Made by a program: the position numbers and the translations under genes
In this document: piece after piece, positions 1-58,246 of the stretch
Layout: each line of letters opens with the position of its first letter
How positions within the stretch are numbered: position 1 is the stretch's first letter
NCBI GenBank assembly: GCA_004347685.1
Contig: SLTJ01000033.1
Location: forward strand, 77,527 to 135,772
Direction: 5' to 3'
Origin: Clostridia bacterium
GTDB taxonomy: Bacteria; Bacillota; DSM-521; Neomoorellales; SLTJ01
DNA length: 58,246 nucleotides
Notes under the pieces: generated by a model
What the model was told of the DNA's origin: nothing
The model's database searches: none
What the model saw: the letters and a program-made list of their open reading frames with translations, nothing else

Positions 1-1
1 C

Positions 2-1318
2 GGGGCGCCACGGGAGGTAGACCCCCTGCCCTTCCACGGGATGTCGAGCTACCCTTACCCCGAGAATGAAAAATACCCTGACGACCAAGCCCACCAAGAG
101 TACCAGCGGGAATGGAACACGCGGGTTTTCGCGCCTGCCGGGGATGGCCAGGCTGAAAACGGGGGCAAGGCTTTATCTGTTTTGCAGAACGCACTTGATT
201 GGATAAAAGGCGCCTTGGGAAAGATGCGGGGAACAGTCATACGGCCGTATTCCCTGGCGGAAAAACTAATCCAGTGGCTGGAAGCAACTGCTTTCTCAGG
301 CAGGCAAAATGGAGCAGCGGAGGCAAAGCCTGTCCAGTTAACTCTGAGGAGGGCTGATTCGGGTGCTGCCCCAGAGAAGCAAGGAGTCCATTATTCGTTA
401 AACACTAACTACGCCGGGCTGGTAGTAACAAAGAATAATTCGAGCTACGCCTACGGGTTGAATTCCAGCGGCTCTGACACCTGGAAATCAAGCAGCATGC
501 CTACCCCCAGTTCGCCTGGAATCCAGGCCACCGTTGCTGAAAAAGCTTATGCAACGAATCAGGACAGTAGTTGGTGGACTACCAGCCTGGTATCTGGAGA
601 CGGTCAGTATAACTACCAGATGTACCGTTTTACAGTGGCGGAAAAAGCGGCCGACATTGATAAAATAATCGTTAGGTGGACGGGTTACGGCGAGCCGACA
701 ACCGGCTATGACGTGGAACTTTTCTGGTGGGATTTTTCGGCTTCTTCCTGGACGCCGCTCATGACTCAACATGCTTCCACGGATACGGCGTTCCAAGACG
801 TGACCAGGATAGATCAAACCGAGTTTTGCACGCGCTGCCATGACAATAGTCCTCCGTCAGGAGTTACCATGGGGACGGTCATGCAGATTTCCCCGGCATA
901 CGGTACGGACAGGCACGGCAGCGGGTCTGGTCCCGAAGGGTACAGTAACGGATCTCTTGTTAATTACAACTTCCGGGGCATGCCCCGGTTGTCGTGCAAC
1001 GAGTGCCATGACGAGCATGGCTCCGGAAACGTCTATCATTTGAGAGAGACGGTCAATGGTAAAACGGGGATCACTATTACAGATATCAATAACAATGCAA
1101 GCTTCACGAACTTCTGCACCGGTTGCCATAACGGTAATGGCAACAACTTCCATGCCGGATGCTTAAGCTGCCATTACGAGGGGCATAGCGGTGAGCCTCT
1201 CGGGCCTGACTTTGGCCGGGCCTGCGTGAGTTGCCACAAACACGGGTCGTATTTTGTGCACTATGAGGGTAACTGGTGCCACGGTTGCGCTCCCAGCGGC
1301 GGAATCGGCGCCTTCTAG
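2..1318 (+). CDS. Multihaem c-type cytochrome, 5' end outside window
   Basis: The reading frame is open to the left edge, so the gene starts outside the window; the first Met inside is at 41. Five CxxCH haem-binding motifs lie in the C-terminal third: CTRCH at 827, CNECH at 995, CTGCH at 1115, CLSCH at 1160 and CVSCH at 1223. A sixth CxxC (CHGC, near the C terminus) is followed by Ala, not His, so it probably binds no haem. The part before the haems is rich in Ser, Thr, Tyr and Trp, as in exported beta-rich domains. Such proteins act outside the membrane in electron transfer to metals or other extracellular acceptors; the partner is unknown. Any signal peptide would be outside the window. The stop codon directly abuts the stop of the convergent glgA with no base between them. 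Confidence 0.85.
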   Translation, partial: GAPREVDPLPFHGMSSYPYPENEKYPDDQAHQEYQREWNTRVFAPAGDGQAENGGKALSVLQNALDWIKGALGKMRGTVIRPYSLAEKLIQWLEATAFSGRQNGAAEAKPVQLTLRRADSGAAPEKQGVHYSLNTNYAGLVVTKNNSSYAYGLNSSGSDTWKSSSMPTPSSPGIQATVAEKAYATNQDSSWWTTSLVSGDGQYNYQMYRFTVAEKAADIDKIIVRWTGYGEPTTGYDVELFWWDFSASSWTPLMTQHASTDTAFQDVTRIDQTEFCTRCHDNSPPSGVTMGTVMQISPAYGTDRHGSGSGPEGYSNGSLVNYNFRGMPRLSCNECHDEHGSGNVYHLRETVNGKTGITITDINNNASFTNFCTGCHNGNGNNFHAGCLSCHYEGHSGEPLGPDFGRACVSCHKHGSYFVHYEGNWCHGCAPSGGIGAF

Positions 1319-2776
1319 CTAAGCGGCTGCTATCCTTTCGCGGATCGCTTCGTAATAGATTTCTTCATAATGCCGGGCCGATTCTTCCCAGGAAAAATCC
1401 GTCCGCATCCCGCGTTTCATCAACTGTTGCCATGCATCCGGTTCCTGCCGGAACAGTTGGAGCGCTCTTTGCAATGTATCCCAAAGAGCCTGCGGGGTGT
1501 AGGGGACAAAAGAGAACCCATTTCCATGTTCTTTATCCCGGTGGTAATCAATAACCGTGTCTTCCAGTCCCCCGGTGGCCCGGACTACCGGTACGGTACC
1601 GTAACGCATGGCGATCATTTGGCCCAGGCCGCAGGGTTCGAAGCGGGAGGGCATGAGGAAAATGTCGGCTCCGGCATAGATGTGCTGGGCCAGGACCGGG
1701 TCAAAGCCGATGCGCACCCCGACCCGATCTCGGTACCTGAGCTTCAGGCGGGAAAAGAGCTGGCGGTAATAATCGTCCCCGGCCCCCAGGAGGACGAGCT
1801 GCACGTCCTGCTGCATCAACTGGTCCATGATGCCGGCCACCAGGTCGAGGCCCTTCTGGTTCACCAGGCGGGAAATAATGCCGATTACCGGGTTCCCTGT
1901 GGGGGAGAGATCCATTTCCTCCTGCAGGGCCTTTTTGTTTTGCTGCTTTAGTTCCAGCCTCTCCACATCGTACTGCACCGGAATGCGGGTGTCGGTGGCC
2001 GGGTTGAACTCATCGTAATCAATGCCGTTCAGGATGCCGCGGAGTACGTCGGCGCGTTTTCGCAACAGTCCGTCCAACCCCTCGCCCATGTCCGGGGTCT
2101 GGATTTCCAGGGCGTATTTCTTACTCACCGTATTGAGAATGTCGGCGTAGAGCAGGCCAGCTTTGAGGAAATTCACTTTGCCGTAGTACTCCAGTTCCTC
2201 CGGGGTGAAGAATTCATGGCCCAGCCCCATTTTGCGCAGAATGTCTTGGGGGAAAAGCCCCTGGTACTGGAGGTTGTGGATGGTAAAGACGGTAGCCATC
2301 CGCTGGTAAAAGGGCTCGTCAGCATACTTGACCTTGAGGAAAAGCGGGATTAGGGCTGTCTGCCAGTCGTTGCAGTGGATAATGTCGGGCCTGAAGGCGA
2401 TCTTGGGCAGCATGGCCAGGACAGCCTTGGCGAAAAAGTGGAACCTCTGCCCTTCGTCAGGATAGCCGTAAAGGTTGTCGCGGTAGAAATAGCGGTAGTT
2501 ATCTACGAAATAGACGGGCAGGGAACGCTCCCCGGCGGGCAAATAGCCGCCCCGGACAATGGCCGTTTCCAGGTGCCCGTCCATCTCTACCGGCAGATCG
2601 GCCAGGTATTCCGTACCCTTGATGAATTTATACCTGGGCAGGGCCAGGCGCACGTCGTGACCGTAGGCCGCCAGGGCCTTGGGCAACGATCCGGTTACGT
2701 CGGCCAGGCCCCCGGTTTTGGCAAAGGGAGCGATTTCGGAGGAAACTACCAGGACGTTGAGACGATCCCCGGGCAT
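1319..2776 (-). CDS. glgA: Glycogen synthase (ADP-glucose type, GT5)
   Basis: Transfers glucose from ADP-glucose to the growing alpha-1,4-glucan chain in the cytoplasm. The N-terminal KTGGLADV glucosyl-nucleotide loop starts at about residue 20, and the C-terminal lobe has SRFEPCGLGQ followed by TGGLEDTV, the usual GT5 acceptor and donor motifs. The length (485 aa) is normal. The start chosen is the ATG at 2776, because AGGAG (complement of 2785-2789) sits 8 bases upstream; the frame could also start at GTG 2785 or ATG 2782, both too close to that site. It lies 5 bp after galT on the same strand and is probably cotranscribed with it. Identity is certain at the family level. Confidence 0.96.
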   Translation of the reverse strand: MPGDRLNVLVVSSEIAPFAKTGGLADVTGSLPKALAAYGHDVRLALPRYKFIKGTEYLADLPVEMDGHLETAIVRGGYLPAGERSLPVYFVDNYRYFYRDNLYGYPDEGQRFHFFAKAVLAMLPKIAFRPDIIHCNDWQTALIPLFLKVKYADEPFYQRMATVFTIHNLQYQGLFPQDILRKMGLGHEFFTPEELEYYGKVNFLKAGLLYADILNTVSKKYALEIQTPDMGEGLDGLLRKRADVLRGILNGIDYDEFNPATDTRIPVQYDVERLELKQQNKKALQEEMDLSPTGNPVIGIISRLVNQKGLDLVAGIMDQLMQQDVQLVLLGAGDDYYRQLFSRLKLRYRDRVGVRIGFDPVLAQHIYAGADIFLMPSRFEPCGLGQMIAMRYGTVPVVRATGGLEDTVIDYHRDKEHGNGFSFVPYTPQALWDTLQRALQLFRQEPDAWQQLMKRGMRTDFSWEESARHYEEIYYEAIRERIAAA

Positions 2777-2781
2777 AGGCA

Positions 2782-3822
2782 TCACTCCTGTTGGTTTGGA
2801 TTCAGTTCAGGGTTCTTGCGCAAGTAGCGGCTCGCTTCCTCAGGCGGCGTGGGGTTGATAAACATGCCTGTACCCCATTCAAAGCCGGCCATGGTAGTCA
2901 GGCGGGGCAGTATCTCCAGGTGCCAGTGGTAACTCTGCTCATAACCTTCCCCTTGGTAAGGGAGGGTATGCAGCACGGCGTTATACGGCGGGTCGCCGGC
3001 CGTGAAGGCCAGGCTGCGTAAGACCTTCCGCAATATCCCGGCCAGCTCCTGGATTTGGCTCAGGGTGATTTCGGCAAAGTCAGCTTGGTGCTGCCGGGGC
3101 AGGATCCAGATTTCCATGGGGAAACGTGAAGCGTAGGGGCAGAAGGCCAGAAAATCATCGCTTAACGATACCAGGCGACTTTCCTCCCGGATTTCGGCTG
3201 CGGCCAGGGTGCAGTACAGGCAGGACTTGTGTTCCCGGTAATAACCGGCGGCCCCGTCCAGCTCCTCCATTACTTTGGCCGGGATCATGGGCGTGGCGAT
3301 AAGCTGGCTGTGGGGGTGGGCCCGGGAGGCCCCGGCCGCGCTGCCGTGGTTAACGAAGATTTGGGCGTAAGCCAGCCGGTTGTCATTTCGCAAATCCCGG
3401 TAACGTTCGGCCCAGGCCTGCAGGGCCAGGGTGGCCTGGTCCAGGCCGTAGTCGGCCCATGAGTCGTGGTGCTCCGGGCTTTCGACGATAACCTCGTGTA
3501 CCCCGGCCCCCGTCTGGGCAGTGTAGAGGGAAGGTGCGGGAGTGTGGCTCTCCACGTCCTCCTCGGTACTCAGGGCCGGGAACTTGTTGGGGATGACGCG
3601 CACCAGCCATCCCGGGGTATCGCGCTCCCCTTGCTCCCGGTAAGCCAGGACTTCGGGCGGAGTTTGCTGCTCGTGCCCAGGGCAGAAGGGGCAGTTATCC
3701 GGGCGATCCTTGGCCTCTCCATTGGCCTCCTTCGGCGGGGCAAAGTCGGAAGGGCGTTTGCTCCTTTCGGTGGCAATGATCACCCAGGTATTGGTTATCG
3801 AGTCCCGGCGTAGTTCGGGCAA
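2782..3822 (-). CDS. galT: Galactose-1-phosphate uridylyltransferase
   Basis: HIT-superfamily nucleotidyltransferase that exchanges UMP between UDP-glucose and galactose-1-phosphate. It has the first zinc-ligand pair CPFC (Cys44, Cys47), the catalytic HPH triad at residues 169-171 within SRAHPHSQL, and a C-terminal HWHLEILPR segment. At 346 aa it is full length. The start is TTG at 3822 with AAGGAG (complement of 3831-3836) 8 bases upstream. No galK or galE is nearby; in glycogen clusters of Clostridia such proteins may act on other hexose-1-phosphates, for example with ADP-sugars, so the exact substrate is open. Confidence 0.93.
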   Translation of the reverse strand: MPELRRDSITNTWVIIATERSKRPSDFAPPKEANGEAKDRPDNCPFCPGHEQQTPPEVLAYREQGERDTPGWLVRVIPNKFPALSTEEDVESHTPAPSLYTAQTGAGVHEVIVESPEHHDSWADYGLDQATLALQAWAERYRDLRNDNRLAYAQIFVNHGSAAGASRAHPHSQLIATPMIPAKVMEELDGAAGYYREHKSCLYCTLAAAEIREESRLVSLSDDFLAFCPYASRFPMEIWILPRQHQADFAEITLSQIQELAGILRKVLRSLAFTAGDPPYNAVLHTLPYQGEGYEQSYHWHLEILPRLTTMAGFEWGTGMFINPTPPEEASRYLRKNPELNPNQQE

Positions 3823-4051
3823 TTTGCTCTCTCCTTAGTTCGTTCTTCCCCATCTTATGCTCCCCGGGGTTTGTCCGATTAAGACCAAGTTTGGCAATGC
3901 TGGAGACTTCCTGACCGGCCGGGGACCTTATCTTCGCCTGAGCTTAACTTGGCCATTTTCCGCCCGGGTTATTCCGGCCCTGGCGGAGCATAAAAGTGGG
4001 TCTGGAGACGTAAAATACAGGCGTATTCAACCACAAAGGCAGGAGAGAGCG

Positions 4052-5344
4052 ATGGCCATGAAGGTACTTATGCTGTCCTGGGAATATCCTCCGGCCAGTG
4101 TGGGGGGGCTGGCGCGGCACGTGGAAGAACTGGCCGCAGCTTTGACGGACATGGCTGAGGTTCATGTCTTGACCCGGGGGGGTCCTAGTGCCCCGGGCCC
4201 AGAAGACAGTGTCCTGGTACACCGGGTAGAGCCTTACTCCCTTAACCCCGCTGATTTCCTCGGATGGGTTTTTCAGTTAAACATGGCTTTGCTGGAACAG
4301 GGGATCCGGCTCTATCAGCATTACGGGCCCTTTGACATCCTTCACGCTCACGACTGGTTAGTGGCCTTTGCGGCCCGGGCGCTGAAACATGCCTATCTTG
4401 TGCCCCTGGTGGCTACCATTCACGCCACCGAAGCCGGCCGTAACCAGGGACTGCATAACGACACCCAGCGGTACATTTCGAGCGTGGAATGGTGGCTTGC
4501 TTATGAGGCCTGGCGGGTCATTGTCTGCAGCCAGCACATGCGCCAAGAAGTCCGGCGGTTTTTCCAAGTGCCGGACGACAAGCTGGAAGTTGTGCCCAAT
4601 GGCGTAAGGCCGGAAAGATTTCAGGTACGGCCCGACCTTAACCTGCGGTTACAATATGCTGCTCCCGGGGAGAAAATCATCTTTTTTGTCGGCCGCCTGG
4701 TGCCGGAAAAAGGCGTGCAGGTTCTGATCCAGGCCATGCCGGCCGTTTTGCGGAACTGTCCGGAAGCTAAACTGATCGTGGCCGGCCAGGGGCCCATGGA
4801 AGGGGAACTCAAGTACCTGGCCCAGAACCTCGGCCTGGGGCCTAAAGTCTATTTTACCGGGTACCTGGACGATGCGCGGCGCAACGCTCTTTACGCCGTG
4901 GCCGACGTGGCGGTCTTCCCCAGCCTCTACGAGCCTTTTGGTATTGTGGCCCTGGAAGCCATGGCGGCAGGTACGCCGGTGGTGGTCGCCGATACCGGCG
5001 GGTTAGGCGAGGTAGTAACGCATGGAGAAAGCGGGTTAAAGGCCTTTGCCGGCAGCGCTGCTTCCTTGGCGGAAAACATTTTTCGTGTTCTGCGGGAGCA
5101 GGGCCTGGCTGACTACTTGCGGCAGGAGGCGGCCCGCTGCATTGCCTCCAGGTTTAACTGGCCGAGAATTGCCCAGCACACATATAAGGTTTACCAGCGA
5201 GTGGTCGGCGAGGCCGGACAGGTAGACTGGGGCCGGAGGGAAGAAGATGAAGCCGGGAAGCGCCCGCACCAGCCGTATAGCCTGCTGGAATACCGGCGAC
5301 AGAAACAGGAAAAAGGCGCGGGCACGGCGGCAACAAGGGGGTAA
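4052..5344 (+). CDS. GT4-family glycosyltransferase, glycogen/starch synthase-like
   Basis: A 430-aa GT-B fold enzyme. The N terminus has the glycine-rich acceptor loop (SWEYPPASVGGLARH), a HAHDWLVA segment follows, and the C-terminal lobe has the retaining GT4 signature E-x7-E in YEPFGIVALEAMAAG followed by DTGGLGEVV. It probably makes or extends an alpha-glucan. The frame is open from 3857, but the ATG at 4052 is preferred because AGGAGAG lies just upstream and the protein then begins with the family-typical MAMKVLMLSWE. It is divergent from galT and followed 6 bp later by the nucleotidyltransferase gene, likely one operon. Confidence 0.9.
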   Translation: MAMKVLMLSWEYPPASVGGLARHVEELAAALTDMAEVHVLTRGGPSAPGPEDSVLVHRVEPYSLNPADFLGWVFQLNMALLEQGIRLYQHYGPFDILHAHDWLVAFAARALKHAYLVPLVATIHATEAGRNQGLHNDTQRYISSVEWWLAYEAWRVIVCSQHMRQEVRRFFQVPDDKLEVVPNGVRPERFQVRPDLNLRLQYAAPGEKIIFFVGRLVPEKGVQVLIQAMPAVLRNCPEAKLIVAGQGPMEGELKYLAQNLGLGPKVYFTGYLDDARRNALYAVADVAVFPSLYEPFGIVALEAMAAGTPVVVADTGGLGEVVTHGESGLKAFAGSAASLAENIFRVLREQGLADYLRQEAARCIASRFNWPRIAQHTYKVYQRVVGEAGQVDWGRREEDEAGKRPHQPYSLLEYRRQKQEKGAGTAATRG

Positions 5345-5350
5345 ACGCTG

Positions 5351-7762
5351 ATGAAAGCGGTGATCATGGCCGGGGGCGAAGGCACGCGCCTGCGGCCACT
5401 TACCTGCACCCGGCCCAAACCCATGGTTTCCGTCCTGGATCAGCCGGTCATGGCCTATGCGATAGAATTACTTAGAAGATACGGTATCAGCGATATCGCC
5501 GTTACCCTGCAGTACCTGCCCGAAGCCATCAGCAATTATTTCGGCGACGGGAGCGCATGGGGCGTCCGGCTGCGTTATTTCGTGGAAGAAAGCCCCCTGG
5601 GCACTGCTGGAAGTGTGAAGAACGCAAGCCAGTTTCTCGACGAGCCTTTTTTGGTGATCAGCGGCGACGCCCTTACAGATTTTGACCTCGGGAAGGCCGT
5701 TAGCCTGCACCAGGACAAGAGTGCCTTGGCTACCATGGTCCTCACCAGCGTGCCCAACCCGTTGGAATACGGAGTGGTGATCATCAGCCCGGAGGATGGC
5801 CGGGTACGGCGATTTTTGGAGAAGCCGGCCTGGAGCGAGGTCTTCAGCGACCTGGTAAATACCGGCATCTATCTCCTTCAACCGGAGATCCTGGATTTTA
5901 TCCCGGACGGCCAGTCCTTTGACTTCAGCAAGAATCTCTTCCCCGTACTTTTGGACAAGGGGCTGCCGCTCTACGGCCTGGCCCTAGACGGATACTGGTG
6001 CGATATCGGCCACCTCGGCCAATATATGCAGGCCCATTACGATTTCTTGGCCGGGAAGGTTAATCTCCCTATCCCGGGTCAGGAAGTCGCAAGAGGGGTC
6101 TGGATGGCGGCAGGGGCCAGCGCTGATCCGGAGGCACAGCTCGAGCCGCCCGTGTACCTGGGCCGTAACAGCCACGTGGGGGCCGGGGCCGTGGTGGGGC
6201 CCCTCACTACCTTGGGGGCCGGCTGTACTGTTGAAAGCATGGCCAGCGTCCGGCGCAGCCTTCTGGGCTCCATGACCCACGTGGGAGAACGGGCGCAACT
6301 TCGGGGGGTGGTGGTGGGGGAAGGGACCCGGGTGGGTGACCGGGTGGAAGCCTTTGAACAGGCCACCATTGGTGACAGGTGCGTGGTGGGCTCGGGCAGC
6401 GAGATCGCGCCGGCAGTGAAGATCTGGCCGGAAAAGCAGATTGAGGCCGGCAGCAGGGTCCGTAGCAACCTTGTGTGGGGAAACGGGTGCAGCCGCACGC
6501 TATTTGTCGGGCGAGGCATAACCGGGCAGGCGGCCTTGGACCTGACCCCCGAACTGGTCTTACAGGTGGTGGCGGCCTACGGGTCGCATCTCAAGCGCGG
6601 TGACCGGGTGGTCGTCAGTTGCTGTAGCCGGCCGGCAGCCGCCATGCTTAAAGAGGCGGCTACCGTGGGCCTCCAGAGTACCGGGATAAAGGTGACCGAC
6701 CTGGGCATGGTGCCTGCCAGCCTGCACCGACACGCGGTTCGTTACCTGGAGGCAGACGGAGGTGTCCATGTTGGTTACGCTCCGCAGAATGAAACGGCAT
6801 TGTGGTTCCAGCTTACCGATAGCCGGGGCATAGATCTGGCCGCCTCCGAGCAGCGCCAGGTAGAGAATATCTTCTCCCGGGGCGAAGCGCGCCGGGCCGC
6901 CGCCGGGGAGATTGAGCCGGCACATGTGGCCGCTGTGGCCGATGTTATTTCTTCTTATCGTGAGTTCCTCTCGGCCGCGCCTGACCATATCCGGCCCGGG
7001 GAATACCAGGTGCTGCTTTCTTCACCGGCGGAAGAAGTACGGGCATTGGCAGCCGCAGTCTTGCCCGCGGGTGTAGCCATGAACGGTGACGCGTGGCTGC
7101 ACCCGGAAGCCCATGGCTCCAAGGTTGGAGCTTACCTGGACGCTAACGGCGAGGTGCTCTGGCTGGCCCTGGCGCCCGGACAGGTTCTCGATCCCCGCGA
7201 CGTTTTTATTTTGGCGGCAGTGGCCGGCTGGGAGACCTTCCCCGACAGCCGCCTGCTGGCGGCCCCGGTATCAGCGTCCCAGGCCCTGGAACAACTGGCT
7301 GGCCGTTATGGAGCCAAGGTGCACCGGACGAAAGAAGATCCCCGGGCCGTGGCCGATGTCGCCTGGAAGCAGGGCTGCCATTGGCAGGTATATTCTGTTT
7401 TTGATGGCCTTTATACCTTGGAGTTGATTATTGGCCTGGCGGCCCGACAGGGCCGGCCGCTGGATCAAATCGTCAGGGATATACCCAGGTTACCGCTGGT
7501 GCTTCGGGAAACCTCGTGTCCCTGGGAAGCGAAAGGGCAGGTAATGCGCCGGCTGGCAGAGGCAATTGGTGGCCACCCAGCCGAGATGCTAGATGGGATA
7601 AAAGTATATCACCCGCAGGGGTGGGTATTGATCCTGCCCCACGCCCAGAACCCGGCCTATCAGATTTATGCCGAAAGCTTTTCCCAGGAAGCGGCCGAGG
7701 AACTGACCGGCTTTTACGAGGCCAGGTTGCGGCAGATAATCAATGAAGTATCTCAGGCTTAA
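5351..7762 (+). CDS. Sugar-1-phosphate nucleotidyltransferase fused to phosphomannomutase-like domain
   Basis: A three-part 803-aa protein. Residues 1-235 are an NTP-transferase domain with the signature GGEGTRLRPLT at 8-18; about 250-370 is a left-handed beta-helix with hexapeptide-like repeats; about 380-800 resembles phosphomannomutase/phosphoglucomutase. It should make an NDP-hexose for polysaccharide synthesis. The mutase half lacks the usual phosphoserine loop: where TASHNP is expected, around residue 475, it reads GYAPQNET, and the metal loop DGDxDR is not recognisable. That domain is therefore probably regulatory or binding only. This architecture is known in Firmicutes and cyanobacteria, often labelled mannose-1-phosphate guanylyltransferase; the sugar and nucleotide cannot be told from sequence. 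Confidence 0.88.
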   Translation: MKAVIMAGGEGTRLRPLTCTRPKPMVSVLDQPVMAYAIELLRRYGISDIAVTLQYLPEAISNYFGDGSAWGVRLRYFVEESPLGTAGSVKNASQFLDEPFLVISGDALTDFDLGKAVSLHQDKSALATMVLTSVPNPLEYGVVIISPEDGRVRRFLEKPAWSEVFSDLVNTGIYLLQPEILDFIPDGQSFDFSKNLFPVLLDKGLPLYGLALDGYWCDIGHLGQYMQAHYDFLAGKVNLPIPGQEVARGVWMAAGASADPEAQLEPPVYLGRNSHVGAGAVVGPLTTLGAGCTVESMASVRRSLLGSMTHVGERAQLRGVVVGEGTRVGDRVEAFEQATIGDRCVVGSGSEIAPAVKIWPEKQIEAGSRVRSNLVWGNGCSRTLFVGRGITGQAALDLTPELVLQVVAAYGSHLKRGDRVVVSCCSRPAAAMLKEAATVGLQSTGIKVTDLGMVPASLHRHAVRYLEADGGVHVGYAPQNETALWFQLTDSRGIDLAASEQRQVENIFSRGEARRAAAGEIEPAHVAAVADVISSYREFLSAAPDHIRPGEYQVLLSSPAEEVRALAAAVLPAGVAMNGDAWLHPEAHGSKVGAYLDANGEVLWLALAPGQVLDPRDVFILAAVAGWETFPDSRLLAAPVSASQALEQLAGRYGAKVHRTKEDPRAVADVAWKQGCHWQVYSVFDGLYTLELIIGLAARQGRPLDQIVRDIPRLPLVLRETSCPWEAKGQVMRRLAEAIGGHPAEMLDGIKVYHPQGWVLILPHAQNPAYQIYAESFSQEAAEELTGFYEARLRQIINEVSQA

Positions 7763-7768
7763 CCGGTC

Positions 7769-8455
7769 TTAACCGGCCGGAGGTTTGTTAATCGTTACCA
7801 GCCCTAGCTCCTGGAGCACCTCAACGCCCGAGGGCAGAGGGTCCTCCCAGAGCCACTCGATTTTCAGCCATAACCCGGAAATGACCTGGGAACGGTAGGT
7901 CCCTGCCGCCCCGGCCATGGCCAGGCGGTAACGCCCCTTTTCGTCCAGATGGTAGAACTCGGCCTGTTGGCGGTCCGGGTCAATCAGCCAGTATTCCTGC
8001 ACCCCGGCCGTTTCGTATTCCACAAATTTTTCCCCCCGGTCCCGGCTGATGCTTTCCGGTGAAGTTATCTCCACTACCAGGTCCGGAGCCCCGGGAAAAT
8101 AGAGACGCTGCATTTCCGCCAGCCTGTCTTGCTTGATAAAGACGACATCCGGTTCTCGCCCCCGGTCAGGTACGGGCAGGCGGACAAGGAAGGGGGCAGT
8201 TACCACCATTCCCAGTTTTCGTAACAACGCATAGTCCCTAAGCACATCAACCAGGAAGGCGGCTATCTTAGCGTGCCTGGTGGCTGCCGGACTCATATAT
8301 ATTACTTCCCCCTCCACCCATTCCGCCCAGGTATCTTCATCGCCCATTGCTAAGAACTCTGCAAAACTAACCTTGCGAGCCGGAGCCGGCTGGGAATCAG
8401 GCCTGTATTGGGCGGCGGTTTCCCTGATTTGCTTGTCTTCAGGTAAGATGGACAC
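7769..8455 (-). CDS. Uma2-family (DUF820) putative endonuclease
   Basis: Has the PD-(D/E)XK-like core of Uma2 proteins: PDLVVEITSPES, then EYETAGVQEYWLIDP. The family is common and multicopy in cyanobacteria and thermophilic Firmicutes; its biological role is unknown. The frame starts at GTG 8464, but a GTG at 8455 is better placed behind GAGGTG (complement of 8463-8468), giving 228 aa. It is convergent with the nucleotidyltransferase gene, with only 6 bp between the stops, and shows no functional link to the glycogen genes. Confidence 0.85.
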   Translation of the reverse strand: MSILPEDKQIRETAAQYRPDSQPAPARKVSFAEFLAMGDEDTWAEWVEGEVIYMSPAATRHAKIAAFLVDVLRDYALLRKLGMVVTAPFLVRLPVPDRGREPDVVFIKQDRLAEMQRLYFPGAPDLVVEITSPESISRDRGEKFVEYETAGVQEYWLIDPDRQQAEFYHLDEKGRYRLAMAGAAGTYRSQVISGLWLKIEWLWEDPLPSGVEVLQELGLVTINKPPAG

Positions 8456-8596
8456 CGGAATCACCTCGGCTTTCTGGCTCCACGCTTACATTCCCTTAAA
8501 CCAGCTTAAACCAGGCCCGGCCCTTTGTCAACAGCCAGATTTGCTAGCGGCTGCCAACCTCTAGCCGGCGACCCGGCCTCCATCGTGGTCCTGGTT

Positions 8597-10183
8597 TTAG
8601 CTCTGAAACACCCGGTAATCAAGGTGGGGGAAGATATTGTCCTCGCCCTCAATTTCCGCCAACCAGCCGGCATCCACCGGGCCCCGGCCTAGTTCCTCCC
8701 ACAGGCGGGTGAAACGCCCCAGGTGGGTGATTGTCCTCCTCTTGGCGTAATCCACCATGGTAGCAGTCTTCATGATAAAAGCCCAGTCGCTGCTTTGAGC
8801 CAGGAGCAGCTCTCGGCCCGCCTGGTTGAGGGCGCGGCGGTAAAGGTCGTCGGGCGGAGAGGAAAACCTATTGGCCATTTCGATCATGCGGGCGGCCGCA
8901 TGGTGCAGGTGGCGGTAAATCCAGTCGTTGCTGCCGTCCAGCCAAACATCGTTATAACCGCTATTTCCCCAACTGGACATGCACGGGGTGGCTACCTGAT
9001 TATTAGGGAACATTTCCAAGTAATCGCCTGGCGTGACCAGGCTGAAGGTTTTCTGGTCATAGGCGGTCTTACGGACGACAAACTCCAGCCAGCGTGGACC
9101 CTCGAACCACCAGTGGCCAAATAGCTCGGCATCATAAGGGGCCAGTACCACCGGCGGGCGGTCCATCTGGCTGGCCAGCCACTGGATCTGGTGCTGACGG
9201 TTGAAAATGAAGTTGCCGGCATGAATGGCGGCTTTCTCAGCCGCCCATTCCGGGATGTATGGCTGCTTGAGGTCGGTTTTCCCAGTGATACGGTAGTACT
9301 TGATGCCAGTGTCCACACGGATGCCGTCCGGGTGAATATAGGGCTTAATGTATTCCTCGTCCAGGTCGTAGCCGATGTCCCGGTAGAACTCGCGGTAGTC
9401 GAAATCGCCCGGATAACCCTCTTGGGCACTCCAAACTTGCTTGGAGGATTCCAGATCCCGGCCGAAGGCAGCCACGCCGCTGGGGCAGAGGACCGGGGCG
9501 AAAACGCCGTAACGCGGCCGTGGAGCGGCAAACAGAAGGCCATGGGTATCCAGGAGGAAATACTGCAGTCCGGCTTCACGCAAAATGTAGTCGTCACCCG
9601 GATTATAGCCGCATTCCGGTAACCAGATACCCCTGGGGGCGCGGTGGAATTGCTGCTGGTAGGAATCAACGCCGGTTCTTACCTGGGCTTTCACCACTTC
9701 CCGTTGTAGGCCGATCAAAGGTAGGTACCCGTGGGTGGCCGCGCAGGTGATAATCTCCAGGTAGCCGGCATCCTGCAGTTCTTTCCAGGCAGAGATAAGG
9801 TTATCGTGGTAACGCTCGTGGAACAGGGTGTAAGCCTCGTCAAAAAGGCGCTGGTACATCAGGGCCAGGCGGTGGAACTCAGGCTGGGTGCGGGTGCGTA
9901 CCACCTCCCTGGCCGCCAGTTCCCGCAGTTTATTCAGGTGCTTGAGATAACGTTGCTGCAGGAGCGTGTCCAGGAGCATGGCCAGCAGCGGCGGAGTCAG
10001 AGAAAGGGTTATCCGGTAAGGGACGCCGTCGGCGGCCAGCCGCTGGAAAACTTGAAGTAAGGGGATGTAGGTTTCGGTAACGGCCTCAAAAAGCCAGCGT
10101 TCTTCCAGGTATTTTTCACTTTCGGGATGCCGCACGTAGGGTAAGTGCGCGTGTAATATGAGCGCCAGGTAACCTTGAGCCAT
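8597..10183 (-). CDS. GH57 1,4-alpha-glucan branching enzyme-like (DUF1957)
   Basis: GH57 fold with N-terminal HAHLPYVRHPE, likely nucleophile Glu190 in WLPECGYNPG and likely acid/base Asp351 in APYDAELFGHWWFEG. These match in spacing the two catalytic residues of archaeal GH57 branching enzymes. A C-terminal DUF1957-type helical domain follows. It is 528 aa, normal for the group. It would introduce alpha-1,6 branches into glycogen made by the neighbouring synthases. It overlaps the upstream DUF4912 gene by one base, so the two are translationally linked. Confidence 0.92.
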   Translation of the reverse strand: MAQGYLALILHAHLPYVRHPESEKYLEERWLFEAVTETYIPLLQVFQRLAADGVPYRITLSLTPPLLAMLLDTLLQQRYLKHLNKLRELAAREVVRTRTQPEFHRLALMYQRLFDEAYTLFHERYHDNLISAWKELQDAGYLEIITCAATHGYLPLIGLQREVVKAQVRTGVDSYQQQFHRAPRGIWLPECGYNPGDDYILREAGLQYFLLDTHGLLFAAPRPRYGVFAPVLCPSGVAAFGRDLESSKQVWSAQEGYPGDFDYREFYRDIGYDLDEEYIKPYIHPDGIRVDTGIKYYRITGKTDLKQPYIPEWAAEKAAIHAGNFIFNRQHQIQWLASQMDRPPVVLAPYDAELFGHWWFEGPRWLEFVVRKTAYDQKTFSLVTPGDYLEMFPNNQVATPCMSSWGNSGYNDVWLDGSNDWIYRHLHHAAARMIEMANRFSSPPDDLYRRALNQAGRELLLAQSSDWAFIMKTATMVDYAKRRTITHLGRFTRLWEELGRGPVDAGWLAEIEGEDNIFPHLDYRVFQS

Positions 10184-10866
10184 TATCTCGTTTCCTCCGG
10201 GACCCTAATCATCTGTGGCGAACTGATGCCCAGGCCAAAAGGCCAGTGTCGCGGCGAGGTCCCGGCCAGAGCCTCTTCCGGCTGCCAAACATGCGGCCAT
10301 AAAGCTCCAATGGGTGGCCAGTTTGGGTCAATCACCCGTGAAGGAGCGTTGGCCGGCAACGTCACCGTTTTCGACCTGGCTAAAGTTACAAACCGGCCGT
10401 CGGGTAAGACACGTCCCAGGTCCAGGATGAGCGTGTGGTCAGGCAGTCCCAGATAGAGGTACCAGCTCGTGGCCTGGTCGTTTATGGCCACATCATGGTG
10501 GCCGGCCTGCTCCAGCTCCACATTGCCAGTTATATCATATACCCGGATTACTGGCTGCGACACTTCCCAGACCCCTGGACCGAACTGGTGCGCAAACTCC
10601 TCCTGCTTACCGGCTGTTACCTCCCAGTAAGCATACAGCCACTCCGGGTCCTTGGCCATAGCCACGATCTCATCAGTGTCGTAGCCAGCAGGCAAATCAT
10701 ATTTCTCTCCCGCATCCATGGCCGGCAGAGGCTGAGACTTTCGCATCTCGCCCTTGCGTCTGAGCGGTGCCTGCCGCTGCCAGTAAAAGCAGTAGGCCGC
10801 CCAGATCAACACTGCCGCCATAATAATGCCAATAACTATCCCCATTGCTGGTGACAACACAACCAA
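10183..10866 (-). CDS. DUF4912 protein with N-terminal membrane anchor
   Basis: A 227-aa protein. Residues about 5-30 form one hydrophobic helix (MGIVIGIIMAAVLIWAAY), so it is probably anchored in the membrane. The rest matches DUF4912: DPEWLYAYWEVT, then a beta-rich region ending in a DPNWPPIGALWPH-like tail. DUF4912 proteins often sit beside GH57/DUF1957 genes, as here, and may bind glucans, but no function is established. The start is GTG 10866 with TAGGAG upstream. Confidence 0.85.
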   Translation of the reverse strand: MVVLSPAMGIVIGIIMAAVLIWAAYCFYWQRQAPLRRKGEMRKSQPLPAMDAGEKYDLPAGYDTDEIVAMAKDPEWLYAYWEVTAGKQEEFAHQFGPGVWEVSQPVIRVYDITGNVELEQAGHHDVAINDQATSWYLYLGLPDHTLILDLGRVLPDGRFVTLARSKTVTLPANAPSRVIDPNWPPIGALWPHVWQPEEALAGTSPRHWPFGLGISSPQMIRVPEETR

Positions 10867-11271
10867 CTCCTATTAAGAAATAACTTTGATTAGAACCCGG
10901 ACAAGTTGAACTAACGCTAAGCGCGATCTCTTTCCCACTTTGCATAGATGCTCGGACTTAATAAAGAGCCTAACTCGCTCCTAACATAGTTTTACCCGGC
11001 GGGGAAGAAATAAACCAGGGAGTCGTAGGATGAACAAATGGGCCCTAGCTGGCTGATACGCGAACTTTCGAATTCGGGAAGTTAGTGGGCTGGCCCACTG
11101 ATTTAATGCTAGAAAAAGCCGCTCCATTAATAATCAGTTTCCACAGGTTTAACCAGCACGGAACTTGGCCATTCTAACCACCTCACCCCACCTGGCAAAA
11201 GGGGCAGAGCGCTGCCATTTCCATCCTCTACCAGTGCAACATTAGTGGCTGGGTATCGCGTATTTTTTTTC
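10867..11271. other. Intergenic stretch with one perfect palindrome
   Basis: About 400 bases between the divergent DUF4912 and marR genes. I see no convincing open frame or RNA gene. The one clear structure is a palindrome, AGTGGGC-TG-GCCCACT at 11084-11099. A less regular one centred on CGAATTCG lies near 11069-11076. They could be regulator sites; nothing else supports that. Confidence 0.4.
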
Positions 11272-11319
11272 TTGACTGGGCCAGGCAAGCATGCTAAACT
11301 ATATTTCGTTCCACGAAAT
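11272..11319 (+). promoter_or_regulatory. marR promoter with overlapping operator palindrome
   Basis: The -35 TTGACT is at 11272-11277 and the -10 TAAACT at 11295-11300 with 17 bp between, a strong sigma-A promoter (the -10 is also preceded by TGC). Directly downstream, at 11303-11319, is a perfect inverted repeat ATTTCGT-TCC-ACGAAAT covering the expected transcription start. This is the size and position of a MarR autorepressor site. The ribosome binding site AGGAGG follows at 11323-11328. Confidence 0.85.
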
Positions 11320-11345
11320 TTTTAGGAGGCGAGCCGAACTGGGAG

Positions 11346-11837
11346 ATGAAAAGATTGACCCTCCAGGAAGAAGATAGGTTGAAGGAAATAAGGGACCTGG
11401 AGTATCTTTTGCGCCAGCTTAATTATGCGATGAACCAGAAGACCCGCGCCTACCTGGCTGAATTAGGCCTATCCCTGCCCCGCTTCTGGGTTCTAGCGGC
11501 CCTGGGCCATTGCGGGCCCATGATCATGGGCGACCTGCAGCGGCAGCTCTGTGTGGCCCCCAGCACTCTAACCGGACTGGTGGATGGACTGGAGGCAGCG
11601 GGCCTGGTGCAGCGGGAGCGGGGCGAGGAGGACCGGCGGGTGGTTTACCTGCGCCTGGCCACAGCCGGCGAGGAACAGTTGGCCCGGGTCATGGCCTATA
11701 AAGAGAGCCTGCTGGCCAGGGCGGTTCAGCACTTGGACACCGGAACCGTCCGAGAGGTAAAACAAAGTTTAGCATCCATCTATGAGAGCCTGGAAGAGGA
11801 AATAGCAGTGGGGAGGCCTCCATGTTGCCCGAAGTAG
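11346..11837 (+). CDS. MarR-family transcriptional regulator
   Basis: A 163-aa winged-helix regulator. The helix-turn-helix is in LCVAPSTLTGLVDGLEAAGL and the wing in RERGEEDRRVVYLRL, typical MarR features. It overlaps the following MATE transporter gene by 16 bases, so the two are cotranscribed. It most likely represses its own operon through the palindrome at 11303-11319 and is released by a small ligand, probably a substrate of the transporter. Confidence 0.93.
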   Translation: MKRLTLQEEDRLKEIRDLEYLLRQLNYAMNQKTRAYLAELGLSLPRFWVLAALGHCGPMIMGDLQRQLCVAPSTLTGLVDGLEAAGLVQRERGEEDRRVVYLRLATAGEEQLARVMAYKESLLARAVQHLDTGTVREVKQSLASIYESLEEEIAVGRPPCCPK

Positions 11838-13273
11838 ATATCCAAGCTACGGATATTGATAGAAAGCTTCTGCGCCGCCAGATCTGGAATCTATCCTGGC
11901 CGGCCATCTTGCGCATGGTTTTTATGAATATGGCCAGCCTGGTGGCTTTGGGGCTGGTAGGTACCCTGGGCCCGGAGGCCATTGCCGCCGTCGGCCTGGG
12001 GCAGCGGGTTATTTTTATCGTCATCGGCGTTACCATGGCTCTGACCATCGGCACCACGGCCCTGGTGGCCCATTATACCGGCGCCAAAAACATGGAGGCG
12101 GCCCGTAGGGTTGTTTCTCAGTCCTTGATTGTCGGTGTCTTCGTGGCTGGTGTCTTGGCGATCCTTGGGGACTTGTACGGGGAAAGGACTATTGGTTGGC
12201 TGATGTACGGGAATCCCGACCTGAAGGTTATTGCCATGGGTGGGCAGTATTTGCGCATTATTATCATCTCCCTGCTGCTGGGGCTGCCCATGATGCTGAT
12301 CAATGCCGCCCAGCAGGGTGTTGGAGATATGAAGACGCCCATGTACATGGTTATCGGGATGAATATTATTACCCTGGTAATGGGTTACCTGTTGATCATG
12401 GGGCCGGGTCCCTTTCCGGCCTTGGGCGTGACCGGTGCGGCCCTGGGGGAGGGTATCGCCCGTTCTGTTGGCGGGATAACGGCCTTGTGGCTGGCTTTCA
12501 GCGGCCGGTTTTTTACCCTGAGCATTCGGCCACGGGATCTTTTGCATTTTGATTCCAGCATCATCAAGCGGGTTTTGTTTATCGGTTTGCCCGCGGCTGG
12601 CGAGATGTTCGTCCGCGAGGGCAGCCAGATCGTTTATACTGTTCTCATCGCCACCTTGGGGGCACCGGTTATCGCGGCCAACCAGATTGCCATGGCTGTG
12701 CAATCCATTTCCTTTATGCCCGGTTTCGGTTTTGGTCTGGCTGCCACTACCCTGGTAGGCCAGTCCCTGGGGGCCAGGAAGCCGGCGCTGGCCGAAAGGT
12801 ATGGTTACCAGACCAACTGGTTTGCCGGTATTTTCATGGGCTTGCTCGGGGTGATTTTCTTTTTCTTTGCTGACGGCCTGGCCGGCCTGTTTACCCAGGA
12901 TGCAAGTGTATCCGAACTTGCGGCCATCTGTATTCGCATTCTGGCCTTTGCCCAGGTGCCCTTTTCCATCACCATGGTCCTGAGCGGTGCCTTGCGTGGC
13001 GCCGGCGATACCCGGTACGTCATGTATATCACCGCAGCCGGGGAATGGGGCGTGCGCCTGGTAGTGGCCTACATCCTCGGTTTCCGGCTGGGTCGGGGTC
13101 TGCCCGGCGTGTGGCTGGCTTTCTTTATCAACAGCTTGGCCCTGGCGGGTATGGTCCTGTGGCGTTACCGTTCCGGGCAGTGGAAATATGTGCTAAAGTT
13201 AAGTCCTCAGGGGCCAAATCAGGATCAGGGGCAAAGAGCACTAAGTTCTGAATTACCGCAGGAGACGAGTTAA
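11822..13273 (+). CDS. MATE-family multidrug efflux transporter
   Basis: A 483-aa inner-membrane protein with about 12 hydrophobic helices in two homologous halves. Family motifs include a conserved-type ALGEGIARSVGGI stretch near the middle and SGALRGAGDTRYVM near residue 390, a standard MATE signature. It would export cationic or toxic compounds using an Na+ or H+ gradient. It is translationally coupled to marR (16-base overlap). Confidence 0.93.
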   Translation: MLPEVDIQATDIDRKLLRRQIWNLSWPAILRMVFMNMASLVALGLVGTLGPEAIAAVGLGQRVIFIVIGVTMALTIGTTALVAHYTGAKNMEAARRVVSQSLIVGVFVAGVLAILGDLYGERTIGWLMYGNPDLKVIAMGGQYLRIIIISLLLGLPMMLINAAQQGVGDMKTPMYMVIGMNIITLVMGYLLIMGPGPFPALGVTGAALGEGIARSVGGITALWLAFSGRFFTLSIRPRDLLHFDSSIIKRVLFIGLPAAGEMFVREGSQIVYTVLIATLGAPVIAANQIAMAVQSISFMPGFGFGLAATTLVGQSLGARKPALAERYGYQTNWFAGIFMGLLGVIFFFFADGLAGLFTQDASVSELAAICIRILAFAQVPFSITMVLSGALRGAGDTRYVMYITAAGEWGVRLVVAYILGFRLGRGLPGVWLAFFINSLALAGMVLWRYRSGQWKYVLKLSPQGPNQDQGQRALSSELPQETS

Positions 13274-13280
13274 ATACCAA

Positions 13281-13306
13281 GGCGGTGGTGCTGGTGCGCC
13301 ACCGCC
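13281..13306. terminator. Hairpin between convergent genes, no T-run
   Basis: GGCGGTGG (13281-13288) pairs perfectly with CCACCGCC (13299-13306) around a 10-base loop, in the gap between the stops of the MATE and aconitase genes. It has no U-tract on either strand, so it may be an mRNA 3'-end stabiliser rather than a standard terminator. Confidence 0.5.
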
Positions 13307-13339
13307 GTACCTCCCAGATCCCATCCTTGCCGGGGGGTA

Positions 13340-15283
13340 TTATTTACCCTGCTCTCGAGTGAAGTTCAGCAGCCCGCCGGCTAGGATTATCTTTACCTGT
13401 CTGGAGGAGAGGTCATGCGTCACCCGGATTTGGCCCCCACGGGTCAGATTGTCCACAGCAATCCACCGACCTTGACTTGCAAGGAAGTTCTCCAGTTGCT
13501 GCCTGATGCCCAGCAAGGAAAGCTCGTCCCCCTGCTGCACCAGTTCATAATCTTCGGCCGCAGCAAAGATAAGGGGCAGAATGCCGAAGTTTATCAGGTT
13601 GGCCTTGTGGATACGGGCAAAGGAGAGGGCTAGCACGGCCTTTATCCCCAGGTACATGGGGGCCAGGGCCGCGTGCTCGCGGCTGGAGCCCTGGCCGTAG
13701 TTTTGCCCGCCGACAATAAAGCCGCCGCCTTCGGCCGCGGCGCGGCCCACAAATTCCGGGTCAATGCCGGTGAAGGTATAGCGGGAAATGGCCGGGATAT
13801 TGGAACGCAGCGGCAGGACCTGGCTCCCTCCCGGCAGGATATCGTCGGTAGTGATGTTATCACCCACCTTGAGCAACACCCTGCCTTTCAGGTCAGCCGG
13901 CAGAGGCTCCTTTGCCGGTAGGGGCTTGATGTTGGGGCCGCGCACGATTTCCACCCTTTCCAGCTCGGCTGCCGGCGGGAGGATCATGCGGTCATCCACA
14001 GCAAACTTGACAGGCATTGTCACCTGTGGGCAGGCACCCAGGTCCCGGGGATCGGTCAGCGCGCCTTTTAAGGCAGTGGCGGCCGCCACCTCCGGGCTGG
14101 TCAGGTAGACCTGGGCGTCGGGGGTGCTGCTGCGGCCCTTGAAGTTGCGGTTAAAGGTACGTACCGATACCCCGGCGGAGGGCGGGGCCTGTCCCATACC
14201 GATACATGGCCCGCAGGCGGACTCGACAACGCGGGCCCCAGCAGCAATCAGGTCGGCCAGGGCACCATTTTGGGCCAGCATGTGGAGCACCTGCCTGGAA
14301 CCAGGGGCTATTACGAGGCTGACGTCAGGGTGGACCACCCGGCCCTTGAGGATGGCGGCCACCCGCATCAGGTCCGCGTAGGAGGAGTTGGTGCAACTCC
14401 CGATTACCACTTGCTGTACCGGGACGGGGCCTATCTCCTCTACCGGGGCCACGTTATCCGGGCTGTGGGGCCGGGCCGCCAGGGGGACTAGTTTCCCCAG
14501 GTCAATTTCCAAGACCTCATCACATGCGGCGTCCGGGTCAGGACCCAGCTCCTGCCACACTTCTTCCCGGCCCTGGGCGGCCAGGAAGGCCTGCGTTACC
14601 CGGTCGCTGGGGAAGATAGAGGTGGTGGCCCCGAGTTCGGCTCCCATATTGGTGATGGTAGCCCGCTGTGGGATACTGAGGCCGGCCACGCCCGGCCCGG
14701 TATATTCGATTACCTTTCCCACCCCGCCCTTGACTGTCAGCCGGCGCAAAACTTCCAGGATAACGTCCTTGGCGCTGACCCATGGCGGCAGTTCACCCGT
14801 CAGGTATACCTTTACCACCTGTGGCGCCTGCAGGTAAAAGGGGCCGCCAGCCATGGCCACCGCCACATCCAGGCCCCCGGCGCCAATGGCGATCATGCCT
14901 AGGGCCCCGGCTGTGGGGGTATGGCTATCCGAGCCCAGCAAGGTCTGGCCAGGCACGCCGAAGCGCTCCAGGTGCACCTGGTGACAGATACCGTTGCCGG
15001 GCCGGGAGAAGTAGACTCCATATTTGGCAGCCATGGATTGGAGAAAGCGGTGGTCGTCCGCGTTCTCAAAGCCTGTCTGTAAGGTGTTGTGGTCCACGTA
15101 GCTTACCGAGAGCTTGGTCCTGACCCTGGGAACCCCGATAGCCTCAAACTGGAGGTAGGCCATGGTGCCGGTGGCGTCCTGGGTCAAAGTCTGGTCAATG
15201 CGGATGCCTATCTCTTCCCCGGCTACCGGGTGGCCTGAAACCAGGTGTCCGCACAGGATTTTATAAGTAAGGTTGTTCCCCAA
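13340..15283 (-). CDS. Aconitate hydratase (monomeric, about 640-aa type)
   Basis: Interconverts citrate and isocitrate using a [4Fe-4S] cluster in the cytoplasm. Cluster Cys residues are visible in GSCTNSSYADL and SACGPCIGMGQAP; the swivel domain has GSSREHAALAPMYLG, with the catalytic serine loop. At 647 aa it belongs to the short form of AcnA-type enzymes common in anaerobes, rather than the 900-aa form. The start is TTG 15283 with AGGAGG (complement of 15291-15296) 7 bases upstream; the nearer ATG in that leader is out of frame. It could in principle be a homoaconitase-like enzyme, but no leucine or lysine genes are near. Confidence 0.93.
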   Translation of the reverse strand: MGNNLTYKILCGHLVSGHPVAGEEIGIRIDQTLTQDATGTMAYLQFEAIGVPRVRTKLSVSYVDHNTLQTGFENADDHRFLQSMAAKYGVYFSRPGNGICHQVHLERFGVPGQTLLGSDSHTPTAGALGMIAIGAGGLDVAVAMAGGPFYLQAPQVVKVYLTGELPPWVSAKDVILEVLRRLTVKGGVGKVIEYTGPGVAGLSIPQRATITNMGAELGATTSIFPSDRVTQAFLAAQGREEVWQELGPDPDAACDEVLEIDLGKLVPLAARPHSPDNVAPVEEIGPVPVQQVVIGSCTNSSYADLMRVAAILKGRVVHPDVSLVIAPGSRQVLHMLAQNGALADLIAAGARVVESACGPCIGMGQAPPSAGVSVRTFNRNFKGRSSTPDAQVYLTSPEVAAATALKGALTDPRDLGACPQVTMPVKFAVDDRMILPPAAELERVEIVRGPNIKPLPAKEPLPADLKGRVLLKVGDNITTDDILPGGSQVLPLRSNIPAISRYTFTGIDPEFVGRAAAEGGGFIVGGQNYGQGSSREHAALAPMYLGIKAVLALSFARIHKANLINFGILPLIFAAAEDYELVQQGDELSLLGIRQQLENFLASQGRWIAVDNLTRGGQIRVTHDLSSRQVKIILAGGLLNFTREQGK

Positions 15284-15330
15284 AACATTGCCTCCTTGTG
15301 ATCTGGCGTCAAGCTCGTTTGGCCCGCCGG

Positions 15331-15666
15331 TTAGTCGCTGAGTTTCTCCTTTACATCCTTCTTGGCCTTTTCCACGATCCCTTCAAACTCGGGCCCGGGA
15401 TCGTGGCCCAGCTCCTGCATGCGCTTTTTCGCCCACAGGCCGATGTTGCGGTCGTCGCGGTAGTAGTCCTCAGACATGGGTCTAGAGGTATCAACCTGGC
15501 TCAGGCGGTCCTTCTCCGACACATGATGGGCAAAGCTGGACATGAGGCGCTGCATGTTAGTTCCCCCACAGCGGGGGCAGGTCGGTGAGGTAATCTGGCT
15601 GCCAGGCAAGACAAGGATTTCCACCTTGTTCCGGCAGTCAAGGCAACGGTATTCATAGATCGGCAT
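15331..15666 (-). CDS. FmdB-type zinc-ribbon protein
   Basis: A 111-aa protein starting MPIYEYRCLDC with a second pair CPRCGG, the zinc ribbon of the FmdB/CxxC_CxxC family, then a charged helical tail. The family was named for a putative regulator of formamidase, but its function is unproven. It precedes aconitase by 47 bp on the same strand and may share its transcript. Confidence 0.88.
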   Translation of the reverse strand: MPIYEYRCLDCRNKVEILVLPGSQITSPTCPRCGGTNMQRLMSSFAHHVSEKDRLSQVDTSRPMSEDYYRDDRNIGLWAKKRMQELGHDPGPEFEGIVEKAKKDVKEKLSD

Positions 15667-16036
15667 ATCCTTCCGGCAGGAGCCGTTTCCCTCCCCGTAC
15701 TGTAATATAATAAGTTTAGCAGACAGGTATCCGGCTTACAAGGGGGGCGAAGCAGTTCAGGCCGCCCGCAGCCCGTAGCAGAAAGGACAGAAGTTATCCT
15801 TGCCGGACGCGTGGGCTAATGGTAAAATCAAGACGCTAACCTTGCGGCGGGAACTCCCAGGAACCCCCGGTGCCGCTTACGCTGCGCCTATAGGGCGCTG
15901 ACACTCGTACCAAGGACAATGGGAGCAGAAGTGGGGTGGGTAGCGTAAACTTCAGCGAAAGGCCGGCATCTCCAGTCTCTGCCCCTGGCACCCGGGGCAG
16001 ACCAGGGAAAGGAATACCTACGGAGGCATTGGTTCT
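15667..16036. other. Intergenic region between fmdB-like and DUF503 genes
   Basis: No convincing gene on either strand. A small inverted repeat, CTGCCCC (15979-15985) with GGGGCAG (15994-16000), lies 37 bases before the DUF503 start, and a GGAGG ribosome site precedes that gene. The frame on the minus strand that runs through here into DUF503 is an antisense shadow. Confidence 0.4.
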
Positions 16037-16318
16037 ATGCTGGTAGGCGTCTGCACCATCAGGCTGCACTTGCCCGAGGCCGGATCCCTCAAGGACAAGC
16101 GGCGTGTCATCAAGAGCATGCTCGACCGGATCCACAGCCGCTTTAACGTTTCCATCGCCGAGGTTGAAGACCAGGACGTTTGGCAGGTAGCCACCCTGGG
16201 GGTGGCCGTGGTGAGCAACGGGGAGGCCCACATCCATGAAGTCCTGGCGGCTGTGGTCAATGCGGTGGACGGCTACCGCCAGGTAGAAATGCTGGAGTAC
16301 CAGGTACAAATAGTGTAG
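16037..16318 (+). CDS. DUF503 family protein
   Basis: A 93-aa protein starting MLVGVCTIRLHLPEAGSLK, then DKRRVIKSMLDRI and NVSIAEVEDQDVWQ, characteristic of DUF503, a small ferredoxin-like-fold family often found near rbfA in other bacteria. Its function is unknown. GGAGG at 16022-16026 precedes the ATG with suitable spacing. Confidence 0.9.
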   Translation: MLVGVCTIRLHLPEAGSLKDKRRVIKSMLDRIHSRFNVSIAEVEDQDVWQVATLGVAVVSNGEAHIHEVLAAVVNAVDGYRQVEMLEYQVQIV

Positions 16319-16371
16319 AGGGAGGGATATAATTATCCTGGGTTGTCAGATAGAATGTCGTTTTTAGCCAC

Positions 16372-16400
16372 TTGACGTCCAGCAGCAGATAGATTAGTAT
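16372..16400 (+). promoter_or_regulatory. Predicted sigma-A promoter of the LuxR-type regulator
   Basis: TTGACG at 16372-16377 and TAGTAT at 16395-16400 are separated by 17 bp, about 45 bp upstream of the GTG start at 16445. It reads as a moderately good promoter. Confidence 0.6.
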
Positions 16401-16444
16401 TAATAGTATAAACTGGCGACCATAAGAAAGGGGTTAGAGAGACG

Positions 16445-17896
16445 GTGAAAGAGCTGTCCTCACCTTTACCCACAGCCCTTCCCGATGAGTACCCTACCTT
16501 GCTGATGACTTGTTACCTGAAAACAGCCTTGAAAGTGGGCAGCCGGTTACGCCAGGAGATCGCCAATTTTCTCGAGCGCTCGGTTTGCCAGTGTGGGTTT
16601 GGCGAAGCCATCCTGCTGCTGATGGTGAAAAAGCGGACCGTGATGCGCTGGTGGGTACAGGTTGATCCCAGAAACCAAAACATACATATTCAGGTGGGCG
16701 AGCCGGGGCGAGATGAGCTGTATCAGTACGTACTGCAGGGTTCGGCAGCAAAAGTGGTGTTGCCGCTTATCTCACACCTGGCCGGCCTTGACGGAAAAAC
16801 TGATGTCTGCATTCTGAATTGTGAAGACCAGCGGAAAGCAGAAAAGATGCTGGATAAGGGAATCCCCATTGCCGGCCATATCAGCACCATCCTTAAGGAT
16901 TCGATCATGGAGCGCGGCCAGGATAACAAGCGGCAAAATTGGGAGAAGCTCTCCCTATGGGTGGAAACAGCCCATATGATCAGTTCTGCCCTTAACGTGC
17001 GCCAGATGCTGCACGTAGTTATTCAGTTGGTGGCCGATACCTTTGCCGCCCGTTGCTGCATCTTTATGGTGAACCCCGAGAAGAACACCATTGTCCCTAT
17101 GATCGGTGCCGGGAGTTATGACCTGGAATCACGGCAGAAGTTCCGGTCTCTGGCCGGCCGTGACCTGTTCCCCGCCTTCTGGCAGGCGTACAAAGATAGA
17201 AGGCCGGTGATAGTTACGCCAGAATCGGTGCTGGAATTATACCCGGCCGACGTAGCCGGATTTTACAATTTGAAGGCCGCCGTTGTCGCCCCCATTTTGC
17301 TCAGCAATAAGGTATCCGGTTTCCTACAGGTAGACCGGCAAACGGGGAATTTCCGGGAGGAAGATGCGGAGGTGATTTTCGCCATCGCCAAGGAGATTGC
17401 CGTAGCAGCCGAAAATGCCCGACTGCGGGATGAACTAAATCATACAGAAGCTACTCTGCAGGTACTCCTGAGCAAGGTGGCGACCATGCCTAAGAACACC
17501 TTTTCCGGGGGTGAAGCCCTCCAACTTCTGCAGGCGGCGCTAAACGATATCGAAGCCGTGCAAGCTGAAGAAGAAATCGGGTCCGGTGACCGGAAGGATT
17601 TAAAGGGGATTGACAGCAAAATACGGGCCGCGCTGCAAATCCTCGGGACTGCAAGGGCGGTTGAGGATGTACCGGGGGGCAACGCCGTGCCTGAAGGCCT
17701 GCTGACCCCGAGAGAAATGAAGGTCCTGGCCCTGGTGGCGAGAGGCCTCACTAATAAGGAAGTATCGCTGGAACTGAGCATCTCGAACGATACCGTGAAA
17801 TCCCACCTCCATAGTGTTTACCAAAAACTCGGCGTCAGCAGCCGGTCCCAGGCCATTATGAGGGCCATCCAGATGGGCATAGCCGGCTCAGCTTGA
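16445..17896 (+). CDS. GAF-domain LuxR-family transcriptional regulator
   Basis: A 483-aa regulator. Residues about 1-160 form an N-terminal domain I do not recognise; about 175-325 look like a GAF sensor domain (LSLWVETAHMISSALNVRQ onward); about 330-400 is a linker; the last 65 residues are a LuxR/FixJ helix-turn-helix (LTPREMKVLALVARGLTNKE, then SISNDTVKSHLHSVYQKLGV). The start is GTG 16445. There is no receiver or kinase domain, so it should sense a small ligand or redox state directly. It stands immediately upstream of the mutase operon (gap about 270 bp) and is a candidate regulator of it; that link is inference from position. Confidence 0.87.
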   Translation: MKELSSPLPTALPDEYPTLLMTCYLKTALKVGSRLRQEIANFLERSVCQCGFGEAILLLMVKKRTVMRWWVQVDPRNQNIHIQVGEPGRDELYQYVLQGSAAKVVLPLISHLAGLDGKTDVCILNCEDQRKAEKMLDKGIPIAGHISTILKDSIMERGQDNKRQNWEKLSLWVETAHMISSALNVRQMLHVVIQLVADTFAARCCIFMVNPEKNTIVPMIGAGSYDLESRQKFRSLAGRDLFPAFWQAYKDRRPVIVTPESVLELYPADVAGFYNLKAAVVAPILLSNKVSGFLQVDRQTGNFREEDAEVIFAIAKEIAVAAENARLRDELNHTEATLQVLLSKVATMPKNTFSGGEALQLLQAALNDIEAVQAEEEIGSGDRKDLKGIDSKIRAALQILGTARAVEDVPGGNAVPEGLLTPREMKVLALVARGLTNKEVSLELSISNDTVKSHLHSVYQKLGVSSRSQAIMRAIQMGIAGSA

Positions 17897-18164
17897 AGGC
17901 TGCGGCTACAATGGGCCTGTTTGCCGGGTAAAATCGTCATCTGACCACCAGGGGCAAACCAGGGGTAATCTACCCTAATGGCTAGCCCTTTTTTCATACC
18001 GTTTGGTGATAGATACTTTCATAAGGGTGAGATAAAATACACTCACGAAGTGTTTAGCCAGTTCGGGGAGGCAAAGAGTTTTCATAACCAAAGAATCTGG
18101 ATCCATATGTTTGTTTAGCTTTAAACATCTTGAGTATACACAAAACGTAAAGGGGGGTCGGCTT

Positions 18165-19808
18165 ATGATTAAGGAGAAATGCGAAACCGAATCCGGTATT
18201 GAGGTTAAGGAAGTCTACCGGCCTGAAGATGTTGCGGATCTGGACTACGGACAGGATCTTGGCGACCCCGGGAAGTACCCCTTTACCCGGGGCATGTATG
18301 AGCATATGTACCGTGGTCGCACTTGGCAGGAATACGTGCTGGTAGGGTTTGGCACCACGAGAGACACCAATGAGAGGCTAAGGTATTTGAGGGAGCAACT
18401 GGGCCAGCCGATGTTGAACGTGATCCTAGATATGCCTTCTAACTACGGCCTGGATTCGGATCACCCCATGGCCCAGAAGGAAGCAGGACAGGTGGGTATT
18501 CCTTTGTCTTCCCTGGAAGACATGGAGCAGCTTTGCGAAGGCATCCCCATTGAGGAAGTGAACCTTTCCTTCCAGACCTGTCCTGGAGACGGGCATCTGC
18601 TCATGCTGGCCCAATATATAGCTGTGGCCCAAAAGCGGGGGATTGATCTCACCCGCTTGCGCGGTTCTATGGGTGCCCCACCTACCCACCGCTTTTTCGG
18701 TTACCCTTCGCCGCAACCCCTTGATTTGTCATACCGGGTTTATATTGACTCTCTGGAATGGTGTGCCCGAAACAAGCTGCGCCTTTTCTATATGAATGAT
18801 GCTGGTCACGTTTTTCGCGAAAACAGCATCACCCCGGTGCAGGAAATGACCCTGGTCTTACAAACGGCGCGGGAGATTTCCGGTGCCCTTATCGCCAGGG
18901 GCTTGAGTATTGATGATTTTGCTTCCCGGTTCATGTCGGTCCTGGGGATAGGGATGGACTTTTTCGAGGAAGTTTGCAAGGTAAGGGCCGGTAGGCGGAT
19001 CTGGGCTAGGATTGCTAAGGAACTAGGAGCCCAAAACCCCAGGACCTGTGCCTTTAACTTTGTTGCCCATAGCTGTGGTTCTACCATGACCTACCAGCAA
19101 CCCCTAAACAATATTACCCGTGGCACCATTCATGCCTTGGCCTCGGCCTTTGGTGGCTGCCAGGGCATCAGTATCGCCACCTTTGACGAACCTCTGTGCG
19201 TACCAACGAAGCTGGCTTCCCGGGTGGCGCTGGACACCCTGCGCATCATCGAGCACGAGACGGGAATCATGGATGTCATTGACCCGCTGGCTGGCTCCTA
19301 CTATGTCGAGTGGTTGACCGACGAGATGGAGAAGAAAATTGTGGCCATGATGGATGAAATCGAGGAAATGGGTGGTATTGCCAGGGCGGCCGAAAAGGGC
19401 TGGGTACAGCAAATGCTGGACAAGGAGCAGTGGCGGCGCAAAGAGGCTATTGATAAAGGCGAGAAGATAGTGGTAGGGGTGAATAAGTTCAGGGTACCAC
19501 CGGATGAAGAAGAAAAAATCGAGCTACACCAGAACCCGCCCGAGTCCACCGAGAGACAGGTGGAGAACGTGAGAAGGCTAAGGCAGAGGCGTGATAATGG
19601 GGAAGTACGGCAGGCTCTCGACCGGCTGTGGCAGGACACCCGCGAGGGCAAAAATGTGATGCCGGCGGTAATTGAGGCCGTCAAAGCCTACGCCACTACC
19701 GGGGAAATCTGGGGGGTAATGCGCGAGGCCAGCGGTTACAGCTATGATCCCTTTAACATGATAGAATCACCGTTCAAGTTTGGATATGAGGGCGTCGCGG
19801 CCAGATAA
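18165..19808 (+). CDS. B12-dependent acyl-CoA mutase, catalytic subunit of unknown substrate
   Basis: Methylmalonyl-CoA-mutase-type TIM barrel of 547 aa without a B12 domain; the B12 domain is the next gene. Family landmarks: YPFTRGMYEHMYRGRTW, GLDSDHP, VLGIGMDFFEEV, DPLAGSYYVE, IVVGVNKFRV. By alignment from memory to Propionibacterium methylmalonyl-CoA mutase, the substrate-side residues differ: Tyr89 corresponds to Leu59, Arg87 to Tyr57, and Arg207 (which grips the methylmalonyl carboxylate) to Tyr180; the catalytic His244 region SGYHMQEAGA reads AGHVFRENS (His215, shifted by one). Isobutyryl-CoA mutase has Phe/Gln and 2-hydroxyisobutyryl-CoA mutase Ile/Asp at the key sites, so none fits. 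The start is ATG 18165 behind AAGGGGGG; the frame opens at 18111. No MeaB chaperone or epimerase gene is nearby. Confidence 0.85.
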   Translation: MIKEKCETESGIEVKEVYRPEDVADLDYGQDLGDPGKYPFTRGMYEHMYRGRTWQEYVLVGFGTTRDTNERLRYLREQLGQPMLNVILDMPSNYGLDSDHPMAQKEAGQVGIPLSSLEDMEQLCEGIPIEEVNLSFQTCPGDGHLLMLAQYIAVAQKRGIDLTRLRGSMGAPPTHRFFGYPSPQPLDLSYRVYIDSLEWCARNKLRLFYMNDAGHVFRENSITPVQEMTLVLQTAREISGALIARGLSIDDFASRFMSVLGIGMDFFEEVCKVRAGRRIWARIAKELGAQNPRTCAFNFVAHSCGSTMTYQQPLNNITRGTIHALASAFGGCQGISIATFDEPLCVPTKLASRVALDTLRIIEHETGIMDVIDPLAGSYYVEWLTDEMEKKIVAMMDEIEEMGGIARAAEKGWVQQMLDKEQWRRKEAIDKGEKIVVGVNKFRVPPDEEEKIELHQNPPESTERQVENVRRLRQRRDNGEVRQALDRLWQDTREGKNVMPAVIEAVKAYATTGEIWGVMREASGYSYDPFNMIESPFKFGYEGVAAR

Positions 19809-19842
19809 GACTCGGCAAGATGACGAGGGGAGGTAGCACTGG

Positions 19843-20253
19843 TTGGAGAAGGACAAAAGAATACGCGTTCTCATGGCCAAGATAGGCTTGGACGGCCACG
19901 ATGTGGGCATGAAGGTGTTAACTCGGGGCCTGCGCGATGCAGGGATGGAGGTGGTATACCTGGGGCTGCACCAAACACCGGAAATGGTGGCAAATGCAGC
20001 CATGCAAGAAGACGTGGATGTTATCGGTATCAGTTCCCACCAGCCGAATCACAGCTTGCTGATCGGAGATCTCATGCGGTTGCTCAAGGAAAAAGGACTG
20101 GATAACATTACGGTCATAGCCGGGGGTACGATTTGGGAGCCCCATTTGAGCCAGTTAAAAGAGATGGGAGTGGCCGAGGTATTTCTTCCCGGCACGCCTA
20201 TCGAGTCGATAGCGGAGTATATTCGTTCCCACGTGCGCAGCCGGCCGAACTGA
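19843..20253 (+). CDS. B12-binding small subunit of acyl-CoA mutase
   Basis: A 136-aa Rossmann-like cobalamin domain. It has the base-off motif DxHxxG as LDGHDVG, whose His is the lower cobalt ligand, then ISSHQPNH (usually SSLAAGH) and AGGTIWEPH (usually GG near the tail pocket). It must pair with the catalytic subunit 34 bp upstream. The start is TTG 19843 behind GGGGAGG. Heteromeric two-gene mutases of this kind are known for isobutyryl-CoA and 2-hydroxyisobutyryl-CoA mutases. Confidence 0.93.
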   Translation: MEKDKRIRVLMAKIGLDGHDVGMKVLTRGLRDAGMEVVYLGLHQTPEMVANAAMQEDVDVIGISSHQPNHSLLIGDLMRLLKEKGLDNITVIAGGTIWEPHLSQLKEMGVAEVFLPGTPIESIAEYIRSHVRSRPN

Positions 20254-20329
20254 ACGAGTAACCGGTGCCCGGAGGCTGCCCGGAAATAATGATATGATAG
20301 GGCCACGAGAAACTTAGGAGGCGCAGCAG

Positions 20330-21274
20330 TTGTTCGCAGACAATCCTTTATGTAAAGTGCTTGGCATCCAATATCCGATCATCCAGGGAGCGCTGGCTTG
20401 GATTTCCGACGGCCCGTTCGCGGCAGCGGTTTCCAACTCGGGCGCCCTCGGGGTTATCGGTCCGGGGATGCGGCCGGCAAGTGAAATCATCGAGGAAATC
20501 GAGAAAGCCAGGGCCCTAACCGACAAGCCCTTTGGCGTAAACGTGGTATTGTGGCCGGAACAGATGGAAGCCCACCTGAAAGCCCTCTTTGATGCTAAAG
20601 TGGAAATCATTACTACGGCCATTTCCGATCCAGGCAATATAATCGAGATGGCCCATGAGCATGGCGCGCTCATGCTGTGCCTGGTGGGGAGCGTCCGCCA
20701 TGCCCAGCGGTTGGTGGCCGAGGGGGCCGATGTAGTTATCGCTTGCAGCAATGAAGCCGGGGGGCATACCGGGGAGATCGGAGGGATGGTACTGGTGCCG
20801 GCCATTGCCGACGCGGTTAAGGTGCCGGTGGTGGCTTCCGGGGGCATTGCCGATGCCCGGGGCTTTGCCGCGGCCCTGGCCCTGGGAGCCTCCGGAGTAC
20901 AGGTGGGTACCAGGTTTGTGGCCAGCAAGGAGTGCCCGTGCCATGACAATATCAAACAGGCCATCCTGCATGCCACCGAAGAAGACACGCTAATGACAGA
21001 CCACCTTTCCGGTTCGCCCATGCGCGGTCTGCGTAACAGGCTATTGGAAGAATGGGCACGTAAAGAAGCAACAGCCACCAAGCAGGAGAGGAGGCAGCAT
21101 TTCAAGGGCAGGTACAAGGCGGCGGTATATGAGGGCGACACGGAGATGGGCTCGATCCCGGCCGGACAGGTGGTGGGAAGGATCCGGGAAATAAAGAGCG
21201 TTAACGAAATCATTACCGATTTGGTGTCGGGTCTGGAACCGGTCCTGGATCGGCTCCAAAGGGAGCTTTCGTGA
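20330..21274 (+). CDS. Nitronate monooxygenase / FabK-like FMN protein
   Basis: A 314-aa FMN-dependent TIM barrel of the 2-nitropropane dioxygenase family: PIIQGALAWISDGPFAAAVS at the N terminus, EAGGHTGEIGG in the middle, and the phosphate-binding SGGIADARG plus GASGVQVGTRF. Family members act as nitronate monooxygenases, as enoyl-ACP reductase FabK, or on unsaturated acyl-CoA. In this anaerobic acyl-CoA context an ene-reductase or isomerase role seems more likely than oxygen chemistry; that is inference. The start is TTG 20330 with AGGAGG at 20316-20321. Confidence 0.82.
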   Translation: MFADNPLCKVLGIQYPIIQGALAWISDGPFAAAVSNSGALGVIGPGMRPASEIIEEIEKARALTDKPFGVNVVLWPEQMEAHLKALFDAKVEIITTAISDPGNIIEMAHEHGALMLCLVGSVRHAQRLVAEGADVVIACSNEAGGHTGEIGGMVLVPAIADAVKVPVVASGGIADARGFAAALALGASGVQVGTRFVASKECPCHDNIKQAILHATEEDTLMTDHLSGSPMRGLRNRLLEEWARKEATATKQERRQHFKGRYKAAVYEGDTEMGSIPAGQVVGRIREIKSVNEIITDLVSGLEPVLDRLQRELS

Positions 21275-21294
21275 ACAGACGGAGGAGGAAAAGG

Positions 21295-22965
21295 ATGAAG
21301 TTTAATAGTATTATCACGAGCGATGCTATCGCCAAGTATGTGAATGAAGGTTATTGGCGTAATATGACACTGGCCGATTACCTCTGGCGGGCCGAGGAGG
21401 TTTGTCCAGATAAGGTAGCCATCATCGAGGCCGACACCGGGAAGAAGATTACTTACGGAGAGCTGGCAAGTGCGGTCAGGCGAGTAGCGCTGACCCTGTT
21501 GGCGCAAGGGGTCAAGCCCGGAGATGTTTTTTCTACCCAGTTGCCAAATTCAATAAACTTTTGCATCATGGATTATGCTCTATCGGCGATTGGTGTAGTT
21601 CATAATCCTCTGCATATGCCATACCGGGGAGCCGATGCAAAGTTCATTCTGGGCTGGTCCGAATCCGTGGGCGTAACTGTCACCTCGGAGTTTAAAGGTT
21701 TTAGTTATCCTGACATGATTAAGGAGCTGCAACCGGATCTGCCAAACTTAACTCGCATTTGGGTGGCCGGAGGGGCAGACGGAGGATGTACGAGCCTGGA
21801 TGAGGTAGTGACCTCACCCGTAGAAGCCGGGTACCCGTCCGGCTATTTGCAGCAATTTCGACCGGATCCAAATAATATCGCCTGGCTGGCTTATACTTCT
21901 GGCACTGAGGCACAACCCAAAGGCGTAATGCGGACCCATAATATGATGGATTATGGTGCCCGAGCCGTCAACGAGGCCATGGGTTTTCCCTCCCTAGCCC
22001 ATTCCACCGTAGTTTCTGATATTGTCGTGTTCCCTATGTCGCCGGCAGCTAACATCTTTGCCCTCTGCGGTGTCTACATTAGCCTGCAAAACCGGGGAAC
22101 TTTGATAGTTTCCCAGGAGTTCAAGCCGACCCTGGCCCTAGAAAGCATAGAGAAGTATGGCGTTACCCACCTGATGGGTGTGCCAACCCAGATCATCGCC
22201 ATGCTCCGCGAACCCGATTTTGACAAATACCGGCTCAATTCCGTGCGAGTCTATATGTACGCGGGCTCGGTCTGCCCGGCCCAGGTAGTTGAAGAGACAC
22301 GCCGGAGGATCGGTTGTAGCGTGGTGACCTGTTACGCCTTGACAGAATGCGTTATCTGTACCCGTACCCTTCCCACCGACCCTGTGGAAGTAACTGCAGA
22401 AACCGCTGGTAAACCTGCTCCGGGGATGGAGGTTAAGATAGTTGATCCCCACGGTAATCGTCTCCCGCCCGGACAACCTGGAGAGATTATGGCCAAGGGC
22501 GTCTGTGTCATGGCCGGCTACCTTAAGCGCCCGGACTTGACGGCTAAGGCCTTCGATGCCGAGGGCTTCCTTCACACCGGTGACGAGGGAATTATTGACG
22601 AGAGCGGCAACTTGCGGGTGACGGGGCGGATCAAGGACATAATCATCCGGGGCGGGCAGAACATCAGCGCCAAGGAAGTGGAGGGATACCTCCTTTCCCA
22701 CCCCAAGGTGGTCAACGCGGCGGTCGTTGCCATGCCCGATCCTAAATACGGCGAGAAAGCATGTGCCTTTGTCGTGCCTCGGGAAGGTGAAATCATTACC
22801 CTGGAGGAGATAACCCAGCATATGCTGGCCCAGGGTGTGGCCAAATATAAGCTGCCGGAAAGGGTCGAAATCGTTTCTTCCATTCCCATGACGCCGGCCG
22901 GCAAGGTGCAGAAATATATTCTCCGCGAGCAGATAGCGCGGAAGCTCCAAGAGGAGGCCAGCTAA
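21295..22965 (+). CDS. AMP-forming acyl-CoA ligase 1
   Basis: ANL-superfamily ligase, 556 aa: activates a carboxylic acid with ATP to acyl-AMP and then acyl-CoA. P-loop YTSGTEAQPKGVM, adenine motif YALTE, FLHTGDEG, hinge VTGRIKDIIIRGGQNIS and catalytic Lys in PAGKVQKY are all intact. The N terminus (YVNEGYWRNMTLADYLWRAE) resembles cyclohexanecarboxylate-type and CaiC-like ligases. The start is ATG 21295 with GGAGGAGG 6 bases upstream; the frame also allows GTG 21271, which overlaps the preceding stop. It is part of the run of genes from 18165 to 25953. Confidence 0.9.
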   Translation: MKFNSIITSDAIAKYVNEGYWRNMTLADYLWRAEEVCPDKVAIIEADTGKKITYGELASAVRRVALTLLAQGVKPGDVFSTQLPNSINFCIMDYALSAIGVVHNPLHMPYRGADAKFILGWSESVGVTVTSEFKGFSYPDMIKELQPDLPNLTRIWVAGGADGGCTSLDEVVTSPVEAGYPSGYLQQFRPDPNNIAWLAYTSGTEAQPKGVMRTHNMMDYGARAVNEAMGFPSLAHSTVVSDIVVFPMSPAANIFALCGVYISLQNRGTLIVSQEFKPTLALESIEKYGVTHLMGVPTQIIAMLREPDFDKYRLNSVRVYMYAGSVCPAQVVEETRRRIGCSVVTCYALTECVICTRTLPTDPVEVTAETAGKPAPGMEVKIVDPHGNRLPPGQPGEIMAKGVCVMAGYLKRPDLTAKAFDAEGFLHTGDEGIIDESGNLRVTGRIKDIIIRGGQNISAKEVEGYLLSHPKVVNAAVVAMPDPKYGEKACAFVVPREGEIITLEEITQHMLAQGVAKYKLPERVEIVSSIPMTPAGKVQKYILREQIARKLQEEAS

Positions 22966-23079
22966 GGCAAAGAATGGCACCGGCCAGGAATTTCCAGGGA
23001 TAAGCCATACGGTCAAGTGTTGTTCGGTGTATCTTTCGGTGTATCTTATGGCTACGCGGGTGAGGAATGGGGGTACAGC

Positions 23080-24237
23080 ATGGAATCTAGCAATGACACT
23101 CTAAAAGTGCTGATGGCATCGCTGCAGCGATTGCTGAAGGAAAAGGTCGGTCCGCAGGCTGGCGAGATAGACCGGACTGATACCTTCCCCCGGGATATCT
23201 GGCGTGCCTTTGGCGAAATAGGCGTGATGGGGGTTGCGGTTCCCGAAGAATATGGTGGTCTTGGCCTAGGTTTTGACAAGCTTTGTCTGGTGACACGCGA
23301 AATCGCGCGGGTATCTGGCTCATGCGCCGCCATGGCCTTTTCCCCGCTTTTTGGCATCTACCTGCTTCTGCACGGTGGTGCTTCGGAGGCACAAAGGCGG
23401 GCCTGGCTGCCCAAACTAGCCTCTGGAGAAGAAATGTGGTCTTTCTGCCTCACCGAAGCCCACGCCGGCTCGGACGCCATGGCTATGAAAACCACCACCA
23501 CCGCGAGGAGTGGCGCCTTCGAAGTCAACGGGGTAAAGCAATTTATTAGTTTTGCCGGTGAAGCGACTAAATATATCGTGGTATCACGATTACCTCAAGT
23601 GGAGGCCGCAGGGAAACCCGTCGGCATCGTTCTTATTGATGCCAATGCTCCAGGCTTGCGCATCGGCAAGAGGGATGAGAAAATGGGAAATCGCGGCATC
23701 CCGTCGGCGGAAGTAATCATGGAAGGGGTCAGGATACCGCGGGAGCGGGTTTTTGGACTGGACGGCGGGGCGCGGGAGCTCTTTGGGATAATAGTACGGC
23801 GCGAGAGGATCGCCCTGGCCAGTTGGGCCGTCGGTGTTGCCATGGGCGCCTTTGAGTACGCCCTGAACCACACCAAAATCCGGCAGCAATTCGGCCGGCC
23901 AATCTTTGAGTTCCAGGCGGTGCAGATGATCCTGGCGGAAATGTTCATCGGCATCAGCTCGGCCATCGGCCTGATAGACAAAGCGTGCGCCTGCCTGGGT
24001 AGGGACGAGGAGTACGGCGAAATATATGGGTCGGCTGCCAAAGCTCTGGCATGTGAAGTGGTGGTGGAGGTAACGGGTAAAGCCATGGAATTATTAGGCG
24101 GATATGGATATATGAAGGAATATCCGCTGGAAAGAATGGTGCGCGATGCCCGCGGGTTTCCGGTGATGGCCGGTACCGGCGAGATCCAGAAATGGAACGT
24201 GGCCAGGAACCTGCGACACGACAGATACCGGTTTTAG
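23080..24237 (+). CDS. Acyl-CoA dehydrogenase 1
   Basis: FAD-dependent acyl-CoA dehydrogenase, 385 aa from ATG 23080 (the frame opens at 23017). FAD and substrate motifs: [30 protein letters not shown]. The usual catalytic Glu of the YEGT loop is absent (MAGTGEIQ). Instead a Glu lies in RRERIALAS, the helix-G position used by isovaleryl-CoA and long-chain dehydrogenases. This suggests a branched, bulky or long substrate. Electrons would go to an electron-transfer flavoprotein, not encoded here. Confidence 0.9.
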   Translation: MESSNDTLKVLMASLQRLLKEKVGPQAGEIDRTDTFPRDIWRAFGEIGVMGVAVPEEYGGLGLGFDKLCLVTREIARVSGSCAAMAFSPLFGIYLLLHGGASEAQRRAWLPKLASGEEMWSFCLTEAHAGSDAMAMKTTTTARSGAFEVNGVKQFISFAGEATKYIVVSRLPQVEAAGKPVGIVLIDANAPGLRIGKRDEKMGNRGIPSAEVIMEGVRIPRERVFGLDGGARELFGIIVRRERIALASWAVGVAMGAFEYALNHTKIRQQFGRPIFEFQAVQMILAEMFIGISSAIGLIDKACACLGRDEEYGEIYGSAAKALACEVVVEVTGKAMELLGGYGYMKEYPLERMVRDARGFPVMAGTGEIQKWNVARNLRHDRYRF

Positions 24238-24282
24238 CCTGTAATCACGGTTTGCCTATTCATGAGGGGGAGGAAGACCTAC

Positions 24283-25953
24283 GTGGCAAGGGCAATTACC
24301 AAGACCATGTGGGACGAGGTCACGGCACGGGAGTATTACCGTAACGGCTACTGGGATGTCTACATCCTGAACGACTACATGGACTACTGGGCCAGTATTT
24401 TCCCTGACAAGGAGTTCGTGGTCGGAACCACGGGTAGGTATACCCTCAAGGAAACCAAGGAAATCGCCGACCGTCTGGCCCTGAAGCTTTTGGACCTGGG
24501 CGTGGAAAAAGGCGATATTATTTCGGTGCAATTGCCGAGCTGGGCCGAGGTAGTCTTCGTTGAGCTGGCGGCATACAAGATCGGCGCTGTGTATAACGTG
24601 ATCAATCCAGCCTTTCGGGCCCAGGATGTTGGCTACATATTGAGGGAAAGCCAGAGTAAGATTCTCGTTGTACCGGGGGAGTTCAGGGGATTTGACTATG
24701 CCCAGATGGTGGAGGAATTGCGGCCCCAGTTGCCCGGGTTGGAGCACGTAATCACGGTGGGAGAAGGGACTGCACCGGGAACGATCTTGTTTAAGGACCT
24801 CCTGCTGGAGCCGCCGCGGAAGGCATACACCGAAGAACACGTGCGGAGCTTGAAGCCGCATGCCGACGATGTCTGCCTGCTGATCTTTACCTCCGGCAGC
24901 ACCGGTTTTCCCAAGGGAGTGCTGCATACCGGCAATACGGTGATCAGCATGGCCAGGGCCTGCGCGGAGGCCTGCGGCTTGAAGCAATTGGGACTTAACG
25001 AGACAGTCCTGGCCCTGGCCCCGGTTAGTCACCTTTTCGGCCTGGGCGGACTGGTGAACGCGGCCATCCTCCGAGGGGCCAGGATAGTGCTACTCGATGT
25101 TTTTAGTCCTCAGGCGGCCCTGGAGCTCATCGGAAAAGAAAAGGTTACGAGGGCGGCCGGCGTCCCGGCTCAGTTCCTGGTGATCCTGGACGAACTGGCG
25201 CAACACCGGGGTAAATACGATGTTTCTTCCCTCAAGTCCTTCTGGGTGGCGGCGGCCCCTTGCCCGCCCGAAGCCATCCATAAGTTCGTCGAGCTGACGG
25301 GAGCCCAGGTATCGTGCGTCTACGGGCTAAGCGAAGGGTCTCCCAGCGCCGAAGGCCTCCCCGGCGATCCGCTGGACCTGGTAGCCACTACCGGCGGCAT
25401 GCCCCGCTTCGGGCAACAGATTAAGATCGTGGACGCAGAGGGCAACGAACTGCCCAGGGGACAGGCCGGGGAAATACTGACAAAGGGGCCAGTTAATTCC
25501 GTCGGTTATTACAACAATCCCGAAGTCACGGCCAAGAGCTATACCCCTGACGGCTGGTTAAAGACCGGTGACAAGGGCTGGCTGGGGGAAGATGGCTTTG
25601 TCCGTATAGTGGGCCGGATTAAGGACACCATTAGGCGCGGCAGCGAGGACATTGACCCGGTGGAGATCGAAAACCTCCTGGCCATGCATCCAAAAATCGC
25701 CGACATCGCCGTGGTGGCCATGCCTGACCGCCGTCTGGGGCAGCGCCCTTGCGCCTATGTGGTGTCCCGGGGGGACGAGAGAATCACCCTGGAAGAAATG
25801 CAGGCCTTCCTCAGGGACAGGATTGCCACCTTTAAAATGCCGGAGCGGTTGGAATTTGTAGGTGAAATACCGCGCACTTCTTCCGGGAAAATACAGCGGT
25901 TCAAACTGGCTGAGGATATAGCCAACAAGGTAGCGAGTGAGTCACCTGCATAA
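24283..25953 (+). CDS. AMP-forming acyl-CoA ligase 2
   Basis: ANL-superfamily ligase, 556 aa. P-loop FTSGSTGFPKGVL, YGLSEG, WLKTGDKG, VGRIKDTIRRGSEDIDP and terminal SSGKIQRF with the catalytic Lys. The hinge-following sequence GSEDIDP differs from the common GGxNIxP. The overall pattern resembles aryl-acid AMP ligases such as 2,3-dihydroxybenzoate-AMP ligase and cyclohexanecarboxylate ligases. GTG 24283 is the preferred start, with GGGGGAGGA 9 bases upstream; ATG 24262 lies inside that site's leader. Confidence 0.88.
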   Translation: MARAITKTMWDEVTAREYYRNGYWDVYILNDYMDYWASIFPDKEFVVGTTGRYTLKETKEIADRLALKLLDLGVEKGDIISVQLPSWAEVVFVELAAYKIGAVYNVINPAFRAQDVGYILRESQSKILVVPGEFRGFDYAQMVEELRPQLPGLEHVITVGEGTAPGTILFKDLLLEPPRKAYTEEHVRSLKPHADDVCLLIFTSGSTGFPKGVLHTGNTVISMARACAEACGLKQLGLNETVLALAPVSHLFGLGGLVNAAILRGARIVLLDVFSPQAALELIGKEKVTRAAGVPAQFLVILDELAQHRGKYDVSSLKSFWVAAAPCPPEAIHKFVELTGAQVSCVYGLSEGSPSAEGLPGDPLDLVATTGGMPRFGQQIKIVDAEGNELPRGQAGEILTKGPVNSVGYYNNPEVTAKSYTPDGWLKTGDKGWLGEDGFVRIVGRIKDTIRRGSEDIDPVEIENLLAMHPKIADIAVVAMPDRRLGQRPCAYVVSRGDERITLEEMQAFLRDRIATFKMPERLEFVGEIPRTSSGKIQRFKLAEDIANKVASESPA

Positions 25954-25962
25954 GGGGCGAAC

Positions 25963-25995
25963 GGGTACAGCGCCACGGGGACCGGCGCTGTACCC
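25963..25995 (+). terminator. Strong hairpin after ligase 2, no T-run
   Basis: GGGTACAGCGCC (25963-25974) and GGCGCTGTACCC (25984-25995) are perfect 12-bp arms around a 9-base loop, starting 9 bases after the ligase stop. No U-run follows. It probably marks the 3' end of the mutase operon. Confidence 0.6.
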
Positions 25996-26131
25996 CGCAG
26001 GAGATTATAAGTCTGCCAAAACAAGCTTATCATGAAAAAAACGAGCGTTGTCCGACATCAACTTTGTGAGGAGAATTAGCAATGCCGACAACAGGCGTAT
26101 TTAATCATTTTTCGTGTAGGGGACAGATGGA

Positions 26132-26280
26132 ATGGTTGCAGATCTGCTTTATGAAAGATACCGGACCGTGGGATTAGTCAAATTTAACCGACGGGATCAC
26201 CTGAATGCTGTAGATTTATAAACCAGGGTTGAGTTGAATCGGGTTCTCAATGAGGCCGAGCCCGGAACAGTTCGAACTTT
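26132..26280 (+). pseudogene. 5' remnant of an enoyl-CoA hydratase gene
   Basis: Translation from ATG 26132 gives an enoyl-CoA-hydratase N terminus (LLYERYRTVGLVKFNRRDH, LNAVDL), an in-frame TAA at 26219-26221, then TRVELNRVLNEAEP in the same frame. After about 26280 the similarity is lost. This is the first 45-50 residues of a crotonase-type gene with a nonsense mutation, truncated by rearrangement. The bases from 26281 to 26392 match nothing I recognise. Confidence 0.75.
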
Positions 26281-26392
26281 ATGCCAAACTGAACGTGCCC
26301 CCTGAACCGATGAGGGCGAAGAAGACTTGGCTAAAACAGATTTAGTGACTAACGAATGCGGAATGCCTTGATATTACTGGGTTCGTGAGTTA

Positions 26393-26723
26393 GAGGTGCG
26401 GAGGTTGGGCTAGTTGGAACGCTTCCTCCAGTAGCCTTTCTCGGGGCACCACCTTATTCACCAGCCCGATAGCATGCGCTTCTTGGGCCGTTAAATTCCT
26501 CCCGGTCAAGACGACCTCGGCGGCCCTCGCCTTGCCCACCACGCGGGTTAACTTGTGAATCCCGCCCGCTCCGGGGACAGTTCCCAGGTTAATTTCCGGG
26601 AGGCCGATTTCCGCCAGCTCGCTGGCTGTCGGTACAGGACAAGGCGAGCTCACACCCGAAACCCAGCCCGAAACCCAGAGCCAAACCATTTATCGCTGCA
26701 ATGGTGGGTTTGGGGAAACGCTC
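26393..26723 (-). pseudogene. Inverted internal fragment of an enoyl-CoA hydratase
   Basis: On the minus strand FPKPTIAAINGLALGFG and GFGCELALSC are classic crotonase oxyanion-loop sequence; after a frameshift near 26640 it continues as LAEIGLPEINLGTVPGAGG and LTAQEAHAIGLVNKVVP, ending EEAFQLAQ. It covers roughly residues 95-200 of a 260-residue protein. It is in the opposite orientation to the 5' remnant at 26132, so an inversion or two separate genes are implied. Confidence 0.85.
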
Positions 26724-27356
26724 GATCAGTTCCAGGTTGTCCCGGCTTTCCATGCCCCGGTCAACGACTACCGCGGCCCCTTTCTTCTTGCCCTGCCTTT
26801 TCTCTAGGGCGTCGAGCATGGCTCCAATGGTGGTACTGTCGGCCCGGTTTCCTGCAAAGACTTCGTGCATGATGGGAAAGCCTTCCCGGTCCACCACCAG
26901 CCCCACCAGCACCCGTTTACAATCCGGCCGCTTGTCCCGGGAATAGCCCCACCTGGATTCTTCGTTCTTTGCGCACTGCCCCTCAAAATAGGTGGAGGTA
27001 AGGTCGTAAAGATAAATGGTGCTGTCAAGCCTAAAAAGGTTCACTTCCCTTGCCCTCAGTCCCGCCTCGATTTTGCCTTGCGCCGGATACAGCCGGTCAA
27101 GGTTGCGGTACAGAGCGTCGTCCGCAAGGGTGGCCAGGCTAACGCCCATGATGTCTTCCAGGGCCGTTGTGTTCGCCCAGGCCGGCATGCCATGCTCCGA
27201 GGCCGGGCTGATGAGCCTGTTCAGCACCATGACCTTGGTTAACTGCCGCGCCCTTTGGTTGATATCTGCCTGGGCCAAAACCTCCCCCATACCAAGCCTC
27301 TCCCAGAACTGGTTGGCAACGTGGATTGCTTGCCCGGCAGGGGATTTGCACCCTAC
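26724..27356 (-). mobile_element. Truncated IS1634-family transposase fragment
   Basis: About 210 residues of a DDE transposase: VLNRLISPASEHGMPAWAN, LDSTIYLYDLTSTYFEG (first Asp), RWGYSRDKRPDCKRVLVGL, AGNRADSTTI and VVVDRGM (second Asp). This is the IS1634/IS4-like pattern. The full protein is about 500 aa or more; both ends are missing here. At 26724 the frame runs directly into enoyl-CoA hydratase sequence, and at about 27357 it meets the flavoprotein fragment. I see no terminal inverted repeats. It cannot be an active element. Confidence 0.85.
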
Positions 27357-27358
27357 CT

Positions 27359-27754
27359 GAGGCGAAAGAGGCGGTGGAGAGAATCCTGCAATCATATTGT
27401 CACCTGTTGGGGAAAACCCGGGAGAGCCTGCGCCGGGGCCTTGCCAAGTTGGAGGAGGTCAAGATGGGGCTTTCGCGCTTGGGTGTGTGCCACAAGGGCA
27501 GGCGATATAACCAGGAATGGGTGGAAGCCATGCAACTAGTAAACCAGGTGATCGTGGCGGAAATGGTAATGAGGGCAGCGTTAATGCGGGAGGAAAGCCG
27601 TGGGTTACATTTCCGGGAGGATTACCCGCAGCCGGATAAAGCCTGGGAAAAGAATATTGTCATCGTTTGCGGTGAGAGAGGTATGCAGCTTGCCGCCAGA
27701 GATGTTGAATTCACCTATCTTACCCCGGAGGAGGGTGAGAGATCTGGAGGTTGA
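27359..27754 (+). pseudogene. 3' fragment of succinate dehydrogenase / fumarate reductase-type flavoprotein gene
   Basis: Encodes the C-terminal helical domain of an SdhA/FrdA-like protein: the region LAKLEEVKMGLSRLG, then AEMVMRAALMREESRGLHF and REDYPQPDKAWEKNIV. About 130 residues remain of an expected 540-600; the FAD and catalytic domains are gone, replaced by the transposase fragment. The reading frame can still open at TTG 27326. It overlaps the start of the iron-sulfur gene. Confidence 0.8.
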
Positions 27755-28283
27755 TCTGGCCACAATCAGGATCCACAGATATGATCCTACGGTTGACGCG
27801 GAACCCTGGTACCAGGTGATTGAAGGCGTGCCTTACCAGGGCCTGAGCGTCCTGGATGTCTTGCGGCACGTTTTTTATCACATGGATCCCAGCCTCAGCT
27901 TCTGGCAGATGTGCGGTAAGGGGAGCTGTGGCGCGTGCGCCATGGTGGTAAATGGCAGGCCGGTTCTGGCCTGTTCTCAGCCGGCCGGGCGGGAAATGGT
28001 CATTGAACCCCATTTCAAGTTCCATGTAGTCAAAGATCTCCTGGTGGATTTTAGCCGCGCGGCCACTGGCTTCTGTTCGCCTGGAGGTGTGGTGCAGGTG
28101 CTGATTGATCCGGCAAGGTGTATACACTGCCAGGACTGCGTTAGGTTATGCCCTGTTGGTGTATATGGTGTCGTAAAGAAACGCGTGGCAGTCCTGGACC
28201 AGGGGAGTTGTCTAGGAACGACCTGTATGCATTGTGCCCAATCGTGTTGGAAAAGCGCCATTACTATCATCAGCAGTGCCTAG
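27735..28283 (+). CDS. SdhB/FrdB-like iron-sulfur subunit with short ferredoxin tail
   Basis: N-terminal part is the plant-type [2Fe-2S] domain of Sdh[21 protein letters not shown] followed by C. The C-terminal part is short: [13 protein letters not shown] and [13 protein letters not shown], two clusters of four Cys, so a two-[4Fe-4S] ferredoxin-like module instead of the usual [4Fe-4S]/[3Fe-4S] helical domain. It is about 175-180 aa against 230-250 normally. The start is uncertain: GTG 27735 lies right against its possible Shine-Dalgarno, whereas CTG 27756 has GGAGG (27746-27750) 5 bases upstream and would give the family-typical beginning [11 protein letters not shown]. Its flavoprotein partner is broken, so it may be orphaned. 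Confidence 0.75.
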
Positions 28284-28433
28284 AACCGGTTGCTCAATAA
28301 CCAGCAGCAAGTGCGTAAATGTATTTACCACATGCCCGCGCCTGGCTGGGCTAGCCCTATTTTCATCCTGTTCGGGAATAGATCATCTCGGCGGCTTGAG
28401 GTATAATGCATTTCACGGAGGGTGTGACTGGTC

Positions 28434-28447
28434 GGGGGGGGGGGGGG
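28434..28447. repeat. Homopolymer tract of 14 G
   Basis: Fourteen consecutive G on the plus strand, 27 bases after a TATAAT at 28402-28407 (with no clear -35) and 83 bases before the start of acyl-CoA dehydrogenase 2. It lies in the presumed leader. Length could vary by slipped-strand replication, or could be an assembly error. Confidence 0.9.
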
Positions 28448-28530
28448 TAGGCCGTAATACGCGACAAGAGTGGCTTTTCGTCTATTCTCGAAGCCTGACT
28501 TGGCCAGCAAAGAAAACGGGGGGATACCGG

Positions 28531-29664
28531 TTGCAGCTTACGGAGGAGCAGTTAATGTTTCAGCAGAGTGTACGGCGTCTGGCCCAGGAAAAGCTGGCGC
28601 CGCTGGCGGCCCAGGTGGATGAAAACGGGGTTTATGCCCGCGAATCGGTCGCCATTATGGCCGAGAACGGGCTTTTGGGTATTATGATCCCTGAGGAATA
28701 CGGTGGCGGTGGGGGTACGGCCATTGACCTCTGCCTGGCAGTGGAAGAAGTAGCCCGGGTGTGCGGGTCGTCCTCCCTGAATATGTCCGTGCAGGCAGGT
28801 GCCTACCTTCCTATAACCTATTTCGGCACCCGGGAGCAGAAGGCCAGCTACCTTCCTTCCCTGGCTTCAGGAGAACATATTGGTTCCCTCTGTATCACCG
28901 AGCCTGATGCCGGGTCCGATGTGGCTTCGCTCCGTACCCGGGCCGTTCTGCAGGATCGCACTTACACTGTCAACGGTAGCAAATGCTTTATCACCAACGG
29001 CGGCATAGCCGGCACCTATGTCGTATTTGTACGTACCGGCACCACCGGCAGCAAAAAGGATATCAGCGCCCTGATCGTGGAACCAACCTTTGCCGGATTC
29101 GCGGTGGGCAAGCTCGAGAAGAAAATGGGCATGCGCGGGTCCCAGACGGCGGAGATAATTTTTGAAAACTGCCTGGTGCCGGCGGAGAATCTGTTGGGCC
29201 ACGAGGGTGAAGGTTTCGGCATTGCCGAAGCCTGCCTGGGGGTGAATCGGGTGCTGATCGGGGCTCAGGCCGTAGGCTTAGCTCAGGGAGCCCTAGACTA
29301 TGCCGCCAATTACGCCAACCAGCGTTACCAGTTTGGCCAGCCCATTAGCCGCTTCCAGGGCCTGCGGTTTATGGTCGCCGACATGTGCATCAGAATAGAA
29401 GCAGCCCGCAGCCTCACCTACAATGCGGCGGTGAAGGTGACGAAGGGTGAGAGAGACGCGCTGGCTTTTGCCGCCATGGCCAAATGTTTCACTTCCGACG
29501 TAGCCATGGAGGTGACCACCAACGCGGTCCAGGTCCTGGGCGGGTACGGTTACATGAAGGATTACCCGGTGGAGCGGATGATGCGGGACGCCAAGCTGCT
29601 GCAAATATACGAAGGGACGAACCAGATCCAGCGGACTATTGTAGCCAAATACGTTTTGGGATAA
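28531..29664 (+). CDS. Acyl-CoA dehydrogenase 2 (short/medium-chain type)
   Basis: A 377-aa flavoenzyme. [42 protein letters not shown] and the catalytic loop [13 protein letters not shown] with its Glu are all present, as in butyryl-CoA and glutaryl-type dehydrogenases. TTG 28531 is chosen as start: a G-rich site lies just upstream and the protein begins [13 protein letters not shown], as in the family. The same frame stays open back to 28234 across the G14 tract. CoA-transferase follows 90 bp downstream. Confidence 0.92.
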
Positions 29665-29754
29665 GGCTGTGCTTCTATTTGCTGCTAAGTGAGCGGCGAT
29701 TCTCATGGCAAGAAATACTGTATCATAATACATTTGTGGCGCCAGGAGGTTGTA

Positions 29755-30981
29755 ATGAAATCCTTAAGAGGAATCAGCGTTTTGGACCTATCCCCGCTTA
29801 TTCCCGGCCCATACGCCAGCTTGCTTTTGGCGTCATGGGGAGCCGAAGTGATAAAGGTAGAGGACCCACGCTTCGGTGATCCCATCCGGAGCTACCCGCC
29901 CGCCTACGGCGGCTTTGGTGTAGCCTTTAGCACCCTAAACAAAGGCAAGAGGAGCCTGGCCGTGGATTTGAAGACGTCTGCGGGCAGGGAGATTTTTTAC
30001 CGCCTGGCTAAAAAAGCCGATGTAATCATTGAGGGATTCTCTCCCGGCGTTGCCGGCCGGCTTAAGGTTGACTACCCAACCGTCAAATCCATCAACCCGC
30101 GGGTAGTATACTGTTCCATTTCCTCCTACGGCCAGGAAGGCCCCTACCGGGATTTACCTGGCCATGACCTGAACTTTGTCGGCCTGGGGGGCATGTTGGC
30201 TTTTGCCCCGGCGGGAGAGGGCACACAGCCGGTATTCCCCATTTCCCAGTTGGCGGACATTAGCTCTGGCCTGTACGCGGCCGTAAGCATCCTGGCCGCC
30301 CTTCTGGGCCGGGAGCGGGGCGGTGCGGGTACGTACATAGATGTCTCCATGCACGAGACGGTGGCTTCGTGGTGGGCCATCACCCAGGTAATGAGCCGGT
30401 ACACCCATGAGCCCAACTGGGGCCACATGATGTCCACAGGACAGTTGGCCTCATATAACGTATATCTGGCCGGGGACGGGCAGTACCTCTCCCTGGGAAT
30501 TCTCGAGGATAAGTTCTGGGAAAGGCTTTGCGATGCCATGGAGTTTGTAGAAGGGAAAAACGTTGAGTTTCGTGACCCGGAGCTGCAGCCCCGCCTCCGG
30601 GCCAGGCTGCAGGAGATATTTATGACCCGTCCCCGGGATGAATGGTTTATCCTCCTGCGCCAGGCCCAGGTGCCGGTAGCCCCGGTCAACGACATGGAGC
30701 GGGCCTTGGCCGACCCGCAACTTGTTTCCCGCGAGTTTTTCACCACCATACCTCTACCTGGGGGGGAGGAGCTGCCAGCGCTGCAACTGCCGGGAAGGCT
30801 GGCTACCTGGCAGCCCGACCCCCCTTCACCGCCGGCCCTGGGGGAACATACTGCCTATATCTTGCAATCGCTTGGTTACGGTGCAGAAGAGATAGCCGAC
30901 CTACAGGAGAAGGGGATAGTGGCCTCCTCGGACCAACCAATTCATGAGCTGCTGGCGGCACCCCAAGCAGGTATACATTGA
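29755..30981 (+). CDS. Class III CoA-transferase (CaiB/BaiF family)
   Basis: A 408-aa family III CoA-transferase: GISVLDLSPLIPGPYASLLL and GAEVIKVEDP at the N terminus, KGKRSLAVDLKT, and DLPGHDLNFVGLGGML carrying the predicted catalytic Asp. It would move CoA between an acyl-CoA and a free acid (formyl-CoA, succinyl-CoA, benzylsuccinate and bile-acid types are known), so it offers an ATP-free route to activate the substrate of the nearby dehydrogenases. The start is ATG 29755 with AGGAGG at 29744-29749. Confidence 0.92.
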   Translation: MKSLRGISVLDLSPLIPGPYASLLLASWGAEVIKVEDPRFGDPIRSYPPAYGGFGVAFSTLNKGKRSLAVDLKTSAGREIFYRLAKKADVIIEGFSPGVAGRLKVDYPTVKSINPRVVYCSISSYGQEGPYRDLPGHDLNFVGLGGMLAFAPAGEGTQPVFPISQLADISSGLYAAVSILAALLGRERGGAGTYIDVSMHETVASWWAITQVMSRYTHEPNWGHMMSTGQLASYNVYLAGDGQYLSLGILEDKFWERLCDAMEFVEGKNVEFRDPELQPRLRARLQEIFMTRPRDEWFILLRQAQVPVAPVNDMERALADPQLVSREFFTTIPLPGGEELPALQLPGRLATWQPDPPSPPALGEHTAYILQSLGYGAEEIADLQEKGIVASSDQPIHELLAAPQAGIH

Positions 30982-31170
30982 TTTTATCAACTTCGCTTGT
31001 ATCGCCCTTGGTCTCCTGCAAATACTGGCCCTCAATCATCCTCAGACCATCTGGGCGAAGTATAGCGGTTGGCTGCGGACCAAAAGATGCGACATCCCAT
31101 CGGAGGAGACGGTGCGTTCGGTGATCCAGGAAACCGCCGTACCGGCCATCCCGGTCTACGAATTATCTAC
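30966..31170 (+). pseudogene. Probable C-terminal remnant of a transposase
   Basis: A frame starting inside the end of the CoA-transferase gene reads FINFACIALGLLQILALNH, then WAKYSGWLRTKR and IPSEETVRSVIQE. This resembles the C terminus of DDE transposases common in thermophilic Clostridia (NF-LIALGLLQ-LA, W-RT, PSE-V). No N-terminal part is present. It fills the gap between the convergent CoA-transferase and hydrolase genes. The identification rests on pattern memory only. Confidence 0.45.
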
Positions 31171-31987
31171 GGTTGAAGTGGTGAGCCAACCACGCGGTTA
31201 TGGCCTGGTGCACTTTTGGTACCTGGCCCATGAGGAAATGGTTACCTTCCTCTATCACCACCAGCTCCTTTGGCTGGCCGGCAGCGGCTACCAGGGCCGG
31301 GGCCTGGCAGGTCCTGGCCATGTTATCCTGGTCCCCGTAGATGAAAAGAATAGGCCGGGGTGGGATCCTAGCAATGTCGGCCAGTAAATCATAGGCTTTC
31401 ATATCTGCAACAACAGCCGGAGAAAGCTGGTACTCACCCTGGAAATCCCTTAAGGTAACGGTGAGCCCCTGGTTCAGCTTCGCGGCTGCTTCTTCCCCGA
31501 AAACGTAGGCAAAGGATTGCTCCTGGTCCTTTGGCGTTGACACCAGAATCATGCCGGTAATCCTGGGATCGCGGGCGGCCAGGGTAACGGCCACGACGCC
31601 GCCGAAGCTGTGTCCCGCTACGATGACCTGATTTCCCAGTACCAGTTCAGAAACCAGGTCCAGGGCAGAACTGAGGTCCTGGCAGCACTTGGTCAAGGTA
31701 ACGTCCTTAAAGTTACCTTCGCTTTCTCCGATTCCGTGATAATCGAAGCGCAGGACAGGGTAGCCGTCCTGGCATAGTTTGTCAGCCAGTGCGACAGCCT
31801 GGCCATTGACCCCTTCTTTATTTCCCCGGAACCCGTGGCTAAAAACAATCACCGGGCGCCCGGGCTGGCCCTGAGGCCGGTGCCATACGCCCACCAGCTT
31901 TTCCCCTTCCTGGTTGTAGAATTCGACTCGCTGCCCGGCGGGATCCGATTCCGGGTTTGTAACATATTTTTCTTTTGGATTTGGCAT
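31163..31987 (-). CDS. Alpha/beta hydrolase
   Basis: A 274-aa serine hydrolase: oxyanion region VFSHGFRGNKEG, DYHGIGESEG, nucleophile elbow GHSFGG, Asp in FIYGDQDNMA and His in EEGNHFLMG. The closest general type is the BAAT/S9-like cytosolic esterase or thioesterase family. Substrate unknown; an acyl-CoA thioesterase or ester hydrolase would fit the context. The start is ATG 31987; TTG 32008 is an alternative. It is convergent with the CoA-transferase gene. Confidence 0.88.
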   Translation of the reverse strand: MPNPKEKYVTNPESDPAGQRVEFYNQEGEKLVGVWHRPQGQPGRPVIVFSHGFRGNKEGVNGQAVALADKLCQDGYPVLRFDYHGIGESEGNFKDVTLTKCCQDLSSALDLVSELVLGNQVIVAGHSFGGVVAVTLAARDPRITGMILVSTPKDQEQSFAYVFGEEAAAKLNQGLTVTLRDFQGEYQLSPAVVADMKAYDLLADIARIPPRPILFIYGDQDNMARTCQAPALVAAAGQPKELVVIEEGNHFLMGQVPKVHQAITAWLAHHFNRR

Positions 31988-32008
31988 GGTGTTGACGACC
32001 TTTCTCAA

Positions 32009-32345
32009 TCGAGATTGACGAACATAGGTTTATTCGCTGTGTGGCAGAAGATATCCTGCCAAGGACAGGTAGCTCAATCCTCTTGCTGGAAAGATTTTGA
32101 GGGATTCTGCCAGCTTGACCTAGTAGGTGTACTTATGGTAAACTTCTCATGAAGGTATCAAAACCTTATCCATTGGATCATTACAAATTTAGAAATTCAT
32201 GATTGCAATGTGTCGCTTATGACTTATATTGATTGTATTTTACCGGTATAACTATGAGGCCAGGAGGTGACGCTGCCGTCTGAGGTTACCGTGGTGAACA
32301 ACGGCTAAAGGGTTAGTTTGTGGAGTCAAAAGGAGGTAGGAAGAA
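32009..32345 (+). promoter_or_regulatory. Control region of the first ABC importer
   Basis: Three elements are visible. An inverted repeat, TGGCAG at 32042-32047 with CTGCCA at 32056-32061, is a possible operator. A block starting AGGGATTCTGC at 32100 leads directly into TTGACC (32115-32120), and TAAACT (32139-32144) lies 18 bp further, giving a plausible promoter. The same block recurs before ligase 4 at 39105. AGGAGG at 32331-32336 is the ribosome site of the binding-protein gene. Confidence 0.55.
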
Positions 32346-33698
32346 TTGAAAAGGAGATTACTTATCTGGGTAGCTGTTCTCGCGGTTAGTTTAGTGCTGA
32401 TTGGCGTAGCGGGTTGTGGTCAGGGGACGAGTACTGGAGAGGGGGCGAAACAAGAGGGCGCCGGGCAGGGTAGCGTTGAGCAGGGAGGTGCCAAGACAGG
32501 AGGGGCTGAGCCCATAGTATTTGGGGCTCCGGTTGGCCTGGGGTCTCAGGAAGGGCGCAATTCTCTGCAGGCGGTTGAACTGGCCGTAGAGGAGATAAAC
32601 GCCAGGGGAGGCATATCGGTAGGAGGGACGAAGCGTCCCATTAAGCTGGTATCAATAGACGACAGGGGTGCCGAGCCGGGGATACCGGTTCATGATTCCC
32701 TGGCGGCGGTGGAAAAGTTAATTGTTGAAAATAAGCCCAACGCCATCGTGGCTGGGATTTTCCGCTCGGAAGTCCTGCTGGCAGGGATGGATCTCATAGC
32801 CAAGTATAAGATACCCTTTATCACCACTATGCCCATGACCCCTCAGTTCGAGAAGAAGTTGCAGACTGACCGGGAAAAGTACAAGTATCTATTTCGGGCT
32901 TCGGTAAATTCTCTCCATCACGCCGGTTACATATTGAAGGGTCTGGAGTTTATCGGCAAAGAGTTCGGCTTTAACAAGATATATATCATGCACGAAGACC
33001 TGTTATGGGCCACGGCGGCGTCTGACGCCATAGAAAAATGGGCCAAGGACAACGGCTGGGAAGTGGTGGGCCGCGACGCTTATCCTTCCGGTTCCTCCGA
33101 TTTTTCCTCTTCCTTGACCAAGGCTAAATCCGGTCAGGCTCAGGTGATTGCCGTTACCTTTGACATGCCTCAGACCGGTATCTTGATTAAGCAAGTCAAG
33201 ACAATGCAGATCCCGGCCGTAACGATCGGTTACGTAAGTCCGGCCACGGCGGAAAACGCCTGGGATGTCTTTGGCGAGGATATCGAGGGCTTGATCAATC
33301 TTGTCCCCGAGATCGGCCCCATCCCAATTCAAGCCGTACCCAAGTCGGTGGAGTTTAACAAGAATTTCGGGATCAAGTACGGCGAGGAGGCCAGGCGGAA
33401 GATGGTCGGCCATAGCCCCGGGCCGTCATACGATTCGGTCTACATTATGGCCGATGCCATTGAGCGCGCCGGCAGCCTGGACCCGGATGCCATTGTCACC
33501 GCCCTGGAACAGACTGACATGGAAGGGGTTGTGGGGAGAATAAAGTTTAATGAGGATCACCAGGTTCCATATGGCTTCGATCCCAAGGAAACGGCCATTG
33601 GCGCTTTGTTCCAGTGGCAGTCCGGAAAGAGGGTACCTGTGTTCCCGGAAGCCATATCCGAGGGTAAGATTGCACTTCCTTCCTACATGCAGAAATAG
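32346..33698 (+). CDS. ABC importer substrate-binding lipoprotein 1 (LivK type)
   Basis: A 450-aa type I periplasmic-binding-fold protein. Lipoprotein signal peptide: MKRRLLIWVA, a hydrophobic core, lipobox GVAGC with Cys24, then a Gly/Gln/Ser-rich linker to about residue 55. The body starts FGAPVGLGSQEGRNSLQAVE and ends near the C terminus with YDSVYIMADAIERAG. It captures a ligand outside the membrane for the permease below. LivK-like proteins in such loci often bind aromatic or other organic acids instead of amino acids. TTG start with AGGAGG 9 bases upstream. Confidence 0.92.
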   Translation: MKRRLLIWVAVLAVSLVLIGVAGCGQGTSTGEGAKQEGAGQGSVEQGGAKTGGAEPIVFGAPVGLGSQEGRNSLQAVELAVEEINARGGISVGGTKRPIKLVSIDDRGAEPGIPVHDSLAAVEKLIVENKPNAIVAGIFRSEVLLAGMDLIAKYKIPFITTMPMTPQFEKKLQTDREKYKYLFRASVNSLHHAGYILKGLEFIGKEFGFNKIYIMHEDLLWATAASDAIEKWAKDNGWEVVGRDAYPSGSSDFSSSLTKAKSGQAQVIAVTFDMPQTGILIKQVKTMQIPAVTIGYVSPATAENAWDVFGEDIEGLINLVPEIGPIPIQAVPKSVEFNKNFGIKYGEEARRKMVGHSPGPSYDSVYIMADAIERAGSLDPDAIVTALEQTDMEGVVGRIKFNEDHQVPYGFDPKETAIGALFQWQSGKRVPVFPEAISEGKIALPSYMQK

Positions 33699-33735
33699 CT
33701 CTATCTGTGGTTTAGGCAAGGCGGGTATAGATTCA

Positions 33736-33773
33736 AGCGGAGGAGCGACCCCATTGTGGGTCGCTCCTCCGCT
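33736..33773 (+). terminator. Perfect 16-bp intercistronic hairpin
   Basis: AGCGGAGGAGCGACCC (33736-33751) and GGGTCGCTCCTCCGCT (33758-33773) pair without mismatch around the loop CATTGT, between the binding-protein and permease genes. No U-run follows, so transcription could continue. Such structures between binding protein and permease typically let the binding protein accumulate to higher levels. Confidence 0.8.
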
Positions 33774-33795
33774 GAAAGGTGGAAGCAACAAAATT

Positions 33796-34683
33796 ATGGG
33801 ATCAGACGCATTAATTTACAGCGTACTGATTTACGGGCTAGTAAATGGCGCTGTGATCATGCTTACCAGCCTGGGCTTCAGCCTTACCTTCGGCTTGAGC
33901 GGGGTAGCCAATCTGGCCCACGGTGGCATTTACCTCTTATCCGGCTGCCTGGCCTGGATTCTATTGAATACACTGGGACTGCCGTTCCTGCCGGCTGCGG
34001 TAATCACCATGGTACTGGCCGGGCTCCTGGGGGCGGGGGTTTACTGGCTGGTGCTGCAGCGGGTCCGGGGCCTGGCCCTGTCCGAGATGATCGTAACCTT
34101 CACCATAGGTATTGGTATTCTGGAGTTCTTGCGCTGGGCCGGGTTCGTCACCTACGATTTCAATCTCCCTGTTATTATCAAGGGTAGCTTGACTATAGCC
34201 GGGGTAATTGTAGATTACCAGCGCCTTCTGGTCATCGGCGTCGGGGTTCTGATAGCCGTGCTGTTATGGTTCTTTTCCCATCACACCAAGATTGGCCTGG
34301 CTCTCAGGGGAATGGCCCAGGATGAATATACCGCCTTATCCGTCGGCATCGATTCCGACTGGGCGGCCGCGCTCAGCATGGCTCTGGGCCACATGATAGT
34401 GGCGATGGCGGCCATAATGATCTTGCCCCTGGGGCTTATTTCCATTAACGTGGGGTATGACGTACTGACCATGGTATTGGCGGTGACGATTCTGGGGGGC
34501 CTGGAAAGCACCGCTGGGCTGACACTGGCTTCCCTCATCCTTGGATACGCGACCGCAGCGACAGGAATGTACCTTAACCCCCAGTGGACGCAGGTAGTCT
34601 ACCTGGCAGCGATTGTCCTGGTTCTAGCCTTGAGACCCTCGGGACTGTTAGGCAAGTTCAAGGAACTGGAGGAAAGGGTGTAA
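33796..34683 (+). CDS. Branched-chain-type ABC permease LivH 1
   Basis: A 295-aa inner-membrane protein with about 8 hydrophobic helices: LTSLGFSLTFGLSGVANLAH near the N terminus, and SVGIDSDWAAALSMALGHM, the coupling-helix region. It forms the transmembrane channel with LivM. The start is ATG 33796, since the open frame upstream to 33550 runs inside the binding-protein gene. Its TAA overlaps the ATG of livM by one base. Confidence 0.92.
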   Translation: MGSDALIYSVLIYGLVNGAVIMLTSLGFSLTFGLSGVANLAHGGIYLLSGCLAWILLNTLGLPFLPAAVITMVLAGLLGAGVYWLVLQRVRGLALSEMIVTFTIGIGILEFLRWAGFVTYDFNLPVIIKGSLTIAGVIVDYQRLLVIGVGVLIAVLLWFFSHHTKIGLALRGMAQDEYTALSVGIDSDWAAALSMALGHMIVAMAAIMILPLGLISINVGYDVLTMVLAVTILGGLESTAGLTLASLILGYATAATGMYLNPQWTQVVYLAAIVLVLALRPSGLLGKFKELEERV

Positions 34684-35741
34684 TGAACGAAGCCGGCTAT
34701 CGTAGGGAAAGACTGGATCGAGGAATCAAGGTCCGGACTGACGATATATTTGCCCTCAGTTCTTACCGGGAGATACTTTACCTGACGTTGCCCCGGTTGG
34801 CCGCCATTGCCGCGCTCTTAGTTTTTCCATTGCTGAAGGGAGTTACGGGAATATACTGGCAGAATGTGGTACTTACCGCGTGTACCATCGCCCTCCTGGC
34901 CTTGAGCTGGGATCTACTGCATTCGGTCGGATTGGTTTCCCTGGGTCAGGCCATCTTTTTCGGTGCCGGGGCTTATGCCACGGGCTTTTTTAGCCAGCAT
35001 TTCGGCTGGCCGCCCCTTGTTACCATTCCGCTGGCCACTGCGGTGGGGGCTATCTTTTGCACAGTCCTGTTATATCCAGTCCTCAGGTTGCGAGGGATAT
35101 ACTTTGCCCTGATAACCTTCGCCATGCCATTATTACTGACCAGGGTCATCGAGGCTACGAAAATCCTGGGCGGAAACGTGGGCATGAGTGGTTTGCCCCC
35201 CCTTTCGGACACACCACTCGACCTCTACTTGATCATTACGGTCATGCTCATATGTGTCTTTGGTTTTCGCCGGCTGTTTGACACCGACTATGGCCTGGTG
35301 CTTAAGGCCATACGCGAGAACGACCGCTCGGTTATGGCCGCCGGGTTCGACCTTCAGTGGTACCGGACCCAGGCCGTTTTCATTGCCGCTATTCCGGGTG
35401 CCTTTGCCGGGGCCTTCCTCACTCATTATTACCAGTTTGCTGGTCTGCCAGCCTTTTCCATAGAGTATTCTATATTACCCCTGGCCAGCGCTATTGTAGG
35501 CGGCCCGGGCTCTTTTAGCGGTGTGGCGTTGGGTGCTTTTATGCTGGTTCCCCTCTCGGAGGCGCTGCGTTCTTTCGGTAACCTCAGGGTGGTAATTTAC
35601 TCCATAGTTGTAGTTGTTTTTATCGTGATTTTGCCTGAAGGGGTCTTCAATTACTTGCAGAGAAAGTACTACCAGATTGAGAGACTGGTGCCGATGGAGG
35701 AGGGCGGAAATGGACAGCGGGCCAATATTGCGGGCAGTTGA
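34683..35741 (+). CDS. Branched-chain-type ABC permease LivM 1
   Basis: A 352-aa permease partner. Family region SWDLLHSVGLVSLGQAIFFG, then GAYATGFFSQ, and YGLVLKAIRENDRSVMAAGF, the cytoplasmic coupling loop, then a GG-GSFSGVALGAF-like segment. The start is ATG 34683 with GGAGGAAAGG just upstream. Its end overlaps livG by 32 bases. Confidence 0.92.
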   Translation: MNEAGYRRERLDRGIKVRTDDIFALSSYREILYLTLPRLAAIAALLVFPLLKGVTGIYWQNVVLTACTIALLALSWDLLHSVGLVSLGQAIFFGAGAYATGFFSQHFGWPPLVTIPLATAVGAIFCTVLLYPVLRLRGIYFALITFAMPLLLTRVIEATKILGGNVGMSGLPPLSDTPLDLYLIITVMLICVFGFRRLFDTDYGLVLKAIRENDRSVMAAGFDLQWYRTQAVFIAAIPGAFAGAFLTHYYQFAGLPAFSIEYSILPLASAIVGGPGSFSGVALGAFMLVPLSEALRSFGNLRVVIYSIVVVVFIVILPEGVFNYLQRKYYQIERLVPMEEGGNGQRANIAGS

Positions 35742-36474
35742 TCTGTGTAAGGACTTTGGCGGGATCAGGGCGGTAGACAGGGTCAGCTTTGAACTGCAAA
35801 AGGGGGAGACGTTGGGCATCATAGGTCCCAACGGCTCGGGCAAGAGCACCCTGATAAACCTTATAACCGGCTTTGTCAAGCCTAGCGGTGGGCGTATCTT
35901 CTACCAGGGGAGAGATATTACCGGCATCGCGCCTCACAAGGCGGTCATGCTGGGGATGGCCAGGAGTTTCCAGATGCCGCGACCATTCTACAATATGCCC
36001 GCCTATAAGAATCTGGTCATCCCCCTATTCTCACCTCGGACCCGAAGGCTGAAGGGGGGAAGATACGGGGACCGGGATGAGGTGGCTATCCACTTGCTGG
36101 AAGACATGGGTTTTGAGCGGGACTCCAATGTCCCCTACCAGCCGGCCGGAGTGCTCCCACACGGGTATGTCAAGAGGCTGGAGCTGGCTCGTTGTCTGGC
36201 CCTGGAACCGGATTTGGTTATCCTCGACGAGCTGTTTTCGGGGATGAGCATGTCAGAGGTAGCCGGCGTCCTGCCCCTGATAGAAAGGATAGCCGACGAA
36301 GGCAAGACCTTGATTATGGTTGAACATAGATTGCGGGAGCTTTTCAGGGTGGTTGACAGGGTCATCGTCCTGAACTTTGGCAGGAAGATCGCGGAAGGCG
36401 CTCCGGACGTGGTCATGGCTAACCCGGAGGTTAAGGAATCCTACCTTGGAAGTGAGGTAGAATTCAGTGCTTGA
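35710..36474 (+). CDS. ABC importer ATPase LivG 1, altered signature motif
   Basis: A 254-aa nucleotide-binding subunit. Walker A GPNGSGKST and Walker B LVILDE are intact, with a C-terminal EHRLRELF switch-His region. The ABC signature is unusual: LPHGYVKRLELARCL where LSYGxQKRLEIARAL is expected, and the residue after Walker B is Leu (DELFSG) rather than Pro. ATP hydrolysis may depend mainly on LivF, whose signature is normal. The start is ATG 35710 with GGAGGAGG upstream; it overlaps both neighbours. Confidence 0.9.
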   Translation: MDSGPILRAVDLCKDFGGIRAVDRVSFELQKGETLGIIGPNGSGKSTLINLITGFVKPSGGRIFYQGRDITGIAPHKAVMLGMARSFQMPRPFYNMPAYKNLVIPLFSPRTRRLKGGRYGDRDEVAIHLLEDMGFERDSNVPYQPAGVLPHGYVKRLELARCLALEPDLVILDELFSGMSMSEVAGVLPLIERIADEGKTLIMVEHRLRELFRVVDRVIVLNFGRKIAEGAPDVVMANPEVKESYLGSEVEFSA

Positions 36475-37210
36475 AGTAAAGGAGTTGATGGTTTTCTATG
36501 AGAACGCCCTGGCGGTTAACAACCTGAGCCTCGAAGTAAAGGAAGGGGAGTTTGTCGGGATTTTCGGATCAAACAGCGCCGGGAAAAGTACCCTGATGAA
36601 CACCATTGCCGGCCTGACGTTGCATTTAAAGTACCGGGAGGAGCGCCGGGGCGGGGAAAGGATCACCATTTTAGGCCGCCTGAAATTTGACGGCGAGGAC
36701 ATCACCCATCTAAAGCCGGTTGATAGAGTCCAGAAGGGGATCGTCCTCTGCCGGGAAAGGCATCCTATTTTTCGCGATAACACGGTCCAGGAGAACCTGC
36801 AGTTGGGTGGGTATCTACGCAAAGAACACGAAGTAAAGGAGAGTATTGCCTTTGTTTTTGAGCTCTTTCCTTCATTGAAGAGGCGTAGAAACCAGAAGGC
36901 CGGGATGTTGAGCGGTGGCGAACAGGAGATGCTGGCCATTGGCCTGGTTCTGGCGGCCCGGCCCAGGTTGCTGCTCATGGATGAGCCCCTTCTGGGGTTA
37001 AGTCCGGTCATGCAACAAGAACTGGTTCGGGCGTTGAAAAGGTTGAGCCAGGAGAAGTTGACGATTTTTCTCGCCGAGCAGTATGCCAGGCCGATCATGC
37101 CCCTGATAGACAGGGGCTACGTGATAGAAAACGGCACCCTTATCGTCAGCGGTTCAGGGAAAGAATTGGTGGATAACCCTGAGGTAAGGTCCGCGTATTT
37201 CGGCATGTAG
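36467..37210 (+). CDS. ABC importer ATPase LivF 1
   Basis: A 247-aa ATPase with Walker A GSNSAGKST, intact signature MLSGGEQEMLAIG and Walker B LLLMDEPLLGL, followed by the switch region FLAEQYA. Compared with usual LivF it carries a longer, charged loop after Walker A (residues about 50-70, KYREERRGGERITI). GTG start overlapping the livG stop by 8 bases. It completes a five-gene importer with no missing subunit. Confidence 0.93.
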   Translation: MLEVKELMVFYENALAVNNLSLEVKEGEFVGIFGSNSAGKSTLMNTIAGLTLHLKYREERRGGERITILGRLKFDGEDITHLKPVDRVQKGIVLCRERHPIFRDNTVQENLQLGGYLRKEHEVKESIAFVFELFPSLKRRRNQKAGMLSGGEQEMLAIGLVLAARPRLLLMDEPLLGLSPVMQQELVRALKRLSQEKLTIFLAEQYARPIMPLIDRGYVIENGTLIVSGSGKELVDNPEVRSAYFGM

Positions 37211-37316
37211 GCCCGGCAGGGTACGGGTCGGACCGGCCAGCCTGGCTTAGGGCCGGTAATACCGGGAGGCCGTGATTTGCAGGATTTGCCGCCTGATCTG
37301 CAGGGAGGGGAGAACT

Positions 37317-38945
37317 TTGGAAGAGAAGTTTTCGACGATCTATTTATCTTTTGAGAACGCTGTTAAGAGGTTTCCCGACAAGGTAGCCCTGGTCTATCTG
37401 GGAGAAACATTCACCTACTCGCGGTTGGGAGCGCTGGTTGACCGTCTGGCACGGGCCCTCTATCATCATGGTGTGCGTAAGGGAGACAGGGTGATCATCT
37501 ACCTTTCCCACTGTCCGCAGTGGGTGATCATCTGGCTGGCTTTGCAAAAAATCGGCGCAATCGCTGTTCCCATTACCCATTTTTACGGGCCGAAGGACCT
37601 GGAGTATATCGCCAACGACAGCGGGGCCGAAACCATATTCTGCATGGACACGAATTTTGGGCATGTGAGTAAGGTGCTAGCAGATACGGGAGTAAAGATG
37701 GTGGTCGTCACTACGGCGGTGGATTTCTTGCCGGGGTGGAAAAAGCTCATAGGCAAAGTACATGACAAGATCCCTACCGGGTCCTTTGTCTTGCGCAGTG
37801 GAGATTCTACTTTTTTGAGCTTGTTGAAAGATAATACCCCTTCTCTGCCGGACATCGGAGTTGATGGCGGAGATACAGCCGAAATACTTTATACCGGCGG
37901 CACATTGGGCACTCCCAAAGGGGTGCCGATACCAAATACCCTTTTTGTGGAGAATTCTTATGAGATGAGGAGAGCCAGGGAGGGAGTAGCGGCGAGAGGG
38001 GAGGATATCATTGTCCAAGGGGCTCCGCTTTACCATATGCTGGGCCAGGTAGTAGGACTTGGTACCCTTTTCTCGGGGGATACGGTTATTCTGCTGCCCA
38101 AAACCAACCTTGACGCCATATTTGACCATATTCAAAGGTACAAAGCAACCTCGTTTTTTGGCACCCCGACCATGTACCGGATGATCCTGGAACACGACCG
38201 TCTGGATTATTATGACCTGGGATCTCTGCGCTACTGTCTTTCCGGCGGAGATGTATTGCCTCAAGAGGTGGCGAAAAGGTGGGAGAGAAAGCTGGGGAAA
38301 CCCATCTCTCAGGGGTACGGCGCCACCGAGGCCGGAGGCGTCGTGGCCCTAACGTACGCCGGTGAGCCTTTTCCTGAGGGCACTACCGGTAAGGCTATCC
38401 CCTTTCAAAAGGTTATGCTGATAGACCCGGATACCCTGGAACCTGTCTCTGACGTAGGCGAACTGGTGGTGTCGTCCGAACATATGGTGAGAGGATACTG
38501 GAAAAAGCCGGAGGAGACCGCTAGCTCCTTTGTCGAGCTGGACGGCAGGCTGTGGTACAGAACCGGGGATATTATGCGTGTTGATGCCGGCGGCTGGTGC
38601 TTCTTCGTGGACCGGACCGCTGACGTGATAAAACACAAGGGATACCGGGTGTCAGCCTCCAAGATAGACGCCGTGCTCCAGGAGCACCCGGCCATTGTGG
38701 CCGCGTGTACGATCGGGGTCCCTGACGAGAAGGTGGGTGAGAGGATTAAGGCCTTTGTCATCGCCAAAGAGGACGTGAAGGGGATCAACGCCCACGAACT
38801 TATAACGTGGTGTCATGAACGGCTGGCTCCCTACGAGGTCCCCTCTTACATAGAGTTCCGGGACATGCTGCCTAAATCAAAGGTCGGCAAGCTCCTCAGG
38901 CGCGAACTGCGGGCCGAGGAGCGGCGGAAATTTGAGCCCACGTAG
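37317..38945 (+). CDS. AMP-forming acyl-CoA ligase 3, atypical P-loop
   Basis: ANL-superfamily ligase, 542 aa. The phosphate loop is YTGGTLGTPKGV, with Leu in place of the second Thr of TSGTTG; YGATEAGG, WYRTGDI, hinge VDRTADVIKHKGYRVS and catalytic KSKVGKLLRR are present. It is related to the long-chain and short-chain acyl-CoA synthetase group. TTG 37317 is chosen as start because GGGAGGGGAG precedes it by 5 bases; GTG 37272 is possible. It follows livF by 106 bp and probably activates the imported acid. Confidence 0.88.
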   Translation: MEEKFSTIYLSFENAVKRFPDKVALVYLGETFTYSRLGALVDRLARALYHHGVRKGDRVIIYLSHCPQWVIIWLALQKIGAIAVPITHFYGPKDLEYIANDSGAETIFCMDTNFGHVSKVLADTGVKMVVVTTAVDFLPGWKKLIGKVHDKIPTGSFVLRSGDSTFLSLLKDNTPSLPDIGVDGGDTAEILYTGGTLGTPKGVPIPNTLFVENSYEMRRAREGVAARGEDIIVQGAPLYHMLGQVVGLGTLFSGDTVILLPKTNLDAIFDHIQRYKATSFFGTPTMYRMILEHDRLDYYDLGSLRYCLSGGDVLPQEVAKRWERKLGKPISQGYGATEAGGVVALTYAGEPFPEGTTGKAIPFQKVMLIDPDTLEPVSDVGELVVSSEHMVRGYWKKPEETASSFVELDGRLWYRTGDIMRVDAGGWCFFVDRTADVIKHKGYRVSASKIDAVLQEHPAIVAACTIGVPDEKVGERIKAFVIAKEDVKGINAHELITWCHERLAPYEVPSYIEFRDMLPKSKVGKLLRRELRAEERRKFEPT

Positions 38946-39104
38946 TTTGAAAGCCTAGGTGGATGTTGCAGAATGCCTCCTAAAAAGGCCAATACACTGT
39001 GATTCAAGGTCTAAGCTGGCATAAGCACTTACTCTTACGCAGAGCTGGCTGGTTACAGATTTGTAATAAACGTTACGGTTAGCTGTTTTGGTGAGAAATG
39101 ATTT

Positions 39105-39148
39105 AGGGATTCTGCTAGCTTGACTTGTTCGGGACAATATGATAAATT
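39105..39148 (+). promoter_or_regulatory. Promoter with shared upstream element
   Basis: AGGGATTCTGC at 39105-39115 followed by TAGC leads into TTGACT at 39120-39125; TAAATT is at 39143-39148, 17 bp on. It is a good sigma-A type promoter. The element and -35 match the block at 32100-32121 in 20 of 22 positions. Confidence 0.65.
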
Positions 39149-39178
39149 GCTGTCAAAACTACAGGAGGAGGCCCATTC

Positions 39179-40837
39179 ATGGCTATTCAAACTCGTTTCA
39201 CCCCCGAACTAATTACCGAGTACACGGAAAAGGGCTGGTGGCCGAACATCACTCTGGGGCAGTACTTCCGCCGCAACGTGGCCCGATTCCCGGACAAGCT
39301 GGCCGTGGCCGACGGTGAACGAGGGCTTACATATAAGGAGTTTGGCGAGCTGGTAGACCGGCTGGCCACGGGCCTGGTCAACGCCGGCATCCGGCGTTAT
39401 GACCGGGTGGCGGTGCAGTTACCCAACAGCATCGAGTTTCTGGCCGCTTTTCAGGCCATTGCCTTGGTAGGAGGGGTAATTGTCCCGGTAGTGCCCATAT
39501 ACCGCCATTGGGAAGTCACTTACATTCTCAACAAGTCGCGGGCTAAGGGCATAATCGTGCTGGAGAATATGGGCGGCTTTAATTATGTGGAGATGCTGAA
39601 AGAGATCAGGTCCGAGGTCTCCCACCTGGAACATGCCTGGGTTATCGGCCTCAGTCAGCCGCAGGAAGGATTTACGCCGTATGAAGATCTAATCAAGGAC
39701 CCGATAAATGCCGAAATCGAGGCCGTCATCCAGGAGAACCAGCCAGACCCCAACGACCCGGTGGTAATGAATTTTACCTCCGGGACCGAGGCCAACCCCA
39801 AGGCGCCCATGTATACCCACAACACTATGAGTTGTCTGGGCTGGTACTGGCCCTTGGTCTCCGACGACCGGGTCCTGGCCCTGCTGCCCCTGTGTCATTC
39901 CTTCGGCGGCGGCATGGGGCCGTTCGAGGTCTTAAACCAGCACGGCGGCACCCTGATTGTTTCGCCTCGGGCCTTTAACCCCGCTGAGTTGGTGTCCTTG
40001 GGAGAGAAGTACAAGGCCACGGTTTACATCGGCGTTCCGGCCCACTACAACGCCGTCCTCAATCTTCCCGATATTGATAAGAGAGACTTCAGTTCCGTGC
40101 GTTTTCTCTTTTCCGCCGGGTCTTCCCTGCCGGCCGAAACGGTAAGGAGATTTAAAGAGCTCACCGGTTGTAACTTCATCAATGTCTTCGGCATGAGCGA
40201 GACCTGCTGCGGTCCTTCCACCAGCCTGGACGATCCCCTGGAAGTACCGGCCAATACCATTGGGCGTTCACCTCACCCGGCACTCGAGGTTAAGATATTC
40301 CGGGATGACCGTAAGACTGAATGCGAGATAGGCGAGCCGGGCGAACTGGCGCAGCGGGGGCCACATATCTTTGCTGGCTATTTTGAGGACCCTGAGTTGA
40401 CGGCCCGGGCCTTTAACCAGGAGGGTTGGTTCTTTACGGGGGATATGGCCATGAGGCGGGAAGACGGTAACCTGGTGATAGTGGGCCGCAAGAAAGACAT
40501 CATTGTGCGCGGCGGCCGGAACATCAGCCCGGAGGAACTGGAGAACGTGGTTTACGAGAACCCCAAGGTATTTGAGGTGGCGGCGGTGGCCATGCCTGAC
40601 CCGCAGTTGGGGGAAAAGGTCTGCCTTTATGTGGTGCCCAAGCCGGGGGAAACCATAACTTATGAAGAAATACTGGAGCAGTTCCGGGTCAAAAAGATGG
40701 CCAACTACAAGATGCCGGAGCGGATAGAGATCATCGAGGCTTTACCGCGTACCCCTACCGGCAAGATCCGCAAGAACGTACTGCGGGATATGATCAGGGA
40801 CAAACTGCAAAAAGAAGTTGCGGAGCAGGTGGGATAG
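39179..40837 (+). CDS. AMP-forming acyl-CoA ligase 4
   Basis: ANL-superfamily ligase, 552 aa. P-loop FTSGTEANPKAPM, where the usual Gly after Lys is Ala; FGMSETC, WFFTGDMA, hinge VGRKKDIIVRGGRNISPEE and terminal PTGKIRKN. The N terminus (ITEYTEKGWWPNITLGQYF) is like ligase 1 and resembles cyclohexanecarboxylate-type ligases. It has its own promoter and a terminator, so it is a single-gene unit. ATG 39179 with AGGAGGAGG upstream. Confidence 0.9.
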   Translation: MAIQTRFTPELITEYTEKGWWPNITLGQYFRRNVARFPDKLAVADGERGLTYKEFGELVDRLATGLVNAGIRRYDRVAVQLPNSIEFLAAFQAIALVGGVIVPVVPIYRHWEVTYILNKSRAKGIIVLENMGGFNYVEMLKEIRSEVSHLEHAWVIGLSQPQEGFTPYEDLIKDPINAEIEAVIQENQPDPNDPVVMNFTSGTEANPKAPMYTHNTMSCLGWYWPLVSDDRVLALLPLCHSFGGGMGPFEVLNQHGGTLIVSPRAFNPAELVSLGEKYKATVYIGVPAHYNAVLNLPDIDKRDFSSVRFLFSAGSSLPAETVRRFKELTGCNFINVFGMSETCCGPSTSLDDPLEVPANTIGRSPHPALEVKIFRDDRKTECEIGEPGELAQRGPHIFAGYFEDPELTARAFNQEGWFFTGDMAMRREDGNLVIVGRKKDIIVRGGRNISPEELENVVYENPKVFEVAAVAMPDPQLGEKVCLYVVPKPGETITYEEILEQFRVKKMANYKMPERIEIIEALPRTPTGKIRKNVLRDMIRDKLQKEVAEQVG

Positions 40838-40895
40838 GGTTAGAGTACGGTTGGAGTGCAGGTGCTAAACTGAGAGGTAGAGATATGGTCGGGGG

Positions 40896-40930
40896 CAGCC
40901 GGTCGAACGAAAAGCCGGCTGTTCTTTTTT
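40896..40930 (+). terminator. Rho-independent terminator of ligase 4
   Basis: CAGCCGG (40896-40902) pairs with CCGGCTG (40915-40921), then TTCTTTTTT. This is the only hairpin in the window with a proper T-run. Confidence 0.8.
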
Positions 40931-41115
40931 ATCCACTACAGAAGGCTTGCGGCCGGCCTGCCCGCCAAGGGGCCCACCGCCAGCACCTCGCCTTCTCGAA
41001 CTTCGTACTTTGAACCTTTATTATATGAGCAGGAAAAAGGAGGCCGGTGTGGAAGTTAGTTAAGCTGTGGAAACTGCCTCGACAAAGTTTATTGACAGCA
41101 GGTGGAGGAACACGT

Positions 41116-42135
41116 ATGGCGCTTTCCGTGAACCCGCAGACGCAGCACCAGGAAGGGACGCCCATTTTACTGGCCAGGGGAGCAGTGCCCGCCTACCCGC
41201 ACCCTGTTAATATCTTTGCCCTGGTTGACCGGAACACAGGTGAAGTATCCATTACCGATCCCGGCAGTTTTACGGCCGAGGGATTGAAATGCCTGGAGGA
41301 CGGGCTGGCGGCCCGGAGGATCGAGTGGCGGCAGATCAAGCACGTGCTGCTGACCCACGGTCACTTTGACCATTACGGCCTGGCCAGTTATGTGGTGGAA
41401 AAAAGCGGCGCCGTGGTCTATTGCCACCGGCGGGAGGCGGACAGGGTCAACGGTAGCTTTAAAAACCCTTTCATCAAGGACGAGGCGGCCACTGTTTCTT
41501 TCTTTCGCCAGATGGGGTGCCGCGAGGAGAAAATAGCCGAAGTGCTGAAGGCGGCGCAGAAGGCCAATGACTTCGCCCGGCCTGTTCCCGGCGAAAACCT
41601 CCGCCTGGTTGACGGCGGCGACTTGATTTCCTGCGGGCAGGTAGAGTTGCAGGTTATCCACACCCCCGGGCATACCATGGGGAGTGTTTGCTACTTGTGC
41701 GCAGAAAACAATTTTCTGCTGACCGGCGATACCCTGATGGAAGGGGTTACCCCCAACCCTATTTTTGAGATTATCAGCCCCCTGGAGGCGGAAACCTTCA
41801 TGAGCGTTATCCGCTACCGGGAATCGCTTCTGCGCCTGGAGCAATTTTCCGGGGTTGCCGCCTATCCCGGCCACGGCCGCTGGCCCTTACCAGCCGGCTT
41901 CCTGGCCAGGGAAATGCTCAGTCATTTTGCCTCGCGGCAGAAGTTGATCGCGGGTTGCCTGGAGGCAGGTGAAAAGACGGCCGCTGAGATCGCTGATATT
42001 GTTTTCCCGGATGTGCATGGCTACCATATCTTCCTGGCATTGTCAGAAGTTGTCGGCCATTTGGGCTGTCTGTGGGAGGCCGGCACTGTTACTTACCGGC
42101 GGGAAAACGGGGTCTTCTGCTGGCGTCTCAAATAA
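41116..42135 (+). CDS. Metallo-beta-lactamase-fold hydrolase
   Basis: A 339-aa MBL-fold protein with THGHFDHYG (HxHxDH metal site), IHTPGHTMGS, LTGDTLMEG and PGHGRW, each providing metal ligands. A C-terminal helical domain of about 90 residues could be a winged-helix-like tail. Members hydrolyse thioesters such as S-lactoylglutathione or acyl-CoA, or lactones and cyclic esters. The start is ATG 41116 behind GGTGGAGGAA; the frame opens at GTG 41047. Confidence 0.88.
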   Translation: MALSVNPQTQHQEGTPILLARGAVPAYPHPVNIFALVDRNTGEVSITDPGSFTAEGLKCLEDGLAARRIEWRQIKHVLLTHGHFDHYGLASYVVEKSGAVVYCHRREADRVNGSFKNPFIKDEAATVSFFRQMGCREEKIAEVLKAAQKANDFARPVPGENLRLVDGGDLISCGQVELQVIHTPGHTMGSVCYLCAENNFLLTGDTLMEGVTPNPIFEIISPLEAETFMSVIRYRESLLRLEQFSGVAAYPGHGRWPLPAGFLAREMLSHFASRQKLIAGCLEAGEKTAAEIADIVFPDVHGYHIFLALSEVVGHLGCLWEAGTVTYRRENGVFCWRLK

Positions 42136-42177
42136 GCATAACCCCCCTTGCCCGCGCCATGGAAGGAGGAATTTAAA

Positions 42178-43023
42178 ACGAAGGTAATTGACTGCCACCT
42201 GCACCTGTTCAACCACCATACTACCTCCATGTACGATGCCGGTGCTTTGCAGGTACTGGCTGATTTCACCGGCGGAGCTTTAGAAAAGCGGTATGAAGTA
42301 TCGGATGACCCTGAAAGCCTGGACCGCTACCTTGAAGAGCAGGGAGTAGAGAAAGCCATCATGCTGGGGTCGGACTCCCGCTGCACTGGTACCGTACCCC
42401 ACGAATACGTGGCCGACTTCTGCGCCAGGAGCAAAAAGATGAAGGCCTTTGCTGCCATCAATCCGTTGCAGGTGGTGGACCCGGCGGCCACCCTGGAATA
42501 CTGCGTGAAGGAACTGGGTATGCGCGGGCTCAAGCTCTCCCCTTCGTACAACCTTTTTTATCCCAACGATCCCCTGGTTTACCCGCTGTACGAAAAATGT
42601 GTGGAGCTAAACCTGCCAGTAATGCTCCATATCGGCTCATCCTACTTCCGGGGGACCAAGCTGCGCTACGCCGACCCCTTATATCTGGATGACGTGGCTC
42701 GGGATTTTCCCGAGCTGGTGATAATCATGGCCCACAGCGGCCGGGGTTGCTTTTACGACCGGGCCTACTTCCTCTCCCGGTTGCACGACAATGTCTATAT
42801 GGAAGTCTCGGGCCTGCCACCTAGAAAGCTGCTAGACCTTTTCCCAGAACTGGAAAAGAACGCTGACAAGGTCATCTTCGGCACCGACTGGCCCACCATT
42901 CCGGCCGAAGTAGGGGAAAACATCCGGGCCGTCCAGGAGTTGCCGTTGCCAGACAGGGTCATCGAGAAGATCCTTTATGGCAATGCTAAGCGGCTACTGC
43001 AGGATCAAATGAACATCTGGTGA
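42178..43023 (+). CDS. Amidohydrolase family 2 (TIM-barrel metal hydrolase or decarboxylase), possible ACG start
   Basis: About 281 aa. Metal motif DCHLHLF at the N terminus, HIGSS in the middle, MAHSGRG and FGTDWP near the end, the signature of the amidohydrolase 2 / ACMSD-like family, which includes decarboxylases of aromatic acids and ring-opening hydrolases. The Shine-Dalgarno AAGGAGGA (42163-42170) is 7 bases before ACG 42178, exactly where the family-typical MKVIDCHLHLF should begin. There is no ATG, GTG or TTG in frame there; the next upstream is TTG 42148 without a ribosome site. It lies 42 bp after the MBL gene. Confidence 0.82.
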   Translation, partial: TKVIDCHLHLFNHHTTSMYDAGALQVLADFTGGALEKRYEVSDDPESLDRYLEEQGVEKAIMLGSDSRCTGTVPHEYVADFCARSKKMKAFAAINPLQVVDPAATLEYCVKELGMRGLKLSPSYNLFYPNDPLVYPLYEKCVELNLPVMLHIGSSYFRGTKLRYADPLYLDDVARDFPELVIIMAHSGRGCFYDRAYFLSRLHDNVYMEVSGLPPRKLLDLFPELEKNADKVIFGTDWPTIPAEVGENIRAVQELPLPDRVIEKILYGNAKRLLQDQMNIW

Positions 43024-43049
43024 GAGTTGAGGGAGGGGGGTATTATCCC

Positions 43050-43529
43050 GTGCTGGTTTTCAACCGGAATCGTTCGATAACGTGTGAAAAAGAGGGTAAT
43101 TGGGGCCTAATCATAAGAGCCAGCTCCGTAGATACTTTTCATGAGATGTTTTTAATCATGACAATTGATATGGAGATAAGAGAGATTGTAGAGGCCACCG
43201 GTGAATTAATCAGGGGGCCCTATACTTTTTGTCGAGAGACCATGGCCCTGCTGGCAGTTCTTAAGAAAATGAAAGTAGATCGAGGTATCAGCAAGGAGGT
43301 AGTTACAAAGATTGGCGGACCGGGTGGTTGCACCCAGTTTGTTGATCTTGTTCTCGAGGCGCTCAGAGCCGTAGGACAGTGTGAGGAGAGTTTTGTGACC
43401 GGTGCAGAAGGTTTCGATTCATTGGGGTACTGGCACGGGAAACTTGCCGGCAAATGCTATGCCCACAGTCATTCGCTGGAAGATAAGAGATTGCACAAGT
43501 CGGTTTCTGCGGTTCTTACAGGGAACTAA
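43050..43529 (+). CDS. DUF2889 family protein
   Basis: A 159-aa protein. GPYTFCRETM, then ISKEVVTKIGGPGGCTQFVD matches the DUF2889 pattern (PY-C, GGxxGCTH-ll), with Gln in place of the usual His. Function unknown; the family is often encoded near acyl-CoA and aromatic catabolic genes. GTG 43050 is preferred because GGGAGGGGGG (43031-43040) lies 9 bases upstream; GTG 43020, overlapping the previous stop, is the alternative. Confidence 0.72.
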   Translation: MLVFNRNRSITCEKEGNWGLIIRASSVDTFHEMFLIMTIDMEIREIVEATGELIRGPYTFCRETMALLAVLKKMKVDRGISKEVVTKIGGPGGCTQFVDLVLEALRAVGQCEESFVTGAEGFDSLGYWHGKLAGKCYAHSHSLEDKRLHKSVSAVLTGN

Positions 43530-43555
43530 TTTTCTTATGGCATAAGGAGGATTTC

Positions 43556-43684
43556 TTGGTCTCTCCTCGAAATATGGTTTTATGTAACGTGGGTAAAATG
43601 TCGGGTATCGGGCGTCACTGGTTAGTATGCCATACTCAACAACAGTATTCATTGGGGGTTGATTGCACGTGGAATTTGTCTTGA
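43556..43684 (+). CDS. Possible 42-aa small protein or leader peptide
   Basis: A short frame begins at TTG 43556, only 5 bases after a strong Shine-Dalgarno AAGGAGG (43544-43550) that serves no other start. It encodes a peptide starting MVSPRNMVLCNVGK with three Cys and ends at TGA 43682-43684, overlapping the start of acyl-CoA dehydrogenase 3 (43663) in another frame. It may be translated and couple to the dehydrogenase, or be chance. I do not recognise the product. Confidence 0.3.
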   Translation: MVSPRNMVLCNVGKMSGIGRHWLVCHTQQQYSLGVDCTWNLS

Positions 43685-44814
43685 CCGATGATCAAAAACT
43701 AATCCAGGAAGCTGCCAGGGATTTTGCCCGGAACGAACTGGGGTCTGAAAGCGTACGTGAATTCGATGAGAAAGAAGAATATCCACTGGGACTTATCAGG
43801 AAGCTGGCCGGATTGGGCTGGCTTGGGTTACCCTTTCCTGAGGAGTATGGCGGCGCCGGGGGAAATGTGCTGGATCTGGCCATTTTCCTGGAGGGTATTG
43901 GCTACGGGATGGTGGCCTTGGCAGCCGCCTATTTGCAGACCGTTATCTTTGGGGGCATGTCCCTTTACGAATACGGTTCGGAAGAACAGAAGAAAGAGTA
44001 TCTCCCGCCGCTCATACGGGGTGAGAAGCTGTGGTGTCTGGCGGCCACGGAGCCCAATGCGGGCTCGGACCTGGCTTCCCTGGTCACTTCGGCTACCCCT
44101 GATGGTAACGGTTTTTTCACCATAAATGGGACCAAGACCTTTATCACCGGAGCTCACGTGGCCGACCACTTCTTGCTGGCGGCCAGAACCAACAGGGATG
44201 TTCCCAAACACAAGGGGATCACCATGTTCATAGTAGACTCCAGATCCCCAGGTGTAGAAGTACGGCGTTTACATAAACTCGGAATGCGGCCTGTGGGGAC
44301 AAACGAAGTGTTCCTGGAGAACGTGCGGGTTCCAGAAGGGAATGTCGCCGGGGGCCTCAACCAGGGTTGGGCAAATCTCCTTAAGACCCTGGACAATGAG
44401 CGGTGTGCCGTGGCGGCCATGTGCGTGGGGGCGTCGCAAAGAGTGGTGGACGACGCGCTGGAGTATGCTAAGAACAGGGTACAGTTTGGCCAACCTATCA
44501 GCAAGTTTCAAGTTATCCAGCATGCCCTGGCCAATATGCAGATAAAGGTTGACACAGCCAGATTGTTGACGTACCGCGCCGCCTGGATGGCTAAGGAAGG
44601 TTTGCCGTGCAGCAAGGAAACAGCCATGGCCAAAGTACATGCCTCCGAAACCATGGCTGACGTGGCTGACCAGGGATTGCGGATCCTTGGGGGTTACGGT
44701 TATATGATGGAATACGATATGCAGCGATACTTTCGTGATGCTAAATTTTTCCAGATTGCAGGGGGGACCCCCGAGATTCAACGCAACGTTATCGCCAAAC
44801 AGATGGGAGTTTGA
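43663..44814 (+). CDS. Acyl-CoA dehydrogenase 3
   Basis: A 383-aa flavoenzyme with LAATEPNAGSDLASL, INGTKTFITGA and LGGYGYMMEYDMQRYFRD. The catalytic loop reads QIAGGTPEIQ, without the Glu of YEGT; a Glu in DNERCAVAA is at the alternative helix-G site used by isovaleryl-CoA dehydrogenase. The start is TTG 43663 or GTG 43669; GGGGG lies upstream. It is followed 48 bp later by the ABC ATPase genes and is probably in their operon. Confidence 0.9.
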   Translation: MHVEFVLTDDQKLIQEAARDFARNELGSESVREFDEKEEYPLGLIRKLAGLGWLGLPFPEEYGGAGGNVLDLAIFLEGIGYGMVALAAAYLQTVIFGGMSLYEYGSEEQKKEYLPPLIRGEKLWCLAATEPNAGSDLASLVTSATPDGNGFFTINGTKTFITGAHVADHFLLAARTNRDVPKHKGITMFIVDSRSPGVEVRRLHKLGMRPVGTNEVFLENVRVPEGNVAGGLNQGWANLLKTLDNERCAVAAMCVGASQRVVDDALEYAKNRVQFGQPISKFQVIQHALANMQIKVDTARLLTYRAAWMAKEGLPCSKETAMAKVHASETMADVADQGLRILGGYGYMMEYDMQRYFRDAKFFQIAGGTPEIQRNVIAKQMGV

Positions 44815-44849
44815 GAAGTTTGGCCACGAGCAACACGGCCGCTTCTCAA
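44811..44849 (+). other. Inverted repeat after acyl-CoA dehydrogenase 3
   Basis: TTGAGAAG (44811-44818, containing the TGA stop) pairs with CTTCTCAA (44842-44849); inside, GGCC at 44822 and 44837 can pair too. No T-run. It could protect or punctuate the mRNA before livF 2. Confidence 0.5.
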
Positions 44850-44862
44850 GGTGGGGTGAATC

Positions 44863-45657
44863 ATGCTTGAGGTACGGAATGTGAAGGTAGTATATAATGA
44901 CGTGATACTGGTTCTAAAGGGGATCTCTCTTTCGGTGGCCGAAGGGTCTATCGTGGCTTTGCTGGGAGCTAACGGAGCAGGGAAGACTACTACGGCCAAG
45001 GCCGTATGCGGTCTGCTGGAATTTCAGGATGGCAATGTAACCGAAGGGACAATAGAATTTTTTGGTGCCCGTATCAACGATTGCTCCCCGGAAGACATCG
45101 TGGGGAGAGGAATCTCAATGGTACCTGAGGGCAGGCGGGTTTTCGTCCAGCTTACGGTGGAAGAAAACCTGAAGGTAGGCTCATACCTGCGCCGGGATAG
45201 CGCGGTGAGAAAAGACCTGGAGGATATATGGCAGTTGTTTCCATCGCTGTGGCGTCGTCGTGATGTCAAAGCGGGGTATCTCAGCGGCGGAGAGCAGCAA
45301 ATGCTGGCCATAGGCCGGGCCATGATGTCCAGGCCAAGACTGTTAATTCTGGACGAACCTTCCCTGGGCTTGTCTCCCAGGCTTGTAGAAGAAGTATTCC
45401 AGGTCATTGCCCGCCTTAACAAAGAAGCCAATATGACCCTGTTAATCATAGAGCAAAACGCTCATGCTGCTTTTTCTGTGGCCAGGTACGGATACATCAT
45501 GGAAAACGGCAGGATAGTTATGGATGCCGACACCGATCGCCTCGTCCGGGATGCCGATGTGAAGGAGTTTTATTTGGGGATAACCGATAATACCTCAGGC
45601 AGAAAGAGCTTTAATCAGGTAAAGTCGTACAAGCGCCGTAAACGCTGGTTATCCTGA
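44863..45657 (+). CDS. ABC importer ATPase LivF 2
   Basis: A 264-aa ATPase: Walker A GANGAGKTT, signature YLSGGEQQMLAIG, Walker B LLILDEPSLGLS, and IIEQNAH. The C-terminal 25 residues are basic (SYKRRKRWLS) beyond the usual end. ATG 44863. It leads the cassette livF-livG-ligase-livH-livM-livK. Confidence 0.93.
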   Translation: MLEVRNVKVVYNDVILVLKGISLSVAEGSIVALLGANGAGKTTTAKAVCGLLEFQDGNVTEGTIEFFGARINDCSPEDIVGRGISMVPEGRRVFVQLTVEENLKVGSYLRRDSAVRKDLEDIWQLFPSLWRRRDVKAGYLSGGEQQMLAIGRAMMSRPRLLILDEPSLGLSPRLVEEVFQVIARLNKEANMTLLIIEQNAHAAFSVARYGYIMENGRIVMDADTDRLVRDADVKEFYLGITDNTSGRKSFNQVKSYKRRKRWLS

Positions 45658-45669
45658 GGAGGTAGAGAA

Positions 45670-46470
45670 TTGGCGTATCTGGTCGTTTCCGGTGTTTCTT
45701 TAAGACTGGGTGGCTTGGAGATTTTAACTGACATCAGCCTGGAGATAGAGAAGGGGCAGTTGTATTCCATAATCGGACCCAACGGGGCAGGTAAGACAAG
45801 CCTGCTCAACTGTGTCAGCGGGCTGTATAGGCCTACACAAGGCGGCATTTTCTTTCAGGGGAAAGAAATAACCCGCCTGAAGCCGCATCGCATTGCGGCT
45901 CTTGGGATTGCCCGGGTTTTTCAAAACGTGGAGCTGTTTAAGAACACCACCGTGATCAACAACCTCTTGTTGGGGAGACACAGGCTGATGCATAGCGGAG
46001 TTATTTCCGGCGGTTTGTTTGTGGGAAGAACTATGCGTGAAGAACTTACACACCGCCGGAGAGTCGAAGAGGTTATTGATTTTCTGGAGATAGAAGCAAT
46101 CAGGTACCAAACAGTAGGACATCTATCCTATGGTTTGCAAAAGAGAGTCGAACTAGCCAGGGCCCTGGCAGCCGAGCCCGAGTTGCTGCTACTCGACGAG
46201 CCTGCCGCCGGGATGAATACCGAGGAGAAAGAGGATATGGCTCGCTTTATTCTGGACATCAAAGAAGTGATGGGTATCACCATGATCCTTATTGAACACG
46301 ACATGCGCTTTGTCATGGACTTATCAAATAGGGTGGCAGTGCTTGATTTTGGTCGGAAAATAGCCGAGGGTTTGCCGGCAGAGATCCAGAACAATCCCCG
46401 CGTCATCGAGGCCTACCTGGGCCGGGGAGAAGGCGCCTTGTTATCGCAGACGGAAGGAGCCGTGGAATAG
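45670..46470 (+). CDS. ABC importer ATPase LivG 2
   Basis: A 266-aa ATPase: Walker A GPNGAGKTS, signature HLSYGLQKRVELARAL, Walker B LLLLDEPAAGMN, IEHDMRFVM, all normal for LivG, in contrast to LivG 1. TTG 45670 with GAGGAGGTAG upstream, 12 bp after livF 2. Its stop directly abuts the ligase ATG. Confidence 0.93.
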   Translation: MAYLVVSGVSLRLGGLEILTDISLEIEKGQLYSIIGPNGAGKTSLLNCVSGLYRPTQGGIFFQGKEITRLKPHRIAALGIARVFQNVELFKNTTVINNLLLGRHRLMHSGVISGGLFVGRTMREELTHRRRVEEVIDFLEIEAIRYQTVGHLSYGLQKRVELARALAAEPELLLLDEPAAGMNTEEKEDMARFILDIKEVMGITMILIEHDMRFVMDLSNRVAVLDFGRKIAEGLPAEIQNNPRVIEAYLGRGEGALLSQTEGAVE

Positions 46471-48315
46471 ATGGCGGTTGTCCTGGAAGACGCTATTCCG
46501 GCGGTCGTGCCTCATCTTAACCGGGTGGATACCTTACCTGGGCTTTTTGTTGATCGGGTCAAGAAATATGGGGACAGAGTGGCCCTGCGAAAAAAAGACT
46601 TGGGTATCTGGCAGGAAATTTCGTGGTACGAGTATTATTTACACGTGCGCTATTTCTGCCTGGGTTTGGTTTCCCTGGGGCTGCAGAAAGGAGATCGGGT
46701 TTCTATCCTCGGGGACAACTGCCCAGAATGGTTGTATGCTGACCTGGCGGTTCAGTCTGTCGGAGGGATGGCTGTTGGCATCTACCCTACCAACCCGGCT
46801 CCGGAAGTTAAGTACATACTGGAGCATTCAGAATCAAGGTTTGTGGTGGTCTACGACCAGGAACAACTGGACAAGGTCTTAGAAGTCAAAGCTGACCTGC
46901 CCTACCTGGAAAGAGCCATTGTTATTGACACCAAAGGGTTACGCCATTACGATGATCCAATCATTATCAGTTTTGCCGAAGTAGAGAAGCGGGGCCAAAC
47001 CCTTGATAAGGGCAGACCGGAGTTGTTTGACGAGATTCTCAATACCGTTTCCGGTGAAGATGTTGCGGTGATGATTTACACGTCAGGGACTACTGGTGCT
47101 CCTAAAGGAGCTATGTTGACCCACTGCAACCTCTTACATGCCGCCGAACAGTGGCCGGCGGCCATGGAACTGTTCGAAAGTGATACAGTGGTTTCGTACC
47201 TACCACTGTGTCATATATTGGAAAGATGCATGTCCCTTGTGGTGGCGCTCAGGATCGGCTATACGGTTAACTTCGCCGAAAGCACGGACACCGTAATGGA
47301 AGCTCTCCGAGATGTTGCCCCGACGATCTTCGTCGGTGTTCCGAGGATTTGGGAGAAAATGTATTCGGCCCATGTGATCAAGGTACAGGAATCCACCCCC
47401 CTCAAGAGGTTCGCTTACCGGCTGGCCATTCCCGTGGGGGAGAAGGTTGTCAGCCTGCGATCACAGCGGCAACAGCCCGGCTTCCTGTTACGGGCACTTT
47501 ACAAGATTGCTGATTTCCTAGTCTTCGGTGCCATCAGGGATCAGTTGGGCTTGCGGCGGGCTCACCTTATGTGGTGCGGGGCCGCCCCTGTGGCTCCCGA
47601 GATTCTCAAGTTTTTCAACGCCATCGGTATAAGGGTCCGTGAGGCCTACGGGGCGACGGAAGCCTGCGGACTTATTGCCATCCACCCGGCCGCCGACATC
47701 AGATTCGGCACGGTAGGTAAGGTGGTCAGGGATATGGAAATCAGGATTGCCGAGGATGGAGAGATACTGTTGCGCGGTCCAATGATTTTCAAGGGTTACT
47801 TCAAGGATCCCGACTCCACTGCCGGTGCATGGGAGGGGGGATGGCTCCATACAGGTGACGTCGGGGTGATAGATGCCCACGGCCACCTCAAGATAGTGGA
47901 CCGCAAGAAGGATATAATAATAACTTCTGGCGGGAAAAACATTGCGCCCCAGGAGATCGAGAACAAGCTCAAAGTAAGCCCTTATGTGAAGGACGCAATT
48001 GTCATTGGCGACAAGAGGAAGTACATAACGGCCTTGATCGAAATTGATTACGAGAACGTAGGCAAGTGGGCAGAGAACAACGGTATCCCTTATACCACCT
48101 TTAAAGACCTTTCGTGGAACCCGAAGACGCACGAATTGATCCAGGATGTTGTAGATCAGGTGAATAAGGGGCTGGCCCAGGTGGAGACCATTAAGAAGTT
48201 CACCTTGCTCGCGAAACAACTAGACCAGGACGACGAGGAACTTACTGCTACGCAGAAGGTGCGGCGGAAGATAGTCGAGGAGAAATATAAAGAGATCATT
48301 GATGCGATGTACTAG
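46471..48315 (+). CDS. Long-chain-type acyl-CoA ligase inside the importer operon
   Basis: AMP-forming ligase of 614 aa, the FadD15-like long type: P-loop YTSGTTGAPKGAM, YGATEACG, WLHTGDVGVID, DRKKDIIITSGGKNIAP and a C-terminal extension (KKFTLLAKQLDQDDEELT) typical of that group. Placed with zero spacing after livG and before livH, it is almost certainly co-expressed with the importer. A vectorial role, trapping the imported acid as CoA thioester, is the simplest inference. Confidence 0.92.
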   Translation: MAVVLEDAIPAVVPHLNRVDTLPGLFVDRVKKYGDRVALRKKDLGIWQEISWYEYYLHVRYFCLGLVSLGLQKGDRVSILGDNCPEWLYADLAVQSVGGMAVGIYPTNPAPEVKYILEHSESRFVVVYDQEQLDKVLEVKADLPYLERAIVIDTKGLRHYDDPIIISFAEVEKRGQTLDKGRPELFDEILNTVSGEDVAVMIYTSGTTGAPKGAMLTHCNLLHAAEQWPAAMELFESDTVVSYLPLCHILERCMSLVVALRIGYTVNFAESTDTVMEALRDVAPTIFVGVPRIWEKMYSAHVIKVQESTPLKRFAYRLAIPVGEKVVSLRSQRQQPGFLLRALYKIADFLVFGAIRDQLGLRRAHLMWCGAAPVAPEILKFFNAIGIRVREAYGATEACGLIAIHPAADIRFGTVGKVVRDMEIRIAEDGEILLRGPMIFKGYFKDPDSTAGAWEGGWLHTGDVGVIDAHGHLKIVDRKKDIIITSGGKNIAPQEIENKLKVSPYVKDAIVIGDKRKYITALIEIDYENVGKWAENNGIPYTTFKDLSWNPKTHELIQDVVDQVNKGLAQVETIKKFTLLAKQLDQDDEELTATQKVRRKIVEEKYKEIIDAMY

Positions 48316-48358
48316 GTTTCCGGTCTGAATGGACAGGTCAGGAATTGGGGGGTAGAAA

Positions 48359-49234
48359 GTGGGTACTGAAATCCTTCAGCTTATGATTGGCGGGTTCGCA
48401 ACGGGGAGTATATACGCGTTGATCGCCCTTGGCTTTGTTTTGATTTATAAAGCTACCGGCATCCTCAATTTCGCCCAGGGGGAGTTGATGATGGTGGGAG
48501 CGTATATCTATTTTGCCCTGGTTACCGAGTTGCAGTTACCTTTTCTGGCGGCCTTTCTTTTGACCCTGGTACTGTCCGGTATCCTTGGTTTGGTCCTGGA
48601 GTTTGTCTTTATCGAGCGGATGGTGGGTGAACCAGTATTCTCGGTAGTAGTGATAACGCTTGGTCTGGCGAGTCTCCTGCGCAGCCTGACCGGGATTGTC
48701 TTTGGCGTTCTGGAAAAGGGCCTGGCTACTCCCTTTTCCGGCAAATCCTTGGCCATTGGCCCGCTAGTAATCTGGCAAACGCATGCTTATGCCATTGTTG
48801 GTGGCGTCGCGCTGTTTATCATTTTTATGGCCTTTTTCAAGTTCTCGAAGACCGGCATTGGCATGCGGGCTGCGGCGGAAGATCAAGACGTAGCCAGACT
48901 TATGGGAATAAATATCGGTAGAGTCTTCGGTCTCTCGTGGATTATCGCCGCGGTAGTAGCTTCCGTGGGTGGCATATTTTATGGTGACCTGAGCTTCCTG
49001 GAGCCGCACATGAGCTTCTTTGGGCTTAGAGCACTACCTGCGGCCCTGTTAGGCGGGCTCGACAGCGTTGGCGGCGCGCTTATCGGTGGCCTTGCTATCG
49101 GGCTGATCGAAGGTCTTGCCGGGGGATACCTGGGAGGTACCGGTCAGGAGTTGGCGCCATGGATCCTGGTGCTGGTGATCCTAATGGCCAGGCCCTACGG
49201 TCTATTCGGCACCAGAGAAATCAAGCGTGTCTAA
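48359..49234 (+). CDS. Branched-chain-type ABC permease LivH 2
   Basis: A 291-aa membrane protein: MIGGFATGSIYALIALGFVL, YKATGILNFAQGELMMVGAY, the classical LivH N terminus, then a coupling loop with AAAEDQDVARLMGINIG. GTG 48359 with a GGGGGTAG-type ribosome site. It lies 43 bp after the ligase gene. Confidence 0.94.
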   Translation: MGTEILQLMIGGFATGSIYALIALGFVLIYKATGILNFAQGELMMVGAYIYFALVTELQLPFLAAFLLTLVLSGILGLVLEFVFIERMVGEPVFSVVVITLGLASLLRSLTGIVFGVLEKGLATPFSGKSLAIGPLVIWQTHAYAIVGGVALFIIFMAFFKFSKTGIGMRAAAEDQDVARLMGINIGRVFGLSWIIAAVVASVGGIFYGDLSFLEPHMSFFGLRALPAALLGGLDSVGGALIGGLAIGLIEGLAGGYLGGTGQELAPWILVLVILMARPYGLFGTREIKRV

Positions 49235-49249
49235 TTAGGAGGTTTAGTT

Positions 49250-50299
49250 GTGGCACGTAGTGGTAATTTCAACGTCAGTTATCGCCAGGAGATAGCGATC
49301 TTTCGCACCCTGGGCCAGAAATTGTGGCTAGGCCTTCTGGGAGTTATCCTCCTGGCCTATCCCCTGCTTTTCGGCGAGTATTACGTTTACATTATTAACT
49401 TCGCTTTGATCGCCATCATTGCGGCTCTCGGTCTGAACCTTCTCACCGGATACACCGGCCAGATTTCCCTGGGCCACGCTGCCTTCCTGGCCGTGGGCGC
49501 CTACACGACTGCAATTTTTTCTTCCATGGGGTTACCTTTCATACTCGTATTACTCCTGTCGGCATTGACATCTCTAATCCTGGGGTTAATCATAGGTTTC
49601 CCATCACTCAGGCTGGAAGGGCTTTACCTGGCTATCGCTACCATGGCTTTCTACTTCATAGTTGCGTATGTCATTGCACACTGGACGGATATGACCGGAG
49701 GGCAGTACGGTCTTAAGGTCGCGCCTTTAAGAGTTTTGGGCCTACCCATAGATAGTAACACCAGATTCTATTATCTCCTCGTTACATTTGTCGTGGCCAG
49801 CGTCTATTTTGCTACTAACCTGGCCCGTTCGCGCGTCGGTAGAGCGTTCGTGGCTATCCGCGATCGGGATATAGCTGCCGAGGTTATGGGGATAGACGTG
49901 GCCAGGTACAAGCTGATATCGTTCGCAGTAAGCTCTGCCTACGCCGGTATGGCTGGGAGCCTGTACGCCTATTTTGTCGGCATACTCGCGCCTGAGCACT
50001 TTGGGTTTGACGTATCAATCCAGTATATCGCCATGATAATTGCCGGGGGTCTGGGGTCAATAGAAGGGGCCATAATCGGGGCCTTATTCATTTCCCTTTT
50101 ACCCGAGGGCCTGCGGTTTGTCACCGGGGCCCTGGCCAGTAGCTTCCCGGAACTAAGCAGCAACTTCTTGCTGCTGAAAGAGGGAGTATACGGCCTGATA
50201 ATCGTCCTGTTCCTGATTATTGAGCCTACCGGAATATACGGTATCTGGCGGCGCATAAAGGATAGTTGGGATACGTTTCCTTACAAGTATCGGGGATAG
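49250..50299 (+). CDS. Branched-chain-type ABC permease LivM 2
   Basis: A 349-aa membrane protein: LNLLTGYTGQISLGHAAFLA, a standard LivM segment, then GRAFVAIRDRDIAAEVMGID and IAGGLGSIEGAIIGALF. GTG 49250 with AGGAGG upstream, 15 bp after livH 2. Confidence 0.94.
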   Translation: MARSGNFNVSYRQEIAIFRTLGQKLWLGLLGVILLAYPLLFGEYYVYIINFALIAIIAALGLNLLTGYTGQISLGHAAFLAVGAYTTAIFSSMGLPFILVLLLSALTSLILGLIIGFPSLRLEGLYLAIATMAFYFIVAYVIAHWTDMTGGQYGLKVAPLRVLGLPIDSNTRFYYLLVTFVVASVYFATNLARSRVGRAFVAIRDRDIAAEVMGIDVARYKLISFAVSSAYAGMAGSLYAYFVGILAPEHFGFDVSIQYIAMIIAGGLGSIEGAIIGALFISLLPEGLRFVTGALASSFPELSSNFLLLKEGVYGLIIVLFLIIEPTGIYGIWRRIKDSWDTFPYKYRG

Positions 50300-50495
50300 G
50301 GGTATTGATCCTGGTGGGGAACGTGGGTCTTGTGCGGGCGGAGCGATTTGGCCAGGATGTAAGTGGCCAGGCGAGAAAGGGGGTGAGAGCCTTACGGATA
50401 AGCAAGTTTAACCGGGTCCGGACGTCTTTTCAGTCAGGGTATTAGATTGTGAGGCCGAAGGGTGAAAGTGAGTTACACAGAAGGAGGCACTTAAG

Positions 50496-51758
50496 GTGAG
50501 CAACCATCGCAAACCAATGATCGTGATTCTGGCCTTGCTGCTAGTGTTAGCCCTCGTCGCCTGCGGGCAGCAACAACAGGAAGCAGCGGGGCCAAAGGGA
50601 GAATCCGCAACCTCCAAAGAGGAAACCGCCGCCGGAGGCGTCGGTGAGGTCCGCGGGGTGACCGGTGACACTATTAGGATTGGAGCCATTCTCGACTTCA
50701 CCGGCCCTTACAAGTCAGCCGGGGTGCTTATGCGGTCAGGGATTGAAACCTACTTCAAGTACGTGAACGACCATGGTGGTATAAATGGACGCAAGGTGGT
50801 AACATTCTTTGAAGATAATCAGTCAAATCCGCCCACGTCTCTGGCAGCCGCCAATAAGCTGATTTTCAACGACAAAGTCTTTGCCCTGGCGGGGGTGCAC
50901 GGTTCTGCGGCCTTTGCCGCCATCTATGATTTAGTGGAAAAGGAGAAGGTCATTTCCTTTAGCCTGGGACACGCCACCCAGGATTTTGAGCCATTGAAAA
51001 AGATGGTTTTCCAGGTGCCAACCCCTTACTATCATCAGGCCGCGCGGATAGTGGATTTCTTTATTGACGACCTGGGGATAAAAGAACCGAAGATCGGAGT
51101 CATATACCAGGATGACGCGATGGGCATGGACGCCCTCAAAGGCGTTGAGGCCGAAGCCAAGGCCAGGGATATCGAGATTGTGGCCAAGGAGCCGTACCAG
51201 AGAGGAGCCACTGACCTTAGCACCCAGGTTCTCAATTTAAAGCGGAGCGGTGCCGAGCAGGTCATTGTTGGTGGTATATTTACCCAGGCGGGAATGTTCC
51301 TGAAAGAAGCCCAGAAAGTAAATTACAAGCCAGCCACCGCCGGGATCAGCCCCACTCTGAACGAAGTAGTGTTTGACGTGGCAGGAGAAGCCGCCGACGG
51401 GTTCTATGCTGCCAACTGCTTCTCCATGCCTGATGACGAGACTTACGTGCAGGCCGAGGAAATTGCCAAGAAATACAACGTTGAGCCCAATCCACACTTC
51501 CTCTATGGATTTGTCAATGCCGCGGTTCTGACCGAGGCGCTGGAGGCGGTTGGCGACGAGATAACGCCGGAAAAGGTAGCCGCAGCCTTGGAAAAACTCA
51601 ATAAGGTTACCGTCCCCGGGTTTGTTCCGTCAATAACCTTTGGTCCTGACAAACACTTCGCCACCGGGGCAAGCGGCCTGTTTAAGCTTGACTACGCCCA
51701 GAAGAAATGGGTACCGGCGGCTCCGTACAAGGAACCAGTGGGACTGCAGAAAAAATAG
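50496..51758 (+). CDS. ABC importer substrate-binding lipoprotein 2 (LivK type)
   Basis: A 420-aa binding protein with a lipoprotein signal: NHRKPMIVILALLLVLALVA followed by Cys23 and a Gln-rich start, then a short linker to about residue 50. The body begins IRIGAILDFTGPYKSAGVLM. Closely similar proteins bind aromatic acids, phenylacetate-type or amino-acid ligands; not distinguishable here. The 196-base gap before it holds no gene. GTG with AGAAGGAGG upstream. Confidence 0.92.
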   Translation: MSNHRKPMIVILALLLVLALVACGQQQQEAAGPKGESATSKEETAAGGVGEVRGVTGDTIRIGAILDFTGPYKSAGVLMRSGIETYFKYVNDHGGINGRKVVTFFEDNQSNPPTSLAAANKLIFNDKVFALAGVHGSAAFAAIYDLVEKEKVISFSLGHATQDFEPLKKMVFQVPTPYYHQAARIVDFFIDDLGIKEPKIGVIYQDDAMGMDALKGVEAEAKARDIEIVAKEPYQRGATDLSTQVLNLKRSGAEQVIVGGIFTQAGMFLKEAQKVNYKPATAGISPTLNEVVFDVAGEAADGFYAANCFSMPDDETYVQAEEIAKKYNVEPNPHFLYGFVNAAVLTEALEAVGDEITPEKVAAALEKLNKVTVPGFVPSITFGPDKHFATGASGLFKLDYAQKKWVPAAPYKEPVGLQKK

Positions 51759-51780
51759 CAGTTAAGAATAAGTGAAGAAG

Positions 51781-51807
51781 GCCCTCCTCCCCTCCGGGGA
51801 GGAGGGC
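51781..51807. terminator. Perfect 12-bp hairpin between convergent livK 2 and lysR
   Basis: GCCCTCCTCCCC (51781-51792) and GGGGAGGAGGGC (51796-51807) around a 3-base loop, 22 bases after the livK 2 stop. No T-run on either strand. It probably marks 3' ends in both directions. Confidence 0.65.
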
Positions 51808-51925
51808 GTACGAATGTCAGGTCTGGCAACTGATCTGGCCATTTCCGTAGCCTGCCCGGCCACGAAAAAGGTCTGATTAGTAGCGTTCTCGCCCTCTGCT
51901 GGTGCCACCTGGGTCGCACACAGGT

Positions 51926-52879
51926 CTACTCTTCTCTTGCCGACCTCTGCCGGCACCTTAATCTGCCCAGGTCAGCGGAGGTTCGCACGGTTTCAGCAGC
52001 GTTAATGAATGACTTCACTGGCCAGTCCATTTCTTTCTCCTTCTTGTAGATAACCCCCACCTTTCGAACCAAATTAACTTCTTCAACCGACAGCTTAACG
52101 ACAAGCCCCGATTCTATTTCGTCTCTGGCAATACTATATGGCACAAAGGCGGTGGCAAGGTTACTCATCACCGCCTGCTTGATACCCTCGAAATCATCCA
52201 TTTCGCTAATTATGTTAGGACGAACCCCGTAACGATCATAAAGTTCCTGCAGGGGGTACCAGAACCTTGTGCCGGTAGTGAAGGCCACCTGAGGAATACC
52301 GCATAAATCTCGCAGGCGCAAAGACGTAACTGTTGGCGGCAAAAAGTTATTGCCGGCGATGAAAACATAAGGGTCATCTAAAATATGAAAGATCTTCAGC
52401 GACGATGGGAGTTTGTCCTGCGGGCGGATACAACTTGCGTTGACCATACCGGCATCTGCCAATTCATCTGCCACGAAGGCAACAATCTCTTCGTAACGCG
52501 AGGTCGAGCTCCAGTTAACATGCAAAGCTGAATTTATCTCCCTAAGATGTTTCATGAAAAGCGGCATCCAATAGGACGCTATGGTAGGAGAAGATATTAC
52601 CCTCAGGTACAGTATTTCTTTGTCATCAGAAATACATTCCAGACCCTCGCTTAGTTGTTGAAGGGCCGTTTCAACGTATTGCAGTAGTTTCTTGCCCTTG
52701 GCAGTTAACTCTACCCTACGAGTCGTTCGAGAAAAGAGAGGGAAGCCAACCTCTTTTTCAAGCAGCTGAATTCGGGCTGTTATGGCGGGCTGGCTTATAT
52801 GTAGCTTTTCGGCTGCCCTGGAAAAGTGTCCTTCTCTGGCAACAAGGAGAAAAGCTTCCAGTTGAGGCAGTTGGGCCAT
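51926..52879 (-). CDS. LysR-family transcriptional regulator
   Basis: A 317-aa LTTR. The N-terminal winged helix-turn-helix is LPQLEAFLLVAREGHFSRAA, EKLHISQPAITARIQLLEKE; the rest is a periplasmic-binding-like effector domain. ATG 52879 is chosen since GGAGAGGGG (complement of 52887-52895) lies 7 bases upstream; ATG 52909 is in frame too. It diverges from the reductase-like operon and is its likely activator, responding to a pathway intermediate. Confidence 0.92.
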   Translation of the reverse strand: MAQLPQLEAFLLVAREGHFSRAAEKLHISQPAITARIQLLEKEVGFPLFSRTTRRVELTAKGKKLLQYVETALQQLSEGLECISDDKEILYLRVISSPTIASYWMPLFMKHLREINSALHVNWSSTSRYEEIVAFVADELADAGMVNASCIRPQDKLPSSLKIFHILDDPYVFIAGNNFLPPTVTSLRLRDLCGIPQVAFTTGTRFWYPLQELYDRYGVRPNIISEMDDFEGIKQAVMSNLATAFVPYSIARDEIESGLVVKLSVEEVNLVRKVGVIYKKEKEMDWPVKSFINAAETVRTSADLGRLRCRQRSAREE

Positions 52880-52931
52880 CTTAATACCCCTCTCCATGTA
52901 GTGTTTCATAAAGACACCTTATCAATATATC

Positions 52932-52960
52932 ATTATAACTCCAGAAAAACGATTTCTCAA
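52932..52960 (-). promoter_or_regulatory. lysR promoter
   Basis: Read on the minus strand: TTGAGA (complement of 52955-52960), 17 bp, TATAAT (complement of 52932-52937). A near-consensus promoter for the LysR gene, 53 bp before its ATG. Confidence 0.8.
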
Positions 52961-53006
52961 GGTTTGATTCTTGTAGTATGATTAACACGAGGTATCAAGG
53001 GGTTTT

Positions 53007-53037
53007 CAACCGGAAATGCGCTACAGGTTTCCGGTTG
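53007..53037. promoter_or_regulatory. Inverted repeat, candidate regulator site
   Basis: CAACCGGAAA (53007-53016) and TTTCCGGTTG (53028-53037) are perfect arms separated by 11 bases, so the half-sites are two helical turns apart. It lies between lysR and the reductase-like operon, 142 bp before the first start. A LysR binding site is the simplest reading. Confidence 0.6.
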
Positions 53038-53179
53038 TGAGCCTAGGCAGGCAAATAAGTCACTAGTGGCCATTGCTGTCATGGCAGATTGACTGGCGCC
53101 GCTAGCATGGCCTGGCAGGTCCTGGATATAGGCTCGGTCAACGGAATGGGATACTGTAAAAGGGGTGGAGAAACTGGTC

Positions 53180-54337
53180 ATGTCTTCTACGCTGGATACA
53201 CTAAATGAGTTTCGCGAAGTAAATGCTGCTTTTCCCTATGCCGAGCCAGTACGCGAGTGGAAGAAACAAGGCGGGAAGGTTATAGGCTGGTTATGCAGTT
53301 ATGTGCCGGAAGAGATGCTTCATGCAGCAGGGGTTTTGCCCGTAAGGGTTACCGGTGGCTATGGCGAGCTGGCCTTGGAAGAGGCTACCGCCTACCTGGG
53401 AGTGATGCTGTGCTCCTTTGCTCGCAGTTGCCTGCAGCTAGCCATTGACCAGAAATATGAGTTCCTAGATGCCCTGGTAGGAGTGGCCACCTGTGAGGGC
53501 TCTCGTCACCTTGCCGAGGTTTGGGAACATTATATTAAGACCCCCCTGCTTGACATTCTTCCGCTACCTCACAAAATGCACCAGCGTGCGGAGGAGTTCT
53601 TTGCCGAGGAATTGCGGCGATTTAAGCTAAGGCTGGAAGAGTTTTTACAGGTTGAAATTACCGACAGTGCTCTATGGGGTTCCGTTGCCCTATACAATAA
53701 ACACCGCGAAATATCTCGCCAGTTATACGAACTGCGGAAAGCTGATTATCCGCCTCTTTCTGGCACCGAGGTATTGGAAGTGATGAATGCCAGCGTCATG
53801 ATGCCCAAGGAGCAGGCCAACGCTATGCTGGAAAGGTTACTGACGGAAGCCAAGGCCTCCGGGCGGGCCGTAAAGGGGAGCGTCCGCCTAATGTTGAGCG
53901 GCAGTATCTTAAATAACCCACAATTCGTCGCCGCGATCGAAGATCTGGGCGGGATAGTGGTAGTGGACGAGCTCTGTACCGGGCTTAGGTACTGGTGTGA
54001 TATGGTCGAGACTGACGGGCACCCTGACCCTGTGGTGGCGCTAGCTAGGCGGTATATGACGAAATTCCCCTGCGCCCGTATGAACCCCTTCAGCGAGCGC
54101 CTTAATCGCCTCTTGCCCCTCATTTCTGAGTACCGGGTTGAGGGCGTAATCACCAGGGCTATCAGGTATTGTAAACCGTACATCCAGGAGCAGCACATGC
54201 TGAAGACAGAATTGGAAAATCGCGGTGTACCGGTACTTGATTTAGACGTCGAATATGGAATGCCAGGCACTGGGCAGGTACGGACCAGAGTGCAGGCTTT
54301 TATTGAAATGCTGTTGGAGAGGAGAAAAGCCTCGTGA
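53180..54337 (+). CDS. Benzoyl-CoA reductase / 2-hydroxyacyl-CoA dehydratase family, smaller subunit (BcrC/BzdN-like)
   Basis: A 385-aa protein of the HgdB/BcrC/BzdN type. It has VIGWLCSYVPEEMLHAAGVL with Cys39, LGVMLCSFARSC with Cys78 and Cys84, LVGVATCEGSRH with Cys105, and VVDELCTGLRYW in the second half; Cys in such positions ligate the [4Fe-4S] cluster. Together with the next gene it would form the substrate-binding heterodimer that receives electrons from the ATPases. The length matches BcrC/BzdN (about 380). The start is ATG 53180 with GGTGGAG 9 bases upstream; GTG 53165 is possible. Whether it reduces an aromatic ring or eliminates water cannot be told from sequence. Confidence 0.85.
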   Translation: MSSTLDTLNEFREVNAAFPYAEPVREWKKQGGKVIGWLCSYVPEEMLHAAGVLPVRVTGGYGELALEEATAYLGVMLCSFARSCLQLAIDQKYEFLDALVGVATCEGSRHLAEVWEHYIKTPLLDILPLPHKMHQRAEEFFAEELRRFKLRLEEFLQVEITDSALWGSVALYNKHREISRQLYELRKADYPPLSGTEVLEVMNASVMMPKEQANAMLERLLTEAKASGRAVKGSVRLMLSGSILNNPQFVAAIEDLGGIVVVDELCTGLRYWCDMVETDGHPDPVVALARRYMTKFPCARMNPFSERLNRLLPLISEYRVEGVITRAIRYCKPYIQEQHMLKTELENRGVPVLDLDVEYGMPGTGQVRTRVQAFIEMLLERRKAS

Positions 54338-55647
54338 GGTTGCCAGTCGCTGATTTCTCTAAGATGGATGCGTCCATCAGGACTTTGGCCAGCATATACG
54401 AGCATCGAAAGGTCAGCCCGCGGGGGCAGGCGGAACTTCTCTGGTACCAGTATTATACCCAACACATGCAGAAGATCAGAGAGGCCTGGGAGAGAGGCGA
54501 ATTTATCCTCAGCATGTTTGACGCGTGCCCAGCAGAGATTCCGTATGCCATGGACTTACCGTGGTATGGAACGGTCGTTTACGGCCCAGGAGCGGTAGCC
54601 GTTGGTGCCAAGATTGAGGAGGCCACCCTTGATTCCGCTAGGCAGGTAGGGCTGATGCTGGAGACCTGTTCCGGGTGGCGGATGACGGTAGGAATGATGA
54701 TGCGGGGGTGGTATCCACGCCCAGGGGCAGTTGTCTCCGGTAATCCTACGTGTGATACCTGCGCCAAATGCTGGCCGCTGATGGCTTATCTCGCCAACGT
54801 TCCGAGTTTTTTCATAGACGTACCTTTTCCCGCGGGCAACGAAAGAAATATATCTTACGTGGCTACCGAGCTCGCCGAACTAATCGAATGGCTGGAAAAC
54901 GTAAGCGGGAAAAAAATGGATTGGGATAGGTTGCGGGAAACAGTCGAACTAGGCCGGCAGATGGTTGAGCTTAACAGGGAGATACAGGAAATCCTTAAGG
55001 CTAGGCCCTCGCCTATTGTGCCGCGCATGACCACGCAGTCGTACTGGTTTAATTGGATATATAGCGGCACCCCTGAGGGAGTGCATTTCCTGACCGCCCT
55101 CCGGGACGAGGTGAAGGAGAAGGCAGTTCGGGGAGCATCAGGGTTACCCCCGGTAAAGGGTGAGGCGCCGGTAAAAGAAAGGTTTCGCGTCATTAGCATA
55201 CCTCCTGTGCCGCAGATTAGGGGCAAGACCCTTGACTGGCTGTGGCGGGAATACGGTGTATCTATTGTTGTCAGCACCTTTATGCTCTGGCCAGACGTCG
55301 AGATGGATCCTGATAAACCCTTGGAGAGCATAGCCAGGAAATACCTTAACAATCCGCTGATTCGGCAGTATTTTAACCCCTGTGAGAGCCCATACGGCAC
55401 AGTCACTGCCACTGTACAGGCGGCCAGAGATTATGAAGCTAATGGGGTCATGATATGGGGGAACCCCTCGTGCGATGCAACCAGCGGTTTTGTCAAGATC
55501 ATGAGGGACCGCCTGGCGGAGACCGGGGTGCCTTCGGTAGTCTTTGACCACGATCCGGCAGATCCGACGTATACCAGCGAAGATGCTCTGAAGGAAAGGA
55601 TGGAGGAGTTTGTTGATCTCTTGGAGTCGCGGGAATGGGAGGGCTAA
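54334..55647 (+). CDS. Benzoyl-CoA reductase / 2-hydroxyacyl-CoA dehydratase family, larger subunit (BcrB/BzdO-like)
   Basis: A 437-aa partner subunit, in the size range of BcrB/BzdO (430-450), larger than typical HgdA-type dehydratase subunits. Family features: MFDACPAEIPYAMDL, LETCSGWRMTVG, NPTCDTCAKCW, FNPCESPYG, NPSCDATSGFVK and the C-terminal VVFDHDPADPTY with conserved acidic residues. The three-Cys cluster CDTCAKC is striking. GTG start overlapping the previous stop by 4 bases (GTGA), so translation is coupled. Confidence 0.85.
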   Translation: MRLPVADFSKMDASIRTLASIYEHRKVSPRGQAELLWYQYYTQHMQKIREAWERGEFILSMFDACPAEIPYAMDLPWYGTVVYGPGAVAVGAKIEEATLDSARQVGLMLETCSGWRMTVGMMMRGWYPRPGAVVSGNPTCDTCAKCWPLMAYLANVPSFFIDVPFPAGNERNISYVATELAELIEWLENVSGKKMDWDRLRETVELGRQMVELNREIQEILKARPSPIVPRMTTQSYWFNWIYSGTPEGVHFLTALRDEVKEKAVRGASGLPPVKGEAPVKERFRVISIPPVPQIRGKTLDWLWREYGVSIVVSTFMLWPDVEMDPDKPLESIARKYLNNPLIRQYFNPCESPYGTVTATVQAARDYEANGVMIWGNPSCDATSGFVKIMRDRLAETGVPSVVFDHDPADPTYTSEDALKERMEEFVDLLESREWEG

Positions 55648-55653
55648 ATAGAG

Positions 55654-56433
55654 GTGCCGGTGGTAGGTATAGATGTGGGCAGCCTAAGTACAGAAGTGGT
55701 GGTGCTGGAGGAAGGCGAGGTAGTATATAGTTGGGTTGAGGTTTCGGCTGACGATGCTGATACAGGGGCGAGAAAGGCGCTGGAGGCATACCTCAGGCAG
55801 GCTGGTTTATCTATAGACCAGCTAGGACCGGTTGGGAGTACCGGAGTGGGGCGGCGTGATCTATCCTTTGCCCAGGTGCGCAAGACCGTTCCCTCTTGCC
55901 TCGCCAAAGGGATCCACAAGATTTTTCCTACGGTCCGGACCGTCATTGATATTGGGGCCGAAACCAGCCATGTAGTTAAGGTTAATGCCAAGGGCAATCC
56001 TGAAGACTCTGTTGTCCACGATAAGTGCGGAGCTGGAACCGGTACCTTCTTGGAAGCTATAGCCAAAGTGTTGCACATGTCCCTTGACGGCATGGCTGAG
56101 CGGGCCTTGGCAGCTACTACTAAGGCTGAAATCGGCAACACCTGCGCAGTATTTATTGAGCAGGAGGTCATTTCCCTCCTGCACCAGAACCCTCCTACCC
56201 CGGTAGAGGAAATAATCGCTGGCGTTTTCGCCGCCATGGCCGTACGGGTTATGGGGATGGTAAGAATGGTCGAACTGAATCCAGATGTGGCATTTTGCGG
56301 AGGGGTGGCAAAGAACGCCGGCCTGGTGAGGGCATTGGAGGCGGAGCTTGGAGTAAAGCTTTTCATACCGGAGAACCCCCAACTGGTTGCGGCCCTTGGA
56401 GCAGCCCTTTGGGCCGGGGAAAGAAAGAATTAG
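55654..56433 (+). CDS. BadF/BadG/BcrA/BcrD-type ATPase 1 (BzdP-like)
   Basis: A 259-aa ASKHA-fold ATPase: GIDVGSLSTEVVVL (phosphate 1), DIGAETSHVVK (phosphate 2, where DIGGQDSK is usual), HDKCGAGTGTF with Cys125 and GNTCAVF with Cys164, the two ligands of the [4Fe-4S] cluster shared by the dimer; AFCGGVAKN near the C terminus. It couples ATP hydrolysis to low-potential electron transfer. It is divergent from ATPases 2 and 3 (SCLAKG in place of EIACHAKG). GTG 55654, 6 bp after the larger subunit. Confidence 0.87.
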   Translation: MPVVGIDVGSLSTEVVVLEEGEVVYSWVEVSADDADTGARKALEAYLRQAGLSIDQLGPVGSTGVGRRDLSFAQVRKTVPSCLAKGIHKIFPTVRTVIDIGAETSHVVKVNAKGNPEDSVVHDKCGAGTGTFLEAIAKVLHMSLDGMAERALAATTKAEIGNTCAVFIEQEVISLLHQNPPTPVEEIIAGVFAAMAVRVMGMVRMVELNPDVAFCGGVAKNAGLVRALEAELGVKLFIPENPQLVAALGAALWAGERKN

Positions 56434-56456
56434 CCAGCCTGCGGGGGTAGGGAGAA

Positions 56457-57272
56457 ATGTTGGTGGCTGGTATTGACGTAGGGTCACGTAATGCTAAGGC
56501 AGTGGTGATGCAAAATGGCGAAATCGTTTCTTATGGTGTTTGCGACACAGGCCCTAGTAGCGCCGAGAGTGCCCAAGAAGCAGTTGGGTCGGCCCTTCGG
56601 GGGACAGAATTTCGCCTGCAGGACCTTGATTATGTAATAGCCACTGGTTATGGGCGGGTGCTGGTACCCTTTGCCAATGAAAACGTCTCGGAAATTGCCT
56701 GCCATGCCCGTGGAGCCCATTGGTATTTCCCCTCGACCAGGACGATCTTGGATATTGGCGGGCAAGACAGTAAGGCTATCAATTGTAATGAAACTGGCCA
56801 AGTTACTCGCTTTGTGATGAATGATAAATGCGCTGGCGGAACCGGGCGCTTCCTCGAGTCCATAGCTGACTTGTTCCAGGTGTCCCTTGAGGAGATGGGG
56901 AGGATGGCCTTACAGTCAAAAACTGTTATTCCCTTTGGCACTTCTTGTGCCCTTCTTGCCAGGTCAGAGGCTATCGCTTTGCTGAAAAAGGGGGTGTTGA
57001 AAAACGATATCCTGGCGGCCATACATAACGTCCTGGCCAGTAGGTGCTATAACCTTGTGCAGCGCGTTTCCTTAGAACCTGATTTTATTATGACTGGCGG
57101 CGTGTGCAAGAATTTGGCAATGCTGGTTAAGATCCAGGAGAAAGTTGGCAGGGAACCCCTGGTTCCCCCTGAACCGCTGATAGTCGGGGCTTTAGGTGCT
57201 GCCCTTTTTGCCGAGGAGAGGTTTGCCGCCAGTAGCGCCGGTATGCGGCCCTCGGCTGCCGTCAAGGGCTGA
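56457..57272 (+). CDS. BadF/BcrA-type ATPase 2 (BzdQ/BcrD-like)
   Basis: A 271-aa ATPase of the same fold: AGIDVGSRNAKAVV, TGYGRVLV, EIACHARG, DIGGQDSKAI, NDKCAGGTGRF with Cys125 and GTSCALL with Cys164. All motifs are canonical for HgdC/BcrD/BzdQ. ATG 56457 with GGGGGTAGGGAG upstream. Clearly a close paralogue of the next gene. Confidence 0.9.
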   Translation: MLVAGIDVGSRNAKAVVMQNGEIVSYGVCDTGPSSAESAQEAVGSALRGTEFRLQDLDYVIATGYGRVLVPFANENVSEIACHARGAHWYFPSTRTILDIGGQDSKAINCNETGQVTRFVMNDKCAGGTGRFLESIADLFQVSLEEMGRMALQSKTVIPFGTSCALLARSEAIALLKKGVLKNDILAAIHNVLASRCYNLVQRVSLEPDFIMTGGVCKNLAMLVKIQEKVGREPLVPPEPLIVGALGAALFAEERFAASSAGMRPSAAVKG

Positions 57273-57316
57273 GGGGAGAAAAACGATCTTTGTCTGGTTC
57301 TGGAGGTATACTGCAA

Positions 57317-58144
57317 GTGGTTGTTGCGGGTATAGATATCGGATCTCGGATTGCTAAGGCCGCAATTATGGAGGCAGGTAGTATTGTTTCCTACGCCGTC
57401 CTTGATACTGGCCTGGATAGTACCCAGACGGCCATGAAGGTCTTGCGTCTGGCTGCCAGCAAAGCAGGGGCCACGGCCAGTGATATTCAATACATTGTGG
57501 CTACTGGTTATGGACGGGTACTGGTGGAGTTTGCTGATGAGATGGTTTCCGAAATTGCCTGTCATGCCAAAGGGGTAAACTATTATTTCCCTTCAGCGCG
57601 GACAGTGCTGGATGTAGGGGGGCAGGACAGCAAAGTTATCAACTGCGACGAAAAGGGCCGGGTAGTCAGTTTTGCTATGAATGATAAGTGCGCTGGAGGA
57701 ACCGGACGATTTCTGGAAACCATGGCTGACCTGCTGCAACTGCCCCTGGACAAAATGAGCATGCTGTCGTTAAAAGCGGCAAAACCGGTGCCATTGAGTA
57801 GCCATTGCGTGATCTACGAGAAGTCTGAGGTTCTGCTTAAGTTGCGGCAGGGAGTGCCTAAATATGACCTGGTAGCAGGGATATACGAATCATTGGTTAC
57901 CCGGATCATGGATCTACTAGCCAAGGTTTCGTTACAGGAAGATTTTGTCTTTGGTGGCGGAGTGGCCAGGAATATCGGGTTGTTTACCAAGTTGCAGGAA
58001 CGCCTTGGGGTGGGGGCTAAGACAATTCCCGAACCAGTCATCCAGGGGGCGGTGGGGGCTGCCGTTCTCGCCGGCGAAAGAATGCGTGAGGGACATGCAA
58101 GAAAACATCAAAAGGAGTGGAATACGTGGCTTACAACGATTTAA
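57317..58144 (+). CDS. BadF/BcrA-type ATPase 3, tandem paralogue of ATPase 2
   Basis: A 275-aa ATPase: AGIDIGSRIAKAAI, TGYGRVLV, EIACHAKG, DVGGQDSKVI, NDKCAGGTGRF with Cys125 and SSHCVIY with Cys164. With GTG 57317 as start (GGAGG at 57302-57306) the two Cys fall at exactly the same numbers as in ATPases 1 and 2, which supports the three chosen starts; TTG 57290 is the longer alternative. The segment around the second Cys (PLSSHC) differs from PFGTSC of ATPase 2, so the two may not be interchangeable. Its end overlaps the UbiD-like gene by 19 bases. Confidence 0.88.
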   Translation: MVVAGIDIGSRIAKAAIMEAGSIVSYAVLDTGLDSTQTAMKVLRLAASKAGATASDIQYIVATGYGRVLVEFADEMVSEIACHAKGVNYYFPSARTVLDVGGQDSKVINCDEKGRVVSFAMNDKCAGGTGRFLETMADLLQLPLDKMSMLSLKAAKPVPLSSHCVIYEKSEVLLKLRQGVPKYDLVAGIYESLVTRIMDLLAKVSLQEDFVFGGGVARNIGLFTKLQERLGVGAKTIPEPVIQGAVGAAVLAGERMREGHARKHQKEWNTWLTTI

Positions 58145-58246
58145 GGGACTGGATATCTGCGCTGGAAACAGAAGGAGAACTAGCGAGGGTTAAGGCAAGA
58201 GTAGACTGGGACTTGGAGGTAGGTGGTATTACCCAGCGTGTTTTTG
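58126..58246 (+). CDS. UbiD-family decarboxylase, 3' end outside window
   Basis: The last 121 bases encode a 40-residue N terminus: MAYNDLRDWISALETEGELA, then VKARVDWDLEVGGITQRVF. This is the conserved start of UbiD/phenolic-acid (de)carboxylases, which use prenylated FMN and act on aromatic or alpha,beta-unsaturated carboxylates, including phthaloyl-CoA and phenylphosphate systems. GTG 58126 has AAGGAG (58112-58117) 8 bases upstream and overlaps ATPase 3, so it belongs to the same operon. Confidence 0.8.
   Translation, partial: MAYNDLRDWISALETEGELARVKARVDWDLEVGGITQRVF

Follow-up and report, generated by a model that had tools for sequence, protein, structure and literature searches.

The window, a stretch of 58,246 nucleotides from a Clostridia bacterium, encodes a two-subunit adenosylcobalamin-dependent acyl-CoA mutase in which all six signature residues of the substrate site are altered, with the conserved core and the B12 motifs kept. 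It is this combination that has no match among the 136 relatives aligned; the Leu at one of the six sites also occurs in some of them. Specificity in mutases of this kind is usually deduced from two residues, and to our knowledge the radical mutase family has few established substrates. Because six signature residues have changed and the core and B12 motifs are kept, the enzyme offers a ready test of the real requirements of the radical rearrangement. It is also a lead to a new breakdown route for branched or cyclic acids, and we tentatively favour a bulky substrate of that sort.

The large catalytic subunit (547 aa, plus strand, 18165–19808) starts with the ATG at 18165, just 3' of the purine-rich AAAGGGGGG, and its stop codon ends at 19808. 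The small cobalamin-binding subunit (136 aa, plus strand, 19843–20253) follows after 34 bases with a TTG start, and both frames are intact. The large subunit scores 499.5 bits against PF01642 (cut-off 22.1) and 444 bits against TIGR00641 (curated cut-off 304); TIGR00640, for the small-subunit domain of a mutase pair, gives 141 bits against a curated cut-off of 57. The B12-binding DxHxxG motif is present in the small subunit as Asp17, His19 and Gly22, together with Lys13, which we take to correspond to Lys604 of methylmalonyl-CoA mutase (MCM). By the large-subunit profile and the small-domain motif the pair belongs to the MCM superfamily. Among solved structures, the top match of the large subunit is 2-hydroxyisobutyryl-CoA mutase (HCM, PDB 4r3u; E 2.4e-107, 37% identity). 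The predicted model (pLDDT 87) has the barrel fold and aligns with HCM over 520 residues (Z 47.4, rmsd 1.8, 37% identity), compared with Z of at most 46.5 for MCM chains and 34.9 for the MCM beta chain, so that its best structural matches are catalytic chains. Judged from sequence and predicted structure, the family and cofactor class of the pair are secure. The B12-motif Lys is replaced by Met in 32 of 132 small-subunit rows, including some (L014, L026) from the TxQQH clade described below. Elsewhere, the genome encodes the chaperone MeaB (contig C11) and two further mutases, an ordinary MCM-type one whose signature residues are all those of MCM (L001) and another divergent one (L002).

The site residues were read from an alignment with 136 distinct related large subunits, which came from a related-locus search, genome searches and plasmids chosen by name. 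Duplicates and query copies were taken out, and no row was excluded for shortness. The signature is given in the order Arg87-Tyr89-Gln197-Arg207-Tyr243-His244, in MCM numbering. In this order the large subunit reads YLGYHV: Tyr57 and Leu59 at the first two sites (codons Tyr57, Val58 and Leu59, 18333–18341), Gly170 at the Gln197 site (18672–18674), Tyr180 at the Arg207 site (18702–18704) and His215-Val216 at the Tyr243-His244 sites (18807–18812, register plus or minus one), all on the plus strand. Every one of the six differs from MCM, and the combination is found in none of the 136 other rows. These read RYQRYH (43), RTxQQH (39, the TxQQH clade), RYQRAH (31), RFQQYH (6), FLQCYN (6), RLQ[NS]YN (4), RLQNQH (3), RIQQYH (2, HCM), RGQGYN (1) and RIMWYE (1). 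The RLQNQH rows are pivalyl-CoA mutase (PCM), the activity of the Xanthobacter plasmid gene Xaut_5043, of the pair Xaut_5043/5044. Arg87 is present in 130 of the 136 rows, with Phe in the remaining 6, and Leu occupies site 89 in 13, including Xaut_5043 and two other groups. Gly197, Tyr207, His243 and Val244 are each found in 0 of 136.

The mapping was checked with five profile HMMs. Tyr57 falls on Arg87 and Leu59 on Tyr89 with a posterior of at least 0.95 in all five. Counting from the left, Tyr180 falls in the Arg207 column; the MCM, ICM/HCM and all-row profiles place a one-residue gap just past it, and Arg is absent from site 207 in both registers. The preliminary description of this DNA had already assigned Tyr57, Leu59 and Tyr180 to these three sites, had noted the loss of the carboxylate-binding Arg207 and had implied that the Asp117 of HCM is lacking. 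All of this is borne out, with Ile87 at the last position. It overlooked the larger changes, the loss of Gln197 and of the Tyr243-His244 pair, and its term "unprecedented" holds for the six-site combination but not for Leu at site 89. The segment AGHVFRENS, said to carry the catalytic His, is present. Four of the five profiles align its His215 with Tyr243 and its Val216 with the catalytic His244, at a posterior of at least 0.95. Only the TxQQH profile aligns His215 with the His of its clade, at low posterior. In the predicted model of this enzyme the helix starts at Gly214, and in that of a TxQQH enzyme it starts at the first residue of Gln-His; these boundaries lean weakly towards a His-on-His register. 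The safe statement is thus that one His is kept, in one of two positions, where relatives carry Tyr-His, Gln-His, Ala-His, Tyr-Asn or Tyr-Glu.

A careful tree of 46 of the 137 rows, picked to span the groups, places the large subunit as a deep, lone outside sister of the 39-row TxQQH clade (support 100/98), with PCM, HCM, ICM-like, MCM and the other groups on the opposite side. A quick tree of 96 rows recovers the same grouping (support 99), with a long branch to the large subunit. Forcing it together with HCM (p 1.9e-5) or PCM (p 3.4e-4) is rejected by the AU test, and membership in either is rejected on the strength of tree and AU test together. Robust grouping with a characterised mutase clade, the result that the preliminary description had named as fatal to its claim, appears neither in the tree nor in the AU test. 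The large subunit thus shares ancestry with the TxQQH clade and carries YLGYHV in place of RTxQQH. The C-terminal YDPFxxI motif is common to it and the TxQQH rows. Its small subunit agrees with the sister placement: YLG and ISSH..N are common to it and the TxQQH small subunits inspected. TxQQH mutases come from Pseudomonadota, Myxococcota, Syntrophus and Desulfosporosinus and occur in many groundwater and sediment genomes; we know of no substrate for any of them. In the literature searched, we found no characterised member of the lineage studied here and no paper on the TxQQH clade or on quaternary-carbon routes. Other sources drawn on were PMC11599936, PMC7176365, PMC6759758 and PMC10481361.

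The lineage appears to be rare. A broad scan of one genome per species (84,980 species), which needs short shared peptides and may miss the window's nearest genomes, confirmed 113 of 118 candidate stretches, and among the best 80 of these none was more than 43% identical to the large subunit. No closer relative was present in the 61 genomes of the relatives set (own genome included) or in 398 genomes of the phylum, where the best other match was 42%. Within the class (22 genomes), matches at E ≤ 1e-125 were confined to its own genome (0 of 21 others), and plasmid searches retrieved the reference mutases and no close relative.

Upstream of the mutase genes, on the same strand, is a regulator that combines GAF with LuxR-type DNA-binding domains (16445–17896). 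Downstream, also on the plus strand, lie an FMN protein from the NMO (nitronate monooxygenase)/FabK family, below the FabK cut-off (20330–21274), an AMP-forming acyl-CoA ligase (ligase 1, 21271–22965), an acyl-CoA dehydrogenase (dehydrogenase 1, 23017–24237) and a second AMP-forming ligase (ligase 2, 24262–25953), separated from the small subunit onward by 76, -4, 51 and 24 bases. The ligases and a dehydrogenase with a branched-chain-type Glu had been noticed before, and both observations stand: dehydrogenase 1 has Ala at the usual Glu376 and its catalytic Glu at the isovaleryl-type position. Among the 398 genomes, its only match at E ≤ 1e-120 was in its own genome. Past ligase 2 come a broken stretch, an iron-sulphur protein of the fumarate-reductase type, acyl-CoA dehydrogenase 2 (plus strand, 28234–29664, with domains from about residue 100 of the frame), a type III (CaiB) CoA transferase (plus strand, 29689–30981) and two branched-chain-type ABC operons, which were identified from translations, with one binding protein confirmed. 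An ABC transporter of the branched-chain type (LivF, G, H, M and binding protein), a kind that is widespread, and a long-chain-type CoA ligase occupy 44863–51758 on the plus strand.

Between 26420 and 27754 a minus-strand enoyl-CoA hydratase remnant, recognised by eye, reads into a DDE transposase, and the plus strand carries the C-terminus of a fumarate-reductase flavoprotein; this is a rearranged site within a catabolic island. At 53165–58144, up to the contig end, are 2-hydroxyacyl-CoA dehydratase/double-cubane-type subunits and three consecutive activator ATPases. Benzoyl-CoA reductase was rejected for the 53–58 kb genes, all of which score below the curated cut-offs for that enzyme. At the left edge (41–1318) a translation with several CxxCH motifs, seen by eye, is probably a multihaem cytochrome.

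Neighbours of related mutases were counted by direct BLAST; longest-open-frame calls gave many false antisense genes in the high-GC loci. Only loci longer than 12 kb were counted, which left 32 of 39 for the TxQQH clade and 19 of 30 for RYQRAH. The TxQQH loci contain MeaB (19), a PaaK-like ligase (17), a TetR regulator (17), LivG (10) and an FAA1-type ligase (6). The RYQRAH loci contain MeaB in 14 and no ligase, TetR regulator or transporter, so that a CoA ligase accompanies the mutase in 17/32 TxQQH loci versus 0/19 RYQRAH loci. The three PCM loci carry TetR, MeaB, an AMP ligase and branched-chain transporters. An ABC transporter with an FAA1-type ligase is common to TxQQH loci, PCM loci and the window's island. 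An NMO-type gene is present in 0 of the 32 TxQQH loci and a relative of dehydrogenase 1 in 1, at the chosen score limit; the gene order around the mutase is not shared with them.

Several of the other groups have features of their own. In the RYQRAH clade (L038–L077) the Tyr243 site is Ala, and 18 of the 19 long loci also encode a CaiB CoA transferase. By analogy with IaaGH and its transferase IaaL (PMC8360864), these enzymes may act as phenylsuccinyl/benzylmalonyl-CoA mutases. The FLQCYN clade (L078–L083) has Phe at Arg87, Leu at Tyr89 and Cys at Arg207, and has no known member among the reference sequences used. Leu/Asn(Ser)/Asn-type mutases occur in L069 (Desulfotruncus arcticus), L066, L109 and L048, and that of L069 adjoins 2-hydroxyacyl-CoA dehydratase-like genes. 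An acetone-induced B12 mutase is known from D. arcticus (PMC8084838), identity with the L069 gene not being implied. In the window's own genome, contig C37 (L141) carries a second divergent B12 mutase (7009–9059, signature RGQGYN). Nitrogenase-component-1-like and NifH/CfbC-like proteins (3372–4835 and 16286–17122), both under the NCBIfam cut-offs, lie on the same contig, as does another NifH-like frame interrupted by the contig end. This cluster also includes ADP-forming acyl-CoA synthetases, a thiolase, a dehydrogenase, a hydratase, MmgE/PrpD and an aldehyde ferredoxin oxidoreductase. PF00148 has 11 matches over six contigs of the genome.

What, then, might the enzyme rearrange? We tentatively prefer a reading in which the pair rearranges the carbon skeleton of a branched or cyclic acyl-CoA that is bulky and not dicarboxylic, and passes its product to the nearby isovaleryl-type dehydrogenase. 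We infer this substrate from the residues and the neighbouring genes: the loss of Arg207 and the new small or hydrophobic residues, beside ligases and an isovaleryl-type dehydrogenase, suggest a roomy, non-dicarboxylic pocket, which, as its residues are argued, should accept a bulky acyl-CoA. The acid would be imported and then activated by a neighbouring ligase. Cobalamin would be bound base-off with His19 as the lower ligand, and the CoA ester would lie along the barrel, in a pocket where the Arg207 carboxylate clamp, Gln197 and the Tyr-His pair are gone or altered and Leu, Gly and Tyr stand instead. The 5'-deoxyadenosyl radical would abstract hydrogen from a carbon adjoining the alpha position, and a 1,2-shift of the CoA-carbonyl group would turn an alpha-branched, possibly quaternary, acyl-CoA into a beta-branched one for oxidation by dehydrogenase 1. 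Several points count against this: the searches gave no close relative that could show the unusual residues to be conserved, the catalytic His has two possible registers, some 25 kb separate the ABC transporter from the mutase, and the island's CaiB transferase and fumarate-reductase-type remnant also suit a dicarboxylic route. A further proposal, which we consider doubtful, is that the pair and its sister clade form a separate class of acyl-CoA mutase for bulky cyclic, aromatic or quaternary-carbon substrates, with the usual radical 1,2-shift and the thioester placed without Gln197 and His244. If so, residues thought essential for substrate placement would be dispensable.

Or, has a known reaction, the isomerisation of pivalyl/isovaleryl-CoA or of 2-hydroxyisobutyryl/3-hydroxybutyryl-CoA, been arrived at independently of the known clades? 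This enzyme has Leu at site 89 in common with the PCM rows and with the LN group, PCM loci resemble the island in their type of ABC transporter and in the FAA1-type ligase, and an isovaleryl-type dehydrogenase is close by. However, the AU test separates the enzyme from PCM and HCM, and it lacks the Arg87, Gln197 and Gln-His of the former and the Arg87, Gln197, Tyr-His and Asp117 of the latter, so we think this unlikely. A substituted succinyl- or malonyl-CoA, as used by the phenylsuccinyl/benzylmalonyl-CoA mutase of auxin breakdown or by alkylsuccinyl-CoA mutase, would fit the CaiB transferase, the iron-sulphur protein and the flavoprotein remnant of the island. The IaaGH mutase with its transferase IaaL (PMC8360864) is a known pattern of this kind. 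Yet Arg207 and Gln197 are both lost, and the subset of window genes that was scanned contained nothing recognisable as a hydantoinase or a glycyl-radical gene, which makes such a substrate quite improbable. Equally improbable is a decayed or catalytically dead enzyme in a transposon-broken island, as the six altered residues and the hydratase remnant, transposase and flavoprotein fragment 6–8 kb downstream might suggest, because 55 of 59 strongly conserved columns are kept (88–100% in other rows; functional relatives, the HCM rows among them, reach a similar level), both frames and the B12 motif are intact and the large subunit looks constrained.

The bulky, non-dicarboxylic reading can be set against the known enzymes. 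MCM has the same fold and catalytic-chain architecture and differs at all six signature residues, with Tyr89 and Arg207 where the window's enzyme has Leu59 and Tyr180. The same two residues set it apart from isobutyryl-CoA mutase (ICM), whose pair at these sites is Phe/Gln. HCM (HcmAB), like the pair described here, has separate large and small subunits and the same fold; it combines Arg87, Ile89, Asp117, Gln197, Gln207 and Tyr-His, whereas the corresponding residues here are Tyr, Leu, Ile, Gly, Tyr and His-Val, so that the diagnostic Ile89 with Asp117 is replaced by Leu59 and Ile87. PCM resembles it in Leu at site 89, the lack of Arg207, the separate subunits and the ABC transporter and CoA ligase near the mutase, but keeps Arg87, Gln197 and Gln-His, none of which the window's enzyme retains. 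The TxQQH clade is 38–43% identical to it and shares the GxTMTYQQPLNN motif as well as YDPFxxI and the ISSH..N loop of the small subunit; Arg87, Thr89, Gln207 and Gln-His, present in 39 of 39 TxQQH rows, are Tyr, Leu, Tyr and His-Val in the window's enzyme.

Follow-up and report, generated by a model that had tools for sequence, protein, structure and literature searches.

A candidate double-cubane reductase operon with three consecutive ATPase genes on an uncharacterised branch of the BCR/HAD family

The 58,246-nucleotide stretch of Clostridia bacterium DNA that we analysed (the window) ends in an operon with one ATPase more than any relative examined in this analysis. Its two core subunits both match PF06050 and retain cluster cysteines, and they are followed by three consecutive BadF-type activases of the BcrA fold (PF01869/TIGR00241), just as an earlier note on this DNA had described, which is the combination that defines the BCR/HAD superfamily. 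Judged from these sequences, the operon belongs to an uncharacterised branch of the family with a changed active site. We consider it somewhat probable, on balance, that it encodes an ATP-driven double-cubane reductase of this branch, working by the electron path proposed below.

The end of the window coincides exactly with the end of contig C5, one of the 54 contigs that make up a 3.1 Mb genome. The operon lies on the forward strand and begins with core B (53165..54337), a BzdN/DCCP-like subunit, followed by core A (54334..55647), a catalytic subunit of predicted HadB/BzdO fold, then ATPase 1 (55654..56433), ATPase 2 (56457..57272), ATPase 3 (57290..58144) and a ubiD gene (58126..58246) that stops after 40 codons because the contig ends there. 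Successive genes are separated by -4, 6, 23, 17 and -19 bp, and with gaps this small core B to ubiD likely form one transcription unit. A gene for a LysR-type regulator (51926..52909, reverse strand) is divergent from the operon across a 255 bp intergenic region; a scan for LysR-type TTN9AA sites gave matches only slightly above chance, and promoter and terminator scans stayed close to the chance level. Further upstream on the forward strand (43663..51758) are genes for an acyl-CoA dehydrogenase, a LIV-type ABC transporter, a 614-residue acyl-CoA ligase and a periplasmic binding protein, a set of acyl-CoA and transport functions that may be associated with the reductase operon.

Core B has its best solved relatives in BzdN (1.8e-50) and DCCP (6.6e-47). 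The six BzdN cysteines 36, 73, 100, 263, 293 and 327 all have counterparts in core B (C44, C83, C110, C271, C303 and C336), giving it the complete [8Fe-9S] double-cubane ligand set common to BzdN and DCCP, and two of the three arginines near the distal sub-cluster are also present (R61 and R275). This full set is absent from HadC, which lacks Cys 36 and 263, from MbdN, and from the BcrC encoded elsewhere in the same genome, which lacks three of the six. In BzdN the [8Fe-9S] cluster acts as an electron store (PMC11971306), and by analogy with BzdNO, core B would carry such a cluster and core A a [4Fe-4S] cluster. The description of the two cores in the earlier note as BcrC/BcrB-type holds only loosely, as both score far under the Bcr, Bzd and Had equivalog cut-offs. 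For core B the values are 165.7 against 453.8 for BzdN and 152.4 against 421.15 for BcrC; its top NCBIfam model is double_cubane (NF040772), at 253.7 bits and under the cut-off of 350, and its BzdN/DCCP double-cubane type is a point that the BcrC label had missed.

Core A is remote from all solved structures (BzdO, 1.4e-15; HadB, 1.3e-9) and falls well below the equivalog cut-offs for BcrB (69.5 against 486.55) and BzdO (65.9 against 448.6). The HAD equivalogs are likewise missed by the cores (NF052455, 78 against 750; NF052456, 156 against 700). An AlphaFold model (pLDDT 77, pTM 0.82) predicts the fold of HadB, BzdO and MbdO, with Z scores of 34-37. All three ligands of the BzdO [4Fe-4S] cluster are kept, C95, C128 and C380 corresponding to C112, C140 and C380 of core A, and the predicted pocket is altered. 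The acid/base residue Glu65 of BzdO is aligned with Val81, in a column made uncertain by a model pLDDT under 50 at residues 81-83 and at which the related locus L058 seems to keep Glu in a frame-shifted piece. The second acid/base residue, His131, is replaced by Cys143 at a position that varies elsewhere too, His being common to neither BcrB nor MbdO. The thioester-binding Tyr97 is replaced by Gly114; Tyr occupies this position in HadB, BcrB and all further compared sequences that cover it, but is lost in the window and in the related loci L057 and L058. Because the equivalents of Glu65, His131 and Tyr97 are changed, the chemistry of core A may not be ring reduction, and its substrate may not even be a CoA ester.

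Phylogenetic trees placed core A in a clade with L057, L058 and L130 (support 100/99) and core B in a clade with L057 and L058 (95/94). Together with Chloroflexota and deltaproteobacterial homologues, both cores form a clade apart from BcrBC, MbdNO, HadBC and BzdNO, and also from DCCP; branching order among these groups has weak support deeper in the core trees. This placement agrees with the proposal that the encoded ATP-driven, reductase-like system departs from both standard dehydratases and standard class I benzoyl-CoA reductases. The earlier note had named two findings that would speak against its proposal, cores grouping with HgdAB dehydratases and extra ATPases being common in genomes without ubiD; instead, the cores stand apart and triple ATPases are uncommon.

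When core A was the only query, GTDB r220 contigs yielded just three relatives, so profile searches of 400 and 395 genomes in two other phyla were added; within the window's own phylum, querying 398 genomes with a single sequence brought up no further match at E 1e-40. Exactly two ATPases occur in 11 of the related neighbourhoods that were read, and the remainder lack ATPases or are truncated or broken; neither three ATPases nor a ubiD occurs in any of them. The L057 contig ends inside core B, with the three activase matches of that genome on other contigs, and is uninformative on ATPase number, while L130 is cut inside core A. The Chloroflexota locus L058 (Dehalococcoidales bin10, CP070842) has the same order of core B, core A, ATPase 1 and ATPase 2, with orthologous ATPases, and core A of both L058 and L130, the latter likewise from Chloroflexota, is in the same clade as that of the window. 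These two loci differ from the window in having only two ATPases, the canonical one with a C-terminal ferredoxin-like extension, followed by plsX and not by ubiD. A LIV transporter is located upstream in L058 too.

The three ATPases are not equivalent. Alignment bears out the earlier observation that each of them retains both cluster cysteines (C125 and C164 in ATPase 1, with aligned equivalents in ATPases 2 and 3), but normal nucleotide motifs, which had also been attributed to all three, are not found in ATPase 1. This protein has DIGAETS where canonical activases carry DIGGQDxK and differs at 20 of the 60 positions conserved among canonical activases, compared to 6 for ATPase 2 and 7 for ATPase 3, a divergence that the first reading of the sequence had overlooked. 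ATPases 2 and 3 are canonical paralogues with 49% identity. In the ATPase trees, ATPase 1 joins the first ATPases of L058 and L130 (100/99), and one clade holds ATPases 2 and 3 together with ATPase 2 of those loci (100/100), indicating that the pair of one divergent and one canonical ATPase is conserved in Chloroflexota. A divergent partner also accompanies the canonical ATPase in other operons, as BcrD, MbdP or the second ATPase of the wider group. ATPases 1 and 2 with their cluster cysteines therefore match the ATPase composition of class I benzoyl-CoA reductases, with ATPase 3 in addition, and the set as a whole is the familiar module of two ATPases with a further canonical paralogue, on a new branch of the family. 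The arrangement is as unusual as had been supposed, since 15 activase-rich genomes contained 58 single ATPases, 23 adjacent pairs and 0 triples, and none of the related operons read has three. No three-ATPase operon of the BCR/HAD family was found in literature titles or abstracts, an absence that proves little.

The best PDB sequence match of both cores is BzdNOPQ from Aromatoleum sp. CIB (8s02), which like the window operon combines a double-cubane subunit, an open-site [4Fe-4S] subunit and an ATPase pair. The window operon differs from it in the missing active-site equivalents of core A, its separate clade, the one additional ATPase and the adjoining ubiD. Taking BzdNO (PMC11971306) as the model for the electron path, the ATPase pairing and an acyl-CoA substrate, reduced ferredoxin would charge a [4Fe-4S] cluster held between the divergent ATPase 1 and the canonical ATPase 2, a pairing proposed by analogy only. 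ATP hydrolysis would then drive electrons into the [8Fe-9S] cluster of core B, which would store them and hand them on to core A; there, at the open-site [4Fe-4S] cluster, the substrate would be reduced. This substrate is probably an acyl-CoA thioester formed by the upstream ligase. ATPase 3 could stand in for ATPase 2, giving an alternative pair, or serve as a homodimeric activator, and UbiD, if it works with the enzyme, could add or remove a carboxylate before or after reduction.

The earlier suggestion of an alternate ATPase pair fits this asymmetry, with ATPase 1 as the divergent partner and ATPases 2 and 3 as canonical paralogues. ATPase 3 is most simply an alternative canonical partner or a redundant copy. 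That it is functionally redundant and has no distinct role, which would be compatible with the double-cubane reductase proposed here, is a possibility we hold only tentatively. It is consistent with the 49% identity and shared clade of ATPases 2 and 3 and with an AU test that did not reject them as a sister pair (p 0.245), while the tree placed ATPase 3 outside ATPase 2 plus the Chloroflexota sequences (98/92; 95/88 in a smaller tree). Tree and AU test together leave room for an origin of ATPase 3 either before or after the split from Chloroflexota, and 348 same-phylum genomes yielded no ATPase closer to ATPase 3 than ATPase 2 is. Against redundancy, the cluster cysteines and nucleotide motifs are kept at this level of divergence, which suggests selection on ATPase 3, since a functionless copy would be expected to erode.

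The overlapping UbiD gene described earlier is present only as its first 40 codons. It starts with GTG at 58126, behind AAAAGGAG, and overlaps ATPase 3 by 19 bp, making co-transcription of the two likely. The fragment passes Pfam UbiD_N (PF20695) at 31.4 bits (cut-off 24.3), a match over 30 residues only, and is 60% identical to a UbiD paralogue from its own genome. Three contig ends in the genome carry UbiD C-terminal pieces, and none of the UbiD contigs read shared a 20- or 25-base overlap that would continue the gene past the contig end. The genome has about 26 UbiD matches, often beside LIV transporters, NUBPL-like P-loop proteins and AOR-family proteins, so that a UbiD neighbour is weaker evidence here than it would be elsewhere, and its link to the reductase appears weak. 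The same genome encodes a canonical bcrCBAD on contig C18 (BcrC and BcrB above their cut-offs, BcrA and BcrD near theirs) and a DCCP-like protein with an activase on C16, making the window operon an addition to its repertoire. The C18 operon is likewise of the BCR/HAD family, with two cores and two ATPases, but is of the canonical Bcr type with a BcrC that lacks the double-cubane ligand set.

These observations bear on the idea that the operon encodes a genuine class I aryl-CoA reductase whose substrate is an aromatic acyl-CoA bearing a carboxylate, which UbiD would take off or put on, as when phthaloyl-CoA decarboxylase is followed by benzoyl-CoA reductase. UbiD-type phthaloyl-CoA decarboxylases exist (PMC12016498), the genome is rich in UbiD, the ubiD start overlaps ATPase 3, and CoA ligases and LIV transporters are close by. 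We nevertheless regard it as unlikely, as canonical bcrCBAD is already encoded in the genome, residues retained by BzdO, BcrB and the wider related group are missing from core A, and pairing with ubiD occurs in no relative read. The cooperating UbiD and carboxylated aromatic substrate of the earlier note thus find no support in the cut-off fragment and its many paralogues, and with ATPases that read as "two plus one", an altered active site and so many ubiD genes, such a pathway is speculative. It is similarly improbable that the operon represents a new reductase class with non-benzoyl-CoA chemistry and a dedicated UbiD, in which the divergent ATPase alternates between two canonical ones or all three form one pump.

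We also give little credence to a DCCP-like enzyme reducing small molecules other than CoA esters, or to an electron-activation module that serves another protein. The double_cubane model is the best for core B, all six cluster cysteines are common to core B and DCCP (6eno, 7yyl), and core A has lost the thioester-binding Tyr97. However, DCCP is built from two identical subunits, each with a double cubane (PMC11971306), and has one activase, whereas the window encodes a heterodimeric core with three ATPases and a core A with only three [4Fe-4S] ligands; in addition, core B does not group with DCCP and the neighbouring genes are acyl-CoA genes. A HAD-type dehydratase, in which the activase gives catalytic single-electron activation of 2-hydroxyacyl-CoA or a similar substrate, seems about equally doubtful: HadBC and HadI share with the window the activase family and the core A fold, the model matching HadB (Z 37) no less closely than BzdO (Z 35), and position 131 is not His in HadB either, but HadC lacks the full double-cubane set that core B has, characterised HAD activators, HadI included, are single proteins (4eht, 1hux) and not divergent pairs, they work catalytically (PMC11971306), and the core trees do not join HAD.

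By its sequences, then, the operon appears related to the ring-opening ATP-powered iron-sulfur reductases but on a distinct branch. A branch of its own, with the full double-cubane ligand set, a changed active site and a spare activator gene, is a natural setting in which to test the role of the [8Fe-9S] cluster and to see whether low-potential electron delivery is tuned by the ATPase partner that is used.

The window's own genome (G000, 3.1 Mb) contains about 26 UbiD family matches (e.g. loci L060-L070), many of them clustered with LIV transporters, NUBPL/ParA-like P-loop proteins (PF10609) and aldehyde:ferredoxin oxidoreductases, and these clusters include the near-duplicate pairs L063/L064 and L065/L066. 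On its contig C18, a CRISPR-like repeat array (L010:14816-15726) lies close to the bcr cluster. In the stretch L012:6819-15984 of contig C20, a solitary activase-type ATPase of 319 aa lies close to a thiolase-like gene and an acyl-CoA dehydrogenase; two NifH-like genes and a NifD-like gene of the nitrogenase family are also nearby.

MtrA-like genes adjoin or lie close to BCR-like operons at L059:3886-4731 and L058:20064-20759, the latter being a PF04208 match. In the Chloroflexota loci L058 (12032-13099) and L130 (7119-8339), a ferredoxin-like domain is fused C-terminally to the canonical activase, with a plsX-like gene following. A single 577-aa open frame with two activase domains (G405:C79:713-2332) adjoins a core A relative and is possibly a natural fusion of the ATPase pair.

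Core A of L058 has a frame shift around its N-terminal third (9977-10270), probably a sequencing error in the MAG. In the core B relatives of L137, L139, L140 and L141, three of the six double-cubane cysteines are exchanged for Ser, Asp and Ala/Thr; in this one lineage the double cubane appears to have been lost.
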